A stretch of DNA of 64,000 nucleotides from Hydrangea macrophylla. Its lineage: Eukaryota; Streptophyta; Magnoliopsida; Cornales; Hydrangeaceae. The DNA is taken from the NCBI GenBank assembly GCA_033977485.1, contig CM066997.1:77470634-77534633 (forward strand), read 5' to 3'. Within the stretch, counting starts at the first letter, position 1; each line of letters begins with the position of its first letter. A program made the translations under genes and the position numbers. This document shows positions 1-64,000 of this stretch, in pieces. The notes below the pieces were generated by a model. That model searched no databases. It was not told where the DNA came from and was given only the letters and a program-made list of their open reading frames with translations.

Positions 1-382
1 CAAAAGAGATATTGAAGATCTCCAAGACCTTCAAGAGAAGAATATAAACAAGAAAATGGAAGAAAGTAATATGGAAACAAAAGAAACTCCTAAGTTTACT
101 TGATAAACAAAGAAAATAGTGCAAGATTTTAGGATTAGAGATTTTAAGAGAAGAAAGAATAAGCCAATAATCTATGGTTAGAGGATCACCTCCAAATTAT
201 CCTCAAAGTTTTCTTTTCTTTGAAGATCTTCCAAGCTCTTCTCTCTAATTCTCTAAAAAAAACTCTCTTTTCTCTCTAAAGAATGTCGGTGTAATGGAAG
301 TATTTTTGCATGTGCTCTCTCTCCCAATATGTTTCTCTTGGTGTTCTTCTTGGTCTCCCTTCTTTTAGGAAGATCCCTTCTC

Positions 383-390
383 TTTTATAA
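383..390 (-). promoter_or_regulatory. TATA box of T1 LTR
   Basis: Minus-strand TTATAAAA, repeated at 18286-18293 in the other LTR. It lies about 100 bp downstream (element sense) of the GC-rich inverted-repeat cluster. Initiation just downstream is inferred from position and from the matching TATA in T2 (53640). Confidence 0.6.
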
Positions 391-496
391 GCAAAATTAC
401 CAGGTATTTTTGGTGAATTTCAGAGCAAAAAACAGGTGTAATTCTCTCATTTGGTGGTACAATGTGTACTTTCTGAATTTAGACAGACTGCTGTCC

Positions 497-806
497 AGCG
501 CGGCAGTCCAGATACTGCCGCGGCAGTCCGTGACTGCCGCTGCGGCATTTCATGACTGCCGTTGCGGCACTCAATGACTGCCGCGCGGCATTCATCAAAT
601 GTCGCGGCCATTAATGGATTGCCGCATTTTTGTCAGTCTTACTTTATCAGTTTTTTGTTCTTATTCGCATACGCATACGTATTGCTCTGCAAAATACAGA
701 CTTTAAAAGCGAACGGCAGTCAAAAATCTGTGGCGACACTCGGTGAACGCCGGAACGGCACTCTCTGACTGCCGTGCGGCACTCAGGGAGTGCCGCGGCA
801 GTCTGC
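497..806 (-). promoter_or_regulatory. GC-rich inverted-repeat cluster upstream of LTR TATA (left LTR)
   Basis: Repeated units of the form GGCA-N-TC nnn GA-N'-TGCC, for example GGCAGTC-CGT-GACTGCC and GGCACTC-AGG-GAGTGCC. They lie in two sub-clusters (about 497-630 and 705-806) separated by AT-rich DNA. The same block is at 18400-18709, and an equivalent one is in T2 at 53225-53525. Confidence 0.75.
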
Positions 807-1073
807 CGTGTGCCGTTTTTGGCTAAGGTTCCCCTTTTAGGTCTTTTCTCTTTTTGAAACAAATTATTTTTGAATATCTTTTCCAAAAGTTGTGTTTTAT
901 ATCTGAATTCTCCTAAATACCTGGTATTTCCCTCTTTCTGTGAAATTTTATCGCGTTTTGGAGAACTTTCTGAAGAGCTTGGAATACTTCGAATTTTTCG
1001 GTCATTGTCATCATTGGACGTGGAGGTGACGCTCTCCTAAATTCGACGGCCAGTCAAAATTGGGGTGTCTACA

Positions 1074-1088
1074 GTTTGCCCCTCTTTG
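1074..1088 (-). other. Polypurine tract of T1
   Basis: In element sense, AAAGAGGGGCAAAC immediately precedes the LTR start TGTAGAC. T2 has GAAGAGGGGCAAAC in the same place. It primes plus-strand DNA synthesis in LTR retroelements. Confidence 0.9.
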
Positions 1089-1243
1089 ACAGAGCTTGTG
1101 GAGCGACGCGTCCCATAAGTGAATGTCAAAGCCTGTGTGAAGACAAGCCTTTAACCTGACTGTCGAATTTAGGCAAAAACAAAATGCGTTGCAAAAACGG
1201 GCGTGCAGCGGAATTCTAATTGGTCGTGCTCCATGACGAGCTT

Positions 1244-1282
1244 CCTACGTATCCCATCGGGAGTCAGACCAAGACGTAGTTC
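1244..1282 (-). other. Conserved stem-loop-like motif, copy near the 3' LTR
   Basis: CCTACGTATCCC followed by GGGAGTCAG and ACGTAGTTC, with complementary CTACGT/ACGTAG ends and inner TCCC/GGGA. It recurs at 8150-8189 just past the pol stop and in T2 at 52731-52769. Function unknown. Confidence 0.6.
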
Positions 1283-1518
1283 GGGCACGGGGTCGAACAC
1301 ACACAAACGCAAATAGTCACACGGATGGATGCACCTATCCTGTCGTGATGCACGTGCTATGCAACGGTGTTGTCTGAATTAACCTGGTTATATAAATGTC
1401 ATGCTTATCACATTTTCCCTATGTATGACGCGCATTTCGTGGCGTGTTAGTCAGGGAAGATTATCTATGCGAGAATCTGTCACAGGAGTCATGAGAGTGC
1501 TTTTGATTTGATCACGAA

Positions 1519-2487
1519 GGTCAACGCAAGTCCGTTGCGAAAACCGGGAATATAAGTCCGTTATATTCTCAAAAACGAGGGTTGACGCAAGTCCGTTGCG
1601 AAAACCAGAAATATAAGTCCGTTATATTCTCAAAAACGAGGGTTGACGCAAGTCCGTTGCGAAAACCGGGAATATAAGTCCGTTATATTCTCAAAAATGG
1701 GGGTTGACGCAAGTCCGTTGCGAAAACCGGGAATATAAGTCCGTTATATTCTCAAAAATGGGGGTTGACGCAAGTCCGTTGCGAAAACCGAGAATATAAG
1801 TCCGTTATATTCTCAAAAACGAGGGTTGACGCAAGTTCGTTGCGAAAACCGGGAATATAAGTCCGTTATATTCTCAAAAACGAGGGTTGACGCAAGTCCG
1901 TTGCGAAAACCGGGAATATAAGTCCGTTATATTCTCAAAAACGAGGGTTGACGCAAGTCCGTTGCGAAAACCGGGAATATAAGTCCGTTATATTCTCAAA
2001 AACGAGGGTTGACGCAAGTCCGTTGCGAAAACCGAGAATATAAGTCCGTTATATTCTCAAAGACGGGGGTTGACGCAAGTCCGTTGCGAAAACCGGGAAT
2101 ATAAGTCCGTTATATTCTCAAAAACGGGGGTTGACGCAAGTCTGTTGCGAAAACCGGGAATATAAGTCCGTTATATTCTCAAAAACGAGGGTTGACGCAA
2201 GTCCGTTGCGAAAACCGGGAATATAAGTCTGTTATATTCTCAAAAACGAGGGTTGACGCAAGTCTGTTGCGAAAACCGGGAATATAAGTCCGTTATATTC
2301 TCAAAACGAGGGTTAATCGCAAATACGTCACGCGGATCGGGAATATAAGTCCGTTATATTCTCAAAATGAGGGTTAACGCAAATACGTCACGCGGATCGG
2401 GAATATAAGTCCGTTATATTCTCAAAATTAGGGTTAACGCAAATACGTTGCGGAAACTGGGAATATAAATCCGTTATATTCTCAAAT
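1519..2487. repeat. 61-bp tandem array in the T1 3' non-coding region (about 16 units)
   Basis: The motif TTGACGCAAG recurs at 1582, 1643, 1704, 1765 and onward, so the period is 61 bp. The last three units are more divergent. Each regular unit holds two perfect interrupted palindromes with the same 5-bp spacer, CGCAA-GTCCG-TTGCG and AATATAA-GTCCG-TTATATT. A homologous array is at the same place in T2. Tat/Ogre elements are known to carry such arrays and to seed satellites. Confidence 0.95.
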
Positions 2488-2700
2488 TTCAAAGTTCGGG
2501 AGCCCACGGGCTTGGAATCTACTTTATATCTTCGAGACCCGGGGCCCACAAGCTAGGATTTCATCTTTTGAATTTTGGGGCCTACAAGCTCGAATTTTAT
2601 TCCGATTTCTGGGAATTGGGAGTCCACAGGCTCAAATTTATACCCGTATTTTGAAATTTGTAGCCGATTTAAACCTGGAAACAAAACCGGGTCAAAAAGT
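2488..2700. repeat. Degenerate repeat with GAGCCC..GGGCTC palindromes (T1)
   Basis: Roughly 40-60 bp units, each with a short palindrome such as GAGCCCACGGGCTT or GGGGCCCACAAGCT in AT-rich DNA. The better-preserved counterpart is in T2 at 51390-51745. Confidence 0.6.
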
Positions 2701-2809
2701 GCAATGAGGGCACACTTTGGGGGGCTCAAGTTCAATTTTCGGGACTTGATTTGAATTTTCGGGGGAAAAATAAATATCTTTGAACCGCCTTAATCGCGGC
2801 ACACGCGAT

Positions 2810-2935
2810 TTTTTGCGGCAGTCCGTGACTGCCGCGCGGCACTCACGGAGTGCCGTTGCGGCACTCGGCGAGTGCCGCGCGGCAGTTGACTGACTGCCGC
2901 GCACGAAAAAATGAGTGCTGCGTTTGAGCGGCAGT
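2810..2935 (+). promoter_or_regulatory. GC-rich inverted-repeat cluster upstream of the antisense PMD gene
   Basis: Contains GGCAGTC-CGT-GACTGCC, GGCACTC-ACG-GAGTGCC and GGCACTC-GGC-GAGTGCC side by side. It ends about 230 bp before the PMD start codon and just before a CT-rich leader. T2 has the equivalent cluster at 51113-51255 upstream of its PMD gene. Confidence 0.75.
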
Positions 2936-2944
2936 GGTTAAAAC

Positions 2945-3161
2945 CGCCGAGGTTTAAACATTTCTTTCATTCTCTCAACCTCCTCTCTCTCGAAATCTCT
3001 CTGGAGAAAGATTTTCTCTTGTTCTTCTCTTGCTTGGATTGATCTACCGGGGTTTACAGGTTAGTTCTGCTCGATCAAAACTTGATTAATTTCCTTTATT
3101 TCGTAGTTTTTTTTGGAATTTTCATGAACTTTAACGTGAATCTCTCCTTTTTTGACAGGTT
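2945..3161 (+). other. 5' leader of PMD gene with a leader intron (3060-3158)
   Basis: A CT-rich leader runs to TTTACAG|GTTAGTTCTGC (donor at 3060) and resumes after TTTTGACAG (acceptor ends 3158), three bases before the ATG. T2 has the same arrangement, with donor CACAG|GTAAGTTCTAC and acceptor TTGAACAG, which supports a real spliced leader. Confidence 0.65.
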
Positions 3162-6008
3162 ATGGCGAGCGGTTCTAGGAAGAAGAAGGCCAACTATACG
3201 GCCACCCATCATCCGGACGCCATACTTTTACTGAGGGACCCTGATGAGCACTTGTCGGCCCGCGCGTTTAAGCGCGAGGTAAACGCTTCTCTTTTCTTTT
3301 TGCTCGCATTTCTTTCTCGCATTTTCTTCTCTTGTATGAATGTAACGTAGGATTGCCACATCTTTTAGATACCCTGTTCTGAATTTCGTGCCCATGGCAC
3401 CTCCGAGCGTCCTTGATCGCTTTACTTCATGCCCCTCTTGCAAAGGAGTTTTTTATTTTATGAATTTTCAAAAACTGGATGTTACGCTGGAATTTTTTTT
3501 GAACACTCATCCTTTTATTGTTATTATTTTTATTTCTTTTAACTTTTTAACTTTCATCAAAGATTTTTGAAAACCATTTAATCAAAACTTCAAACATCCA
3601 ATGCCCATGAATACACGATCCTGAACCTTCACCTGTATTTTATTACATCGGCGAGTTTTTCTTGAGCATTCCAAGTGCCGTTTAATTATTCAAAAAAAAA
3701 AAAATGATTCTCGAATGTTTGCAATTACACATTTCGAAACTTATACTTTTTCGGGCCTAAAATCTCTTTATATGTGCATGTATTTTAGAGAATGTGGACA
3801 AACTACTCTTTTTTTTTTTTTTCTTTTTTTCTTTTCGGAACCTTGTTAGAAAATCGAGCATTTTCTCTTATTCATCTCCTCCTGAATGCAAACAAGTGTG
3901 AAATCCTCTATGAACACTTCTGGACTTTCCATTTATTAATTATTTATTCGCTGTTGTTGCTCTCTTCTTTATCCATTCCCTAACAACAAACCTTTTATTC
4001 TTTTCTTGCAGCTGCAGCCGAAGGTGCTGAAGGGGCATGGCAGCCTCGCCCACGGCCACGAGTGGTACACAGAGCTGAGCCCGACCGTGAGGGCTCTAGT
4101 GGACGCAGCAGGGTTTGGAGACTTCGTCAAACTTTTGACGAAGAGCTCCAACGATCTACAGCAGATGCATGCGCTGGCTGAGCGGTGGTGGGATACCACG
4201 AGTACCTTCCACTTCGATTTTGGGGAGATGACGATGACCCCCCTAGACTTCAGCATGATCACGGGGATTCCATTCGGAGGAGAGCCCCTGCGGCACCTTA
4301 CAGACCAGGAGTGGGATCAGATGGAGCCCTTGCTAGGGGTGGTCCCGGAGGAGGCCTTGGTCACAGCTCGATGGTTTATGGATACTTTTCGAGGGAAACC
4401 CGGCTTTACGGACGAGCAGATGGCCCGAGGTTTCTTGATGTATGTGCTGGGGTGCTCCTTGTTGAGCACCAAGGGGGACCGGATTTCCGCTTCCTTGGTA
4501 GCGTCGTTGGAGCGCCTGGACCAGGTTGCCGAGTACGACTGGGCTGGTACAGGGTTGGCTATCCTGTACAGGCATATGAGTGTCATTTCCCGGGACAGGT
4601 CGGCTACTACTGGCGGGTATTGGAGAGCGTGGGAGGTATACTTTTTCCTATATTGCTCATTATCATATTTCTTTCTTCCTCTTTTTTTTAAATATGAGAC
4701 TAATCTTCTTTCTTCTCTCTTTGTATCACAGATTTGGTCCCACAAGTATCTTCGCATGATGTCTCCTCAGACGCGTGATGCCGACGCCCTTATCATGCCC
4801 CAGGGGCTGAAATGGGCGACGGACAGGGTTGGGAGGAAGACCGGGGCTCATGATTTTGTTTCGTTCAGGAACTTCCTGACGAACCTGAGGGAGGGGCACG
4901 TGCACTGGCAGCCGTGGCTCAGGGTCTTGCCTGAGGCTAGGGTGGGGTTGCGAGAGTCGGCCGGGTATGACCCGACGAGGCGACTTCTTGATGGTGGGTC
5001 AGAGGGTATGGCGTGGTATTTGGGAGAGAGAGTGACCCGGCAGTCGATAGCGGCCCCCGGGTTCTTTGTGCCGTTCCCTCCTCCCGACTCTATGAGGGCC
5101 ACAGACATGCTTCAGGGCGGCGATCTCACGGCTGCTCGAGCCGGCTTCGGTATCCACGGCTTTTTGGACGACCCGTCAGGATATGCGGCTTTCCGTGCCG
5201 CCAAGCTGATGCCGAACTTCCCTCTGATGGAAGTGACTCGGGTGAGTAAACGATTCCTTTATTATTTCTGCGAATTTTCTTTTTATTCTTTACCCATGCT
5301 TTATTTCTTTTGTTTGCAGCCTGTTCCTGCCGCGGTTCGAGCTCCTGCCTTGCCCGAGTGGGACTGGACTATGTCGATCGTCTCATTCGGAGAGCCCCAC
5401 TCGACGACGATTCCTCGACTTTCACATGGTGCTCCCACCATACATTTACATTATGACGTCGTCCCGCGTGCTTATGCGGAGGAGGGCCTAGCGTATGCCC
5501 ATAACGTGCGACAGTGGGTTCTCGGGCGAGAGTGGATGGTAAGAAATTTATCCCCACTCCTACTTTTGATTGGGATTGTACCTCTTTTTACTAATCTTTA
5601 TTCCTGGTTCTTGTTTTCAGGCTGAGGGAGCTCGGGCGACTGCTGCGGTTCAGTTGAGGGCCCAGGTATGATCTTCTACCCTTCCCATACTCTTAGTATT
5701 CCAAATGTCTTTTCAACACTTTTCTAGACTCATCCCCTCTCTTCCAGATGGAGGAGAACAGAGTCCTGTCTCAGCAGGTGGGACAGCTTCAGCAGCGGCT
5801 CCAGCATTTCGGCATCCCTCTCAGCGATGCCCCCGGAGGTAGCGGTGCTGGGCGCGGCGGAGGTGGCTGCGAGGGCACCAGCAGAGGCAGAGGCGGCAGT
5901 ATCGGGGGTCGTGGAGGGAGCGGTGGAGGTAGCGGGACAGAGTCGGAGGAGGAGCCTCTCAGGCGCACGACTCGTCATACTCGCGGCTGGGGTCGGGGTC
6001 ATGGTTGA
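3162..6008 (+). CDS. Plant mobile domain (PMD) protein gene, antisense to T1, six coding exons
   Basis: Predicted exons are 3162-3278, 4012-4635, 4732-5241, 5320-5538, 5621-5665 and 5748-6008. Every junction is GT-AG and phase 0, and the joined frame is open for 591 codons. The N-terminus is basic (MASGSRKKKANYTA). The PMD core spans about residues 40-490 (for example GFGDFVKLLTKSSND, FHFDFGEMTMTPLDF, GGYWRAWE). The C-terminus has a short heptad stretch and a Gly/Arg-rich RGG-like tail. Host PMD proteins (MAIN/MAIL family) act in silencing and genome maintenance; PMD domains also occur in transposons, including antisense ORFs reported in Tat elements. Introns can persist only because the gene is antisense to the genomic RNA. 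The T2 copy (48580-50889) has the same structure. Exact exon borders are inferred. Confidence 0.85.
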
Positions 6009-6394
6009 CCCTGCTTATATATATATTTTTTGTTTCTTTTGAGAGGATTTTTTGTTTTTTTATTTTTTTATTTTGGATGACTGTATATATATACACATAT
6101 GCTTTATTTTGATGGTCGCTTCCTTATAGTTGGTAGGGTAGATGCTTTACATATTTATATTTTCTTTGCTTACTCACCGTATGTGTGACCATAGCTTGGT
6201 CCAACTCTTGCCGTATGTGGGACCATAGCTTGGTTCCAACTTTATTGTTTCTTTTTATCTTTTTGGGACGAATGAATGAATGAATGAATGGATCTGTATG
6301 TGTTGCATGATGCACACGTTTTTATTGCTTCTCAATTAGTTTTCTGTTTGCAGGTGGGCTGATTATATTACAAACAAACCCTGGCCAATAAAAA
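6009..6394 (+). other. Spacer between the two antisense genes
   Basis: AT-rich 3' region of the PMD gene with TATATATA and T-runs that could serve in 3'-end formation. It also holds an imperfect repeat of the type GTATGTG-GACCATAGCTTGG (6178-6240) and a short GAATGAAT run at 6269-6289. No reading frame recognised. Confidence 0.5.
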
Positions 6395-6515
6395 ACTTGG
6401 AACGGCACTCGGTTAAGTCTCCGTGGCACTCAGTGAGAGCTGCAGCGGCAGTCAGTGAGTACCGCAACGGCATTCACGGATTGCCGCGCTGCACTTCGCT
6501 GAGTGCCGCAGTTAG
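6395..6515 (+). promoter_or_regulatory. GC-rich inverted-repeat cluster upstream of the second antisense gene
   Basis: Contains GGCACTCAGTGAGAGC, GGCAGTCAGTGAGTACC and GGCATTC-ACG-GATTGCC, less perfect than the other clusters. It ends about 85 bp before the ATG at 6601, with an AT-rich TATTTATATCCC between. Confidence 0.65.
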
Positions 6516-6600
6516 GTAGACAGCCTTATTTTTCTATTTATATCCCTTCATTCTCAAAGTTCCGCAAAACACTTCTCATTTCTCCTTATTTCCCCTTCAA

Positions 6601-7692
6601 ATGGCCCCCATTAGTTCTCAAATCCTCTTCCCATGGATGGACACTCTCTCTGGCATTGACAAGCTCAATTTTGAGTGCTTCAGACTAAACGATCTCTTCT
6701 CCTTCCAACAAATGAATCTAAATGAGGGTCTACTTCGCGCCGCCGTCCAATGTTGGGATCCTGCTCTCCATGTCTTTCGTTTCGGCTCTCAGGAGATTTG
6801 CCCTTTATTTGAGGAGTTTAGTGCCATTCTCCGCACGGATCCTTCTGCTGAATTGATGGTTCCTCAGATTCAGGCTGGGTATGTTCGGGACTTAGCCACC
6901 CTTCTCCACATGTCTCGGAATGCGGCGGGCTCTTTTGTTCATGACAGGCAAATTGACTTTGAGCGCCTTTCTTCTGTTTACGCTCCCATAGGGGATCCTT
7001 ACAATGGTGAGTACCAGATCATCCGACGTAGTGCCTTGTCAATTGCCATGCTCTCTTACTTCCTATTCCAGTCATCTTCGGACACTCTCATACCCATCGC
7101 CTGCGGTTTGAGGGAGATGAAAAGTGCTGTTATGCTAGTCCTTGGTGAAACTTTGATTGGATTGGGCCATACTCACGCTACTGGGGTCATGTTATCCGCT
7201 GGGGCACCTTTTGTCTTGCAAATTTGGCTCATGGAGCGTTTAGACCTCTTCATACATGCTTCCCATCTCCGTGGGTCACTTCCTTATGATCGCATGGAGA
7301 TTCACAGCTTGTTTCAGTCCGCCGACGCGTGGCTTGGTTGGCTTCAGGGTCTTTCTTCTAGTGACATCTGTTGGGTTTGTCCGTTATGGATATGTCGCTC
7401 TGTTGCTGTACGCCTCCCTGGGCGACCTGGCATCTGGCTGCCGGGTTTGCATGCTATGACTTTCTACATTCCTGATCGAGTTGTCCATCAGTTTGGACGT
7501 TTGCAAGATGTCACTGAATCTATGACTGCTGATTTCACCAGGGGGTCCCCTTTGCGTCCTTCTATCGCGAAGGCTTTCATGGAGGCTTGGCCCAGCAGAA
7601 TGGCTGCTCCGTTCCCGAGGATTCCTGCTCTGACTGTGCCTACTACTGAGTATCTTCTAGAGATCCAAACCTTGGCTGCGAGGCGAGCTTGA
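6601..7692 (+). CDS. Second antisense gene of T1: PMD-like (DUF7745-type) protein, intronless
   Basis: Uninterrupted 363-codon frame with no splice signals needed. Residues about 45-75 contain WDPALHVFRFGSQEICPLFE followed by EFSAIL, a pattern I associate with the PMD-like domain annotated in plant Tat-element proteins. Further along are LPGLHAMTFYIPDRVVHQFG (about 277-296) and a C-terminal EYLLEIQTLA. It is much shorter than the PMD gene and not obviously a duplicate of it. It faces pol tail to tail: its stop at 7692 lies about 530 bp from the pol stop at 8221. An open frame over 1.1 kb in a decaying neighbourhood argues for recent function. The domain name is from memory; biochemical role unknown. 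Confidence 0.7.
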   Translation: MAPISSQILFPWMDTLSGIDKLNFECFRLNDLFSFQQMNLNEGLLRAAVQCWDPALHVFRFGSQEICPLFEEFSAILRTDPSAELMVPQIQAGYVRDLATLLHMSRNAAGSFVHDRQIDFERLSSVYAPIGDPYNGEYQIIRRSALSIAMLSYFLFQSSSDTLIPIACGLREMKSAVMLVLGETLIGLGHTHATGVMLSAGAPFVLQIWLMERLDLFIHASHLRGSLPYDRMEIHSLFQSADAWLGWLQGLSSSDICWVCPLWICRSVAVRLPGRPGIWLPGLHAMTFYIPDRVVHQFGRLQDVTESMTADFTRGSPLRPSIAKAFMEAWPSRMAAPFPRIPALTVPTTEYLLEIQTLAARRA

Positions 7693-8220
7693 CAGACACA
7701 TGCATAATAAAGTAGACGAAAACAGGGAAAATGCCTGACATTTTACGAAACTCTTCTGACAGACCCTGCCTACCCTTTGTTTGCGCTTTTGAATGTGATT
7801 TTTCTTTTTCAAGAAGTGTTGTCATGCTAAATCTAAAGTGTCCACCCTTTCGATTAATCTTTTATGAAGAATTATCCTTTTAATGTCTTAACTTGGCTCT
7901 TTACTTTGCTTCTTTGCTTTAAACTTTAATCCTTCTCTATGAATTCTCATTTGCTTTTTTATAGTACTTATCTCGATAGTCAGATGATCCAAGGGAGGGT
8001 TTTGTATCTGGGTTCTTCGGCTTAGCAAACGAAGTTTGCCTCTGGTTTTAAGGCTTTGAAGCGGCTTTGGGCAAACGCTAGTTTGCCCCTAGTTTAGCAC
8101 CGTTTTTTTTTTTTTTTTTTTTTTTGAAATGACCGAACCAAGTTGGTTGCCTACGTATCCCCTAGCGGGAATCAGGTCAAGCGTAGTTCATCAAGGTAGG
8201 AGGCTTCGAAAGAAATGGTT
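7693..8220. other. Convergent spacer between second antisense gene and pol end
   Basis: Non-coding. Contains a T-run of about 22 at 8104-8125 and the conserved motif at 8150-8189. Probably provides 3' ends for the plus-strand gene, which is inference. Confidence 0.5.
8150..8189 (-). other. Conserved stem-loop-like motif, copy just past pol
   Basis: CCTACGTATCCCC then GCGGGAATCAGG and GCGTAGTTC; same pattern as 1244-1282. It begins about 30 bp downstream of the pol stop in element sense. Confidence 0.6.
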
Positions 8221-11200
8221 TCAAGCAAAGTATTTCTTGAGGCGATTGAGGTTAATCGGCTGTTTAAATTCAACCCCGTCCAGGTCCATGAGATAGGCCG
8301 CCCCTCCGGAAAGGAGGGTCTTAATGATGTACGGCCCGACCCCAGTTGGGTTTGAACTTTCCTCTGGGGTCATAAACAGGCACCTTCAGTTCTTTGAGGA
8401 CCAGGTCACCCTCAGTAAGCTTCCTTGGGCAGACCTTTTTGTTGAAAGCGCGAGCTATTCTCTTCTGGTACCCCCGAGTATGGTTTGTTGCGGCCAACCT
8501 CTTTTCATCGAGTAACATCAACTCCTCATATCTTCCCTGTATCCATTCTGATTCTGTCACTTCACATTCTGTTTAGACTCTGAGAGAGGGTATTTCCACC
8601 TCGACTGGAAGGACTGCCTCCATTCCGTAGACCAGCGAGTATGGCGTAGCACCCGTTGAAGTCCTTACTGATGTCCGATACCCCCATAAAGCGAATGGCA
8701 GCTTCTCATGCCAATCCTTATATGTATCTGTCATCTTCCCTAAGATTGCTTTAACATTCTTATTCGCTGTCTCTACTGCTCCATTCGTCTGGGGCCTATA
8801 CGGGGATGACTGATGGCGAGTGATCTTATACTTTTCTAAGAGCGGGATAACTTCCCCCTGGAAATGACTGCCATGATCGGAGATAAACTCGTTCGGGACT
8901 CCGTATCTGCAGATTATGTTCTTCTCAATGAAACTCACCACATCTTTGGCTTTCAAAGTCGCATATGAGGCCGCTTCTACCCATTTTGTAAAATAATCGA
9001 TCGCCACGATTATATACCGGTGCCCATTGGAAGCCTTTGGAATTATCTCACCGATGATATAAATCCCCCATACGGAAAATGGCCAAGGGGTGGTCATGCT
9101 ATAGAGCTGCGACGGTGGGGTGTGCATCAGATTTGCATGAATCTGACACTTGTGACACCTTCTAACATATTCACAACAGTCTTTGTCCAAGGTCGTCCAA
9201 TAGTACCCTTGTCGAATGATCTTCTTTGCCAGCATGTGCCCGTTCATGTGGGGGCCCGCATACTCCCTCATGTATTTCCTCCATCATTCTCTTAGCTTCT
9301 CTTCCATATAAACACTCCAAATTATACCCGGTGTAGGACTTCTTCCACAATTTATCCGCGTAGATCATAAATTGAGCAGCAAATCGTCGTATCGCCTTCT
9401 TGTCCTTTTCTGAGGCTCCTTTCGGGGTATTCTCCTTCTTTAATGAACTTCCACACGTCCACATACCAAGGTACTTCATCTTCTCTCTCTATGGCTGCGA
9501 TCATTTCGAATGACGGTTGATTCCTTACTTCTATGGACAGCGGGATCATGGCAATTTTGGAAGGGATTTGGATCATCGAGGCTAAGGTAGCCAAAGAGTC
9601 GGCTAGTTGGTTTTCTTCATGAGGGAGGTAGTAAAAGGAAATCTTTCGGAATTGCGCTTTCAGGCTTTCCAGATAGTCATGGTAAGGTCTCAATTTCTCA
9701 TGTTTTACCCTCCAATCTCCTCGGACCTGGGATATGATCAAGTTAGAATCTCCGAAGACATCAATCTTTCTGATCTCCAAGGCCAAGGCTGCTTCCATCC
9801 CAATTATGCATGCTTCGTACTCCGCGGTATTGTTGGTTGAATCATACTTGAGTTTGACGGCTAATGGGGTGGGGACCCCGTCTGGTGCTACGAGAATGAT
9901 TCCAACTCCGTAACCCATTTGGTTGGCTGCTCCATCGAAGTACATCTTCCACAAATCCTCCTTAACCTCCATTATTCCTTCATCTGGGAACTTGAAGTCT
10001 CCCTTGTCCTCAGATTCTACAGCGAGGTCGGCTAAAAATTCGGCGACAGCCCTTCCTTTTACGGACTTGGCGGTGACATATCTGATGTCGAACTCAGCCA
10101 GCATCATGGTCCAACGGGAAATCCTACTGGTCAAGACGGGTTTTTCGAACAGGTATTTTAATGGGTCCATTCGGGATATCAGGATTACAGGGAAGGCTAG
10201 CATGTAGTGGCGGAGGCGACGGGTACACCAAACCAAGGCCCAACAGGCCTTCTCCAAGGGCGAATACTTTAACTCATATCCTACCATTCTCTTGCTTAAG
10301 TAGTAAATGGCCTTCTCCACGTGCCCCTCTTCTCCTTCTTGGGCCAGCATACATCCCATTGAATCTTCGGATACAGAGAGATGAAGTAACAAAGGTCTCC
10401 CAGGCGAAGGTGGCGACAAGACAGGTGGGTTCTGGAGGTAGGTTTTGATTTTGTCGAAGGCTTGTTGACACGGGGTGTCCCAATTGAATCTCTCTCCCTT
10501 TCTGAGTAGCTTGAACAGCGGGTCGCAGGTCATGGTGAGCTTTGAGATGAAACGACTTATGAATTGTATTCTACCCAGGAACCCTCTCAGTTCTTTCTCA
10601 TTTTTCGGTGGGTTCATCTCGGTTAAGGCCTTTATTTTGGTAGGGTCCACTTCTATTCCCCTTTGGGTAATGATAAATCCTAACAGCTTGCCAGTAGTGA
10701 CTCCGAACGTGCATTTCTGCGGGTTCAGCCTCATCTTGAACTCCCTCAATCTCCCAAAGAACTTTCTCAAAGCCTCTAGGTGCCCTCCCCTCTCCTTGGA
10801 TTTCACAATCATATCGTCCATATACACCTCTACCTCTTTGTGGATCATGTCGTGCAGTAAAGTGGTGGCAGCCCTTTGATAGGTTGCGCTTGCATTCTTA
10901 AGTCCGAATGGCATGACCCTATAGCAATATGTCCCCCACGGAGTGATGAACGTGGTTTTCTCTCTATCTTCGGGAGCCATGAGGATTTGATTATACCCGG
11001 AGAATCCATCCATGAAAGATAGAAGTTCATGTCCCGCAGTGTTATCAACCAACACGTCGATGTGGGGTAATGAGAAATCATCTTTAGGGCTTGCTTTGTT
11101 CAAATCCCGAAAATCCACGCAAACCCTAACACGACCATCCTTTTTTGGGACAGGTACAATGTTGGCAATCCACTCGGGATACTCGGTGACCATCAAGAAT

Positions 11201-11450
11201 CCAGCTCTTAATTGCTTTTCAACCTCCTCTTTTACTTTAAGTTCCCATTCTGGCCTCATTCGCCTCAATTTTTGTTTTATGGGCTTTGAATTGGGAAAGA
11301 GGGGGATGTGGTGTTGGACTATTTTTGGATCGATACCTGGCATATCATTGTAAGACCATGCAAAAACGTCTTTGAATTCATTTAATAGACTGATTAGTTC
11401 TTTACTTTCTTTATTGCTAAGTGTAGAGCCGATGAAGACATTTTGAGGAT
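8221..11450 (-). pseudogene. pol: T1 pol: reverse transcriptase, RNase H, archaeal-type RNase H, integrase
   Basis: Order in element sense: RT (from about 11343; catalytic VYMDDM), Ty3-type RNase H, then an archaeal-type RNase H with the D-E-D-D set in YFDGAA, AEYEA, FGDSNLI and QLADSLAT. Integrase follows: zinc finger HMNGH..CHKC, core residues in AIDYFTKW, SDHGSHF (usually SDNGSHF) and AVETANKN, then a C-terminal region ending NRLKKYFA at 8221. The dual RNase H is diagnostic of Tat. The frame is broken by apparent single-base gains in GC homopolymers near 9430, 9255 and 8335, a shift in an A-run near 11473, and one in-frame TAA near 8574. Domains are otherwise nearly complete. Confidence 0.92.
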
Positions 11451-12555
11451 TATTCTCATTTCCAAGATTAATTTTTGCAGTTCAATAGGTATTTTATGGT
11501 CATCACATTCATTAAGCGCGTTCGAGTAGGCAGAATCAGTCATACTTTCATTGATTTTCTTTGGAGTGATTACAACAGACATAGAAATTGAAAGACGCCT
11601 CATTTGGGCCATTACAGACTCTGGGTGTGGGGGGAACCTATCACTAGACTCAAAAACCCACTCCTTCTTGTGCTCTCCTCCCAGGCTAGTAATAAAGCAT
11701 TCTTCCGGACCTCCTGTCTTGGTGATTTTCTCCATCTCTTCTTCTTCAGCCTTCCCTTCCTCACCTTCTTCACTCTCGGCAGCTTCCTCCACTATGCCCT
11801 CGACGTATTCACCTTTGGTCTTTCCGGGATCCTCCTTCATGACCTCTGCGTTCCCTTCGCCTAACAGATCTTTCATAGCAGAACCGTCTAGCGTACCAAT
11901 CCAGTCCTTGGCAGCAACAGACTTTTTAAGCATTTGCAAAAATGGGTCTTTGTACCCAGAAAATTCATGGGAGAAGAAGATCTCGAACCCCGGCTTCATG
12001 CATTTGTCCTTTTGGTCCATCCATGGTTCCGGGAAACCACAGAAGGGGAAATCTTCTCCTTCCTTCACAAAGTACCCGTTGAGAGTCTTCAAGTAAGGGT
12101 CTAGTGGCGCATTGACAGCCTTTTTCTTTGCTCTTAATTCCTTCTTCGTTGGCTGGTACCCTAGACCGTGAGTGTGGGTCTGAGTAGGGATTCTTGGAGC
12201 CTCTGGTAGGCCCTGAAGATTCTTCCCCAGTCCCAACCCTGGAAAGAAACCCATTTTCTTCATGATTCCCGCGACCACTGGACTAGCATACTGATCGAAT
12301 TGGGGCGGTGGAAACTCTTTCGGCTTTCCCTCTTCTATCATGCTGATGAACTCGAATCCTCCCATCTTCGCTTCTTCTTCTTGAAGCTGTAATTCTAGGA
12401 CCGGTGCACTTGACGACGCTTCAGATGAACGAACCCAACTGTCTCCGAGGATATCACAGACTTTGTTTTCCCAGACATACTTAACCTTTTGATGGATCGT
12501 CGATGGTATAGCGCCCAAACTGTCCAACCAAGGCCTTCCCAGCAGCAGATTGAAA
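11394..12555 (-). pseudogene. T1 protease C-terminus plus G-patch region of the polyprotein
   Basis: Continues the protease after a one-base loss near 12555 (LLLGRPWLDSLGAIPSTIHQ). The frame then holds a G-patch-like segment (IMKKMGFFPGLGLGKNLQG..GLGYQPT) and a Glu-rich linker (GIVEEAAESEEGEEGKAEEE), and ends shortly before RT. G-patches after the protease are usual in Tat-type elements and may bind RNA or nucleic acid. A shift in an A-run near 11473 separates it from pol. Confidence 0.8.
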
Positions 12556-14818
12556 GAAGAGGGATATCGATGATTTGGAACTTAGCTTCTTTGTCCATCG
12601 GCCCGATAGCGAGATTAAGAAAGATAATGCCCATGACTGCCCTTTGGGTGTTGTCATATGCCCGGACCTTTTGTTGAGACGGCACAAAAGAAGACTCATC
12701 TAAACCCATTCGCTTGGCTGTACGGAAGGGACATACATTAAGAGCAGACCCGTTGTCAACGAGACAAGCGGGCACGGTGTTCCCCAAACATTCAACGGTG
12801 ATGTACAGTGGCTTGTTGAGCGTGGGTCCTCCCGGAGGTAAGTCATTCGATGAAAAGGTGATAGCCGAAGTCGGAATCTTGCCGATCAATCCTATGAGGT
12901 CTTCCGGGGTGGTGTCGATAGACACGTCAGCTTGATTCAGAGCGTCTAGGACCGCCTGCCTATGGCGTTTGGAGGCAATCAGCAACCCCCAGACAGTAAT
13001 GTTAGCCAGAGTCTTCTTCATTTGCTTTAGGACCCGATCCTCTTCTTCTTCCTTGTTCATTTTTCCTTTCCCTTTCTCCAACGCTCTCCCCGGGTGATCT
13101 TCCTCTAGCTCATGCGGCTTGAAGTGTCTACCAGACCGAGTCAAATGGTCGATTTCCTCTTTTTCCCAAATGTTATCGGTTTCTGAGACGGTCTTTGAGC
13201 CCTCTTTTGTCTCTTCGTCGCTTTGATACCATAGATCATCCTCTCCTACCCGGTCTATGTTCCGATCATTGCTTTCTTGCACCCACCAATCTGACTGCCT
13301 CGTCACTTCGTTTTCCCATATCCCTGGCTGGCTTCCAAGCATGCAGATCCCCGAATTTTCTGGCAACTGATAGAACTTCTTTGGCTCTCCGACCTTTGTG
13401 ATTAGCTTGGACGGATCGAATGCCGCTTCTTCTACCCCTAAGAAATAAAGACCCCGCGGCAGTGGCACAGCACGATGGTTCGGCAGAGGATTCTTGGTGA
13501 CATTGGGGGCTTTGACAGGTGGCTCGGATATCACTTTGTTGTCAATGAGGTTCTGGATTTCGTGCCTTAATCTCATGCACCGATCCGTCGAGTGGCCCTT
13601 TTGTTGATGATACTTGCAGTAGAGATCTCCCTTGAAGTGTGGTGGGAGTGGACTCGGCGGGGGTCGAGGTTCTAGCTGACGGAGATGCCCTTTCACTAAC
13701 AGCCTATCGAGGGCGGTTGATAGTGACACTCCCAAATTCGAAAACTTCCTCAGTGGCTTATCCTCTCCTCCTCTTGGATGGTTTCTGGTGATATCGAAAC
13801 TTTTCTCCGGCTCGCTAAGCGCATTGACATCGGTGGGGCCAGAGTGACCCCCCGAGTGCCCTCCATTTGATCCATAACTGGGCCTTCTATATCGGTTCTG
13901 TGGCTCCTCCTTCTTGATTGTTCCTTCTTGAATTGCATCTTCGATTCTCGTCCCCACATCGAATACCTCAGCAAAGGTGTTGATTGACTGAAATCTCATC
14001 TTCTCCTGATAAACTGGCTGCAGATTTTTCATCAGCATTCGGATCTGGTCTTTCTCAGGCGGCCTTTGTACCATTTTAGCTGCCTTTCCTCTCCATCGAC
14101 TCAAATACTCGGCAAATGATTCTTTGTTCCCCTGCCTGGTCGTTTCCAAATCTCGGACGGTAACATCCAAATCCCGGACGGTAACATCCAAATCCTGATT
14201 GTACTCGTATTGTGCCACAAATGCCTTAATCACTTCTTCCCATACTCTGGTTTTGCTTGGCTCAAGTGTAAGATACCATGACAGAGCAGCTCCTGTTAAG
14301 GTTTGTTGAAATAGGACAGCCATCATGGTAGTGCTCAGTCCACTAGGCTGAAAAGCTCCTATGCACATTCGGACATGACTGCGGGGATTGCCTGTGCCAT
14401 CAAACTTATCGAAAACTGGCATTTTAAAACCGGCCGGCAGCGTCTCGTGGACTCCGTCATACAATCCTTCCAGTTCCATTAGATAGGTATCCACTCCCTG
14501 AGCCTTGCGCATTACCCTTTCCAACTTTTCTATCTTCTCGGTCAGCAGCTTCTCCTTCTCATCTTTCTCTCTGTCCCTGTTGGCTCTTAGTGCATCATTC
14601 CAATGTGCCTCTTGATCGTCGAACCAATCTCCGTCTCCTCCTCCCAAAGGCGGGTCTATAATAGGTGGAATTACATGCGGCGGCGGTCGGCGATTCAGCT
14701 CCTCTATCATTCCCATCATGCGGTTCATGTTCTCGGCCTGTCTCCTCATTTGTTCCGCTTGCTGTTCGACTAGTACCCTTAATCCGGTCATCTCTTCGTT
14801 GTTTCTTTCTTCGGCCAT
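12395..14818 (-). CDS. gag: T1 gag-protease
   Basis: An 807-codon frame, of which about 750 codons are genuine before the frameshift near 12555. The N-terminal coiled coil (QQAEQMRRQAENMNRMMGM) precedes a retrotransposon gag capsid (FDKFDGTGNPRSHVR, LSWYLTLEPSKTRVWEE), then a CHHC-type knuckle, CKYHQQKGHSTDRC. This variant is common in Tat gag. The aspartic protease active site is CLVDNGSALNV, with N where retroviruses have S/T, again usual for Tat. Codons near 14155-14200 carry a direct 21-bp duplication (DVTVRDL twice). The start at 14818 is the first Met after stops and leaves a 1.1 kb leader to the PBS. Confidence 0.9.
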   Translation of the reverse strand: MAEERNNEEMTGLRVLVEQQAEQMRRQAENMNRMMGMIEELNRRPPPHVIPPIIDPPLGGGDGDWFDDQEAHWNDALRANRDREKDEKEKLLTEKIEKLERVMRKAQGVDTYLMELEGLYDGVHETLPAGFKMPVFDKFDGTGNPRSHVRMCIGAFQPSGLSTTMMAVLFQQTLTGAALSWYLTLEPSKTRVWEEVIKAFVAQYEYNQDLDVTVRDLDVTVRDLETTRQGNKESFAEYLSRWRGKAAKMVQRPPEKDQIRMLMKNLQPVYQEKMRFQSINTFAEVFDVGTRIEDAIQEGTIKKEEPQNRYRRPSYGSNGGHSGGHSGPTDVNALSEPEKSFDITRNHPRGGEDKPLRKFSNLGVSLSTALDRLLVKGHLRQLEPRPPPSPLPPHFKGDLYCKYHQQKGHSTDRCMRLRHEIQNLIDNKVISEPPVKAPNVTKNPLPNHRAVPLPRGLYFLGVEEAAFDPSKLITKVGEPKKFYQLPENSGICMLGSQPGIWENEVTRQSDWWVQESNDRNIDRVGEDDLWYQSDEETKEGSKTVSETDNIWEKEEIDHLTRSGRHFKPHELEEDHPGRALEKGKGKMNKEEEEDRVLKQMKKTLANITVWGLLIASKRHRQAVLDALNQADVSIDTTPEDLIGLIGKIPTSAITFSSNDLPPGGPTLNKPLYITVECLGNTVPACLVDNGSALNVCPFRTAKRMGLDESSFVPSQQKVRAYDNTQRAVMGIIFLNLAIGPMDKEAKFQIIDIPLLSICCWEGLGWTVWALYHRRSIKRLSMSGKTKSVISSETVGFVHLKRRQVHRS

Positions 14819-15950
14819 GTTAGCGTATCCTCTCCTTACAAGTCTTGCCGTAGGATCCCTGAACCACGCTTGATTGGCTATCTTTGCTCCTATAGCAGAT
14901 TTTAAGTTTTATTATTTTTTAGAATACCTTTTTACCTTTAAAAAACTTTTATTTTATATGTTATGCGGATGCAATGCATGTGTGCGTGTGTGCCTACTCT
15001 ATATGCCAAAGAAAAAAAAAATCTAACCCTAACACATAAACACATAAGCACATAAAACCTTCACCCATGTCAAGTGCAACAATTTCTCTTTTCATTGTGA
15101 CCCTTTCTACCCTCCCAGGTTTGAAAATTTAGGGTTTTTGAAATTTATTTGGGAGGCATTTCTGATGAAATCTTTTTAGAACTTTGGATTATTAAGGTGA
15201 ACGGGTCGAAAAAGTATGAATTTTTTGAAATCTTGGTCTTGAATTTTTAATAGTGACCTCCCATGTTTTGAAAGAGCGTTTTTGAACAAAGGTCGCAGAA
15301 ATCTTTATTTATTTATTTATTTATTTATATATTTTTTTTAAGGACTGATTTTTTTGTTTTTGTTTTTCTCAAGGTAGAAGGGTCACATGATCAGATTATC
15401 ACCGTACTTTTCATGGGCTTGGATACATACAAGGTCAATGATGCTTAGCTAAACATGATACAAGGGGTGTAATCTTATAATCAAGACTCGGCTTATTCTC
15501 AAATGTCATAGGACATGAAAAGGAATTGCCCAAAAGTGATTAAGAGGTTACACATCTTTTATCAAGTAAGCATCGTCATCATCTCAAGTAATCCCTTTCG
15601 GGCATACAAAACTCCCTAGCACATAAATCCTAATCAAGAATTGAATTCCTAATTTTGAAAGGTTCTATGGAAACTACTATGCAAGGGCCGGGTTTTGGTC
15701 AAATAAGGGACCCTTGACACACACCCGATAGGATGCTTCATATACCAGATCATGGTTCGAGATCAAGGGTGATCACACAATCCCATGATGACTTGACCGA
15801 CCGGGTTGCCCCGAGCCTTCAAGGTCATAGTTCCGTGCAATCGACTGGCTGGACATGCAAGTGAAATGCAATAGGCACACAAAGATTAATTAATTTGATT
15901 AACAGGACATTTTTCAAGTCTAATCCTCAAGTGAACCCAAAATCAGAATT
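14819..15950 (-). other. T1 5' untranslated leader between PBS and gag
   Basis: About 1.1 kb without a credible frame, so T1 lacks the extra upstream ORF1 of pea-type Ogre. Contains an ATTT microsatellite near 15306-15330. A splice donor or packaging signal is likely here but not identifiable by eye. Confidence 0.6.
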
Positions 15951-16000
15951 CTGGTCTGCGAAACCAGAGATTCTGGGTTCGATCCCCAGCAGAGTCGCCA
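15951..16000 (-). other. Extended primer-binding site: image of tRNA-Arg positions 27-76
   Basis: On the plus strand the 50 bp read as the 3' part of a tRNA: anticodon arm CTGGT-CTGCGAA-ACCAG, variable AGATT, T arm CTGGG-TTCGATC-CCCAG, acceptor CAGAGTC, discriminator G, then CCA. In element sense it starts TGGCGACTCTGCTGGGGA three bases after the LTR end. It fits plant tRNA-Arg(ACG), except that position 34 is G. Upstream of position 27 I see no resemblance to a tRNA D arm. Normal PBS use needs only about the first 18 nt. Confidence 0.85.
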
Positions 16001-16003
16001 AAT

Positions 16004-18976
16004 TGTGGATATCGCAGGTTGACTTACCCACAGCTTTTCAAAATCAAATTCAAAAACAAAATGAGTCGCCACTTAATTTTTAAAAGGAAAATTAAGAAAC
16101 CATTTTAAAAGCAAACTGATCTTTTAGAAACCAGAGGTTAACTAGGTCCGGGGATTATGGAATGAGAGAGGAAGGAGCCCATCGGACTAAAACACCCTCT
16201 CTCATCCTATCTTGCGATAGGCCTTTACTCAACATCCTTTTAATCAAATTTATTAATCTAAGCATGCCCATATACATATACATCATAAAAGCATGTCCAA
16301 AGGGTGTAAAATTGCAATTGACAAAATATCATTCAAAAGCCACATAATTCAGGTAACAAGCGATATGATATGCAATAGAGAACAAGTGAACTTACCCGGG
16401 ATCCAGCAGCGATAATAAACGTGCAATGCATGCGAACAAAAGAAAATCCTAAAAAGAGGTCTCTAATCACATATACACATAAGGCAAGCTCCTAATTCTA
16501 AGGTATTGCGCATGAGGTCGAAAGATCAATAAAATCAAGAAATTAGGATAAACTAGAGAGGAGTCCTAGAAATCATACCTTGATAGCGCTACAAAACAAA
16601 GGGTTAGTCCACATGCTTCACATAATAATAACATGATATCAAGCAATCAATCCTAATTCTCTAGCTTATACCTAGCAAGCAATGAAATCCAATTTTATCC
16701 AATTACTAATTCGAATTGTAAGCATTAATGTACATAAATGAATGGATGTGAACAAGAATAGGCTATTAACTATGAATTCATTCATTGATTTGAATCATTT
16801 AGCTTTAAGATTTAAGTCTAATTAATCATTATTGAGATATGGTATGAACCCTTGGTCAAGAAAGGGTCATTTGGACCTTTGTTTGCTAAGTAAGTATAAA
16901 TTGTAACAAAACTCTGAAAATTCCAGAGAGCAGACCCGAACTTCAAAGAAATAAAAGGCATGGCTCCCGTGGTTTGATCTTGATGATTTTTAGACTCGAT
17001 ATGTCTCTGTGAGTCTAGTTTTCAAATCAAAAAGAAAATCAAAGTTTCAACGGTTGGATCTCCGGGAATATGAAAAATACTAGACATCACTCAGCACTTT
17101 ACAACCTTCTGTCCAGAATTCTTGCACGATTTATTAAAAATAGTAAAAAAATCCGAATTGCTTTGTTCTTTAGGGTGACTTCCTAACACATTAAACTTCA
17201 TAGAAAAAATTATTTGGAGTCACAAACACTTTATTAGAACTATGATTTAATTGTTTCAAAAGAGTGTCACTGTTCTGAAACTATTCTGAAATTCTGGGCA
17301 GATTGTATTTGTGTCACAAAACTCATGATCAAACCATCCTAAACATGAAACCACCTTAAAACAAAAATTACAGTGGTAGAATATTGTGTTATTGACACTT
17401 TCCCGTTGGTTTCACTTGATTTCAACGGTTAGATTTCGAACTAAAAATCTTTGATCAAAAACAGTTTGTGGATTCACTGTTTTTATTTTGCTAGTTCAAC
17501 TTTTATTTGGTAACTCCAACTATTAAACCATGAAGTTGAGTTGAACCAAACCACTTCTCCTACCATTTGATGGCCATTAGAGACTACAAACCTTTATTCT
17601 TCATAGATTTCAAATGAAATATGGATAGACTTCATGAAATCTATAAGATAAGGAATCTAAACCATGGAGATGGGTTTAAACTCAAAACTACATTCTCCTA
17701 CCATTTGATGGTCATTGGAGAGGGAGACATGACTATGACTCATGAGTCCTAAAGGAATATAGAAGGGATTCCTCAAGACATCAAGTTTAGAAGATCCAAA
17801 TCATGAGTATGGACTTGGATCCTCTTATGAAGTGGTGATCAAACTTTGACTCCTATGTGAAGCACAAGCCTACATGGGATTCAAAAGATCATGCTCAAGA
17901 GATCAAAAGAGATATTGAAGATCTCCAAGACCTTCAAGAGAAGAATATAAACAAGAAAATGGAAGAAAGTAATATGGAAACAAAAGAAACTCCTAAGTTT
18001 ACTTGATAAACAAAGAAAATAGTGCAAGATTTTAGGATTAGAGATTTTAAGAGAAGAAAGAATAAGCCAATAATCTATGGTTAGAGGATCACCTCCAAAT
18101 TATCCTCAAAGTTTTCTTTTCTTTGAAGATCTTCCAAGCTCTTCTCTCTAATTCTCTAAAAAAAACTCTCTTTTCTCTCTAAAGAATGTTGGTGTAATGG
18201 AAGTATTTTTGCATGTGCTCTCTCTCCCAATATGTTTCTCTTGGTGTTCTTCTTGGTCTCCCTTCTTTTAGGAAGATCCCTTCTCTTTTATAAGCAAAAT
18301 TACCAAGTATTTTTGGTGAATTTCGGAGCAAAAAACAGGTGTAATTCTCTCATTTGGTGGTACAATGTGTACTTTCTGAATTTAGACAGACTGCTGTCCA
18401 GCGCGGCAGTCCAGATACTGCCGCGGCAGTCCGTGACTGCTGCTGCGGCATTTCATGACTGCCGTTGCGGCACTCTATGACTGCCGCGCGGCATTCATCA
18501 AATGCCGCGGCCATTAATGGATTGTCGCATTTTTGTCAGTCTTACTTTATCAGTTTTTTGTTCTTATTCGCATACGCATACGTATTGCTCTGCAAAATAC
18601 AGACTTTAAAAGCGAACGGCAGTCCAAAATCTGTGGTGGCACTCGGTGAACGCCGGAACGGCACTCTCTGACTGCCGCGCGGCACTCAGGGAGTGCCGCG
18701 GCAGTCTGCCGTGTGCCGTTTTTGGCTAAGGTTCCCCTTTTAGGTCTTTTCTCTTTTTGAAACAAATTATTTTTGAATATCTTTTCCAAAAGTTGTGTTT
18801 TATATCTGAATTCTCCTAAATACCTGGTATTTCCCTCTTTCTGTGAAATTTTATCGCGTTTTGGAGAACTTTCTGAAGAGCTTGGAATACTTCGAATTTT
18901 TCGGTCATTGTCATCATTGGACGTGGAGGTGACGCTCTCCTAAATTCGACGGCCGGTCAAAATTGGGGTGTCTACA
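16004..18976 (-). repeat. T1 5' LTR, complete (2973 bp)
   Basis: In element sense it runs from TGTAGACACC (18976) to CCACA (16004). The last 1073 bp on the plus strand match the left LTR. It contains the promoter block (TATA 18286, GC-rich cluster 18400-18709), and in the R/U5 side two copies of CTACCATTTGATGG about 140 bp apart (17557 and 17695). Confidence 0.95.
18400..18709 (-). promoter_or_regulatory. GC-rich inverted-repeat cluster upstream of LTR TATA (right LTR)
   Basis: Second LTR copy of the block at 497-806, differing at about 9 positions. This is the copy that would drive T1 transcription. Confidence 0.75.
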
Positions 18977-19764
18977 CATATAACAATGTTACTAAATAAT
19001 ATATCTGCTTCTTTTATCAAGATATATCGTTAACCGATTCTCATCATTAATCACTTCTTATCATCTCCCAATCTAAAACCAGCTATACCAATCTTGCCTG
19101 CTCATCTCGAACTGATTATATCATCACAACATACCAGTGCTCTTGTTCACCGCTATACCGCTTTTAAGAACTCTTGCGAACACTCATACATCGTTCTCAT
19201 ATAACGACTGGTCTATGGATGTACCCATACTCTTGTTCACCACTTTTAAGAACTCTTACTGTTCACCGCTTTTAAGAACGCTTGCGAGTACTGTACATAC
19301 ATAGCTCTGGTAAATATAACCATGGGCGTGCCACAACTACTCTTGTTCACCTCTTTTAAGAACTCTTACTGTTCACCGCTTTTAAGAATTCTTGCGAGTA
19401 CTGTGCACCCATAGCTCTCACGATCTTGGTCAAATCCTTCTGACTCACTTATCATATTTAACCTGAGCGAATCATCAGCTCGACTCACATCCCATCAACA
19501 CATACTAATACTGCACTGACTCAATCACTAGCTACTCGAAGCTACTAAATGTTATTATCATCGCCTCCATCTCCTTATCGCGTTTTATTATTACTAACGT
19601 TCCGAGCCCGACTATGTTACTCACCTTGTTATCTCAATCTCATTATCGTATCCCAATACCTTTGTAATCCATAATATCACATAGTAGGAACACAAGATAA
19701 CAATTAAACTGTTACGCATTATGAATTATAAACTTAAGGAATACATCCATGTTCTGATAGGGTC

Positions 19765-19925
19765 GATCGATTGAAGTCCTTTCGATCGATTGAGGAAAGG
19801 TGAGGTTCAACCGATCTAAGTTTTCTCGATCGATCGAAGTCAAGGCTATCTCGATCTATTGAAGTCATTTCGATCGATTGAGACTCAGGGTGGTTCGATC
19901 GATTGAACTCAGTTCGATCGCTCAA
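19765..19925. promoter_or_regulatory. TCGATCGATTGA palindrome cluster, R/U5 side of the 3' LTR
   Basis: About eight copies of TCGATCGATTGA or close variants spaced 15-30 bp apart. The matching cluster in the other LTR is at 28406-28567. Confidence 0.7.
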
Positions 19926-20202
19926 ACTTCGTCTTCTCTAGATTCTGCAGTGAACCTCCAGAATACAATAGGGGGGTGTTTGGATTGTATTTAATACGTC
20001 CAGAATACGTAAAACATTAATACTAAGCTACCGAGTGAGTTTGGAACTCACCTAACATTGATAAGGGCATGTTTGGCAAGCTTTAAGCTTTGAGTTTTCC
20101 TTCTCCAATAGCCTCCTCTTTCTATCTCAGTCTCTTCCGTCTCTCTCGGTCTCCTCTTCTTTCTCTTATTTTCTTCTTCTGCTTCTCTCTCTCACTTACA
20201 GA

Positions 20203-20236
<34 letters not shown>

Positions 20237-20407
20237 AAGTATATATAAATATGTGTGTATATATATAAACACACAAAACTCACAACTCACTCTCAACTCT
20301 CTGATTTTCCAAACACTCAAACACACGAGCACAACCACATATATAGAGGGGAGGGAGTGCAGGTGGCTGTTTCTGCGGGAAACCTAGGATTCAAATTATT
20401 ACAAGTT

Positions 20408-20600
20408 TCGATCGATCGAACTTAGTTCGATCGCTCGAGATCAGTTCGGCCAAATTGATCAATTGAAAACAGTTTGATCGATTGAAGTGGGGACCACGTA
20501 TTAAATTCAGGTCAGTAGGGTTTTGATCGCTCGAACAGGGTTCGATCGCTTGAACTTCTGGTATGCTCGATCGCTCGAACGAGCTTTGATCGATCGACGG
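20408..20600. promoter_or_regulatory. TCGATCGATTGA palindrome cluster, U3 side of the 3' LTR
   Basis: Copies such as TTCGATCGATCGAA, TTCGATCGCTCGA and TTGATCGATTGAA, lying upstream of the LTR TATA in element sense. Matches 29061-29235. Confidence 0.7.
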
Positions 20601-20679
20601 TGAATTTTCATAAAGGATCAAAGGAAAATACATAGAATCTCTCTTCATTAAATAATTATTGAAAATGCAGGGTATTACA

Positions 20680-20698
20680 TTATCCACCACTCAACAAA
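20680..20698 (-). other. Polypurine tract of the Tekay-like element
   Basis: Element-sense GTTGAGTGGTGGATAA directly before the LTR start TGTAATACC. Less purine-rich than ideal. Confidence 0.6.
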
Positions 20699-20732
20699 AG
20701 ATTTCGTCCTCGAAATCAGAAACATACAAGGT

Positions 20733-22372
20733 CTAAAATAAAAACAGAAACTTCTCTTGCATCTCTGACTCTAGTTCCCACGAAGCTTCTACTTCATCAT
20801 GATGCTTCCACTGGATCTTGACTAACGAAATTTCTTTGTTTTTGAGCTTCTTGATCCTACGATCTAATATATAAACAGGTCCTTAGTTGAATGTAACGTT
20901 GTTGTTGACTTCAATATCTTCGAAGTTGATCTCGTGTGCTGGATTGTGAACACATTTTCTCAACATACTGATGTGAAACACATTGTGCCCTCCTGACATC
21001 TTCGGTGATAATGCAAGGCGATAAGCAACTTTTCCAACACGTTCTAGGATCTCGAATGGTCCAACGAATCGCGGCGATAACTTGCCTCGCTTCTGGCCAA
21101 ATCTGACGATCCCCTGAATAGGTGAAACTTTGAGTAGCACATGATCTCCAACGGCAAACTCTAAGTCTTTGCGTCGCTTGTCAGCATAACTCTTGTGTCT
21201 AGTCCGGGCTGTCTTCATCTTCTCTCGTACAATCTATATCTTCTCACTGGTTTTGCCTACCATCTCTGGCCCAAGAAGTTGAGTATCTCTGACTTCGGCC
21301 CAATATAATGGTGATCGGCAAGGTCTTCCGTACAAAGCTTCGAACGGCGCCATTCCTATGCTCGAATGATAGTTGTTGTTATAGGCGAACTCTATCAACG
21401 GCAGGTGCATCTCCCAAGAATTTTTAAAATCAATAACACAAGCGTAACATATCCTCCATCACTTGATTAACTCGTTCAGTTCGCGCCATCGGTTTGTGGA
21501 TGAAAGGCTGAACTCAAATTCAATGTCGTTCCCATCGCTATTTGGAGACTCTTCCAAAACTCTACAGTAAAGCGCGAATCTCGATCTAACATAATAGATA
21601 CAGGTACTCCGTGTAACTGTACCACGTGCTGTAGATACTTCCGGCTTAAACGTTCCACTGGATACGTCATATTGTAGGCGATGAAATGTGCCGTCTTTGT
21701 AAGTCGATCCACGATTACCTAAACAGAGTCGTGGTTCTGCTGTGACTTCAGCAATCCTACCACGAAATCCATGGTGATGTATTCCCATTTCCATTGGGGA
21801 ATTGGTAACGGTTGTAAATGTCCAGGTGGTTTATGATGTTCTGCCTTTATTTGTTTACAAGTAAGACATTGAGATACATACTCAGCTACTTCTCGCTTCA
21901 TTCCCTCCCACCAGAAATTCCTTTTCAGGTCCTTGTACATCTTTGTACCTCCTGGATGTATTGTTATTCATGATTTATGAGCTTCATCCAATATTTCCTT
22001 CCGGAGATTCCTTTCGTCAGGTACACAGAGTCTACCTTTACATCGTAAAGCTCCGTCTGTACTAATACTCCAGACTTCAGGTTCCTTTGTTGACATCTTG
22101 GCGAACCATAACTTCAAATCTTCGGTTGTCTGTTGAGCTTCTATGATTCGACTGATCAAAGTTGGTTGTACCATAAGACATCCAGAATGTTGTCCTTCCA
22201 TTGGTTCCACTGGCTGAATGTCGAATTCAGCTAGAACTTCTAATGCTTCCCATTCTCGAATTAGTAGTGTAGCAATTACTAGTCGAGGTTTATGACTCAA
22301 AGCATCCGCTACGACATTTGCTTTACATGGATGGTATTGCAATAAAAAGTCGTAGTCCTTGAGTAACTCCAT
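20733..22372 (-). pseudogene. Tekay-like RNase H end, integrase and chromodomain, broken
   Basis: After the RNase H end (WMELLKDYDFLLQYHPCKAN) come the integrase zinc finger (CLTCKQIKAEHHKPPG) and core (VIVDRLTKTAHF, MLDRDSRFT, AFHPQTDG). The C-terminal segment has FAVGDHVLLKVSP and HNVFHISMLRKC. A chromodomain-like tail follows an in-frame TAA (VYILDRR, VKIQWKHHDEVEASWELE) and ends at 20733. Stops interrupt at DSV*VIVD (TGG to TAG), HKS*ITIHP and the chromodomain entrance. The frame is also shifted near 21475, where GGQSE would be expected. Chromodomains direct integration to marked heterochromatin. Confidence 0.85.
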
Positions 22373-23590
22373 CCATCTTCTTTGTCACATGTTCAATTCC
22401 TTCTGAGAGAATAAATACTTCAAGCTTTTATGATCGGAAAACAGATCAAACTTTTCTCCATAGGGATGGTGTCTCCAAATCTTTAATGCAAACACTATTG
22501 CTGCTAGTTCCAAATCATGCGTAGGATAATTTTTCTCATGTACCTTCAGTTATCTTGATCCATATGCAATCACATTCCCGTTTTGCATAAGCACACAACC
22601 AAATCCTTGGTGCGATGCATCACTATAGATCACATACTTTTCTCCACTCTTAGGTATCGCGAGTACTGGTGTAGAAGTCAATCTTACTTTTAACTCCTAG
22701 AATGCACCCTCATGCTTATCCATCCATTCATACTTTGTCTCCTTCCTTTTCAGATTCATCAAAGGTCCTGCTAGCTTGGAAAATCCTTCAATAAACCGTC
22801 GATAATATCCTGCTAAGCCAAGAAAACTTCTAACCTCTGTCGCATTGGTCGGTCGGTTCCAGCTTAAGAGTGCATCGATCTTAGATGAGTCCATAGAGAT
22901 ACCATCCTGAGATATAACATGTCCCAAGAATTTAACCTCTTGTAGCCAAAATTCACATTTGCTGAACTTTGCATACAACTTACTATCTCGAAGCATCTGC
23001 AAAGCAATCTGTAAGTGCTCCTTATGATTTTCCTCCGTCTTTGTATAAATCAAAATGTCATCAATGAATACTATGATGAATTTATCCAGGTATGGTCTGA
23101 ATACTCTATTCATCAAGTCCATGAATACTGCTGGCGCATTCTTCAATCCAAAAGGCATAACTAAAAACTCATAATGCCCGTATCTCGTCCTGAACGCAGT
23201 TTTCGATACATCCTCTGGTCGAACTAACAACTAGTGGTATCCCGAACGTAAATCAATCTTCGAAAAGATCCTAGATCCTTGTAACTGGTCGAATAGATCA
23301 TCTATCCGAGGTAGTGGATATCTATTCTTGATCGTTACCTTGTTCAATTCCCTGTAGTCTATGCAGAGTTGAAGTGTTCCGTCCTTCTTCCTCACAAACA
23401 GAACTGGTGCTCCCCAAGGTGACGTACTCAGGCGAACGGAACCTAAATTTTCAAGTTTCTGAACTTGCTTCTTTAGTTCCAACATCTCAGTTGGTGCCAT
23501 TCTATACGGAGTCTTAGATATCGGCAATGTACCAGGTACTAATTCCACACAAAAGTCTATTTCTCTTTTTGGTGGAAGTCTTTTAATATC
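22373..23590 (-). pseudogene. Tekay-like reverse transcriptase and RNase H, broken
   Basis: RT blocks are clear: [47 protein letters not shown], and the catalytic [10 protein letters not shown]. RNase H follows ([34 protein letters not shown]). In-frame stops replace expected Gln at GYH*LLV, AF*ELK and GSR*LKV, and Arg at LNM*QRR. Each is explained by a single C-to-T change (TAG, TAG, TAA, TGA). Confidence 0.9.
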
Positions 23591-25555
23591 CTAAAATACA
23601 TCCTGAAAGTCTTGTACGGTAGGAATCTGATCCATCTTGAGTTCTATACTCGTACTCCCGATTATAGCCAAATTACTCGTAAGAAACAGGTCGCTCGTCG
23701 GCTGATACTGGAATATAATCGTCAAACATCCTGATATAGGAAACACAATCGTCCTAGTATGGCAGTCCAAATTGGCACCATACTTAGCCGACCAATTCAT
23801 CCCTAGGATAATATCGAACTCTGACATCGACAGAACTACTAGATCTGCTAGAAGATTCCTATCCTCCAAGACCAATGGGCAATCTTTACACACTTTATCC
23901 AACTTAACAGTCACTCCCAATGGCGACACCGCATTTAGTGTTGGCTCAAGTGTCTGGGGTTCTAAACCCAATTGACGCACAATACTAACAGCAATAAATG
24001 AGCGTGCAGCTCCAGTATCGAATAAAGCTTTAACTGGACTATGAAAGAGTACAAGCGTACCTTCCAAATGTTGCTGCCCATCAGCATTGAAGCCTGCTTC
24101 TGCTGGGATGATAGCATTCATCCTTATCTGATCTGGAGGTCTTTGTATCCCCTGAACTGGTGCTCCATAATATCCTCCTCGTGGTGCACAACAATCCTTA
24201 CTCAAGTGACCAGGCTTGTTGTAATTTCGACATGCAGCATCCATTCTGCGGTTAATCCTAGGGGTTGTGCAGAGCCTAGCAATATGCCCTGGCTTTCCGC
24301 AATTAAAACATCCTCTGTTATTGCTTGGTGGGGCTATTAGTAGTGCTTGAAATTGTGGTCCCTGCTGGTGGCATTGCTTGGGTCGAGTATAGCCCTGTTG
24401 TGGCTTTCTGGTTCTTTCCCAGGTTCTCTTGTTCCCTTGTTATATACACTGAGGTTGCCATCCCTGGGTATTGCTTGGTGGTTGATTCTGGAATTTCCTT
24501 GGTTGTTGAAATCCCCTAGACAATTGAGGTCGATTGATCTGTGATCGCTGTGCTGGATAAGCATCCTTCTCTAGGCTTAGTTTGGCCCCCACGTGGTGCT
24601 TCTCCTTTTTTAAAGCACAATTTAATATTAATTCATTTGGTAACTAGTTTATGAGCTTTGCAAAAATTGAACTTAGGGCTTTTTTGGAGGGAGCTTTTAA
24701 AAGCTCTAAAATGGAGCTTTTAAAAGCCCAAGGTTGCTTTTTGGTTTCATGATGTCTTTTTGAAGAGTAGTGTGCCACTTGTATAAAATTATCAAAGAAC
24801 TTAGTAATAAACTTCATAAGCTCCTTTTAAAAAGCCACATAGGGGCCAAACTAAGCCCTAATCCTGTAGTGAATCTAACAATCTCCTCGAAACGACTGAT
24901 TCAAATGCCCAACCATCATATGTCTGAGGTGGGGATTCAATCCTTGGTGAAATCCCTTCACCTTCTTCTGTGGGGTGTCTATCATATGTTGAGCAAATCT
25001 GGATAGACGCACAAACTGTGTAGTGTATTCCCGTACATTCCATTCGCCTTGGATCAGATTGAGAAAGTTCCTTTCTTGTTGATCTCTCTCATCTTTTAGA
25101 AAATACTTCTCCAAAAATTTTCCTTTGAATGTCTCCCAAGGCATTGCTTTTGCAGCATTGATTTCGATAGTGGGTCGCTCGGCCTCCCACCAATCTACGG
25201 CGGCGTAGGTGAGTTGAAATGTAGCAAGATGGCGCTTCTCCTGCTCGTTGCATTCCAAAGCTTCAAAGGTTAACTCCATCTCTCTGACCCATTGCTCAAC
25301 CTTCCATGGTTCTGGTAGTCCATCAAACTTCTCAGGACGTAACCCACGAAAGTTTGCTAGTAACTTGTCTCCAGTTTGTCTCTGCTGGAACTGTGCTACT
25401 GGGGGTTGGACAAGTCGCTGATTTGTGGCATGACTGTAGGTATCACCTACATGCTCCATTCTCTGCATAAATGCTTCAAAAACTCCAGAAGGGTCCATTT
25501 CCTCCGGAATAGGTGCTCCATTACGCGCTGGGTGATTTCTCAAAGGTCCTACCAT
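23591..25555 (-). pseudogene. gag: Tekay-like gag-protease, interrupted by a MITE and stops
   Basis: Capsid from 25555: GLRPEKFDGLPEPWKVEQWV, AVDWWEAERPT, FLEKYFLKDERDQQERNFLN, MIDTPQKKVKGFHQGLNP. The frame meets a TAG after SFRGDC and then a 284-bp MITE. Downstream are a first zinc knuckle, CFNCGKPGHIARLC (intact), and a second, CRNYNKPGHLSKDC, in which the second Cys is Tyr. The protease has LFDTGAARSFI. A further stop lies in the Gln-rich linker (PQCI*QGN), and a TAG separates PR from RT (DVF*DIK). Confidence 0.88.
24574..24857. mobile_element. MITE inserted in Tekay-like gag (Tourist/Harbinger-like)
   Basis: Perfect 16-bp terminal inverted repeats GGCTTAGTTTGGCCCC / GGGGCCAAACTAAGCC, flanked by a 3-bp direct duplication CTA (24571-24573 and 24858-24860). 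A 3-bp duplication and a GGC-start TIR suggest PIF/Harbinger. A truncated relative, with one end, occurs in both arms of the foldback element (about 38850-39062 and 40609-40815). Confidence 0.85.
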
Positions 25556-25944
25556 GATGATAATGAGTATCGCCTACAAGAGATTTACGATCAGCTAAAA
25601 GTCTTCTCGAAGAAACGAAATTATGATAGGACGAGAAACAACAATAACCAACAGTTCTACTAATCAGCATGCAACAGCTCAAACCAAACAATCCATATCA
25701 AAAGTGTTGCTCATTAATATGTATATCAAAAGATGTACCATGGAGTACACAGCAACTGTACCATGTACCACGTGGGACATAGTTAACAACAATACTAAGG
25801 TCAACTATACAATACTACGATTACTGCTAATATCTATACAATGCTATGGTCAATAGCTATCTCTCAGGTTCCCAAAAATTTGGTGGACATGTCCTAATAT
25901 GAAATTAACAAAAAAAAAAAAATCTACACCCTGCAAGTACTGAC
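25556..25944 (-). other. Spacer between pre-gag ORF and gag
   Basis: AT-rich, about 390 bp, no frame recognised; has repeated ACCATG/AACAACAATA-like words only. Confidence 0.4.
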
Positions 25945-26958
25945 TCAAAAGTCGTCAGTGTCTGATCCGGCTGGTGGTGCCTCGTCCTCTGAATCAATAT
26001 CCATCTCCTCGAGTGGATTGTCCTCGGCAGGTACAATGAGATATCCGACCACTACCCCTATATCCCAATCCTCTACCATTGGCCCTGCATCTGCATCCTC
26101 CATTACATCTGCTATTGATTGGTTGGCGACATCGACTGCTACCGTGGCGAAACCATCAACTATATCGAGAGCTCTTGTTATGGCTGCCTCTCCCATAATG
26201 AAACCTGCTGGCTGTGCTACCATCTGAGCTTTCCATCCTACCACCATATCGGCCATGGCTGCCATGTGCATAATAGGTTCGGCTGGTATCTGAAGCACAA
26301 CGGGTACCTCTAGCACAACTAACTCCTCATCGGCCATATCCTCATCTACTACTATGTCTACCTCAACAGCCTCTGGGTCCTGTACTGGATCCTCTGGCTC
26401 CTCTGGGTCATCCTCTGGCTCATCATCATCCACATCATCCGCATGCTCATCCTTTACTAGGTACTCATCATCTATCGGATCCTCCTCTCCATCCCCGTCC
26501 ATGTCCTCATCGGCATGCTCATCCTCCGGCTCTGGGTCCTCATCCTCCTGAATCGGCTCAGGCTCTGGAAATGGTTCGTCGAGTGCCAGTGATGGTGGGG
26601 CTGCTACTGGCGCTGGTGCAGCTACAAGCTTTGGTGGACCGGCTATGATGGCTCTAAATTCAATCTCATCCATCTCTGGTTTACTCTGAATTAATCGTAA
26701 TATATCCTAGCAAATGTCTCTACCAATCCTCACAGAATGGTAAGCATCCATACGCATCTGCGTCGGGTGAGTCCTCTCGGTCACATAGAATGCTCTCCAC
26801 ATGTCCTCCTCCAAATGTCTACTAGCTATCTGGCACATACGCTCACGATAAAACTCTGGGTTAGCTGGCTCTATGGTACTCCCATGAATCACGTGTCCTC
26901 CGTAAACATCGGTAACAAACTGATGGAACTCTGGATCCCTGCTATCCTGTAAAGACAC
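25945..26958 (-). pseudogene. Extra ORF upstream of gag in the Tekay-like element, one in-frame stop
   Basis: Two frames (26958-26707 and 26673-25945) are the same frame separated by a TAG (RDIC*DILRLIQSKPE), giving about 338 codons. The first part reads DPEFHQFVTDVYGGHVIHG and CQIASRHLEEDMWRAFYVTE. The second begins MDEIEFRAI, then a Pro/Ala run and a long Asp/Glu/Pro stretch (DEDPEPEDEHADEDMDGDGE), ending DSEDEAPPAGSDTDDF. The first part is preceded by a stop, so the true N-terminus is unknown. It lies between the PBS (27083) and gag on the same strand, so it could be translated from genomic RNA. I do not recognise the family. Confidence 0.55.
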
Positions 26959-27082
26959 TATCTATCGTCAGACAGACGAACTTATCTTATATTCAGATCT
27001 CATCTCATCTCAAGGGAATCTTAACACACTAGGACCAGATGGTGTGGAATTCCATCAGTGAACGATAGTATCACAACCTAAA

Positions 27083-27094
27083 GATCTGATACCA
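27083..27094 (-). other. PBS of the Tekay-like element (tRNA-iMet)
   Basis: Element-sense TGGTATCAGATC, one mismatch from the initiator-Met PBS TGGTATCAGAGC, seven bases after the LTR end GACA. Confidence 0.8.
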
Positions 27095-28405
27095 AAAATC
27101 ATGTCATGCCCCGGAGCAGCATAAATAGAGAAAAATAAATTTCCTTTATGGGTCCATAGGGAATGACAAGTAAAAGCCACTAATATCCACACCACACAAT
27201 ACTAGTCCAAATAGGAACAGTAAACAACTAAAATATAAACACGGTTCTATCTATTACAAACATCAGAGTATGGTCCAAAGGATCACAACAGGTCTGTAGA
27301 CAACATATGCCCAAGTACTCGTTAAACTAAAGTCAACAGGACATATAACTAGATATAACTATCTTTGAATCTTCAACTAGCATAAGGATCGGCATCAGCA
27401 TAGTAGTCATATCCGGAATGACAAACATTAGTAAGGCCATCCTCTGCGTAATCAAACTCATGGTAGTTGCCGTCACCGTAGTTTTTACCACCTGAAATAT
27501 TAAGGACAGGATAGGCTGGACGGGGAATGTCCAGGCAATAAAGGTCGTCAGCTTATTGAAAGCTGAGTGAGAACTAACTAACACAGTCTTATAGAAATAA
27601 CGTATTTACGTTTATGAACAGTATATAACAGTGTTACTAAATAATATCTCTGCTTCTTTTATCAAGATATATCGTTAACCAATTTTCATCATTAATCACT
27701 TCTTATCATCTCCCAATCTAAAACCAGTTATACCAATCTCGGCTGCTCATCTCGAACTGATTATATCGTCATAACATACCAGTGCTCTTGTTCACCGCTA
27801 TACCGCTTTTAAGAACTCTTGCGAGCACTCATACATCGTTCTCATATAACGACTGGTCTATGGATGTACCCATACTCTTGTTCACCGCTTTTAAGAACTA
27901 TTACTGTTCACCGCTTTTAAGAACGCTTGCGAGTACTGTACATACATAGCTCTGGTAAATATAACCATGGGCGTGCCACAACTACTCTTGTTCATCTCTT
28001 TTAAAAACTCTTACTGTTCACCGCTTTTAAGAATTCTTGCGAGTACTGTGCACCCATAGCTCTCACGATCCTGGTCAAATCCTTCTGACTCACTTATCAG
28101 ATTACCTGAGCGAATCATCAGCTCGACTCACATCCCTTCGACACATACTAATACTCCACTGACTCAATCACTAGCTACTCAAAGCTACTAAATGTTATTG
28201 TCATCGCCTCCATCTCCTTATCACGTTTTATTATTGCTAACGTTCCGAGCCCGACTACGTTATTCACCTTGTTATCTCAATCTCATTATCGTATCCCAAT
28301 ACCTTCGTAATCCATAATATCACATAGTAGGAACACAAGATAACAATTAAACTATTATGCATTATGAATTATAAAATTAAGGAATACATCCATGTTCTGC
28401 TAGGG

Positions 28406-28567
28406 TCGATCGATTGAAGTCCTTTCGATCGATTGAGGAAATGTGAGGTTCGATCGATCTAAGTTTTCTCGATCGATCGAAGTCAAGGCTATCTCGATCG
28501 ATTGAAGTCATTTCGATCGATTGAGACTCAGGGTGGTTCGATCGATTGAACTCAGTTTGATCGCTCG
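28406..28567. promoter_or_regulatory. TCGATCGATTGA palindrome cluster, R/U5 side of the 5' LTR
   Basis: Nine or so copies of TCGATCGATTGA and variants; several are closer to consensus than in the 3' LTR (TTCGATCGATCTAAG, TCTCGATCGATTGAAG). Confidence 0.7.
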
Positions 28568-29060
28568 AACTTCGTCTTCTCCAAATTCTGCAGTGAACCT
28601 CCAGAATATAATAGGGGGTGTTTGGATTGTATTTAATACGTCCAGAATATGTAAAACATTATCACTAAGCTACTGAGTGAGTTTGGAACTCACCTAACGT
28701 TGATAAGGGCGTGTTTGGCAAGCTTTAAGCTTTGAGTTTTCCTTCTCCAATAGCCTCCTCTCTCTATCTCTTCTCTTCTCTGTCTCAGTCTCTTCCGTCT
28801 CTCTCGGTCTCCTCTTCTTTCTCTTATTTTCTTCTTCTGCTTCTCTCTCTCACTTACAGAATATATATATATATATATATGTGTGTGTAAGTATATATGA
28901 ATATGTGTGTATATATATAAACACACAAAACTCACAACTCACTCTCAACTCTCTGATTTTCCAAACACTCAAACACACGAGCACAACCACATATATAGAG
29001 GGGAGGGAGTGCAGGTGGCTGTTTCTGCGGGAAACCTGGGATTCAAATTATTACAAGTTT

Positions 29061-29235
29061 CGATCGATCGAACTTAGTTCGATCGCTCGAGATCAGTTCG
29101 GCCAAATTGATCAATTGAAAACAGTTTGATCGATTGAAGTGGGGACCACGTATTAAATTCAGGTTGGTAGGGTTTCGATCGCTCGAAAAGGGTTCGGTCG
29201 CTTGAACTTCTGGTATTCTCGATCGCTCGAAGGTG
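29061..29235. promoter_or_regulatory. TCGATCGATTGA palindrome cluster, U3 side of the 5' LTR
   Basis: About seven copies upstream (element sense) of CTATATATGTGG. One unit present at 20580-20600 in the other LTR is deleted here. Confidence 0.7.
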
Positions 29236-29312
29236 AATTTTCATGAAGGATCAAAGGAAAATATATAGAATCTCTCTTCATTAAATAATTATTGAAAATG
29301 TAGGGTATTACG

Positions 29313-29800
29313 CGCGATACTATCACAGTGGATAAAACAGCTGGTATCAATCTCTCCCAAAAAGGGGCATCTCATAGCAGGCTTTTTCAGCCAAGCTTCC
29401 TTCACTAGCTATAACTAATGGTATCATCTCCGATTCCATTGTGGACTAAGCCAACATAGTCTATTTCTTAGACTTTCATGAAATTGCGCCCCCCAGCAAT
29501 ACTAAAAAAATATCTACTGTGGCCTTGGAATCACCTGAAAGGGTATTCCAATCAACATCGCTATATCCTTTAATGACAGCGGAAAATCTCACACAATAAA
29601 TTTGAAATCATGGTCCTTTTCAGGTAATACCTAATTTCTCAACGATACTCTACTGAAAATATAGCCACTCGTGAGTTTGGTGTCTTCCATTAATGAAGAG
29701 CAATTGACATCACCATAACCTTTAAGTACAGTGAAAAACTATTTTTTTTCTTCAGAAATTACCTAAATTAATAGGTTCCTTTAAAATCTCGTTACTCTTC
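29313..29800 (-). pseudogene. Copia reverse transcriptase/RNase H relic
   Basis: Minus-strand translation in mixed frames gives KGYSDVDWN, DTKLTSGYIF, STMESEM and FIHCDSIA, matching Copia RNase H landmarks (GYSDADWAG, RRSTSGYVF, STMEAEY, IHCDSQAA). Stops and shifts throughout. The Tekay-like element joins it right at the IHCDS motif, so this was the insertion target. Confidence 0.7.
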
Positions 29801-29839
29801 CAATTCCATTCTTAACTTCGAAATTGCATACGTATTTCA

Positions 29840-29848
29840 CCCCTCCCC

Positions 29849-29879
<31 letters not shown>

Positions 29880-29890
29880 AAAAAAAAAAA
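29840..29890 (+). repeat. Homopolymer C-run followed by A-run
   Basis: About 30 C then about 21 A. Length is likely unreliable in any assembly. Confidence 0.95.
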
Positions 29891-31401
29891 CAATTAGGCA
29901 TTACCAGCCCTAAAAACCCAAAAATTAAATTCTTTCAAATTTTGAAGTATGCAACACATTTTAAAAAATAATTTCTTCTTATCTCCGGGGTATGCAAACA
30001 TTTCCAAAATTTATTTCTTCCCGGAGGTAAAATTCAATTTCACTTTGCCAGTATCAGAACCTTGGTATCGAGTAAATCACCAAGTCAAATGTTTCATCCT
30101 CCGTTGGAGAGAATCTCTAGTAACAATTGTGATTGTTACTCATATGCCTAGAGATATTCATATCAAATTATAGCAACTTCTCAAAACCTTTTTTAATGTG
30201 CCATCACAAGCTCTTGTAATTTTAATCCGTAAATTCCACTGGCTTCACCCCAATCCTTTACATAAAAATTAAGTGAATAATATTTTTTTTTCTTTTGCAA
30301 TCTCCTAATTAGAACAAAAAATTAATAAATCATTTTGATATAAACATGCCATAACATAAGCTTTATCATTGTATTAATGACAAATAAGTACATTTGTCAC
30401 TTTCATTAAATTTGAAACCATTTGAAAAATAGTTAGATCAAAATTTTCATGTCACTAATTGGGTGCTAATTTGGAATCAAATAAAGAGTATATAAGTATA
30501 CATTCTATATTCTTATATATAAACCCTCCAGTTTATCCATACAAAATCCTCCTCTAAATCTCCATTAAAAAAATTTTTAAACATCCATTTGATAAATAAA
30601 TCATAAATATTAACAACTAATAAAATTATATGAATTTACACTAGGAGAATATGTATCCAAAAAATCAACATTTTCCTTTAACTTAATTAAAACCCTTAGC
30701 TACAAAGATAGCTTCATTTTCCAATAAAACTCTAGGATAAAAAATCTTTAAAAAGTTCAATTGACTTTCTATCATTTCACATTTAAGTAGTACAACTACA
30801 AGACTTCAGTACTGTTGGACATAATAAAGCCCATCTCATCCTGAATGGTTCCTCTTCAAACAACTAACATTTGAAGAGATAAAAGCATCCTATAAACAAA
30901 TGGGATATCTCCTTCAAAAGTAAATATATACAAGTTACTTTATAAAAATTACTTTTTAAAGTCGTTTGAACGCAAAATTCTCTTATTCTTTTGTTGTCCA
31001 AAGTCTGTGTCATGATCTTGTCACAATCTCTATCATGCACTTTATATTCAATATATAGATGAAACAAAAAACCGAATGTAGAGAACCCCCACTATTCCTC
31101 AATTAAAAAGAAATACACGCTTATAAAAATTGGCTTCAATAGACTCAAAATTCGTCACATCAATGTTTATGTCTAAAATTCTACAAGCATTATTATTAAA
31201 TGCATGTCTCAAAAAAGGCACAATCTATAGCTTTGCTAGCAATTTCTTAGGATTGAAATCCTATCATAAGCCCAAAATAAAAAATTGGGTTTTCTATATT
31301 TTTCAATACTCCACAGACTAATTTTTTTTATTTTAGAGTTGGGTACTCTATTAAAACCATAACATACACTTTAGTTTAATGCTTGTCCTCAAATATTTTA
31401 A
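29891..31401. other. AT-rich intergenic stretch, no feature recognised
   Basis: No long frame, no terminal repeats found by eye. Probably old, decayed repeat DNA. Confidence 0.4.
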
Positions 31402-32238
31402 GGGTTAATTATAGAAACAACCCCTATGGTTAGGCCTTTTATCAAATATCCCCCTATACTTTAAATTTTATCACTAATACCCCATATGGTTTGGACTAAA
31501 GTGAAACAGTCACTTTTTCTGTTAAAGTTAACGGAAAGTTGATAAAAGTACAAAATTACCCCTATTACATGCTAATAATAACACTCTTATATGCTTAAAT
31601 ATCTATTTAGGCATAAGTGGTACATTATTATATTATTTTGATATTACATTTGTTGTTAAAGATCATTATGTGGTCACTTAAGGGTACCTTGGAGCGAATT
31701 TGACATACACACAAAATTTTGGGGATAATTTTTTTTTTTTAGATCTTAGTACAGCACTACACTGGATTTCACTGAGTGTGTGGTCAAGAGTAGATTAAAA
31801 AAAAAAAAAAAACTAACATATCACCAAAATTGTGTGTCTAAGAGTAGATAAAAAATATATATATATATATATTGTCAAGACTCTGTGTGTGTGTGTGTCC
31901 AAGGGTAAATAAAAAATAAAATAAATAAATTAAATAAATTTGCTCTCATGAATGTACCTCAAAGTGACTACAGAATGGTCTCTAACAACAAATATAATAT
32001 CAAAATAATATAATAGTATACCACATATGTCTAAATAAACATTTAAGCATATAAGGGTGTTCTTATTAGCATGTAATAGGGGTAATTTTGTATTTTTACC
32101 CATTTTCCATTAATTTTAACAAAAAAAGTGACTATTTTACTTTAGTCCAGACCACAAGGGTATTAGTGATAAAATTTAAAGTATAAGAGGGTAATTGATA
32201 AAAAGCCTAACCACAAAGGGTGTTTCTGTAATTAACCC
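31402..32238. mobile_element. Long-TIR MITE of Mutator type (837 bp)
   Basis: Ends GGGTTAATTATAGAAACA and its complement, with inverted arms of about 300 bp (31402-31700 against 31940-32238). A perfect 9-bp duplication ATATTTTAA flanks it (31393-31401 and 32239-32247), the Mutator hallmark. The loop has TGTG/TATA runs. No transposase. Confidence 0.88.
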
Positions 32239-32247
32239 ATATTTTAA

Positions 32248-33908
32248 TCAACGGACTCAAATGAATAAGCTATCATGATTCATGGGTCAAAAGAAAAAAT
32301 AAGCTTATAAGAGATCGTGACACCCAGGTTATCTGACATAAAGCCCCCTAGTCTTTTTTCTCGGAAATGGTAAGTAATCAATCAAATGCCGACCAAACAG
32401 CCCTCATGAGTCTAGCGCTTGGACCCAAGAAGTGATGGCCCAAACAAAGAAAAATCTAATAGCCATATTCTCCAAACACAGTGTACATGAAATATGCTTT
32501 AAAAACTCACTCATTACATATATATCAGCTTGGTATTGGGCCAATACAAACGAGCATTCATCATGAAGACATGTAACCATTGCCAAACAAATGCTAATAA
32601 AATATTTATATCAAAAATTCAAAACTGAAAAGGGCAACTAAATAATTTAATAATGTACTAAACGTTTAGAATTTCATCCTTATAGCAGTTTTGCTAACTA
32701 AGTTATATATATCTATTTGCCTTATTAACAGAGCCTTTGCACATGAACATAGCAAACGAAACTAGGTACTAATTCTAAAACTTCGTTTCATTTTCACATT
32801 TGCAATATAACATCGAAGAGATTGCTGGTAACAATTTTCATGAGTGGTAATTCCAAAATAGTGGTAACATGTATTAATATAATATCTACAGATTAGATCT
32901 TTCAATATGGTGTCTAATTTGTTCAATTTAAATACTGGATTAGCACAAAAATAGAGCAAATTGACGCCCACCTAATTCTTGTCATGAACAACTTCGACAA
33001 CCTCAACCTCATCTCCCATTAATTTTTCAAAATTGTGTGTCCAAACTTCAACATAATAAATGCTTTATTTTATCCTATTAGGATCGATAGAATATTTCCA
33101 AAATTCAAAGAACTACCAATATCATTGTAGTTATGAAAAAATAACATTTTTTTGCCTCCTATTCTTAAATGAAGATTCTCAAATTTAAAGGGCTTGTTGA
33201 GATTTGGGAATGAGTGGATGATTTAGATTTATGGCAGAAGCTTAACGTCTTAAAATTGTTATAACTGTAAATAGAATAGGAACAAAATTACCGGATTAGT
33301 AGTTTTTTGATAAATTTTGGGCCGAGTCGCGAATCTCGCTTTCTTTAAAATGTTTCGTGGCTCTGTCCAAAGTGTGCAAGCAGTTCTTACTTGCCATGCC
33401 GTCCACAGGATAAAACAACTCAGAATCACCTCTGTCTCAGTTTCTTCTTTGCACCAAGAAAAACTGGTATACTAAACACCCTTTATGATATAATTGCTCA
33501 GTAACTAAAAATTGGAAAACTCTCCCTATTTTGAAAACAAGAACACACTCATTTTTTCTTTGAAACAAGAATATAATAGGTAATTTTTTATCAAAGAAAA
33601 TGATCATCCAAAAAGCCAAAGTATTGATGTAACTCCCTATCTATTTGGAACCTCATACTAAAATGTATGTATGTAAACATGGAGGATGATCCTTGAGGAT
33701 GAAACGGAATGCTAGAATGTTAAAATTCTAAAGTTACTTTTTAACCTCATAATTATTGAAATATAATTATATGTAATAAAAATGTATTAAAAACCATTTA
33801 AGAGAACAATATATTAAACATACATTTAATACATACTAACACAAAACTGTGGGAGTCATCTCCCAATTTTTCTAAACATTTTCCTTAATTTTTTTTGTGG
33901 AATTAAAA
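32248..33908. other. Intergenic stretch, no feature recognised
   Basis: AT-rich. Only short frames, none with recognisable motifs. Confidence 0.4.
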
Positions 33909-33916
33909 CTATTAAC

Positions 33917-34366
33917 TAGAGGTGTCAAATGGGTAGGGCCGGGTTGGGCCGGGCCTGGTCAAAGCGGGCCGCGAGCGGGCTTCGGGCCAGGCCAAATCAG
34001 GCCCCAAGCGGGCTTCGGGCCGGGCCGAACCGGGCTTCACCAAACATCGGGCCGGGCCGGGCTTGGGAGTGGAGGGGGTGTGTCCGCCCCGGACTGGTGG
34101 CCCGGACCTAGCGGGCCAGACATCGGGCCGGGCCAGACGGGCTAGCGGGCTTTCTTCTATTTTCGACGTGGGCCGTGGCGGGCTTCGGGCCGGGCCGAGC
34201 TTTTTCACTATTTCGGGCCGGACCGAGCCATGGACGAAAGGATGTGTGTCCACCCCGGCCCGGGGTATGTGAACCGAGCCTAGCGGGCCGGGCCGAGCTT
34301 TTAGCCCGAAAAAAGCAGACTGGGCTCGGGCCGACCCGGGTCAACCCGACCCGATTGACACCACTA
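33917..34366. mobile_element. GC-rich hAT-type MITE, copy 1
   Basis: Ends TAGAGGTGTCAAATGGG and CCCGATTGACACCACTA with a 7-bp flanking duplication TATTAAC (7 of the expected 8). The interior is built of GGGCCGGGC/GCGGGCTTCGGGCC words, in strong contrast to its AT-rich surroundings. Open frames inside are by-products of the GC content. Confidence 0.8.
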
Positions 34367-34566
34367 TATTAACCCACAAGTAAAAATCATATTCATATTT
34401 TATAACTACATTCTTTAAGAGTAATAATATTTTATAAAATAGTATTTTATTAAAATATATATCAACAAGTAGAAATAAACAAGGGGTATAGTGTGGGTTT
34501 CAGTGACTGGTGTGGATTCAATGTTTGTCTCTTTTATTTATTTTCACTTCTAAATCTTAACATATA

Positions 34567-34814
34567 CTCCATCCGTCCCATTTTATGTGTCCATCTTTCC
34601 TTTTTGGGATTTCCCAAAATCATTGTCCACTTTCCTAAATTAGTATACAAAATTTACTTAGTTTCATAAACTACCCTTCCTTGCGATCAACACCAAAATA
34701 AAACAGAAAAAGAAAGTGCAATGATTATAGGCAATTGTGGAAAATAGATATAGATTTTTTTTATCCCTTAAATAGTTAAATTTTCTAAAATAAATACATA
34801 AAATAAGACGGAGA
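34567..34814. mobile_element. Stowaway-type MITE (Tc1/mariner)
   Basis: Left end CTCCATCCGTCCCATTTTAT and right end ending ATAAGACGGAGA, TA on both sides. The classic Stowaway terminus is CTCCCTCCGTCC. Confidence 0.8.
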
Positions 34815-34879
34815 TAATAGTAAGGACACATATTAACAAAACTCATAATCAAATAAAAATAAACTGATTTTCACTACAT

Positions 34880-35400
34880 TAGTCTAGTGTCTGGTAACTT
34901 GTAGTGACGGGTATAGAGAAACGTTTGATGAAACAACTGTCGGCGGTCAGTGGTCACAGACAGCTTATAGACATACCATCATGTTGTGTATAATATACAC
35001 ATTATTGACCACATTGAATTCACTGAGCCAAAGAGTCATAGCATTGGGGCCAGCCAAAACTATTAGACCGACCCCTCTCTCTCTGTTGGAGGAGGTGGTC
35101 GCAGTTTCAGACTCCGCATTCAATACGCCCAACGTACGGAGCATCACGTGTCGTCACATCACTCTCTCTCACGCGCCCCCACTCGCGCAAATTCCGATGG
35201 CTTAAAAGTTAAAAAGTCCAAATTTCTATTGCTCAGTTCATTAAAGTTTTCACCGTCCATGACGTCATCTCTGGTTCCCTGATTGGTTTGGGTTCGTGCA
35301 AAGAGAGAGAGAGAGAGAGCGAGAGAGAGAGCACTAACAGCGAGTGCTTTGCCACTTTGGAAACCCTAAAACTGGATTACTGAGTTTTCTGAATCAATTA
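34880..35400 (+). promoter_or_regulatory. Promoter-like low-repeat island
   Basis: Unlike its surroundings it holds a CACGTG box (near 35145), TGACGTCA (near 35258), CT-rich words, and a GA-repeat (35300-35330) resembling a plant 5' leader. No start codon with a long frame follows, and a hAT MITE begins at 35448. May be a host promoter fragment or chance. Confidence 0.25.
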
Positions 35401-35447
35401 TGTTAGCAACACAATAGATATGAGATATCATAATATAAATTATAATA

Positions 35448-35809
35448 TAGAGATGTCAAACGGGCTGGGTCGGGCCTGATAAAAGCGGGTTTCGATCGGG
35501 CTTTGAGTCAGGCTGGGTTGGGTTTCACCAAATATCGGGCCGGGCTTGAGAAAAGAGAGGGTGTGTCCGCACTGGACCGGTGGCCCGGGCCTAGCGGGCT
35601 TTCTTCAACTTTTGGCCTTAGACGTGGTGGGCTTCCGGGCGGGCCGGGCTTGGCTTTTTCTTTATTTCGGGCCGGATCATGGACGGAAGAATGTGTGTCC
35701 AACCCGGCCCGGGATATGTGAACCGGGCCTTGTGGCGGGCCGAACTTTTAGCCCAAAAAAAAGCGGGTCTGGGTCGGGCCGGGCCACTCCACCCCGATTG
35801 ACACCTCTA
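35448..35809. mobile_element. GC-rich hAT-type MITE, copy 2
   Basis: Ends TAGAGATGTCAAACGGG and CCCGATTGACACCTCTA with a perfect 8-bp duplication TTATAATA (35440-35447, 35810-35817). Same family as 33917-34366. Confidence 0.9.
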
Positions 35810-36019
35810 TTATAATACATGTTTTAAATGTATATACTTTGCATTGTGTGAAATTTTCACACCAAGTTTATACTTTTTTGAAAAAGTACAAAATACATAT
35901 ATTTAAAACATGATTATAATTTGTGTTGTAATTGGTATTAGATATCTAGTATTAATCTTTGTGAATTACTAATATTAAGAGAGTTTAAAATAGTCCTAGT
36001 TTGAATATATATTATGGCG

Positions 36020-36525
36020 AATGTTACCGTACTATCGAGTTGTTTTGTTGTATGGTACAACCAATATAATTAATTCACTCGATATGTAATAGTAACAAAT
36101 GTTTATATTACGGGTACAAAAGTTCTTTATTATAAGTATAAATGTTCTTATCATAAGTACTAAGATTTCTTATCATGGGTACAAAGCTCCTTTGCCATAG
36201 GTACAAAAGGTCATAGGTATAAAGTTTCATTATCATGCGTACAAAGTTTCCTTACTATAACTATAAAAATTTCCTACACTGGTAAAACTATAAGTGGTTT
36301 TGATTTGGTACAAATATTTCTGACAAGGGGTATAACATTTTGTTACCTCGGTACAAATATTATAAGAGCACAACGTTTTCTTACCAGGTGTAAATATTTC
36401 TTAAAAATGTACAACATTTCTTACTTTAGTACCAACATTTGTTATAATGTACAAATATTTTCTACCTTATTACAAATATTTTACCAATTATTTGGATGTA
36501 CCATACAATCAAATCATTTGATTGT
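36020..36525. mobile_element. Small TIR element containing a degenerate minisatellite
   Basis: GTTGTATGGTACAACC near the left end mirrors GGATGTACCATACAATC near the right end. Between them about 15 degenerate units of 20-30 bp carry GGTACAAA followed by TTCTTATCAT-like words (36110-36490). Limits approximate; superfamily unknown. Confidence 0.55.
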
Positions 36526-37609
36526 AAGGAAAAAATCTCCATAGAGTAAATGCTATGCTTTGAGATTTTTATCTCTAGAGTGCTTTCTAAATGATGTGAC
36601 AATGGGGCAAGATCTAATACAATGAATTCAATTAAATTTTAATTAGAAGTTATATACCTGACTTTAATAACACATCATTTGCGAAGAATTTTTTAAGAAA
36701 ATTTAAAAAATATAACATTACTCTATATTATATCAAAAAAATTGAATTGTTTTTCATACTATAAATGACAATTTTAGTCCAAAAAAATCCTTACAAAATT
36801 TGCTCTAGAACTGATCATACAGTATTATATTGCATCCAAACAAGAAAAAAGACGGTCCATTTTACTCCACTGAATCCGTACTGTCCGCTTGGTCACTCTC
36901 TACTGGCCACCACCATTAATGCTCCTTCCCCACCCTCCATTAATGCTCCTCTTGGCTCTTATATATATATATATATACAAAAAATTATTATGTACGTACA
37001 CCGTTAATTTTGTTATATACATCATTTAATTTGATAAAATTGAGAATTTTTAGAAAAAAAAAAATATTAAAATCAAAAAATTTGAATGTACATAAGAAAT
37101 ACGTTGGTGAACATAACAATTCCCTATATATATACACCCTATACATATGTTGAAATATGAGCAAAAATTCAAGTTTTGGGGCTGGCTGGGGCAGAACTAG
37201 GAATATGATGTTACACTTGGGGCCAAATAAATGGATGTTTCAGATGAATTTTTTTTTTTATAGTTTATTTATAAATATTTTTGTATAAAATTTTCTATAA
37301 AGTAATGATTATAGTGTGAGATAGGATTGCAAGTAGTGTTGGATAGGATTGCAGGTAATGTTGCAATATCAATACAAATTAGGGGCTTAAGCATAAATTT
37401 TAAAATAAGTCAGATTTTTTCTAAAAATTTTGGGGACTTGAGGTCCCTTGTCCCTCTTTATAGCTGGCTTCATAAGACAAATAGATATCATAATACAATC
37501 TCTTTTTATTATTTTTTTTTTTTGTGTGTGGATAATCCAATCTAATACAGGATAGATATTGGATAATTTCTGTGGTATGCTGGCATTACGTGGGCATGGA
37601 AAAAAGAGT
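36526..37609. other. AT-rich intergenic stretch
   Basis: Contains TA microsatellites near 36960 and 37125. No gene or terminal repeat recognised. Confidence 0.4.
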
Positions 37610-37796
37610 AATGCTAGATGTACAATAAAAATGCACAACCAAATGTCAACCAGTTTAAAATTATTGGACATCGTGCTGAAAATTTGTACACCTATTTTTT
37701 TTGTCTTTTTGTGTGTACAGACTTTTCAGCACGAAGTCTAACAATTTTAAGCAGGTTGTACATTTAGTTGTACATATTTTTTGTGCATCTAGCATT
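37610..37796. mobile_element. Palindromic MITE (187 bp)
   Basis: AATGCTAGATG...CATCTAGCATT ends; the arms continue with GTGCTGAAAA / TTTTCAGCAC around a short loop. Target duplication not clear. Confidence 0.65.
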
Positions 37797-38179
37797 TCCG
37801 TGGAAAAAATGAGTCCTGGCAGTTGGATAAAAAAAAAGGCTGGCGATAAAGGCTCCTTCATTTTTTAATTAGGGCACCTAAATTTAAGTTAAAAATAAGT
37901 TTTTTTACCTTTTACTTTAATTAGTAAGGACACCTCACTTATTTTTACTATATATTATAGGCTTAACTGTATTTTACACCCTCTAATTTGCCCTTTTTGT
38001 CAATTTGGTCCTTGTAGTTTAGAAAGTGTCATTCTAGTCTCTGTAGTTTAATAAGTTTGTCATTTTAGTCACTTAAACACTTTTTGTGACTACTTTTTTA
38101 CTTTCAGTGACAAAACTATTCATTACTAAGAGACTTATTGAACTTATTTGACACACTTATAAACCTACAGTAACTAATT

Positions 38180-38650
38180 GGCTGGCGATAAAGGCACCTT
38201 CATTTTTTAATTTGGGCACTTAAATTTAAGTTAAAAATTAGTTTTTTTACCTTTTACTTTAATTAGTAAGGGCACCTCACTTATTTTACTATATATTATA
38301 AGCTTAACTGTATTTTACACCCTCTTAGTTTGCCATTTATGTCAATTTGGTCTTTATAATTTAGAAAGTGTCATTTTAATTCCTATAGTTTCATAAGTGT
38401 GTCATTTTAGTCCCTTAAACACTTTTTGTGACTACTTTTTTTTGCTTTTAGTGACAAAATTATTCATCACTAAGAGACTTATTGGACTTTTTTGACACAC
38501 TTCTGAACCTACATGGACTAAATTGACACTTTCTAAATTACAGATATCAAACTATAGGGACAAGCACAACACACATAATTAGGTATTATATATTTTCATA
38601 AATATTATAAATTGAAATAAATTCAAAGAATAATAATAATAATAATAATA

Positions 38651-38704
<54 letters not shown>

Positions 38705-39671
38705 TTGGTACTTGCAACAGTGTTACTTGCAATTATAGAGTATTATAGCAGTTGAACTTACTAGTAATCCTTCTTTCAGTGCAAAATGCTTAGCAGTTTC
38801 TGTGACTTCGTCACTTGATATCTGGATATCATAAGACCATTAGATTATACAAAAAGAAAAACGACACACTACTCTTCAAAAAGATATCATGAAACCAAAA
38901 AGCAACCTTGGGCTTTTAAAAGCTCCATTCTAGAGCTTTTAAAAGCTCCCCCAGAAAAGCCCTAAGTTCAATTTTCGCAAAGCTCATAAACTAGTTACTA
39001 AATGAATTAATATGAAATTGTGTTTTAAAAAAGGAGAAGCACCACAATGGGGCCAAACTAAGCCTTAATTTACCATATACCAAGAAGTTGCATTCCCTAA
39101 AACTTGGACTGATATGTTAGTCACATGATACAAATTTGGACAATATCTTGAGAAAATGAGTGTTAGTGAAAAAAAGTTATCATTGAGGGTGGTCTCTTTG
39201 TTGAGTTTTTTTTTTAGTAGTTTAAAGGGGTATATGAAAAATTATTCAAAAAATTAGGACCATTGAGCACCCCACGAGGTGATTTGACTGCAGGATTGTG
39301 AAAATCTGTAAAGCGGTAAATTGCAATTGCTGCCAAACGTTCTACGTGCACTTATCTTTTGGGAGTCAAAACCACATTTGGTTGCCCCAAACGTGGTGGC
39401 CAAATAGGCACTATAAAATCTGAGAACACAATACAATAATGTTTTTATATATCTTCTATTAGTATCATTTAACACTCTTTCTGTACAACAATTATCAAGT
39501 TGGAAACAAGAAGCCATATAAAACTTGAAATTTTCCTTTCACTAATGAGACAATAAAAAAAAATAATAATAATAAAAAATTGAAGTCAACCAGAAACGCC
39601 ATGTAACCCGAAACTAATTACCTACTGAAATCAGTTGTACTTAAAAAAATAAATGGCAAACTAATTAGTTA
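38180..39671 (+). repeat. Left arm of the foldback element
   Basis: Inverted copy is 40005-43728 (without the solo LTR). Segment 39240-39540 against 40140-40440 is about 95% identical by eye. Confidence 0.85.
38630..38702 (+). repeat. AAT microsatellite, mirrored at about 40970-41037
   Basis: About 24 AAT units with a single AGT interruption; the mirror in the right arm is ATT. Confidence 0.95.
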
Positions 39672-40987
39672 CTGTAGGTTTATAAGTGTGTCAAATAAAT
39701 TCAATAAGTCTCTTAGTAATGAATAGTTTTGTCACTGAAAGTAAAAAAGTAGTCACAAAAAGTGTTTACGTGACTAAAATGACAAACTTATGAAACTACA
39801 GAGACTAGATGACACTTTCTAAACTACAAGGACCAAATTGACAAAAAAGGGCAAACTAGAGGGTGTAAAATACAGTTAAGCCTATAATATATAGTAAAAA
39901 TAAGTGAGGTGCCCTTACTAATTAAAGTAAAAGGTAAAAAAACTTATTTTTAACTTAAATTTTGGTGCCCTAATTAAAAAATGAAGGTGCCTTTATCGCC
40001 AGCCTAACTAATTAGTTTGCCATTTATTTTTTTAAGAACAACTGATTTCAGTAGGTAATTAGTTTCGGGTTACATGGCGTTTCTGGTTGACTTCAATTTT
40101 TTTTTTTTTTTTATTTATTTTATTGTCTCATTAGTGAAAGGAAAATTTCAAGTTTTATATGGCTTCTTGTTTCCAACTTGATAATTGTTGTACAGAAAGA
40201 GTGTTAAATAATACTAATAGAAGATATATAAAAACACTATTGTATTGTGTTCTCAGATTTATAGTGCCTGTTTGGCCACCACGTTTGGGACAACCAAATG
40301 TGGTTTTGACTCCCAAAAGATAAGTGCACGTAGAACGTTTGACAGCAATTGCAATTTATCGCTTTACAGATTTTCACGATCCTGCAGTCAAATCACCTCG
40401 TGGGGTGCTCAAGAGTCCTAATTTTTGGAATAATTTTTCATATACCCCTTTAAACTAAAAAAAAAAACTCAACAAAGAGACCACCCTCAATGATAACTTT
40501 TTTTCACTAACACTCATTTCTTCAAGATATTGTCCAAATTTGTATCATGTGACTAACATATCAGCCCAAGTTTTAGGGAATGCAACTTCTTGATATATGG
40601 TAAATTAAGGCTTAGTTTGGCCCTATTGTGATGCTTCTCCTTTTTTAAAGCACAATTTTATATTAATTCATTTAGTAACTAGTTATGAGCTTTGCAAAAA
40701 TTGAACATAGGGCTTTTCTGGGAGAGCTTTTAAAAGTTCTAGAATGGAGCTTTTAAAAGCCCAATGTTACTTTTTGGTTTCATGATATCTTTTTGAAGAG
40801 TAGTGTGTCGTTGTTCCTTTTGTATAATCTAATGGTCTTATGATATCCGGATATCAAGTGACGAAGTAACAGAAACTGTTAAGCGTTTTGCACTGAAAGA
40901 AGGATTACTAGTAAGTTCAGCTGCTATAATACTCTATAATTGCAAGTAACACTGTTGCAAGTACCAAATTTATTATTATTACTATTC

Positions 40988-41038
<51 letters not shown>

Positions 41039-41387
41039 TTTGAATTTATTTCAATTTATAATATTTATGAAAATATATAATACCTAATTATGTGTGTTGT
41101 GCTTGTCCCTATAGTTTGATATCTGTAATTTAGAAAGTGTCACTTTAGTCCATGTAGGTTCATAAGTGTGTTAAAAAAGTCCAATAAATCTCTTAGTGAT
41201 GAATAATTTTGTCACTAAAAGTAAAAAAAAGTAGTCACAAAAAGTGTTTAAGGGACTAAAATGACACCCTTATGAAACTACAGGGATTAGAATGACACTG
41301 TAATACCCTGTATTTTGGTATATTAATAAGACTGGTATTTCATTTCTATACTCGTATAAACTTTCTCTTTCTTTTGGTGAATTTTGA

Positions 41388-41605
41388 TACCAATCGATTG
41401 ATAAGTTTTCCCAATCGATTGACACTTTTCAGATACCAATCGATTGATAAGTATTCCCAATCGATTGCCATTTTACCGACTAAAATTGATTACGTGTCAA
41501 CATTCCAATCGATTGCTATTCATCCCAATCGATTGACATTGTTCCCAATCGATTGACTACAAATATCTGTTTCCAATCGATTGACTGGTGTCCCAATCGA
41601 TTGAC
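41388..41605. promoter_or_regulatory. CAATCGATTG palindrome cluster upstream of the solo LTR TATA
   Basis: About nine copies of CAATCGATTG (usually CCAATCGATTGA), 10-40 bp apart, ending about 60 bp before CTATATATAC at 41665. Confidence 0.75.
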
Positions 41606-42090
41606 ATAAGCTGAGAAATATTTTCTTCTTTCCTTCAGCTTTAAACGTGTGGCACTCTTAACCCCTATATATACTCGTTCATTTGTGGCCTTGGGTCACT
41701 TTGGCAGCTTGAGAGAGAGAGGCACACCTCTTGTGAGACATATACATACATATATCTATCTATATATCTATATCTATACACACACACACACACACACACA
41801 CACTGCCTTGGCAGCTGGAAGAAGACGAAGGGAAGGACAAGAAGAAGAAAGGAAGAAGAAGGAGAGACAGAGAGAGAGCTGGGCAAAAAGAGAAGAGCAA
41901 GAAGGAGAGAAAGAAGCTTTTGGAAGTTTTAAAAGCCCACACCCAGCCAATCGCACCCTAAGTGAGTCCTAACTCACTTGGTCACTTTATTTGATGTATT
42001 TACAAGTTGTTATGACCTTTAGATGTGATAAGAGTATGATTTCTACGTTTAAATATGCTGTTTTTACAATCTGCTGGAGAAGACGTAGTA

Positions 42091-42252
42091 TCAATCGATT
42101 GACATAATCTCAATCGATTGACATCAGTCGTTTCTCAATCGATTGGATAGGATTCCAATCGATTTACATCTCAATCGATTGCCATGTTTCTCAATCGATT
42201 GATTTAACTTTTTGTCCCAATCGATTGAACCTCTGTTCCAATCGATTGGCAT
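42091..42252. promoter_or_regulatory. CAATCGATTG palindrome cluster downstream of the solo LTR TATA
   Basis: About eight copies of CAATCGATTG or close variants on the R/U5 side. Confidence 0.75.
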
Positions 42253-44999
42253 GATCAGAACATGGTTTCCTTTGCCTGTTATTATAAAAGGTTTAGTTGT
42301 TCGATTTCTGATTCGAAATTTCCATTATGCGACTATGGGGTAGACAGGAGTAATGTGACACCAAAGATTTATGGATAATGAATAAAAAGTAATATGAAGA
42401 CGTGGGTGACGTGTTGTTCTGATATAAATTTGATATCCGTTTTCTTTTAATCCGAGTAGTCAGGCCACATTGGGAATTGTCATGTGTCGATGTTAGAATG
42501 GAACGTAAGTAGGTTTGGTAAGTTCTGGGAATGGTACGTGGATGGACGATTGGTCATGATATGCTCTGAAAAGCGGTGAACCGGATACATGGTTCTTAAA
42601 AGCAGTGAGCTGGACCAAATAGTCCTAAGATAGACTGGATGATCTATGAGATGCTCTTAAAAGCGGTGAACAGGACCATTGTTCTTAAAAGCGGTGAGCT
42701 GGGATCACTAGTAAATGACGTTGAGTCGTGGCAATAGATTGATATGCCTTGTTCGAAACGTTATATCCCTGAAATGCGGTGAATAGGATCATTGTTCTTA
42801 AAAGCTGGGGACAGACTGACGTGGAGTCCATGACATGCGGTGAGCAGGATATATTGCTCTTAAAAGCGATGGACAGAATAAGGGTGTATCCCTAAAGTTA
42901 AACGATTGAGTCTGTTCATGACATCTGAGTATGTTGAGTTTGGTATTTGAGTAACAAGACGATAAGGGTCGGTTTACAAGAATGAATAAAGGAACAAGAT
43001 ATGGATATAATAAGATGTTCACTCGTGTTTTCATCAGCTTGTGTTTACTTCAGATAACTGGTACCTCGTTAGTTTATGCTCACTCAGCTCTCAGTAAGCT
43101 GACGGCCTTTTATTGCCTGGACTTTCCCCGTCCAGAATATCCTGCCCCTTATTTTGCAGGTAATGACCAGTACACCGATGAGTGTTATCCAGAGGAAGGC
43201 CTCACCGATGATGGTTATGCCAGGGAGGATTATCCTTATGCCAGTTGAAGACTGAAGATGTTATAGTTAGATTACATTTCGGTTGTTCTGTTGAACCTTT
43301 TGTTAGCGGGTATTTGGGCATTTGTTGTCTTCAGACCTGTTGTGATCCTGTGGACCACACTCTGATGTTTTGTAATAGATAGTACGGTGATTTTTATCTT
43401 CAGTTGTTTATATGCTGTTTTGGTTTGGACTAGTACTGCATGGTGTGGATTATTAGTGACTTTCACCTGTCATTCCTTATGGATCCATAAAGGAAATTTA
43501 TTTTTCTCTATTTATGCTATTCCGGGGCGTGACAGACACTTTCTAAATTATAAAGACCAAATTGACATAAATGGCAAACTAAGAGGGTGTAAAATACAGT
43601 TAAGCTTATAATATATAGTAAAATAAGTGAGGTGCTCTTACTAATTAAAGTAAAAAATAAAAAAAACTAATTTTTAACTTAAATTTAGGTGCACTAATTA
43701 AAAAATGAAGGTGCCTTTATCGCCATCCAAAAAAAAAAACCATCTGGGAGCAACCATAATAGTTTTGTCATAGTGGTTAAAATATTTGTTACAGTGGTTA
43801 CAAGAATCACTTTGTTACACTTGTTATTTTGTAGTGGTTATAATTTTTTGTGACGTTGGTTATTGTAAGAAATATTGTAGGTCATGTGGGCACCTATATA
43901 TCATTGAACTGGGTTTAATGGGCCTTGCCTCTTGCCTCTTGGAGCCCTAGGGTTTGGTGAATATGAGTGTGTATATATATATATATATATGATACAAACA
44001 CACATATGAGGACCCCTAAGAGATACTCAGATACAATAATACATCCGGGCCTCTCTATATCTCTCTCCTCTCTCTCACGGTTTTCTCTCTCTTGGCCATC
44101 ACCATTGGAGCTATGGGATTTAGCGCGTGACATTGATGGAGACCGCTCCAGTAGCGTCTTCTATGACCTAGGCGAAACACAAGGGAGTTCATGGAAGCGA
44201 TATATGTGCAGTAAGTTCGTGGTTCTTAATTGGGCTCGTAACACACCGACTCATTCGATCCCGTCGGGCTATATTCCGCTAGATAAGTGACCTAAATCCG
44301 ACTCCATGCCATGATTTTTATATATTGGTATTAGAGTCTATAGGTTGTTGTTCGCCTATATGTGCCCAAAAATGAATCCACCATTGATGGATTTCAAGTT
44401 TTTTTTACAAAAACTTTGAAAAATTGATTTTCAAGTGGGTCTAATACAAAACTCCAATAGAAGTCCGAATTGTTTACATGGTTGTGTTCCTTATGGTCCC
44501 TAGAGTCCTCCCATGAAGTTTGATGGGCTAATTATCTCCCATGTGGCAGAAATCACAAACCCAAGATTATGTTTTGGGTTGAAAATGAAATTTTTTCAGA
44601 AATTTTGTTATCAATTTTCGGAAGATTTAGTTATTTAATCAATCTGTTTTTTGGCATAATCTTGTATTACTCCGTGAGAGCTTTCCAACGATATAAAATT
44701 TGTAAGTTTTTGACGAAAAACGAGTGAGATGTGAACTTCCAAAGTTAGAGGTTGAGCAGCCCCCAAAATCAAGATTGGTTTTGTTTTTGGGGAAGATGAA
44801 CCAGAGACTGGCCACGCCCACTCTCGCTGAGGAGAGTGGGGCCCACTCGCCGGCCGAAGTTAGTCCGGCGACCATGGGTCCGGAGAGTGGAGGTGTGTCT
44901 CTAGGCCCCGGTCCATAATATATATTTTATATATTTTTATTAGAAAAATATTTAATTATTTTGTAATTAAAACAGTTTCTGCTATTAAATTAAATAGTT

Positions 45000-45930
45000 T
45001 TTAATGTTTTAAACTGGTTTAATTGCTTTAAAATTATGAAAAAAATATGAAAAATTAATATTTTATTTTTCCTATATTATGGATACTGAGTGGGACCAGA
45101 AATAATCATAAAATTATTTCATTGTTTTTTGGTATTTTAAGTATAAAATATGTTTTAAATGTGTTTTTAATTGCTTAAAATATCCAAAAAATCAATAATT
45201 TTTTAAATTAAAATTCAGTGTTTAGTACATTGTAAGGGACTCTAAGATAATTTTTGTTTAAATTATCATGTATTTTTAATATTTTAGAGCATGTAATTTA
45301 TGTTTTTGGGCATTTATTTAATTGCTTAAAATAGCCAAAATACACTATTAATTTTTGTAATTAATATGTGACATAAGGGACACTGTTTTGAGACCATATT
45401 TTGTGGGACTCATAGATAATTTTTTGGTAAATTATCTAAATCACATTAATATTTTAGAGCATACAATCATGTGTTTTTGTACACGTATTAAATTGCTTAA
45501 AATATTTTTGTTGATTATTAGTTCAAGGAATTAGCACAATGTGTCTAGAACACTAGTGGTAGCTTGAGGAAAATTTTTTTTATTGTGAATTTTATCACTC
45601 GTTGTAATATATTTTAGTGCATATATTGTGCTGAATACACGATATTAATTGCTTAATATATAACAAAAGAAGCTGTTAATTCTTGAATTTAATATGTAGT
45701 GTTTTTGTACACTGATTGGAGACTTGAGAAATTTTTTTGTGAATTATCTCATTTTTATTTTGGCATTTTAGAGCATAAAATATATGCTTATGTGCATTTA
45801 TTTAATTGCTTAAAATAGCCAAAATAGATTATTAATTTTTAAAAAAAATTAATATGGAGTATTTAGAACACCATATTAGACCATTGAAAGTCTTTCGAGA
45901 ACAATTTCCTTGAAATTTTTTTATTTTTGG
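45000..45930 (+). repeat. Degenerate tandem array, about 157-bp period, six units
   Basis: AATTGCTT with flanking AAAATAGCCAAAATA recurs at about 45021, 45169, 45320, 45491, 45647 and 45804. TATTTTAGAGCATA and GGGACTC-like words recur in register. Strongly AT-rich. Confidence 0.75.
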
Positions 45931-47143
45931 GAATTTTTGTTGCTCTTAGTTAATTGTTGTTTAACTAGATCAATCTACTTTGTTAAATTGATTCAAATTA
46001 TTTTTGGGGCCTTGATAAATTTGAAAAATTCTTTTATAATGAAAATCAGTTTTTTAGTTAATTAATTTTCCATGAGGTTTTAAATTAATTTGTTAATTTA
46101 AAAGCTCTTAATGAATTAGTTTTAAAATATGTTTTAAGACCTAAATTGTGTTAAAATTAGTGAAAAATTTATGTTTTTTTCATTGATTTTACTTAGCTTA
46201 TGGGAGCTATCCCGGCTGCGCAATAATTATTTTATTGCAAACTTTATTGTTTCTTAGAGGCTCATTGCATAGTTGGTCATATTTAATTATTGATGTTTGT
46301 GATTGGATGACCCGAGACCTCTAATTCTCCTCTTTAAATGGAGTGATGGATTAGTCCAGTCATTTTTAAATAGACCACATGAGTTCTTGGTGTATGTGAT
46401 TAATGCATTAATCTGGATAAAATGAATGGACGATTAATTGACAATTTATGGAACTTGTGTTTTCACGATGTATGTTTATGGCTGTTCTTGTATATGTTTA
46501 TGAACAAAGTATCCTTATTTTTTTTATAGGCTAAATGTAATGTGAGGATGAGAGTTTTATTTCTTGTATTGGAAAAGTCTACTTGTAAAGGGATGATTTT
46601 CTTTGTTCATATATCATACACTTGAATTACCTTAGCATAAGCTCTAAGTTGTTCGGACCCACGTGGGGGTCCATGCGTACTTCTTGTTGTATGGCACACT
46701 TTATATCATTGTGAATGATCTTACATAGGTAATTGTACCATCTAATTGATATTTGTTTAGTAAAATCAATTATGAAAGATTTTTCTTGATTTACAAAATT
46801 GAGATTTGATTAATGAGCAATAGAAAATTTTTTTGTCTTAAATTGTAAAAAGGGAAAAATTCATTTGTAATTAGATTTTAAAACAAAATTTATGAAATAT
46901 GCAAATAATAATGTCAATCCCTTGCGCATGTACTCAAATGTTTTCAAACCACATTTCGTTAATCTTTAAAAAGATAACAAGTTTAAAAGGGACGAATTTT
47001 TGTAAAATGGCACTGCAAAATAACACACCTATAGGGATGAGCAAGAGTTTATGAGCTTTAAACTTATTCTATGGTCAAACCCATTGAACTGAATAATGGG
47101 CCTCCAGCCCAACATCATTATAACCTTAATAGTTTATAATACT

Positions 47144-47730
47144 TGGCTCAAGAAGGATCATAACACGCGCTTTGTGATAAGCAACATGCACCATGATCTT
47201 GTTGGGAAGTATATGTACTACCCAATAGCCAAAGAATTGTGAGATCAGCTCGAATTTATTTTCGATGGCACATTCACTACTAGATTAAGCATCTAGTTAT
47301 GAAGTTCGGGAAAGTAAATGAAACATTCCAAGTACACGATGACTGGACATCTAAGGTCGATGACAGGTATGATTCGTGATTTCAGATTGCTCGGAACATC
47401 TTTACTGGTGAACTGCAGTTTCAGGCTATGATTAGTTCTTTGCCTGATTTGCGGGTCCATAGAAAACAAACCATGATCCACAACGGAAATGTTAAATTTT
47501 TTGTTTTTGACATTTTCTGACTTGTTAAGTTGAATACGGAGCGCCAAAAAGGTAAGGCGAACCGTATAGCTACACTCTTGACCACGACTTCCATATGTGG
47601 AAGTAAGTGCAAGGTCAGTGGACCTAAACGCAATGGTAAAGGTAAACCCTCCTAGAGGTAGGGTGGGGCTAGTAAGTTTGCGCTTAAGGCTAACAAGGTG
47701 GAAGAGTGCAATCGATGAGTTTTTCAATTC
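47144..47730 (+). pseudogene. Copia gag relic
   Basis: A broken frame reads TWLKKDHNTRFVISNMHHDL and YYPIAKEL*DQLEFIFDG, typical UBN2-type Copia gag, then a GMIRDF-like piece. Stops and shifts throughout. Confidence 0.75.
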
Positions 47731-47879
47731 GGTGGTAATAGGATGGATATTTTTGGGTGGTAATGTTACTAGGACATAGTTATCTAGGGATACCTACTTA
47801 AGAGTTGTTTTAAATAATTCTAGTTTCCTCTGTTATTCATTTATTCAAAGACATAGCATGCTAGACTTGAAAGCATAGG

Positions 47880-48560
47880 ATGTGATAGGATGACTTGATT
47901 AGCTCGAGAAGCCCTTTTTGGGCCCACTCGCTATGGTTGACCTACCTATGTGTGAGTCTTACTTAGTTGGCAAAGCATGTCGAAAGCATTTTAGAGAAGC
48001 TATTAGAGCTACTCAAGCATTAGAGCTAGGTCACTCTGTGGACCTATGGTTGTAAAGGCATGTCATGGCGCCTCTTATTTTCTCACTTTTATAGATGATT
48101 TCGCGCGATATGAGAATTGCGATTCCTTATCTAATCAGTTCAGGGAACTGTGTGAGGAAAAAGGGGAAAAACGCAGACAACTTCCTATTCTGAAAACTCT
48201 GCAACAACATGGTGTTGCAGAAAGAAGGAATAGGACATTCCTAAATATGGATAAGACAATGATGGAGCAAGTCAACCTCCCAATTTGGGGGGGTTTACTC
48301 TCGTTTGCTGCCTACATACTAGAGTGCCTTTTCTCAGTTAGTTCCCTCTACCCCCTTATGAGCTATGGAAAGACGAAAAGCTTATTTTGGAGTATTTGCA
48401 CCCGTGGAGCTCAGGAGGTTATGTTCACTATACTTCGCATAAGTGCGAGAAACTACGCTCAAGAGCTAGAAGGCATACCTTTATAAGGTATTCTAATAGC
48501 TCGAAAGGCTATGTTACGTATAATGAACAACTGGAGATAGGAATGATAGAAATGGTGTCA
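47880..48560 (+). pseudogene. Copia pre-integrase/integrase relic
   Basis: Shows PTCES.LVGKACRKHF (GAG-pre-integrase), then VKACHGASYFLTFIDDFARY, an internal deletion, and HGVAERRNRTFLNMDKTMM with SFAAYILECL. The integrase second Asp block is missing. Confidence 0.85.
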
Positions 48561-48579
48561 CATGATATTGAGAATGACT

Positions 48580-50889
48580 TCCCCAAGAACCCACTGCCGC
48601 ACGCGGGCATACGTCAAGCCCTCCTCTGTGTAAGCACGCGGGACGATGTCATAATGAAGAGGAATAGTAGGGGCACCCTGTGAGAGCCAGGGGATCGTCG
48701 TCGAGAAGGGCTCGCTAAACGAGACAGTCGACATGGTCCAATCCCACTCAAGTAAGGCAGGAGGACGAGCCGTAGCAGGAACATGCTGTAAACAAAAAAT
48801 AAAACGTAAATAAAGAATGAAAGAAAACTCATAAAAGAATGAATGAATCATTTACTCACTCGAGTCACTTCTATCAGAGGGAAGTTCGGCATCAGCTTAG
48901 CGGCACGGAACACTGGGTATCTGGTGGGGGAGTCCACAAAGTCATGGATACCCAAGCCCATCAGAGCAGCCGAAAGCTCACTACCCTGGAGTGTGTCTGT
49001 GGCTCTCATACAATCAGGAGGAGGGTATGGCACAAAGAATCCAGGGGCTGCCAGTGACTGCCTAGTCACCCTCTCTCCCAAGTACCACGCCTGGCCCTCT
49101 GGCCCATCAAGAAGTCGTCTCGTCGGGTCGTATCCAGCAGACTGCCGAATCTCCGCGCGAGCGTCAGGAAGCACCCTAAGCCATGGCTGCCAGTGAACAT
49201 GCTGCTCCCTCAGGTTCGTCAGGAAGTTCCTGAATGAAATAAAATCATGGGCTCCAGTCTTCCACCCGACTCTATCCTTCGCCCATTTCAGCCCCTGGGG
49301 CATGTTGAGGGCGTCAGCATCTCGTGTCTCAGGGGACATCATGCGGAGATACTCGTGGGACCAAATCTGTAATATATAAAAAAAGAGATTCATCTCGCAA
49401 TTTAAATAAGTTTCTGAAAAGTGTAATAAGCAGTGAAATATAGAAAAGGGTATACCTCCCACGCCCTCCAATAGCCACCAGTGGAAGCCGGCCTGTCTCG
49501 GGAAATGTCGCCCATATGCCTGTACAAGATGGCTAACCCTGCACCAGCCCAGTCATACTCATCGATCCGGTCCAGGTGCTCCAGGGACGCTACCAGGGAA
49601 ACAGAGACCTGGTCACCCTTGGTGCTCAACAGAGAGCACCCCAACATGTACATGAGAAAACCCCGGGTCATCTGCTCGTCGGTAAAAACCCTGCTGACCC
49701 CTAAACGTATCCATGAACCATCGGGCTGTGACCAAAGACTCCTCCGGGACCACTCCCAACAATGGCTCCACCTGGTCCCACTCCGTATCCGCCAGATACC
49801 GCAAACACTCTCCACCAAAGGCAATCCCCGTAACCATCGAGAAGTCGAGCGGGGTCAGGGTCATCTCCCCAAAGTCGAAATGGAACGTGTTGTTGGTATC
49901 CCACGAACGCTCCACTAAGGCATGAATCTGTCGGAGATCATTCGAGCTCTTCGTCAAGAGCTTGACGAAGTCCCCGAAGCCAGCAGCAGTAGCTAGATTC
50001 TTCACCGTCGGGTTCAGCTCCCCGAACCACTCAAAGCAGTGGGCCAAACTCCCGTGCCCTTTCAGCACGTCGGGCGGAAGCTGCAAAAGTTAAAAAATAA
50101 TAAATAAAAATTTTTTCACATCAGCAAAAGGAATAAAAATGGAGAGAATGGAACAGAGCAAGTATGAATAAAGGATAAACGACCCAAAAAATGACATTCC
50201 AATCTCGGAAAGGGGTTTTCATTATCATACAGGTCTAAAAATAGGAAAAAGGGAACTGAATAATAAAGTCAGTGAAAAGAGCAGTCGAAGCAATCAGGAA
50301 ATTCTTTCCTTTCTAAAAAAAACAACATATGATAAAATAAAAAAAATAACAATAAAAAATGGTATTTATACTCGTAAGAAGGTGAATGAACTGTTTGTTT
50401 TGTAAACATGCATTACCTTCATGAGGATAAAAGAAGAAATGAAGTAAATGAATAAAAGAAGGGCGACCGCAGCACTTGTAAGCATAAAAGTTGCATTGGT
50501 AAAAGGTGTACAAAGTTGTGATTGAAATACATTAAATTCGTGAGTACTAATAGAAAATAAAAAAATAATAATAACGATAATAAATAAAACAAATGAATGA
50601 CGAACTAAACATGGGAATGAACGTGGTTCATAAGGGTGACAGTCGCATTGCACGAAAAGTATGGGAAGTTTCGTCAGGCACCATATTCGTAAGAGATAAT
50701 ATCATGTCGATATGATTCGTAATAAGATAATACGAAAAGAGAAGTAACGGGTGAAAGCGCGTATACCTCTCGCTGAAGCGCCCGCGCTGACAAGTGCTAG
50801 CCCGGTTCCCGAAGCAGGAAGGAAGGGTCGGAGTGGGGAATGGCCATATATTTGGCCTTTTTCTTCTTACTCCTCGAACCACTAGCCAT
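48580..50889 (-). pseudogene. T2 antisense PMD gene, truncated and disabled
   Basis: Exons parallel T1: 50889-50767 (MASGSRSKKKKAKYMA), 50080-49456, 49366-48860, and 48785 to the breakpoint. Exon 1 has a TAG where T1 has GAG (EPG*HLSARA). Exon 2 is 625 nt against 624 in T1, a one-base gain near 49690. The last two T1 exons are lost. The leader intron is conserved. Retained exon borders in a dead copy support the T1 gene model. Confidence 0.88.
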
Positions 50890-51112
50890 AGTCTGTTCAA
50901 AAGGAAAGAGGAACCGAGGGTTAAACTTCAAAATAAATCAAGAAAGCAATCAAAATAAAGAGAATTTCGAGGTTATGATCGAGTAGAACTTACCTGTGAA
51001 TCTCTTGGATCAATGCGAATAAAAGAAGAAAAAAATCTCCAGAGAGGATCCATGAGTGAAAGTGTTGAGGAGTGAGTGAGAAATGAATTGAAACCTTCGG
51101 TTTAAGCACTCT
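50890..51112 (-). other. 5' leader and leader intron of the T2 PMD gene
   Basis: Minus-strand donor CACAG|GTAAGTTCTACTC near 50995 and acceptor TTGAACAG next to the ATG. Confidence 0.6.
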
Positions 51113-51255
51113 GCCACTCAGAACGGCACTCGGGGAACCGTGCGCGGCAGTCTCTGCAGTGTCGTGCGGCACTCACTGAATGCCGTCGCGGCATTCACGG
51201 ACTGCCGTACGGCAGTCACGGACTGCCGCATTTTGGAGCGTGTGCCGCAGTTGAG
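51113..51255 (-). promoter_or_regulatory. GC-rich inverted-repeat cluster upstream of the T2 PMD gene
   Basis: GGCACTCACTGAATGCC, GGCATTC-ACG-GACTGCC and GGCAGTC-ACG-GACTGCC, about 220-360 bp upstream of the start codon, as in T1. Confidence 0.75.
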
Positions 51256-51389
51256 GCGGTTTAAGTGCTGCCTGTCTTCCCCCCAAATTTCAAAATAAAG
51301 CCCAAAATTTTAATCCAAACCCCCCGATTTTGCCCACTTTTGGCACTTTCATCCCCAAATAATATTATTTGACTACTGATTTTGAATAC

Positions 51390-51745
51390 TGAGGTGAATC
51401 TAGGTCTGATTAACCCCTAATCTTGAAATTTGAAATGGACTTGGGTCTGATTGACCCTTGATTTTTAGGATAAAAATAAAACTGAGTTTGATCGACTCCT
51501 AATTTTGAAATTTGAATAAAAATTTGAGCCAGCTCGACTCCGGAATTTGAATTTAAGTTTGTTCGACTCCCAAATTTTGAAAAAAAGAAATAAATTTGAG
51601 CCCGTGGGCTCCCTACTTTGAAAGATTGAAATTGAATTTGAGCCCGTGGGCCTAATTTTTGAAATTTGAAATAGATTTGAGCCTGTGGGCTCCCAATTGT
51701 GAAAAATTGAAATAAATTTTGGGTCTGTAGACTCCAAATTCATCT
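51390..51745. repeat. T2 repeat with co-varying short palindromes (about 40-45 bp units)
   Basis: Palindromes include GGGTC-TGATT-GACCC (51443), GAGCCC-GT-GGGCTC (51597), GAGCCTGTGGGCTC (51679) and GGGTCT-GT-AGACTC (51720), set in AAATTTGAAAT-like DNA. Homologous to T1 2488-2700. Confidence 0.7.
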
Positions 51746-51756
51746 TAATACGATTA

Positions 51757-52490
51757 CCTTCGTTCTGGGAATATAACAAATTTATATTCTTGATCCGCGT
51801 AACAGATTTACGTCGATCATTTGTTTTGAGACTGTAACGGATTTACATTCTCGGTTCTCGCAAACAAATTTGCGTTAATCCCCGTTTTGAGAATATAACA
51901 AATTTATATTCTCGATCCTCGTAACAAATTTACGTCGATCCTTTGTTTTGAGACTGTAACAGATTTACATTCTCGGTTCTCGCAACAAATTTGCGTTACC
52001 CCTATTTTGAGAATATAACAAATTTATATTCTCGATCCTCGTAACAAATTTACGTCGATCCTTTGATTTGGAGACTGTAACAGATTTACATTCTCGGTTC
52101 TCGCAACAAATTTGCGTTAATCTCCGTTTTGAGAATATAACAAATTTATATTCTCGATCCTCGTAACAAATTTACGTCGATCCTTTATTTTGAGACTATA
52201 ACGGATTTACATTCTCGGTTCTCGCAACGAATTTGCGTTAACCCCCATTTTGAGAATATAACAAATTTATATTCTCGATCCTCGTAACAAATTTATGTCG
52301 ATCCTTTATTTTGAGATTATAACGGATTTACATTCTCGGTTCTCGCAACGAATTTGCGTTAACCCCCATTCTGAGAATATAATAAATTTATATCCTCGAT
52401 CCGCGTAACAAATTTACGTCGATCCTTTATTTTGAATGTAACGAATTTATATTCTCGATTCTCGCAACGAATTTGCGTTAAACCCCATAA
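51757..52490. repeat. T2 tandem array, 121-bp dimeric repeat
   Basis: AATATAA-CAAAT-TTATATT recurs at about 51892, 52012, 52134 and 52255. Each about 121-bp unit alternates two 60-bp halves carrying AATATAA/TTATATT with CGTAA/TTACG, then TGTAA/TTACA with CGCAA/TTGCG. Spacers are CAAAT, CAGAT or CGGAT. Confidence 0.92.
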
Positions 52491-52730
52491 TCAAATCAAA
52501 AGCGTCTTTATGATCCTCATAACAGATTTTGCATCAGTCAAGAATCAGGTAATCTTCTCTGACTAAGGCATCACGTAATGTGCGTCATGCATAGAGAAGA
52601 CATGATAAGAATGATGCTTGCATAATCAGTTCTATTCAGGAATTACCATTACATAGCATGTGCATCACGATAGGATAGGTGCATCCATCCGTGTGACTAC
52701 TTGCGTTGGTGTGTGTTTGACCCCGTGCCT

Positions 52731-52769
52731 GAACTACGTTTTGGTCTGATTCCTGATGGGATACGTAGG
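52731..52769 (+). other. Conserved stem-loop-like motif in T2
   Basis: GAACTACG..TCTGATTCC then GGGATACGTAGG, the complement of the T1 motif, about 165 bp before the PPT. Confidence 0.6.
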
Positions 52770-52930
52770 CAGCTCATCATGGAGCACGACCAATTAGAAT
52801 TCCTCCGCGCGCTCGCTTCCTTTTGCAATGTATTTTATTTTTTCCTTTAATCCGACAGTTTGGTCAAATGCCTGTCTTCACACAGGCTTCGACGTTCGCT
52901 TGCGGTTCGCATTGCCCCACAAGCTCCGTC

Positions 52931-52944
52931 GAAGAGGGGCAAAC
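52931..52944 (+). other. Polypurine tract of T2
   Basis: GAAGAGGGGCAAAC immediately before LTR start TGTAGACACC. Confidence 0.9.
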
Positions 52945-53224
52945 TGTAGACACCCCAATTTTGACCAAACGTCGAATTAAGGAGAGTGTCACCTCCATAT
53001 CCGATGATGACAAAGGACCGAAAGATTCGAAGTGTTCCAAGCTCTTCAAAAAGTTCTCCAAACGCGGTAAAATTTTCACAGAATGAAATACCAGGTATTT
53101 AGGAGAATTTAGGTAAAAAAACATCACTTTTGGAAAAGATCTTCGAAAGTAAGTTTTTTTTAGAAAAAAGGAGAAATGAAAAGACCTAAAAAAGGGAATT
53201 TTAACAGAAACCAGCACACGACAG

Positions 53225-53525
53225 GTTTTTGCGGCACTCAGTGAGTGCCGTACGACAGTCACCGAATGCCGGACCGACACTTATTGAGTGCCGCCGATAA
53301 TTTCTGACTGCCGTTTGCTTTTAAAATCCATATTTTGTGGTACAATACGTATATATATATACGGATAAAAACAAAAAACTGATAAAGTAAGGTTGACAAA
53401 AATGCGGCAATCAATAATCCGGAGCGGCTCTCAGTAAGTGCCACGCAGCAGTCATGGAATGCCGCAGTGGCTTTCACGGAGTGCTGCAGCGGCATCCACT
53501 GAATGCCGCAGAAGTTTTTTTGATT
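53225..53525 (+). promoter_or_regulatory. GC-rich inverted-repeat cluster in the T2 LTR
   Basis: Includes the perfect GGCACTCAGTGAGTGCC at 53234 and about eight weaker copies in two sub-clusters split by AT-rich DNA, as in T1. Confidence 0.75.
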
Positions 53526-53639
53526 GCCGCCTTCTGCAACAGTCTATCTATTTTCAGGAAGTACGTATTGTACCACCAAATGAGACATTTATACCCGTCT
53601 TTTACTCCGAATTCACTGAGAATACTTGGTAATTTTGTC

Positions 53640-53647
53640 TATAAAAA
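53640..53647 (+). promoter_or_regulatory. TATA box of the T2 LTR
   Basis: TATAAAAA, about 115 bp after the cluster. Confidence 0.6.
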
Positions 53648-55100
53648 AGGGAGGATCTTCCTTAGGAGGATATACAAGAGAAGAAGGAGCTACCATTACA
53701 CTAACATATATTTGAGAGAGAGTTAAAAAAAAACTAGAGAGAAGAGCTTGGAAGATCTTCAAAAGGAGAGAAGCTTTGAGGATTGTTTGGAGGTGATCCT
53801 CTAACCACAATTTGTTTTTCTTCATTCTTTTGAATTTTTTTGGTCTTGATTAACCTTTTTAGAAGTTTTATTAGGGAACTTGCAAACTTTAATTACCTTT
53901 TTCTTTTAGTTCTTTCTTTTCTTTCTTTTGTTTATACTTCTCTCTTGAGATTCTTGGAAGTCTTCTATACTTTACTTGAATCTCATGAGTTGGATCCTTT
54001 GATTCCATGTGAGCTTGTGCTCCCCCATGAGGGTCAAGGTTGATCATCCTTTATATAAGAGTAAATAAATGAATGTAAACCTCTACCATGGTTTGAGATT
54101 CTTTAACTTAAGGTTTCATGGAATCCCCTTTCATATTCCTTGAAAACTTATGAGTATTAGCTATGTTTGTTTGTACTTCTCTCTTGAGATTCTTTAAGGC
54201 TCATGAGTATTAGTCATATCTTCATCTCCAATGACCATCAAATGGTAGGATAAAGTAGTTTTGAGTCTAAGCCCATCTCCATGGTTTAGATTCATTATCT
54301 TGAGATTTCATGAAGTCTATTCATACTTCATTTCAAATCTACAAATATAAAGGTCTTTAGCCTCCAATGACCATCAAATGGTAGTAAAAAATGGTTTAGT
54401 TTAAGTCCAACTTAATGGTTTAATAGTTGGGGTTAACAAATGAAAGTTGAACTTGACAATGAAACAGTGGATCCATAAACCGGTTTTGATCAAAGATTTT
54501 TGGTTCGAAATCTAACCGTTGGAATCAAGTGAAACCAACGGGAAAATGTCACTAACTCAAAGTTCTACCACTGTAATTTTTGTTTTAAAGAGATTTCATG
54601 TTTAAAGTGGCTTGGTCATGAGTTTTGTGAAGTCACTACAATCTGTCCAGAGTTTCAGAACAGTAACACTCTTTTGAAATAAGTAAATCAGAACCTTGAT
54701 AAACTATTTGTGACCCAAAATAATTTTTTCTAAGTAGATTAATGTGTTAGGAAGTCACCCTAAAAAGAATAAAACATTTCTGATTTTTTTTGCTATTTTT
54801 AAAAAATCGTGCAAGAACTCTGGACAGAAGGTTGTAGAATGCTGAGTGATGTCTGGTTTTTGTCTAATTCCCGGAGCTCCAACCGTTGGAACTGTGATTT
54901 CTTTTTTGGGTTAAAAACTAGACACACAGAGGCATCTTGTGTCCAAAATTCATCAAGATTAAACCACGGGAACCATGCTTTTATTTCTTTAAAGTTATGA
55001 TCTGCTCTCAGCAATTTTCATAATTCTGCAATAGTTTTAACCAAAATCACAGATTTGGCTTGCATTTCACTATTTACTCTATGTTTGATCAGTTTCATAA

Positions 55101-55666
55101 TGCCACGACCCAAGTCTCGCTTTGTAAGATATTGTCCGCTTTGGGCCCAAATCTGCACGGATTTGTTCTTGGGCCACAACCCAAAAGGCCTCTTACTAGT
55201 GAGACTTGGAACCACACATATATAGTACATTACTTTTCCACACCCAGGTGATATGGGACAAACTTCCCATAGTGTGTAGCCTGCCAGCACTTACTATAGC
55301 CACAAAGGCACCTACAGCAGCCCGCCCACAACACTAAGGTCGTTACATTCCACCTCTCTTAGGACCCAACGTCCACACTGGCACACTTCCGGCTGGGTCT
55401 AGCTCTGATACCATTCTATCACGACCCAAGTCTCGCTCAGTAAGATATTGTCGGCTTAGGGCCCAAACCTGCACGAATTTGTTCTTGGACCATAACCAAA
55501 AAGGCCTCTTACTAGGGAGACTTGGAACCACACATATATATAGCACATTACTTTTCCACACCCAGGCGATGTGGGACGAACTTTCTCATAGTGTGTAGCC
55601 TGCCAGCACTTACTGTAGCCACAAAGGCACCTACAACAGCCCGCCCACAATACCAGGGTCGTTACA
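55101..55666 (-). mobile_element. TRIM element (miniature LTR retrotransposon)
   Basis: Two LTRs of 247 and 250 bp (55101-55347, 55417-55666) flank only 69 bp. In element sense the interior holds PBS TGGTATCAGAGC (tRNA-iMet) and PPT AAGAGAGGTGGAA. A perfect 5-bp duplication CATAA lies on both sides (55096-55100, 55667-55671). LTR start TGTAACGACC. No 5S-like promoter, so not the Cassandra type. Needs proteins in trans. Confidence 0.93.
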
Positions 55667-55671
55667 CATAA

Positions 55672-56358
55672 CATATTAACCAAACACCCATCTATACCAC
55701 AATAAACATATCTATTTTAAGTCAAAATCGAGTGCCTCGATGAGCCCGATCCAACGGTCTAGGTCTCATGATCTAACTCTTAGTGGTTTGCACAAAAAAG
55801 GGTAATAATAGATTCGTTCAAGAAAGAATAATCTCATCGTTGGTCGATCAAACGCAGCCTAAGCTTCGGGCTATTTGTAGGGGAGCTTAAGGGGGTCATT
55901 AGGGTTAGTTTGGCATTAGTTTTGTGTGTTTTGGTGACGGTTCAAAAATCTGAGCTCAGCGGAGCTGTAATGACCGCTGGCCATGGCCAAAGCTCTATGG
56001 TCTATATAGGGTGCTCTTTGTGTACGCGTGTGAGTCTGTGGTGCTGGAAAAAGATACAGAGGGGGTGGTTTGTGAGCTTTACCTTATGGGTTTGTGGTCT
56101 CGGCGTCTCTCTCTCTTTCTCTCTCTCCTCCTTCTTTGTCTTCCTCTTCTCCTTTCTCGAGTCTATATATATATATTAAGTGTATATCTATGCAGATAGT
56201 AGTGGTGAGGTAGAGTGGCATAGGGGGGTGTTTGGTTTTATTTCTCTTTCTTTTCCTTTCTCTACTCACAACTTCTATCTCTCTTATTCTCTCCCAATCT
56301 ATCTTAACAACCCTATATTATATATATACACACAGCACATATAATATATACATATATA
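55672..56358. other. Unassigned repeat-like DNA
   Basis: Includes GAGCCCGATCCAACGGTC, a TATATAGGG box near 56005, and a CT-rich run (56100-56160). Resembles an LTR fragment but no partner found in the window. Confidence 0.35.
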
Positions 56359-56534
56359 GGGAGAGGATCTAAAGTGAACTGGGTTGAGTGAACTTACCCA
56401 GTGAATTGGCTTTTAAGCCTAAAAGAACCCGCGGGCTGACCCGCGCGCCCCGATGACCCACAGGTTCTTTCAGGGCTTAAAAACTAGTTCACTGAGTAAG
56501 TTCACTCAACCCAGTTCACTTTAGATCATCTCCG
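56359..56534. mobile_element. MITE with long terminal inverted repeats (176 bp)
   Basis: GGAGAGGATCTAAAGTGAAC and its complement continue for about 60 bp with few mismatches (through GGGTTGAGTGAACTTAC). Flanked by TATA/TA. The core is GC-rich (GCGGGCTGACCCGCGC). Superfamily uncertain. Confidence 0.8.
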
Positions 56535-57020
56535 TATACATATATATATATCTATATATGCAATACAATGTTTATGGGGATATGGGATTATTTAAGAGGG
56601 ATTGATTTGAGGGGTTGGGGGAAATGTCCAGCGAGTTTAGGGGGCCTTCGAGGGCATTATACAATAGGTACAAGGTGGTTACGATTTTGGGCAGGCTTAG
56701 GTAGTAATTAGAATCCCCAATTCTTAGGGTTATGTCCGCGCCTCGAATCATGTGTTATACAGTCCAGGAAAATACCAGATTTAAACGGGTCTACGTAAAT
56801 CTCAGTCCGGGTCTAAAGTTTCAGTCTGAGTTTAATATATAGTCTGGGTCTAATAATTACAGTCCGAATCTATATCTCAATGTTTGGGGTTAGACTAAAA
56901 TATGTCTATACTAAAAAAAATCATAATTATAGTCATAGAATTAAAACGTCAACGGGTCCGAATATTATATAACTTGTAGTTATAAAATCTGACAACAGCA
57001 AACATATAATAAAATCTATA
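56535..57020. other. Flank of the gag-only element
   Basis: Degenerate short repeat CAGTCTGGGTCTAA (about five copies, 56790-56880). No frame. Continues beyond the insertion at 63171. Confidence 0.45.
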
Positions 57021-58490
57021 TGTTGGCCCAAATATGGAAACCTTAGAGGAGGAGGGGGGGGGGGGGGGGTGAATAAGGTTTTAGCGGAAATTTAACCTTT
57101 TTAAAAACTTAATAGAAATTAAACACAATCACAAATAATAAAGTAAAGAGATAAGGGAAGAGACATTTGCAAACCAAGTTTTCAAATGGTTTGGCAATCG
57201 CGCCCCGCGGCCTACGCCCACCCCTCAAGAATACCTCTTGAGGATTCCTTTAATCCGATCTATTTCACGGATGTAGACCAAACCGTTACAAGAGCCTCCA
57301 ATCTCTCCCAAAGAAGAAAACCTCTTCTTTGCAATCAAGGTTACTAACCCTCACTCTTTACAAATGATTTGAATACAAATTGAACTCTCTCTCTCTCTCT
57401 AGAGTGGATAATACAATTTGAAGTTCACACAATAACTCCTTAGTGAGTGGATAATGAAATAAAAGCTCACTATAATTTATTCTCTCAAGAATTACAATTG
57501 AAATCTAGAGCAAATTGATTTTTCACTCAAACTAGGGCTCAAACATGAATGATAATCAAACAAGATGTTTGAATGATTTTGTTGATCTTTCTACTTGTTT
57601 ATGACCCTTAAAAACATTCCTATATATAGCTTTTGAAAGATTATAGCCGTTGGAAGTGATTGGGTACATTTAAGACAACATTTGGAGAGTTAGAAAACTA
57701 GCCGTTATGTGTCTCTGCACGTTTCAGTCGACTGGAGCAAAGGTTCAGTCGACTGGAAAGTTTATAATAGAGAAGAGACAGTTTGCTATGAATTTCGATC
57801 AATTGAATAGTGCTCCAGTCGACTGGACATCTTTTTGGCCGACTGGACCCTTAATTTTCAGTCGACTGGATTCTGCTGATTTTTGGCAGACTGACACCTC
57901 TTCACTAAAACGACCATAACTCCCTCTACAAAATGAATTTTTGCGATCCGTTTGAAGATTTGAAAACTAGATTCAAATAAATTTCCAACTATATAAAACT
58001 CAACATCTAATTCCATACCAATTGGATCATATTTTCCTTTAAAGTTGACCTATCTGCGCAAAGGTCTATGTTTTGACTTAGCCACTTGAAAGCTTTTGTG
58101 AAATGAATCTAATTGAGGGGTCTAAGTATGTTTAGGTCCTTGAGAGTATTTTAAAGTGTGAGAACAAGGATCCTAAAGTCCAATTAAAGTTACTTGAGCC
58201 CCTATGCGTGATTGATCAAAATGCTTACATATAAATCCTAGTCTTTAACCAAGGATGAAAAAATCTTCAAGTCTTCAAGCTTGATCCTTGTTGAGCTCCA
58301 TCACTCTTGGACTTCACCATATGTTATCTCATGATCTCAAACAAAGTTAGACCATTTAAGTACATGAATCAAGAGAATAGCATAACGAAAAAGACAAGAT
58401 AATTGCTTGAATAAAAGTATGCAATTATCACTAGATTTGTCATTATCAAAACAAACAAAAATAATGCTTTAAATAAATTCAAGGCTAACA
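57021..58490 (-). repeat. 3' LTR of the gag-only element (1470 bp)
   Basis: TGTTGGCCC to GGCTAACA. Keeps the TATA (TATATATAG at 57620-57628) and a G-run at about 57053-57070. Confidence 0.95.
57725..57880. promoter_or_regulatory. CAGTCGACTG palindrome cluster upstream of the TATA
   Basis: CAGTCGACTGGA at about 57727, 57748, 57813 and 57859, with weaker GGCCGACTGGAC and GGCAGACTGA copies. In element sense this is about 100-250 bp upstream of the TATA. Right LTR counterpart 62423-62560. Confidence 0.75.
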
Positions 58491-58506
58491 ATTTCCCCCT
58501 TTTTGA

Positions 58507-59120
58507 TGATGTCAAAACATGCAATAGAGATATAGTAATTTAAAGTACAATAGGTGTCATTTTCATATTATCATTCAAAGTAATGAGATTTCCAAAGTAT
58601 GAGTCCAAGAATGATAACTTAATTCTCTTTCTCAAATTCATTTTCCTTTCTTGACTATTTTTCAAATATCTTTTTCTTAATTTCAAGAATCTCAAATTTA
58701 ATTGTTATCTCTATATTATTTTCCCCATTTTTGACAACAACAAAAAGATTGGGGGTTAGAACTAAAAGTTCCTCCTCAAGATATGCAACCGTATAATATA
58801 CCAAGGAAAACTCGAGTAAACATATCATGGAGGCAATAAGATACCAAAAGTAACTAAAGTGAGCATAATATCATGATACAAAGAAAATCAAGCCAACTAA
58901 AATGAACATAGTAATATGTTCCCCCTCAACATATGCATATACGAATGAATACAATTATGGGATCAACATTATGCATTATCTCCTTAGGATGATGAATAGC
59001 TATGAACATTAAAACAAAATTAATGTGATAAAACAAACATGATTAGCAAGCTATCAAAATCAAGAGAAATATCAAAACAAGTTAATCTAGCCTACTCCTA
59101 CTAGGCTTAAAATGAGAGAT
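58507..59120 (-). other. Non-coding 3' interior of the gag-only element
   Basis: AT-rich; pol would be expected here in a full Copia element but no trace is visible. Confidence 0.5.
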
Positions 59121-61365
59121 TTAACCCTTGTCCAAGTGCCTCTTGGATGCAACATTTGCCAAGTAGGTAGGAGAAGATCCTTTCACAACCCAAATCATAT
59201 TAATTTTCTTACAAAATGAACATTTGTAATTAACATGCCCCCTTTTCATGCAATAATGACAAGTTACATGGGGAAGGGTCTCATTTAAGATTGATGCTTT
59301 AACAAAGAAATTCTTGTGAGCATTTTGAGAATTTGAAGTAGAGGATGTGGACTTTACGATGAAGTTTTTGTACTTCTTTTCCTTGAATGTGGGATTAAAT
59401 CCCAAACCGGCCTTATCAAAAACACATTTTTGTTTTCCCAAAAGCATATTCAAATTTTGTTAACCTTGGGTATACTTGGCCAAAGTTTTTGTCAAATCAT
59501 CTACTTCCTTTCTCAATTCAACATTTTCTTTTTCAATAAATTCATTGGAAGGTTGGTTGGTTGAAACAAGCTTTTCTTTTCTCAAAATTTCATTTTGAGA
59601 TTTTAAATCATCTAATTGTCTTTTCAACTCCACATTCTCTTTTTCATGCTCATTTGAAGATTGTGCTCTTGAAACATGTTTTTCATTTTTAATCTTCAAA
59701 GATTCATTTTGGGATTTCAAAATATTTAACTCACTTGAAAGTTTGGAAAAGTACTTTTTAAGAGTTATATATTTAGATCCCAAATTCTCTAACTCCTCTT
59801 GTAACTCCTCAAAAGCACATTGAAGCTCATTATAGTTAGGAGATTCAACAATAGAGGTAGGATTAGAGTTTACCAAACTCTCTTGTGCACCTACATGGTC
59901 ACATGAGTCATCATCGGATGAGTCGTCATCATCCCAAGTGGCCCATTTTGCCATTTTCTCATTCTTATCATCTTCATTTGCAAGAAGGCACACTTTTTCC
60001 TCTTCACAAATTTGGTTAGTAGTAAAATGAATTTTTTTTAAACATAACCAAATTTCATGTGCACTAGAGCATGAACGAATTCTATTATATGAACTATCAT
60101 CTAAAGAAGTATATAGAATTTTCATGGCTCTAAGATTCAATAGAAAGTTATTTTGATCACTTTCATTCCATTCAATCTTTGGTTTAGGAAAAAAACCATT
60201 TTTGACAATGTTCCAAAGATTTATGTCAAGTGATATAAAATAAATTTCTATTTTCCTCTTCCAATGATCATACTTATGATCTTTCAACAATGGAGGAGTA
60301 CTAATGCAATAACCTTCTTGAACTTTTGTTTCCATAAAACTTGACCCAACATTTTGAAATTCAATAAAATCATTAGAGTCATTGAAAGAGCAAGAAGTAG
60401 ATGTTACCCCATTATCTATTGCCATGAGGAAAAGATTGACGATCTCATCTTCATTTGAGTCGTCTCCCGATGATTTACTCTTGGAGCTACTTTGAATGGC
60501 CTTCATTGCCTTCGTCTTCCGTTTTTCATCTTTGGGAGGCTTTCCCAATTTTTTTTTTCTTTAGAAACTTTGCGAATTTTTGGGTGATCAAAGCCATATC
60601 CTCATCCTCTTTACTCTCATGATCTTTTCCCTTTTTCTTTGAGCTTGAGGACTTCAAGGCCATATCTCCCCTTTTGATTTCCTTTCTCTTGTCTTCTTCG
60701 ATAAGCACGGCTAACTCCATTTCATGGGTAATGAGAGATCCCATGAGTTGTTCAATTGACAAGTTTGTCAAATCTTTCGATTCCCGGATAGCCTTGACCT
60801 TCGGTTGCCATTGCTTTGGTAAAGCCCTAAGAATTTTCTCAATAATTTCTTCATTAGCATAAACTTTACCAAGATTTTTCAAGCTATTGATGATAGTTGT
60901 AAAACGGGTAGACACATCACCAATAGACTCAAAAGGTAACATTTTGAACATTTCATAAGATTGAACAAGCAAATTAAATTTTGACTTTTTGACTTGGCTT
61001 GTTCCCTCATGAGTCACTTCAAGTTTATCCCAAATTTCTTTTGCGGATTCGCAAGATGAAATTCTATTGTATTCATTTGGGTCTAAATCGCAATATAATA
61101 AATTCATTGCCATTACATTCATTTTAATGAGTTTCTTATCGGCATCATTATACTCATTTTCTATTTTTGAAATAGAAATACCATTTAAAATTTTTGTAGG
61201 AAGATGAGGGCCATTGACTACTATTGGCCATAAATCAGAATCTTGAGAAATCATATAAATTCTCATTCAATTTTTCCAATACGCATAATTTGATCTATTA
61301 AAACACGGTGGTCTATTTGCCGATTGACCCTCACTATAAGACATGCGCGAAGTGTTGGTTTCCAT
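59121..61365 (-). pseudogene. gag: Gag of the gag-only element, with a second partial capsid-like domain
   Basis: Starts METNTSRMSYSEG at 61365. A TGA near 61268 sits where Arg is expected. A UBN2-type capsid follows (MISQDSDLWPIVVNG, NEYNRISSCESAKEIWDKLE, EEIIEKILRALPKQWQPKV). After a shift in an A-run near 60550 come an acidic linker, then a second capsid-like stretch (HKYDHWKRKIEIYFISLDIN, SYNRIRSCSSAHEIWLCLKK), another acidic block, a long coiled coil (about 59860-59480) and, after a TAA near 59457, the knuckle CHYCMKRGHVNYKC. The end RHLDKG is near 59125. UBN2 family known from Copia gag; the doubled domain is unusual. Confidence 0.85.
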
Positions 61366-61416
61366 TTGGATCTTAACTCAAAATTTTCAAAACCTTTTAA
61401 AAATAAAAGAGCAGAA

Positions 61417-61428
61417 GCTCTGATACCA
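61417..61428 (-). other. PBS of the gag-only element (tRNA-iMet)
   Basis: Element-sense TGGTATCAGAGC two bases after the LTR end AGCA. Confidence 0.92.
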
Positions 61429-61430
61429 AT

Positions 61431-63170
61431 TGCTGGCCCAAATATGGAAATCTTAGAGGGGGGGGGGGGGGGGGGGGGGGTGAATAAGGTTTTAGCAAAA
61501 ATTTAATCTTTTTAAAAACTTAATAGAAAATAAACACAATCACAAATAATAAAGTAAAGAGATAAGGGAAGAGACACTTGCAAACCGAGTTTTCAAGTGG
61601 TTCGGCAATTGCACCCTGCGGCCTACGTCCACCCCTTAAGAACACCTCTTGAGGATTCCTTTAATTCGATCTACTTCACGGGTGTAGACCAAACCGTTAC
61701 AAGAGCCTCCAATCTCTCCCAAAGAAGAAAACCTCTTCTTTGCAATCAAGGGTTACTAACCCTCACTCTTTATAAATGATTTGAATACAAATTGAACTCT
61801 CTCTTTAGAGTGGATAATACAATTTGAAGCTCACACAATAACTCCTTTGTAAGTGGATAATACAATAAAAGCTCACTACAATTTACTCTCTCAAGAATTA
61901 CAATTTAAATCTAAAGCAAATTGATTTTTCACTCAAACTAGGGCTCAAACATGAATGATAATTAAATAAGATGTTTGAATGATTTTGTTGATCTTTTTAC
62001 TTATTTACGACTTTTTAAAGGGTTATTTATTACTTTTTTGAAGATTATTTATGACTTTTTTAAAAGGCTATTTATGACTTTTTTAAAGATTATTTATGAC
62101 TTTTTTAAAATGCTATTTATGACTTTTTTGAAGATTATTTATGACTGTATCAATTAAAAAATATTCATAAACAATTTGAAAGCACTCATTTTTTATGACT
62201 ATTTTTTTAGAACTGTTGTAAAAGTAATAATTATTTATGACTTTTTTAACAAACTCGAACTTATTTATGACTGCAATGTTATGACTTATTTTAAAAGCTT
62301 AGAAAAGAGTCATAAATATACATTTATGACTCTTTTTTAAAGTCATAATAAGGGTTTTTTGTTGTAGTGGGTACATTTAAGACAACATTTGGAGAGTTAG
62401 AAAACTAGCCGTTATGTGTAGGTTCAGTCGACTGGAAAGTTTATAATAGAGAAGAGACATTTTGCTGTGAATTCCGGTCAACTGAATAGTGCTCCAGTCG
62501 ACTGGACATCTTTTTGGTCGACTGGACCCTTAATTTTTTAGTCGACTGGATTCTGCTGGTTTTTGGCAGACTGACACCTCTTCACTAAAATGGCCATAAC
62601 TCCCTCTACAAAATGAATTTTTGTGATCCGTTTGAAGATTTGGAAACTAGATTCAAATACCTTTCCAACCATATAAAACTCAATATCTAATTCCTTACCA
62701 ATTGGATCAGTTTTGCCTTTAAAGTTGACCTATCTGCGCAAAGGTCTATGTTTTGACTTAGCCACTTGAAAGCTTTTGTGAAATGAATCTAATTGAGTGG
62801 TCTAAGTATGTTTAGGTCCTTGAGAGTATTTTAAAGTATGAGAAAAAGAATCCTAAAGTCCAACTAAAGTTACTTGAGCCCCTATGAGTGATTGATCAAA
62901 ATACTTACATATAAATCCTAGTCTTCAACCAAGGATGAAAAAATCTTTAAGTCTTCAAGCTTGATCCTTGTTGAGCTCCATCACTCTTGGACTTCACCAT
63001 ATGCTATCTCATGATCTCAAACAAAGTTAGAACATCTAAGTACATGAATCAAGAGATTAGCATAACGAAAATGACAAGATAATTGCTTGAATAAAAGTAT
63101 GCAATTATCACTAGATTTGTCATCATCAAAACAAACAAAAATAATGCCTTAAATAAATTCAAGGCTAACA
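61431..63170 (-). repeat. 5' LTR of the gag-only element (1740 bp), promoter disrupted
   Basis: Matches the 3' LTR except that about 57 bp including the TATA box are replaced by a 365-bp CACTA-type fragment (62005-62369), and about 29 bp including one CAGTCGACTG copy are missing. G-run at about 61457-61480. Confidence 0.93.
62005..62369. mobile_element. CACTA-type transposon end fragment
   Basis: Ends GTTGTAGTG, complement CACTACAAC, the CACTA terminal signature. Preceded by about eight TTATTTATGACTTTTTT subterminal-type repeats. The opposite terminus is not visible, so it is a fragment or its partner was deleted. Confidence 0.7.
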
Positions 63171-63175
63171 CTATA

Positions 63176-63509
63176 GTTACAATATTAAATGGTAATGAAT
63201 ATTAAAATATCCTATAGTAGATAATTAAGCGACAATGAAAAAGTAATATAACTTATTATTATAATATTACGCGACAACGAATATATGCTATATCCTATAG
63301 TTTATAAAACTTAGGGACTACGAATACTAAGATAATCTATAGCTATTATTTAATGATAACAAATATTAAGATACGATATCAATATACAGGGTCAGGCTTA
63401 GCAAGTAGAAATCATATTAATAAAGCGATACGGATACTATGAATACTACAATCTTGAACGCTGTCGAATATATAATACGTATATTAGTACAGACTATAAG
63501 AATAATAAT
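63176..63509. other. AT-rich degenerate tandem stretch
   Basis: Words of the type ACGAATATTAA..ATCCTATAG..TAATTAAGCGACAA recur about every 60 bp (63180-63385). No frame. Confidence 0.45.
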
Positions 63510-64000
63510 AGAACTAAACTCAGAACCTTGGGTATTTCTAGGTGACGGGTTTGGAAACTCCTTAGAAATTCATTGGTGGCGGCAGTCAGTTAACTTGTTG
63601 TCGCTGCACTGGATATGCATCATTTTCAAGGCTTACAGCAAATCTCACCAGTCCTTTGAATGATTGGTTAAGGTGACTAATCATCATGTGGCAGCCCCTG
63701 GTGAAATCTTTTCACCTTTTTTTGAGGTGTGTCAATCATGTGGGGAACGAATCTTGAAAGTCGCTCAAACTGCGTCATATACTCCTTCATCATCCATCCT
63801 CCCTGGACTAAGCTGAGAAAGTTCTTCTCCTGCTGGCCCTTCTCATCCTCTGGAGAATACTTTTCCAGAAATCTGCCTTTGAATGTCTCCCAAGGCATAA
63901 CCCTTGCAGTATTCATTCCAACGGTCACCCGTTCAACCTCACCAGTCATCGACAGCGTAGGTCAGCTAAAACATGGCAAGGCGACATTTATCCTATTCGT
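63510..64000 (-). pseudogene. Partial Tekay-like gag running off the window
   Basis: MPWETFKGRFLEKYSPEDEK, LSRFVPHMIDTPQKKVKRFH match the gag at 25555-24861. After a frame shift HMMISHLNQSF and DAYPVQRQQ are recognisable, down to NTQG near 63525. The rest lies right of the window. Confidence 0.8.

Follow-up and report, generated by a model that had tools for sequence, protein, structure and literature searches.

What is one family of GC-rich palindromes doing ahead of several genes of the same retrotransposon? The question is raised by two related elements, T1 and T2, which form our sample within a single 64 kb window of Hydrangea macrophylla DNA, the window being the whole stretch analysed here.

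Palindrome clusters at the promoters of T1 and T2

T1 is a Ty3/gypsy retrotransposon, of Tat type in the broad sense. Its domains, read on the minus strand, follow the Ty3/gypsy order (gag, RT/RNase H, integrase), and antisense ORFs, PMD included, lie between pol and the 3′ LTR, as in Tat/Ogre/Retand elements; a Pfam search of both antisense proteins up to E 1 (frames of at least 150 codons) returned no TRP28 (PF04195, Retand sensu stricto). The 3′ LTR (1–1073, minus strand) is cut by the window start and is 98.9% identical over 1,073 bp to positions 17904–18976 of the 5′ LTR (16004–18976, minus strand). The end of the 5′ LTR at about 16004 was placed by eye from the PBS-like TGGCGACTCTGCTGGGGATC starting at 16000, which we take to be of the tRNA-Arg type, and homology of this LTR with T2 extends to 16907.

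The 3′ LTR of T1 carries two minus-strand arrays of palindromic units: the TATA-proximal array a (502–623; units at 502, 522, 544, 566, 587 and 607) and the distal array b (715–814; units at 715, with 4 mismatches, 735, 757, 778 and 797). The TATA box, GCTTATAAAAG in minus-strand reading (382–392, minus strand), is 110 bp downstream of array a. The 5′ LTR repeats both on the minus strand, array a at 18405–18526 and array b at 18618–18717, with units 18405 and 18700 taken from the 17,903 bp offset. On the plus strand, a further array (2798–2898; units at 2798, with 4 mismatches, 2817, 2838, 2860 and 2881) lies upstream of the antisense PMD gene (3162–6008, plus strand; PF10536, E 3e-34), for which a GT/AG gene model gives a predicted protein of 591 aa and predicted exons at 3162–3278, 4012–4635, 4732–5241, 5320–5538, 5621–5665 and 5748–6008, all six with lengths divisible by three. 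The last T1 array (6404–6507, plus strand; units at 6404, 6425, 6447, 6469 and 6490) is followed after 27 bp by a TATA-like box (CTATTTATATCC, 6534–6545, plus strand) and by the second antisense gene (6601–7692, plus strand), one open frame of 363 aa that matches DUF7745 (PF24924) and, below the Pfam cut-off, PMD as well.

T2 repeats this arrangement at PMD and at the LTR. An array on the minus strand (51125–51227; units at 51125, with 4 mismatches, 51146, 51168, 51190 and 51211) lies upstream of an antisense PMD remnant (48582–50889, minus strand) with counterparts of exons 1–4; none were found for exons 5–6. Its LTR carries array b (53233–53312, plus strand; units at 53233, 53254, 53276 and 53296) and array a (53406–53528, plus strand; units at 53406, 53426, 53447, 53469, 53491 and, with 4 mismatches, 53511), with the TATA box TCTATAAAAAAG (53638–53649, plus strand) 110 bp past array a, the same distance as in T1.

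The clusters are real. The whole window holds 15 exact matches to GGCANTCNNNGANTGCC, and 24, 33 and 44 matches with up to one, two and three mismatches; 15, 24, 31 and 34 of these fall within nine stretches totalling 1,294 bp, which were delimited post hoc around the clusters of the first-pass annotation once the sites were known, and 0, 0, 2 and 10 fall beyond them. Dinucleotide shuffles of the window (100) average 0.02, 0.06, 1.37 and 14.6 matches at the same thresholds, and local shuffles of the nine stretches (500) average 0.00, 0.004, 0.07 and 0.71. Two of the nine stretches are the 5′ LTR copy of T1, without which 12 exact matches and 17 with up to one mismatch are counted. The first-pass annotation had placed clusters ahead of the LTR TATA box, the PMD gene and the second antisense gene of T1 and ahead of PMD and the LTR TATA box of T2, with none elsewhere in the elements, and the counts bear it out: every claimed position has its cluster, all 24 sites with up to one mismatch lie in the nine stretches, and within the window the motif is enriched over shuffled background. 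Perfect half-sites are likewise concentrated in the arrays (57/81, or 43.5 per kb against 0.38 per kb). The other retrotransposon pieces in the window, a Ty3-type gag/protease/RT piece at 22.7–25.6 kb and a copia gag piece at 59.5–61.3 kb, are without clusters, with 0 sites at up to one mismatch.

Inverted half-sites on a two-turn lattice

The refined site, CGGCANTCASTGANTGCCG, consists of two inverted half-sites, GGCANTCA, flanking one central C/G, with CG at both ends. Fixed half-site letters are matched at 381 of 432 positions across 36 lattice units (5′ LTR copy left out), and the flanks are similarly regular, with C ahead of the site in 22/25 units and G behind it in 24/25, giving a CGG...CCG signature. 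Centre-to-centre spacings average 21.12 bp (29 spacings, sd 0.84), approximately two helical turns, with a phase coherence of 0.88 against a 10.5 bp helix; a uniform 17–29.5 bp null produced no equally tight set in 20,000 draws. One 30th spacing, of 48 bp, is off the lattice. The observed/expected CpG ratio is 1.05 and 0.96 in the arrays versus 0.47 and 0.43 in the remaining LTR.

Within a unit, each arm behaves as a separate copy of the half-site, independent of its partner. The palindromes had been described as co-varying, with a fifth base that varies as C, G or T and a partner arm that often changes to match, mismatches in some copies apart. The variability is there (C 28, G 21, T 17 and A 6 of 72 across the 36 lattice units), whereas the matching is weak: position 5 and its mirror are complementary in 12/25 units, where shuffling predicts 7.6 (p = 0.043; 17-mers, 5′ LTR copy and 18-mers left out), and for the remaining six mirrored pairs complementarity does not exceed that of the shuffles in these 25 units. 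Across 12 T1/T2 unit pairs, changes at position 5 are compensated in 2/9 cases and changes at the fixed mirrored pairs in 0/21, so that the description of the arms as co-varying does not hold.

The phase of the arrays is common to both elements. All seven LTR linker lengths that we compared are equal in T1 and T2, although the spacing of the outermost unit of array a differs between them (19.5 bp in T1, 20.5 bp in T2). In the 12 unit pairs (9 LTR, 3 PMD; outer 18-base units left unpaired), T1 and T2 agree at 122/144 fixed positions, 11/24 of positions 5 and 13, and 17/36 spacer positions (Fisher p = 6.6e-8), a contrast favoured by the definition of fixed positions from the same units. Agreement at the fixed arms is close to that of the background (85% versus 84%), and the case therefore depends on how the arms compare with the remaining positions. 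The arrays are not a simple conserved block, as they align worse than the remaining LTR (154/216 versus 1404/1676 ungapped columns), and their CpGs, though dense, are individually no better retained than others, with 12/23 T1 CpGs still CpG in T2 against 17/25 outside. Three of these features go beyond the first-pass annotation: the 20–22 bp lattice, the CG flanks that produce CGG...CCG, and an array phase common to T1 and T2.

Starting from features that are directly observed (placement, lattice, half-site behaviour and a phase common to two diverged elements), we infer that the clusters are probably phased sites for a single protein that binds specific DNA sequences as a dimer, forming a common enhancer or operator of three promoters. 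The shared operator proposed by the first-pass annotation is thus well supported, because placement is confined to promoters, the lattice has a two-turn repeat, linkers are kept and the arms act as independent half-sites. Such an element would serve the LTR promoter on the sense strand together with the promoters of both antisense genes; the 20–22 bp repeat would put successive dimers on one helix face, allowing cooperative binding, and gag-pol, PMD and the DUF7745 gene could then be controlled jointly by one protein. A broad analogy is foamy virus, an animal retrovirus, in which one element-encoded activator, Tas, acts at the LTR as well as at an internal promoter.

Candidate readers and competing explanations

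A host transcription factor has about an even chance of being the reader of the arrays and is somewhat likelier than element-encoded PMD; an element-encoded protein, PMD or DUF7745, is a possible but lesser candidate, and the absence of any dedicated reader is unlikely. The first-pass annotation had suggested a PMD reader by analogy with VANC, and this part of its proposal stays tentative: a Pfam search of both antisense proteins up to E 1 returned PMD and DUF7745 only, and no DNA-binding domain.

A fuller version of the element-encoded reading, which we regard as tentative, has the PMD (or DUF7745) protein bind the arrays, including the one at PMD's own promoter, and activate or de-silence the element, as VANC does for VANDAL. 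PMD accompanies the arrays in both array-bearing elements (n = 2; the T2 copy is a remnant), and it has been constrained at the protein level, since T1 and T2 differ at 74, 48 and 182 of 479 first, second and third codon positions (exons 1–4; exons 5–6 were left out because they lack a T2 counterpart). The arrays are CpG-dense within otherwise depleted LTRs, VANC targets are likewise noncoding tandem repeats in the part of PMC5735166 consulted, and the host PMD proteins MAIN/MAIL1 are required by genes with the 'DOWN' motif, 25/26 in the available passages (PMC7156037, PMC9899485). Against this, MAIN/MAIL1 chromatin contact is given as unknown in those of PMC9899485, and Sireviruses have a similar layout in an account whose relevant sections leave PMD unmentioned (PMC2829016). 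Predicted structures were weak models, with mean pLDDT 38.6 for the DUF7745 protein and 50.0 for P0008, a stand-in for PMD. The P0008 model had no match to PDB folds at E <= 0.001, and the DUF7745 protein sequence had none to solved structures; PMD exon 2 aligned for about 30 residues with just two designed proteins, and no relatives were confirmed in viral contigs. CpG retention was dropped as support, because the array CpGs are not better kept than those outside. More speculatively still, a PMD/DUF7745 dimer might read the LTR and both antisense promoters in a positive feedback that keeps the CpG-dense islands open against host methylation, with MAIN/MAIL1 and their motif as a domesticated version.

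It is quite improbable that the palindromes instead work by RNA or DNA folding, for example as small-RNA templates that trigger silencing, a role proposed for LTR palindromes of maize Sireviruses; PMC10760457, citing a 2016 paper, reports a small-RNA excess at their palindrome clusters. Against dinucleotide-shuffled controls, the fold of all seven arrays is the more stable (z −3.5 to −8.4), and a looser position-shuffle control also gave negative z in 7/7 (range −0.26 to −2.17; P was about 0.03 for two of them); the latter was set aside because it scrambles the conserved CG flanks and spacer letters too. Once arms, flanks and token types are kept and the rest is permuted, RNA folding of the seven arrays is no better than that of the permuted arrays (Stouffer Z −0.26); permuting position 5 alone gives Z −1.04, with the T1 PMD array alone at z −2.32 (P 0.08). 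With this result and 0/21 compensated changes we reject hairpin covariation; hairpins, moreover, have no need of constant inter-unit phase, and the units look like dimer-binding sites rather than selected hairpins.

Least probable is a functionless minisatellite, in which slippage or template switching amplified a 21–22 bp unit. Such a period could equally be left by short tandem duplication, Tandem Repeats Finder reports period 20–22 in 8/9 stretches, non-arm letters diverge between T1 and T2 beyond the LTR background, and in LTR array b and the PMD array the linkers look somewhat more alike within elements (T1 8/9, T2 6/9) than between them (5/9, 4/9), a hint of exchange, but position 5 and spacers show no within-element excess (6/15 and 7/15 within, 7/15 and 7/15 between), arms stay constant while non-arm positions vary freely between units, separate arrays stand at three promoters and nowhere else in the window, and the compared T1/T2 linker lengths are equal.

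Known systems and meaning

Among the matches listed in our literature search, the closest precedent for the proposed phased operator is the RM boxes of Sireviruses (Ty1/copia), described in the relevant part of PMC2829016 as numerous, palindromic, CpG-rich, with a CGG-CCG signature, and located at a short distance upstream of the LTR TATA, with a second set upstream of ENV. The arrays here share the palindromic form, the signature, the CpG richness and the position upstream of the LTR TATA in both T1 and T2, and those at both T1 antisense genes and at T2 PMD parallel the ENV set; a sorghum box, AGGGCGGCAGTGCCGCCCT, even includes GCGGCA and TGCCGC. Unlike Sireviruses, the host element is Ty3/gypsy Tat-type by domain order, its extra genes (PMD, DUF7745) are antisense with arrays at all three transcription units, and CGG is separated from CCG by 13 bases rather than the 4–6 of the 12 listed Sirevirus boxes bearing the signature. 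The layout itself is known, and a new variation on it is its presence in a Tat-type Ty3/gypsy element whose extra genes run antisense. Repeated, sometimes palindromic, cis-regulatory arrays in LTRs generally (PMC10760457) and CpG-rich stretches upstream of the LTR TATA, Del Ty3/gypsy elements included (PMC4029996), resemble the arrays here, whereas a box common to sense and antisense promoters is not described in the passages of these papers that treat them.

In the Arabidopsis VANC/VANDAL system, short motifs also form noncoding tandem repeats in an element that, as may be the case here, encodes the reader, which ChIP-seq and EMSA demonstrated according to the sections consulted (PMC5735166, PMC10398659); VANDAL is a DNA transposon, unlike T1 and T2, and no palindromic form is described for its VANC21 motif, YAGTATTAY (0 hits for 'palindrom' in the main text of PMC5735166). 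MAIN, MAIL1 and PP7L likewise link PMD proteins to a promoter motif; the MORC1 version of 'DOWN', CATGCAGTTT, has GCAGT in common with some half-sites here, five letters that may be chance, and nowhere in the passages available is 'DOWN' described as a phased palindromic array (PMC7156037, PMC9899485). For Retand/Ogre, the corresponding excerpts report antisense ORFs that lie after pol and before the 3′ LTR, PMD in 57% of Ogre elements, a suggested regulatory role, and a Grande antisense gene with its own promoter (PMC11963269, PMC6317226, PMC7264820, PMC5418596). Unlike here, they make no mention of a cis motif common to sense and antisense promoters, and in the available text of PMC11963269 'palindrom' and 'promoter' appear in the reference list only.

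If true, the shared operator would place the antisense genes and gag-pol in one regulatory circuit, with bearing on why Ogre/Tat elements retain antisense genes such as PMD. CGGCANTCASTGANTGCCG in two-turn arrays provides an exact DNA probe for finding the reader protein; should that be PMD, the result would bear on how host MAIN and MAIL1 act. The Sirevirus parallel suggests that two retrotransposon superfamilies reached the same promoter layout.

Two retroelements and their antisense genes

Homologues of the encoded proteins mark the window as plant DNA. The minus strand carries T1, a Ty3/gypsy element whose gag (PF03732), G-patch, RT/RNase H and integrase domains fall within 14908–8573; its 5′ LTR starts at 18976, and its 3′ LTR, truncated by the window start, shares 98.9% identity with the 5′ LTR over 1,073 bp. 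Two opposite-strand genes are located between integrase and the 3′ LTR: a PMD gene (3162–6008; six predicted exons, 591 aa; PF10536, E 3e-34) and a second gene in one frame (6601–7692; DUF7745, PF24924, E 3.3e-7). T2, a related element on the plus strand, is represented by its 3′ part, with counterparts of PMD exons 1–4, a PPT and an LTR.

The T1 frame separating gag from RT (11394–12581, minus) encodes the G-patch domain (PF01585), which is listed among the commonest extra domains of plant Gypsy elements (PMC9289625). Together, the PMD and G-patch of T1 appear to fit the Tat/Ogre group, and 57% of Ogre elements are reported to carry PMD (PMC6317226). Adjoining T1, a 1.7 kb direct repeat (18978–20678 and 27623–29311; 94% identity) brackets a broken-up Ty3-type gag/protease/RT at 22.7–25.6 kb, looking like the LTRs of another element.

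Placement and periodicity of the palindromic arrays

The claim of the first-pass annotation that clusters of inverted repeats lie upstream of the promoters is borne out. Sites with at most one mismatch number 24 in the window, all in nine stretches around the described clusters and 0 elsewhere, and shuffled windows contain 0.06 such sites each. Two of the nine stretches come from the duplicate LTR, leaving seven separate arrays. The distance from the LTR arrays (a, TATA-proximal; b, distal) to the LTR TATA downstream of them is 110 bp in T1 and T2 alike, and 27 bp separate the array of the second antisense gene from the TATA-like box that follows it; the PMD array ends 264 bp upstream of the PMD ATG, preceding an apparent 5′ UTR intron. 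By eye, this intron has apparent GT/AG ends at 3060–3158 in T1 and about 50893–50993 in T2, and its presence in both suggests a spliced antisense transcript.

Each unit consists of two inverted half-sites, or arms, about a spacer. Over 25 units, letters outside the originally described motif are biased too: position 8 is A in 18, position 9 is C or G in 19 and position 10 is T in 14, with C preceding the site in 22 and G following it in 24, giving the refined site CGGCANTCASTGANTGCCG. Units picked regardless of spacing (up to 4/12 mismatches, spacer of 2–4) repeat every 21.12 bp on average (sd 0.84 over 29 spacings, with a single 48-bp spacing excluded), and 20,000 uniform draws never reached this tightness. 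This mean equals two turns of B-DNA, so the sites would lie on one helix face. In both elements, a GGCACACG-type box is seen by eye 19–20 bp before the first unit of LTR array b and of the PMD array.

Tandem arrays at 1514–2489 (T1, 61-bp unit) and 51769–52488 (T2, 121-bp unit) contain palindromes of another kind, with a constant loop and varying arms, the opposite of the promoter boxes. The T1 array holds CGCAA-GTCCG-TTGCG in 10 exact copies and GAATATAA-GTCCG-TTATATTC in 13; in the T2 array, loops of CAAA or CGGA type occur in four patterns (5, 4, 4 and 5 copies).

Conservation and symmetry of the half-sites

Across 12 T1/T2 unit pairs, arm positions are identical at 122/144, and agreement is 11/24 at the variable mirrored positions 5/13 and 17/36 in spacers. 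LTR linkers keep the same length in 7/7 cases, and the outermost unit of array a is placed 1 bp differently. Against selection, arrays taken whole match less well between T1 and T2 than the remaining LTR does (71% versus 84% of ungapped columns; BLAST identity including gaps is 74–75%), which indicates that letters outside the arms change faster than background and arms at about background level; exchange of units is perhaps behind this turnover. The half-site is matched at 381/432 positions of lattice units, degenerate end units included, a count that lessens, without eliminating, the bias from motif-based unit choice. The CpG observed/expected ratio is about 1 in the arrays versus 0.43–0.47 in the remainder of both LTRs, and individual CpGs are kept no better between T1 and T2 in the arrays (12/23) than outside (17/25). 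The CpG density points to a constraint on the motif, rather than protection of particular sites.

The arms had also been proposed to co-vary, of which hardly any trace is found: position 5 is paired in 12/25 units against 7.6 expected (p = 0.043), other mirrored positions have no excess, and compensated changes between T1 and T2 occur at 0/21 fixed pairs and 2/9 at position 5. RNA folding of the arrays is strong (z −3.5 to −8.4, 7/7 arrays), and z stays negative in 7/7 under a loose control, suggesting structure beyond the motif; this effect is gone when whole tokens are permuted with arms and flanks retained (Z −0.26). This symmetry most plausibly reflects paired half-sites for a dimeric protein.

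Candidate readers and relation to Sirevirus boxes

PMD, suggested earlier as a possible reader, differs between T1 and T2 at 74/48/182 of 479 by codon position; it is constrained, and is therefore of value to the element. PMD proteins of the host have been linked to a promoter motif, as an association rather than demonstrated direct recognition. A Pfam search found no further domain in the antisense proteins, and predicted models, which are weak, gave no DNA-binding fold. By eye, the predicted PMD C terminus (5748–6008) has a short coiled-coil-like stretch followed by a Gly/Arg/Ser-rich tail, which could serve dimerization or nucleic-acid contact.

In Sireviruses, palindromic CGG-CCG boxes precede both the LTR TATA and ENV (PMC2829016), and the accessible part of that account mentions no PMD. 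The T1/T2 arrays appear to work alike, but fall outside the Sirevirus set because their carrier is a Ty3/gypsy element. With these boxes as the strongest outside fact, the comparison favors a general or host-provided reader. Such a layout in a Tat-type element was not found in the open-licence literature accessible to us, and may still be published. Judged from sequence, the arrays are a real, well-organized cis-regulatory feature that one retrotransposon family has at its sense and antisense promoters alike.
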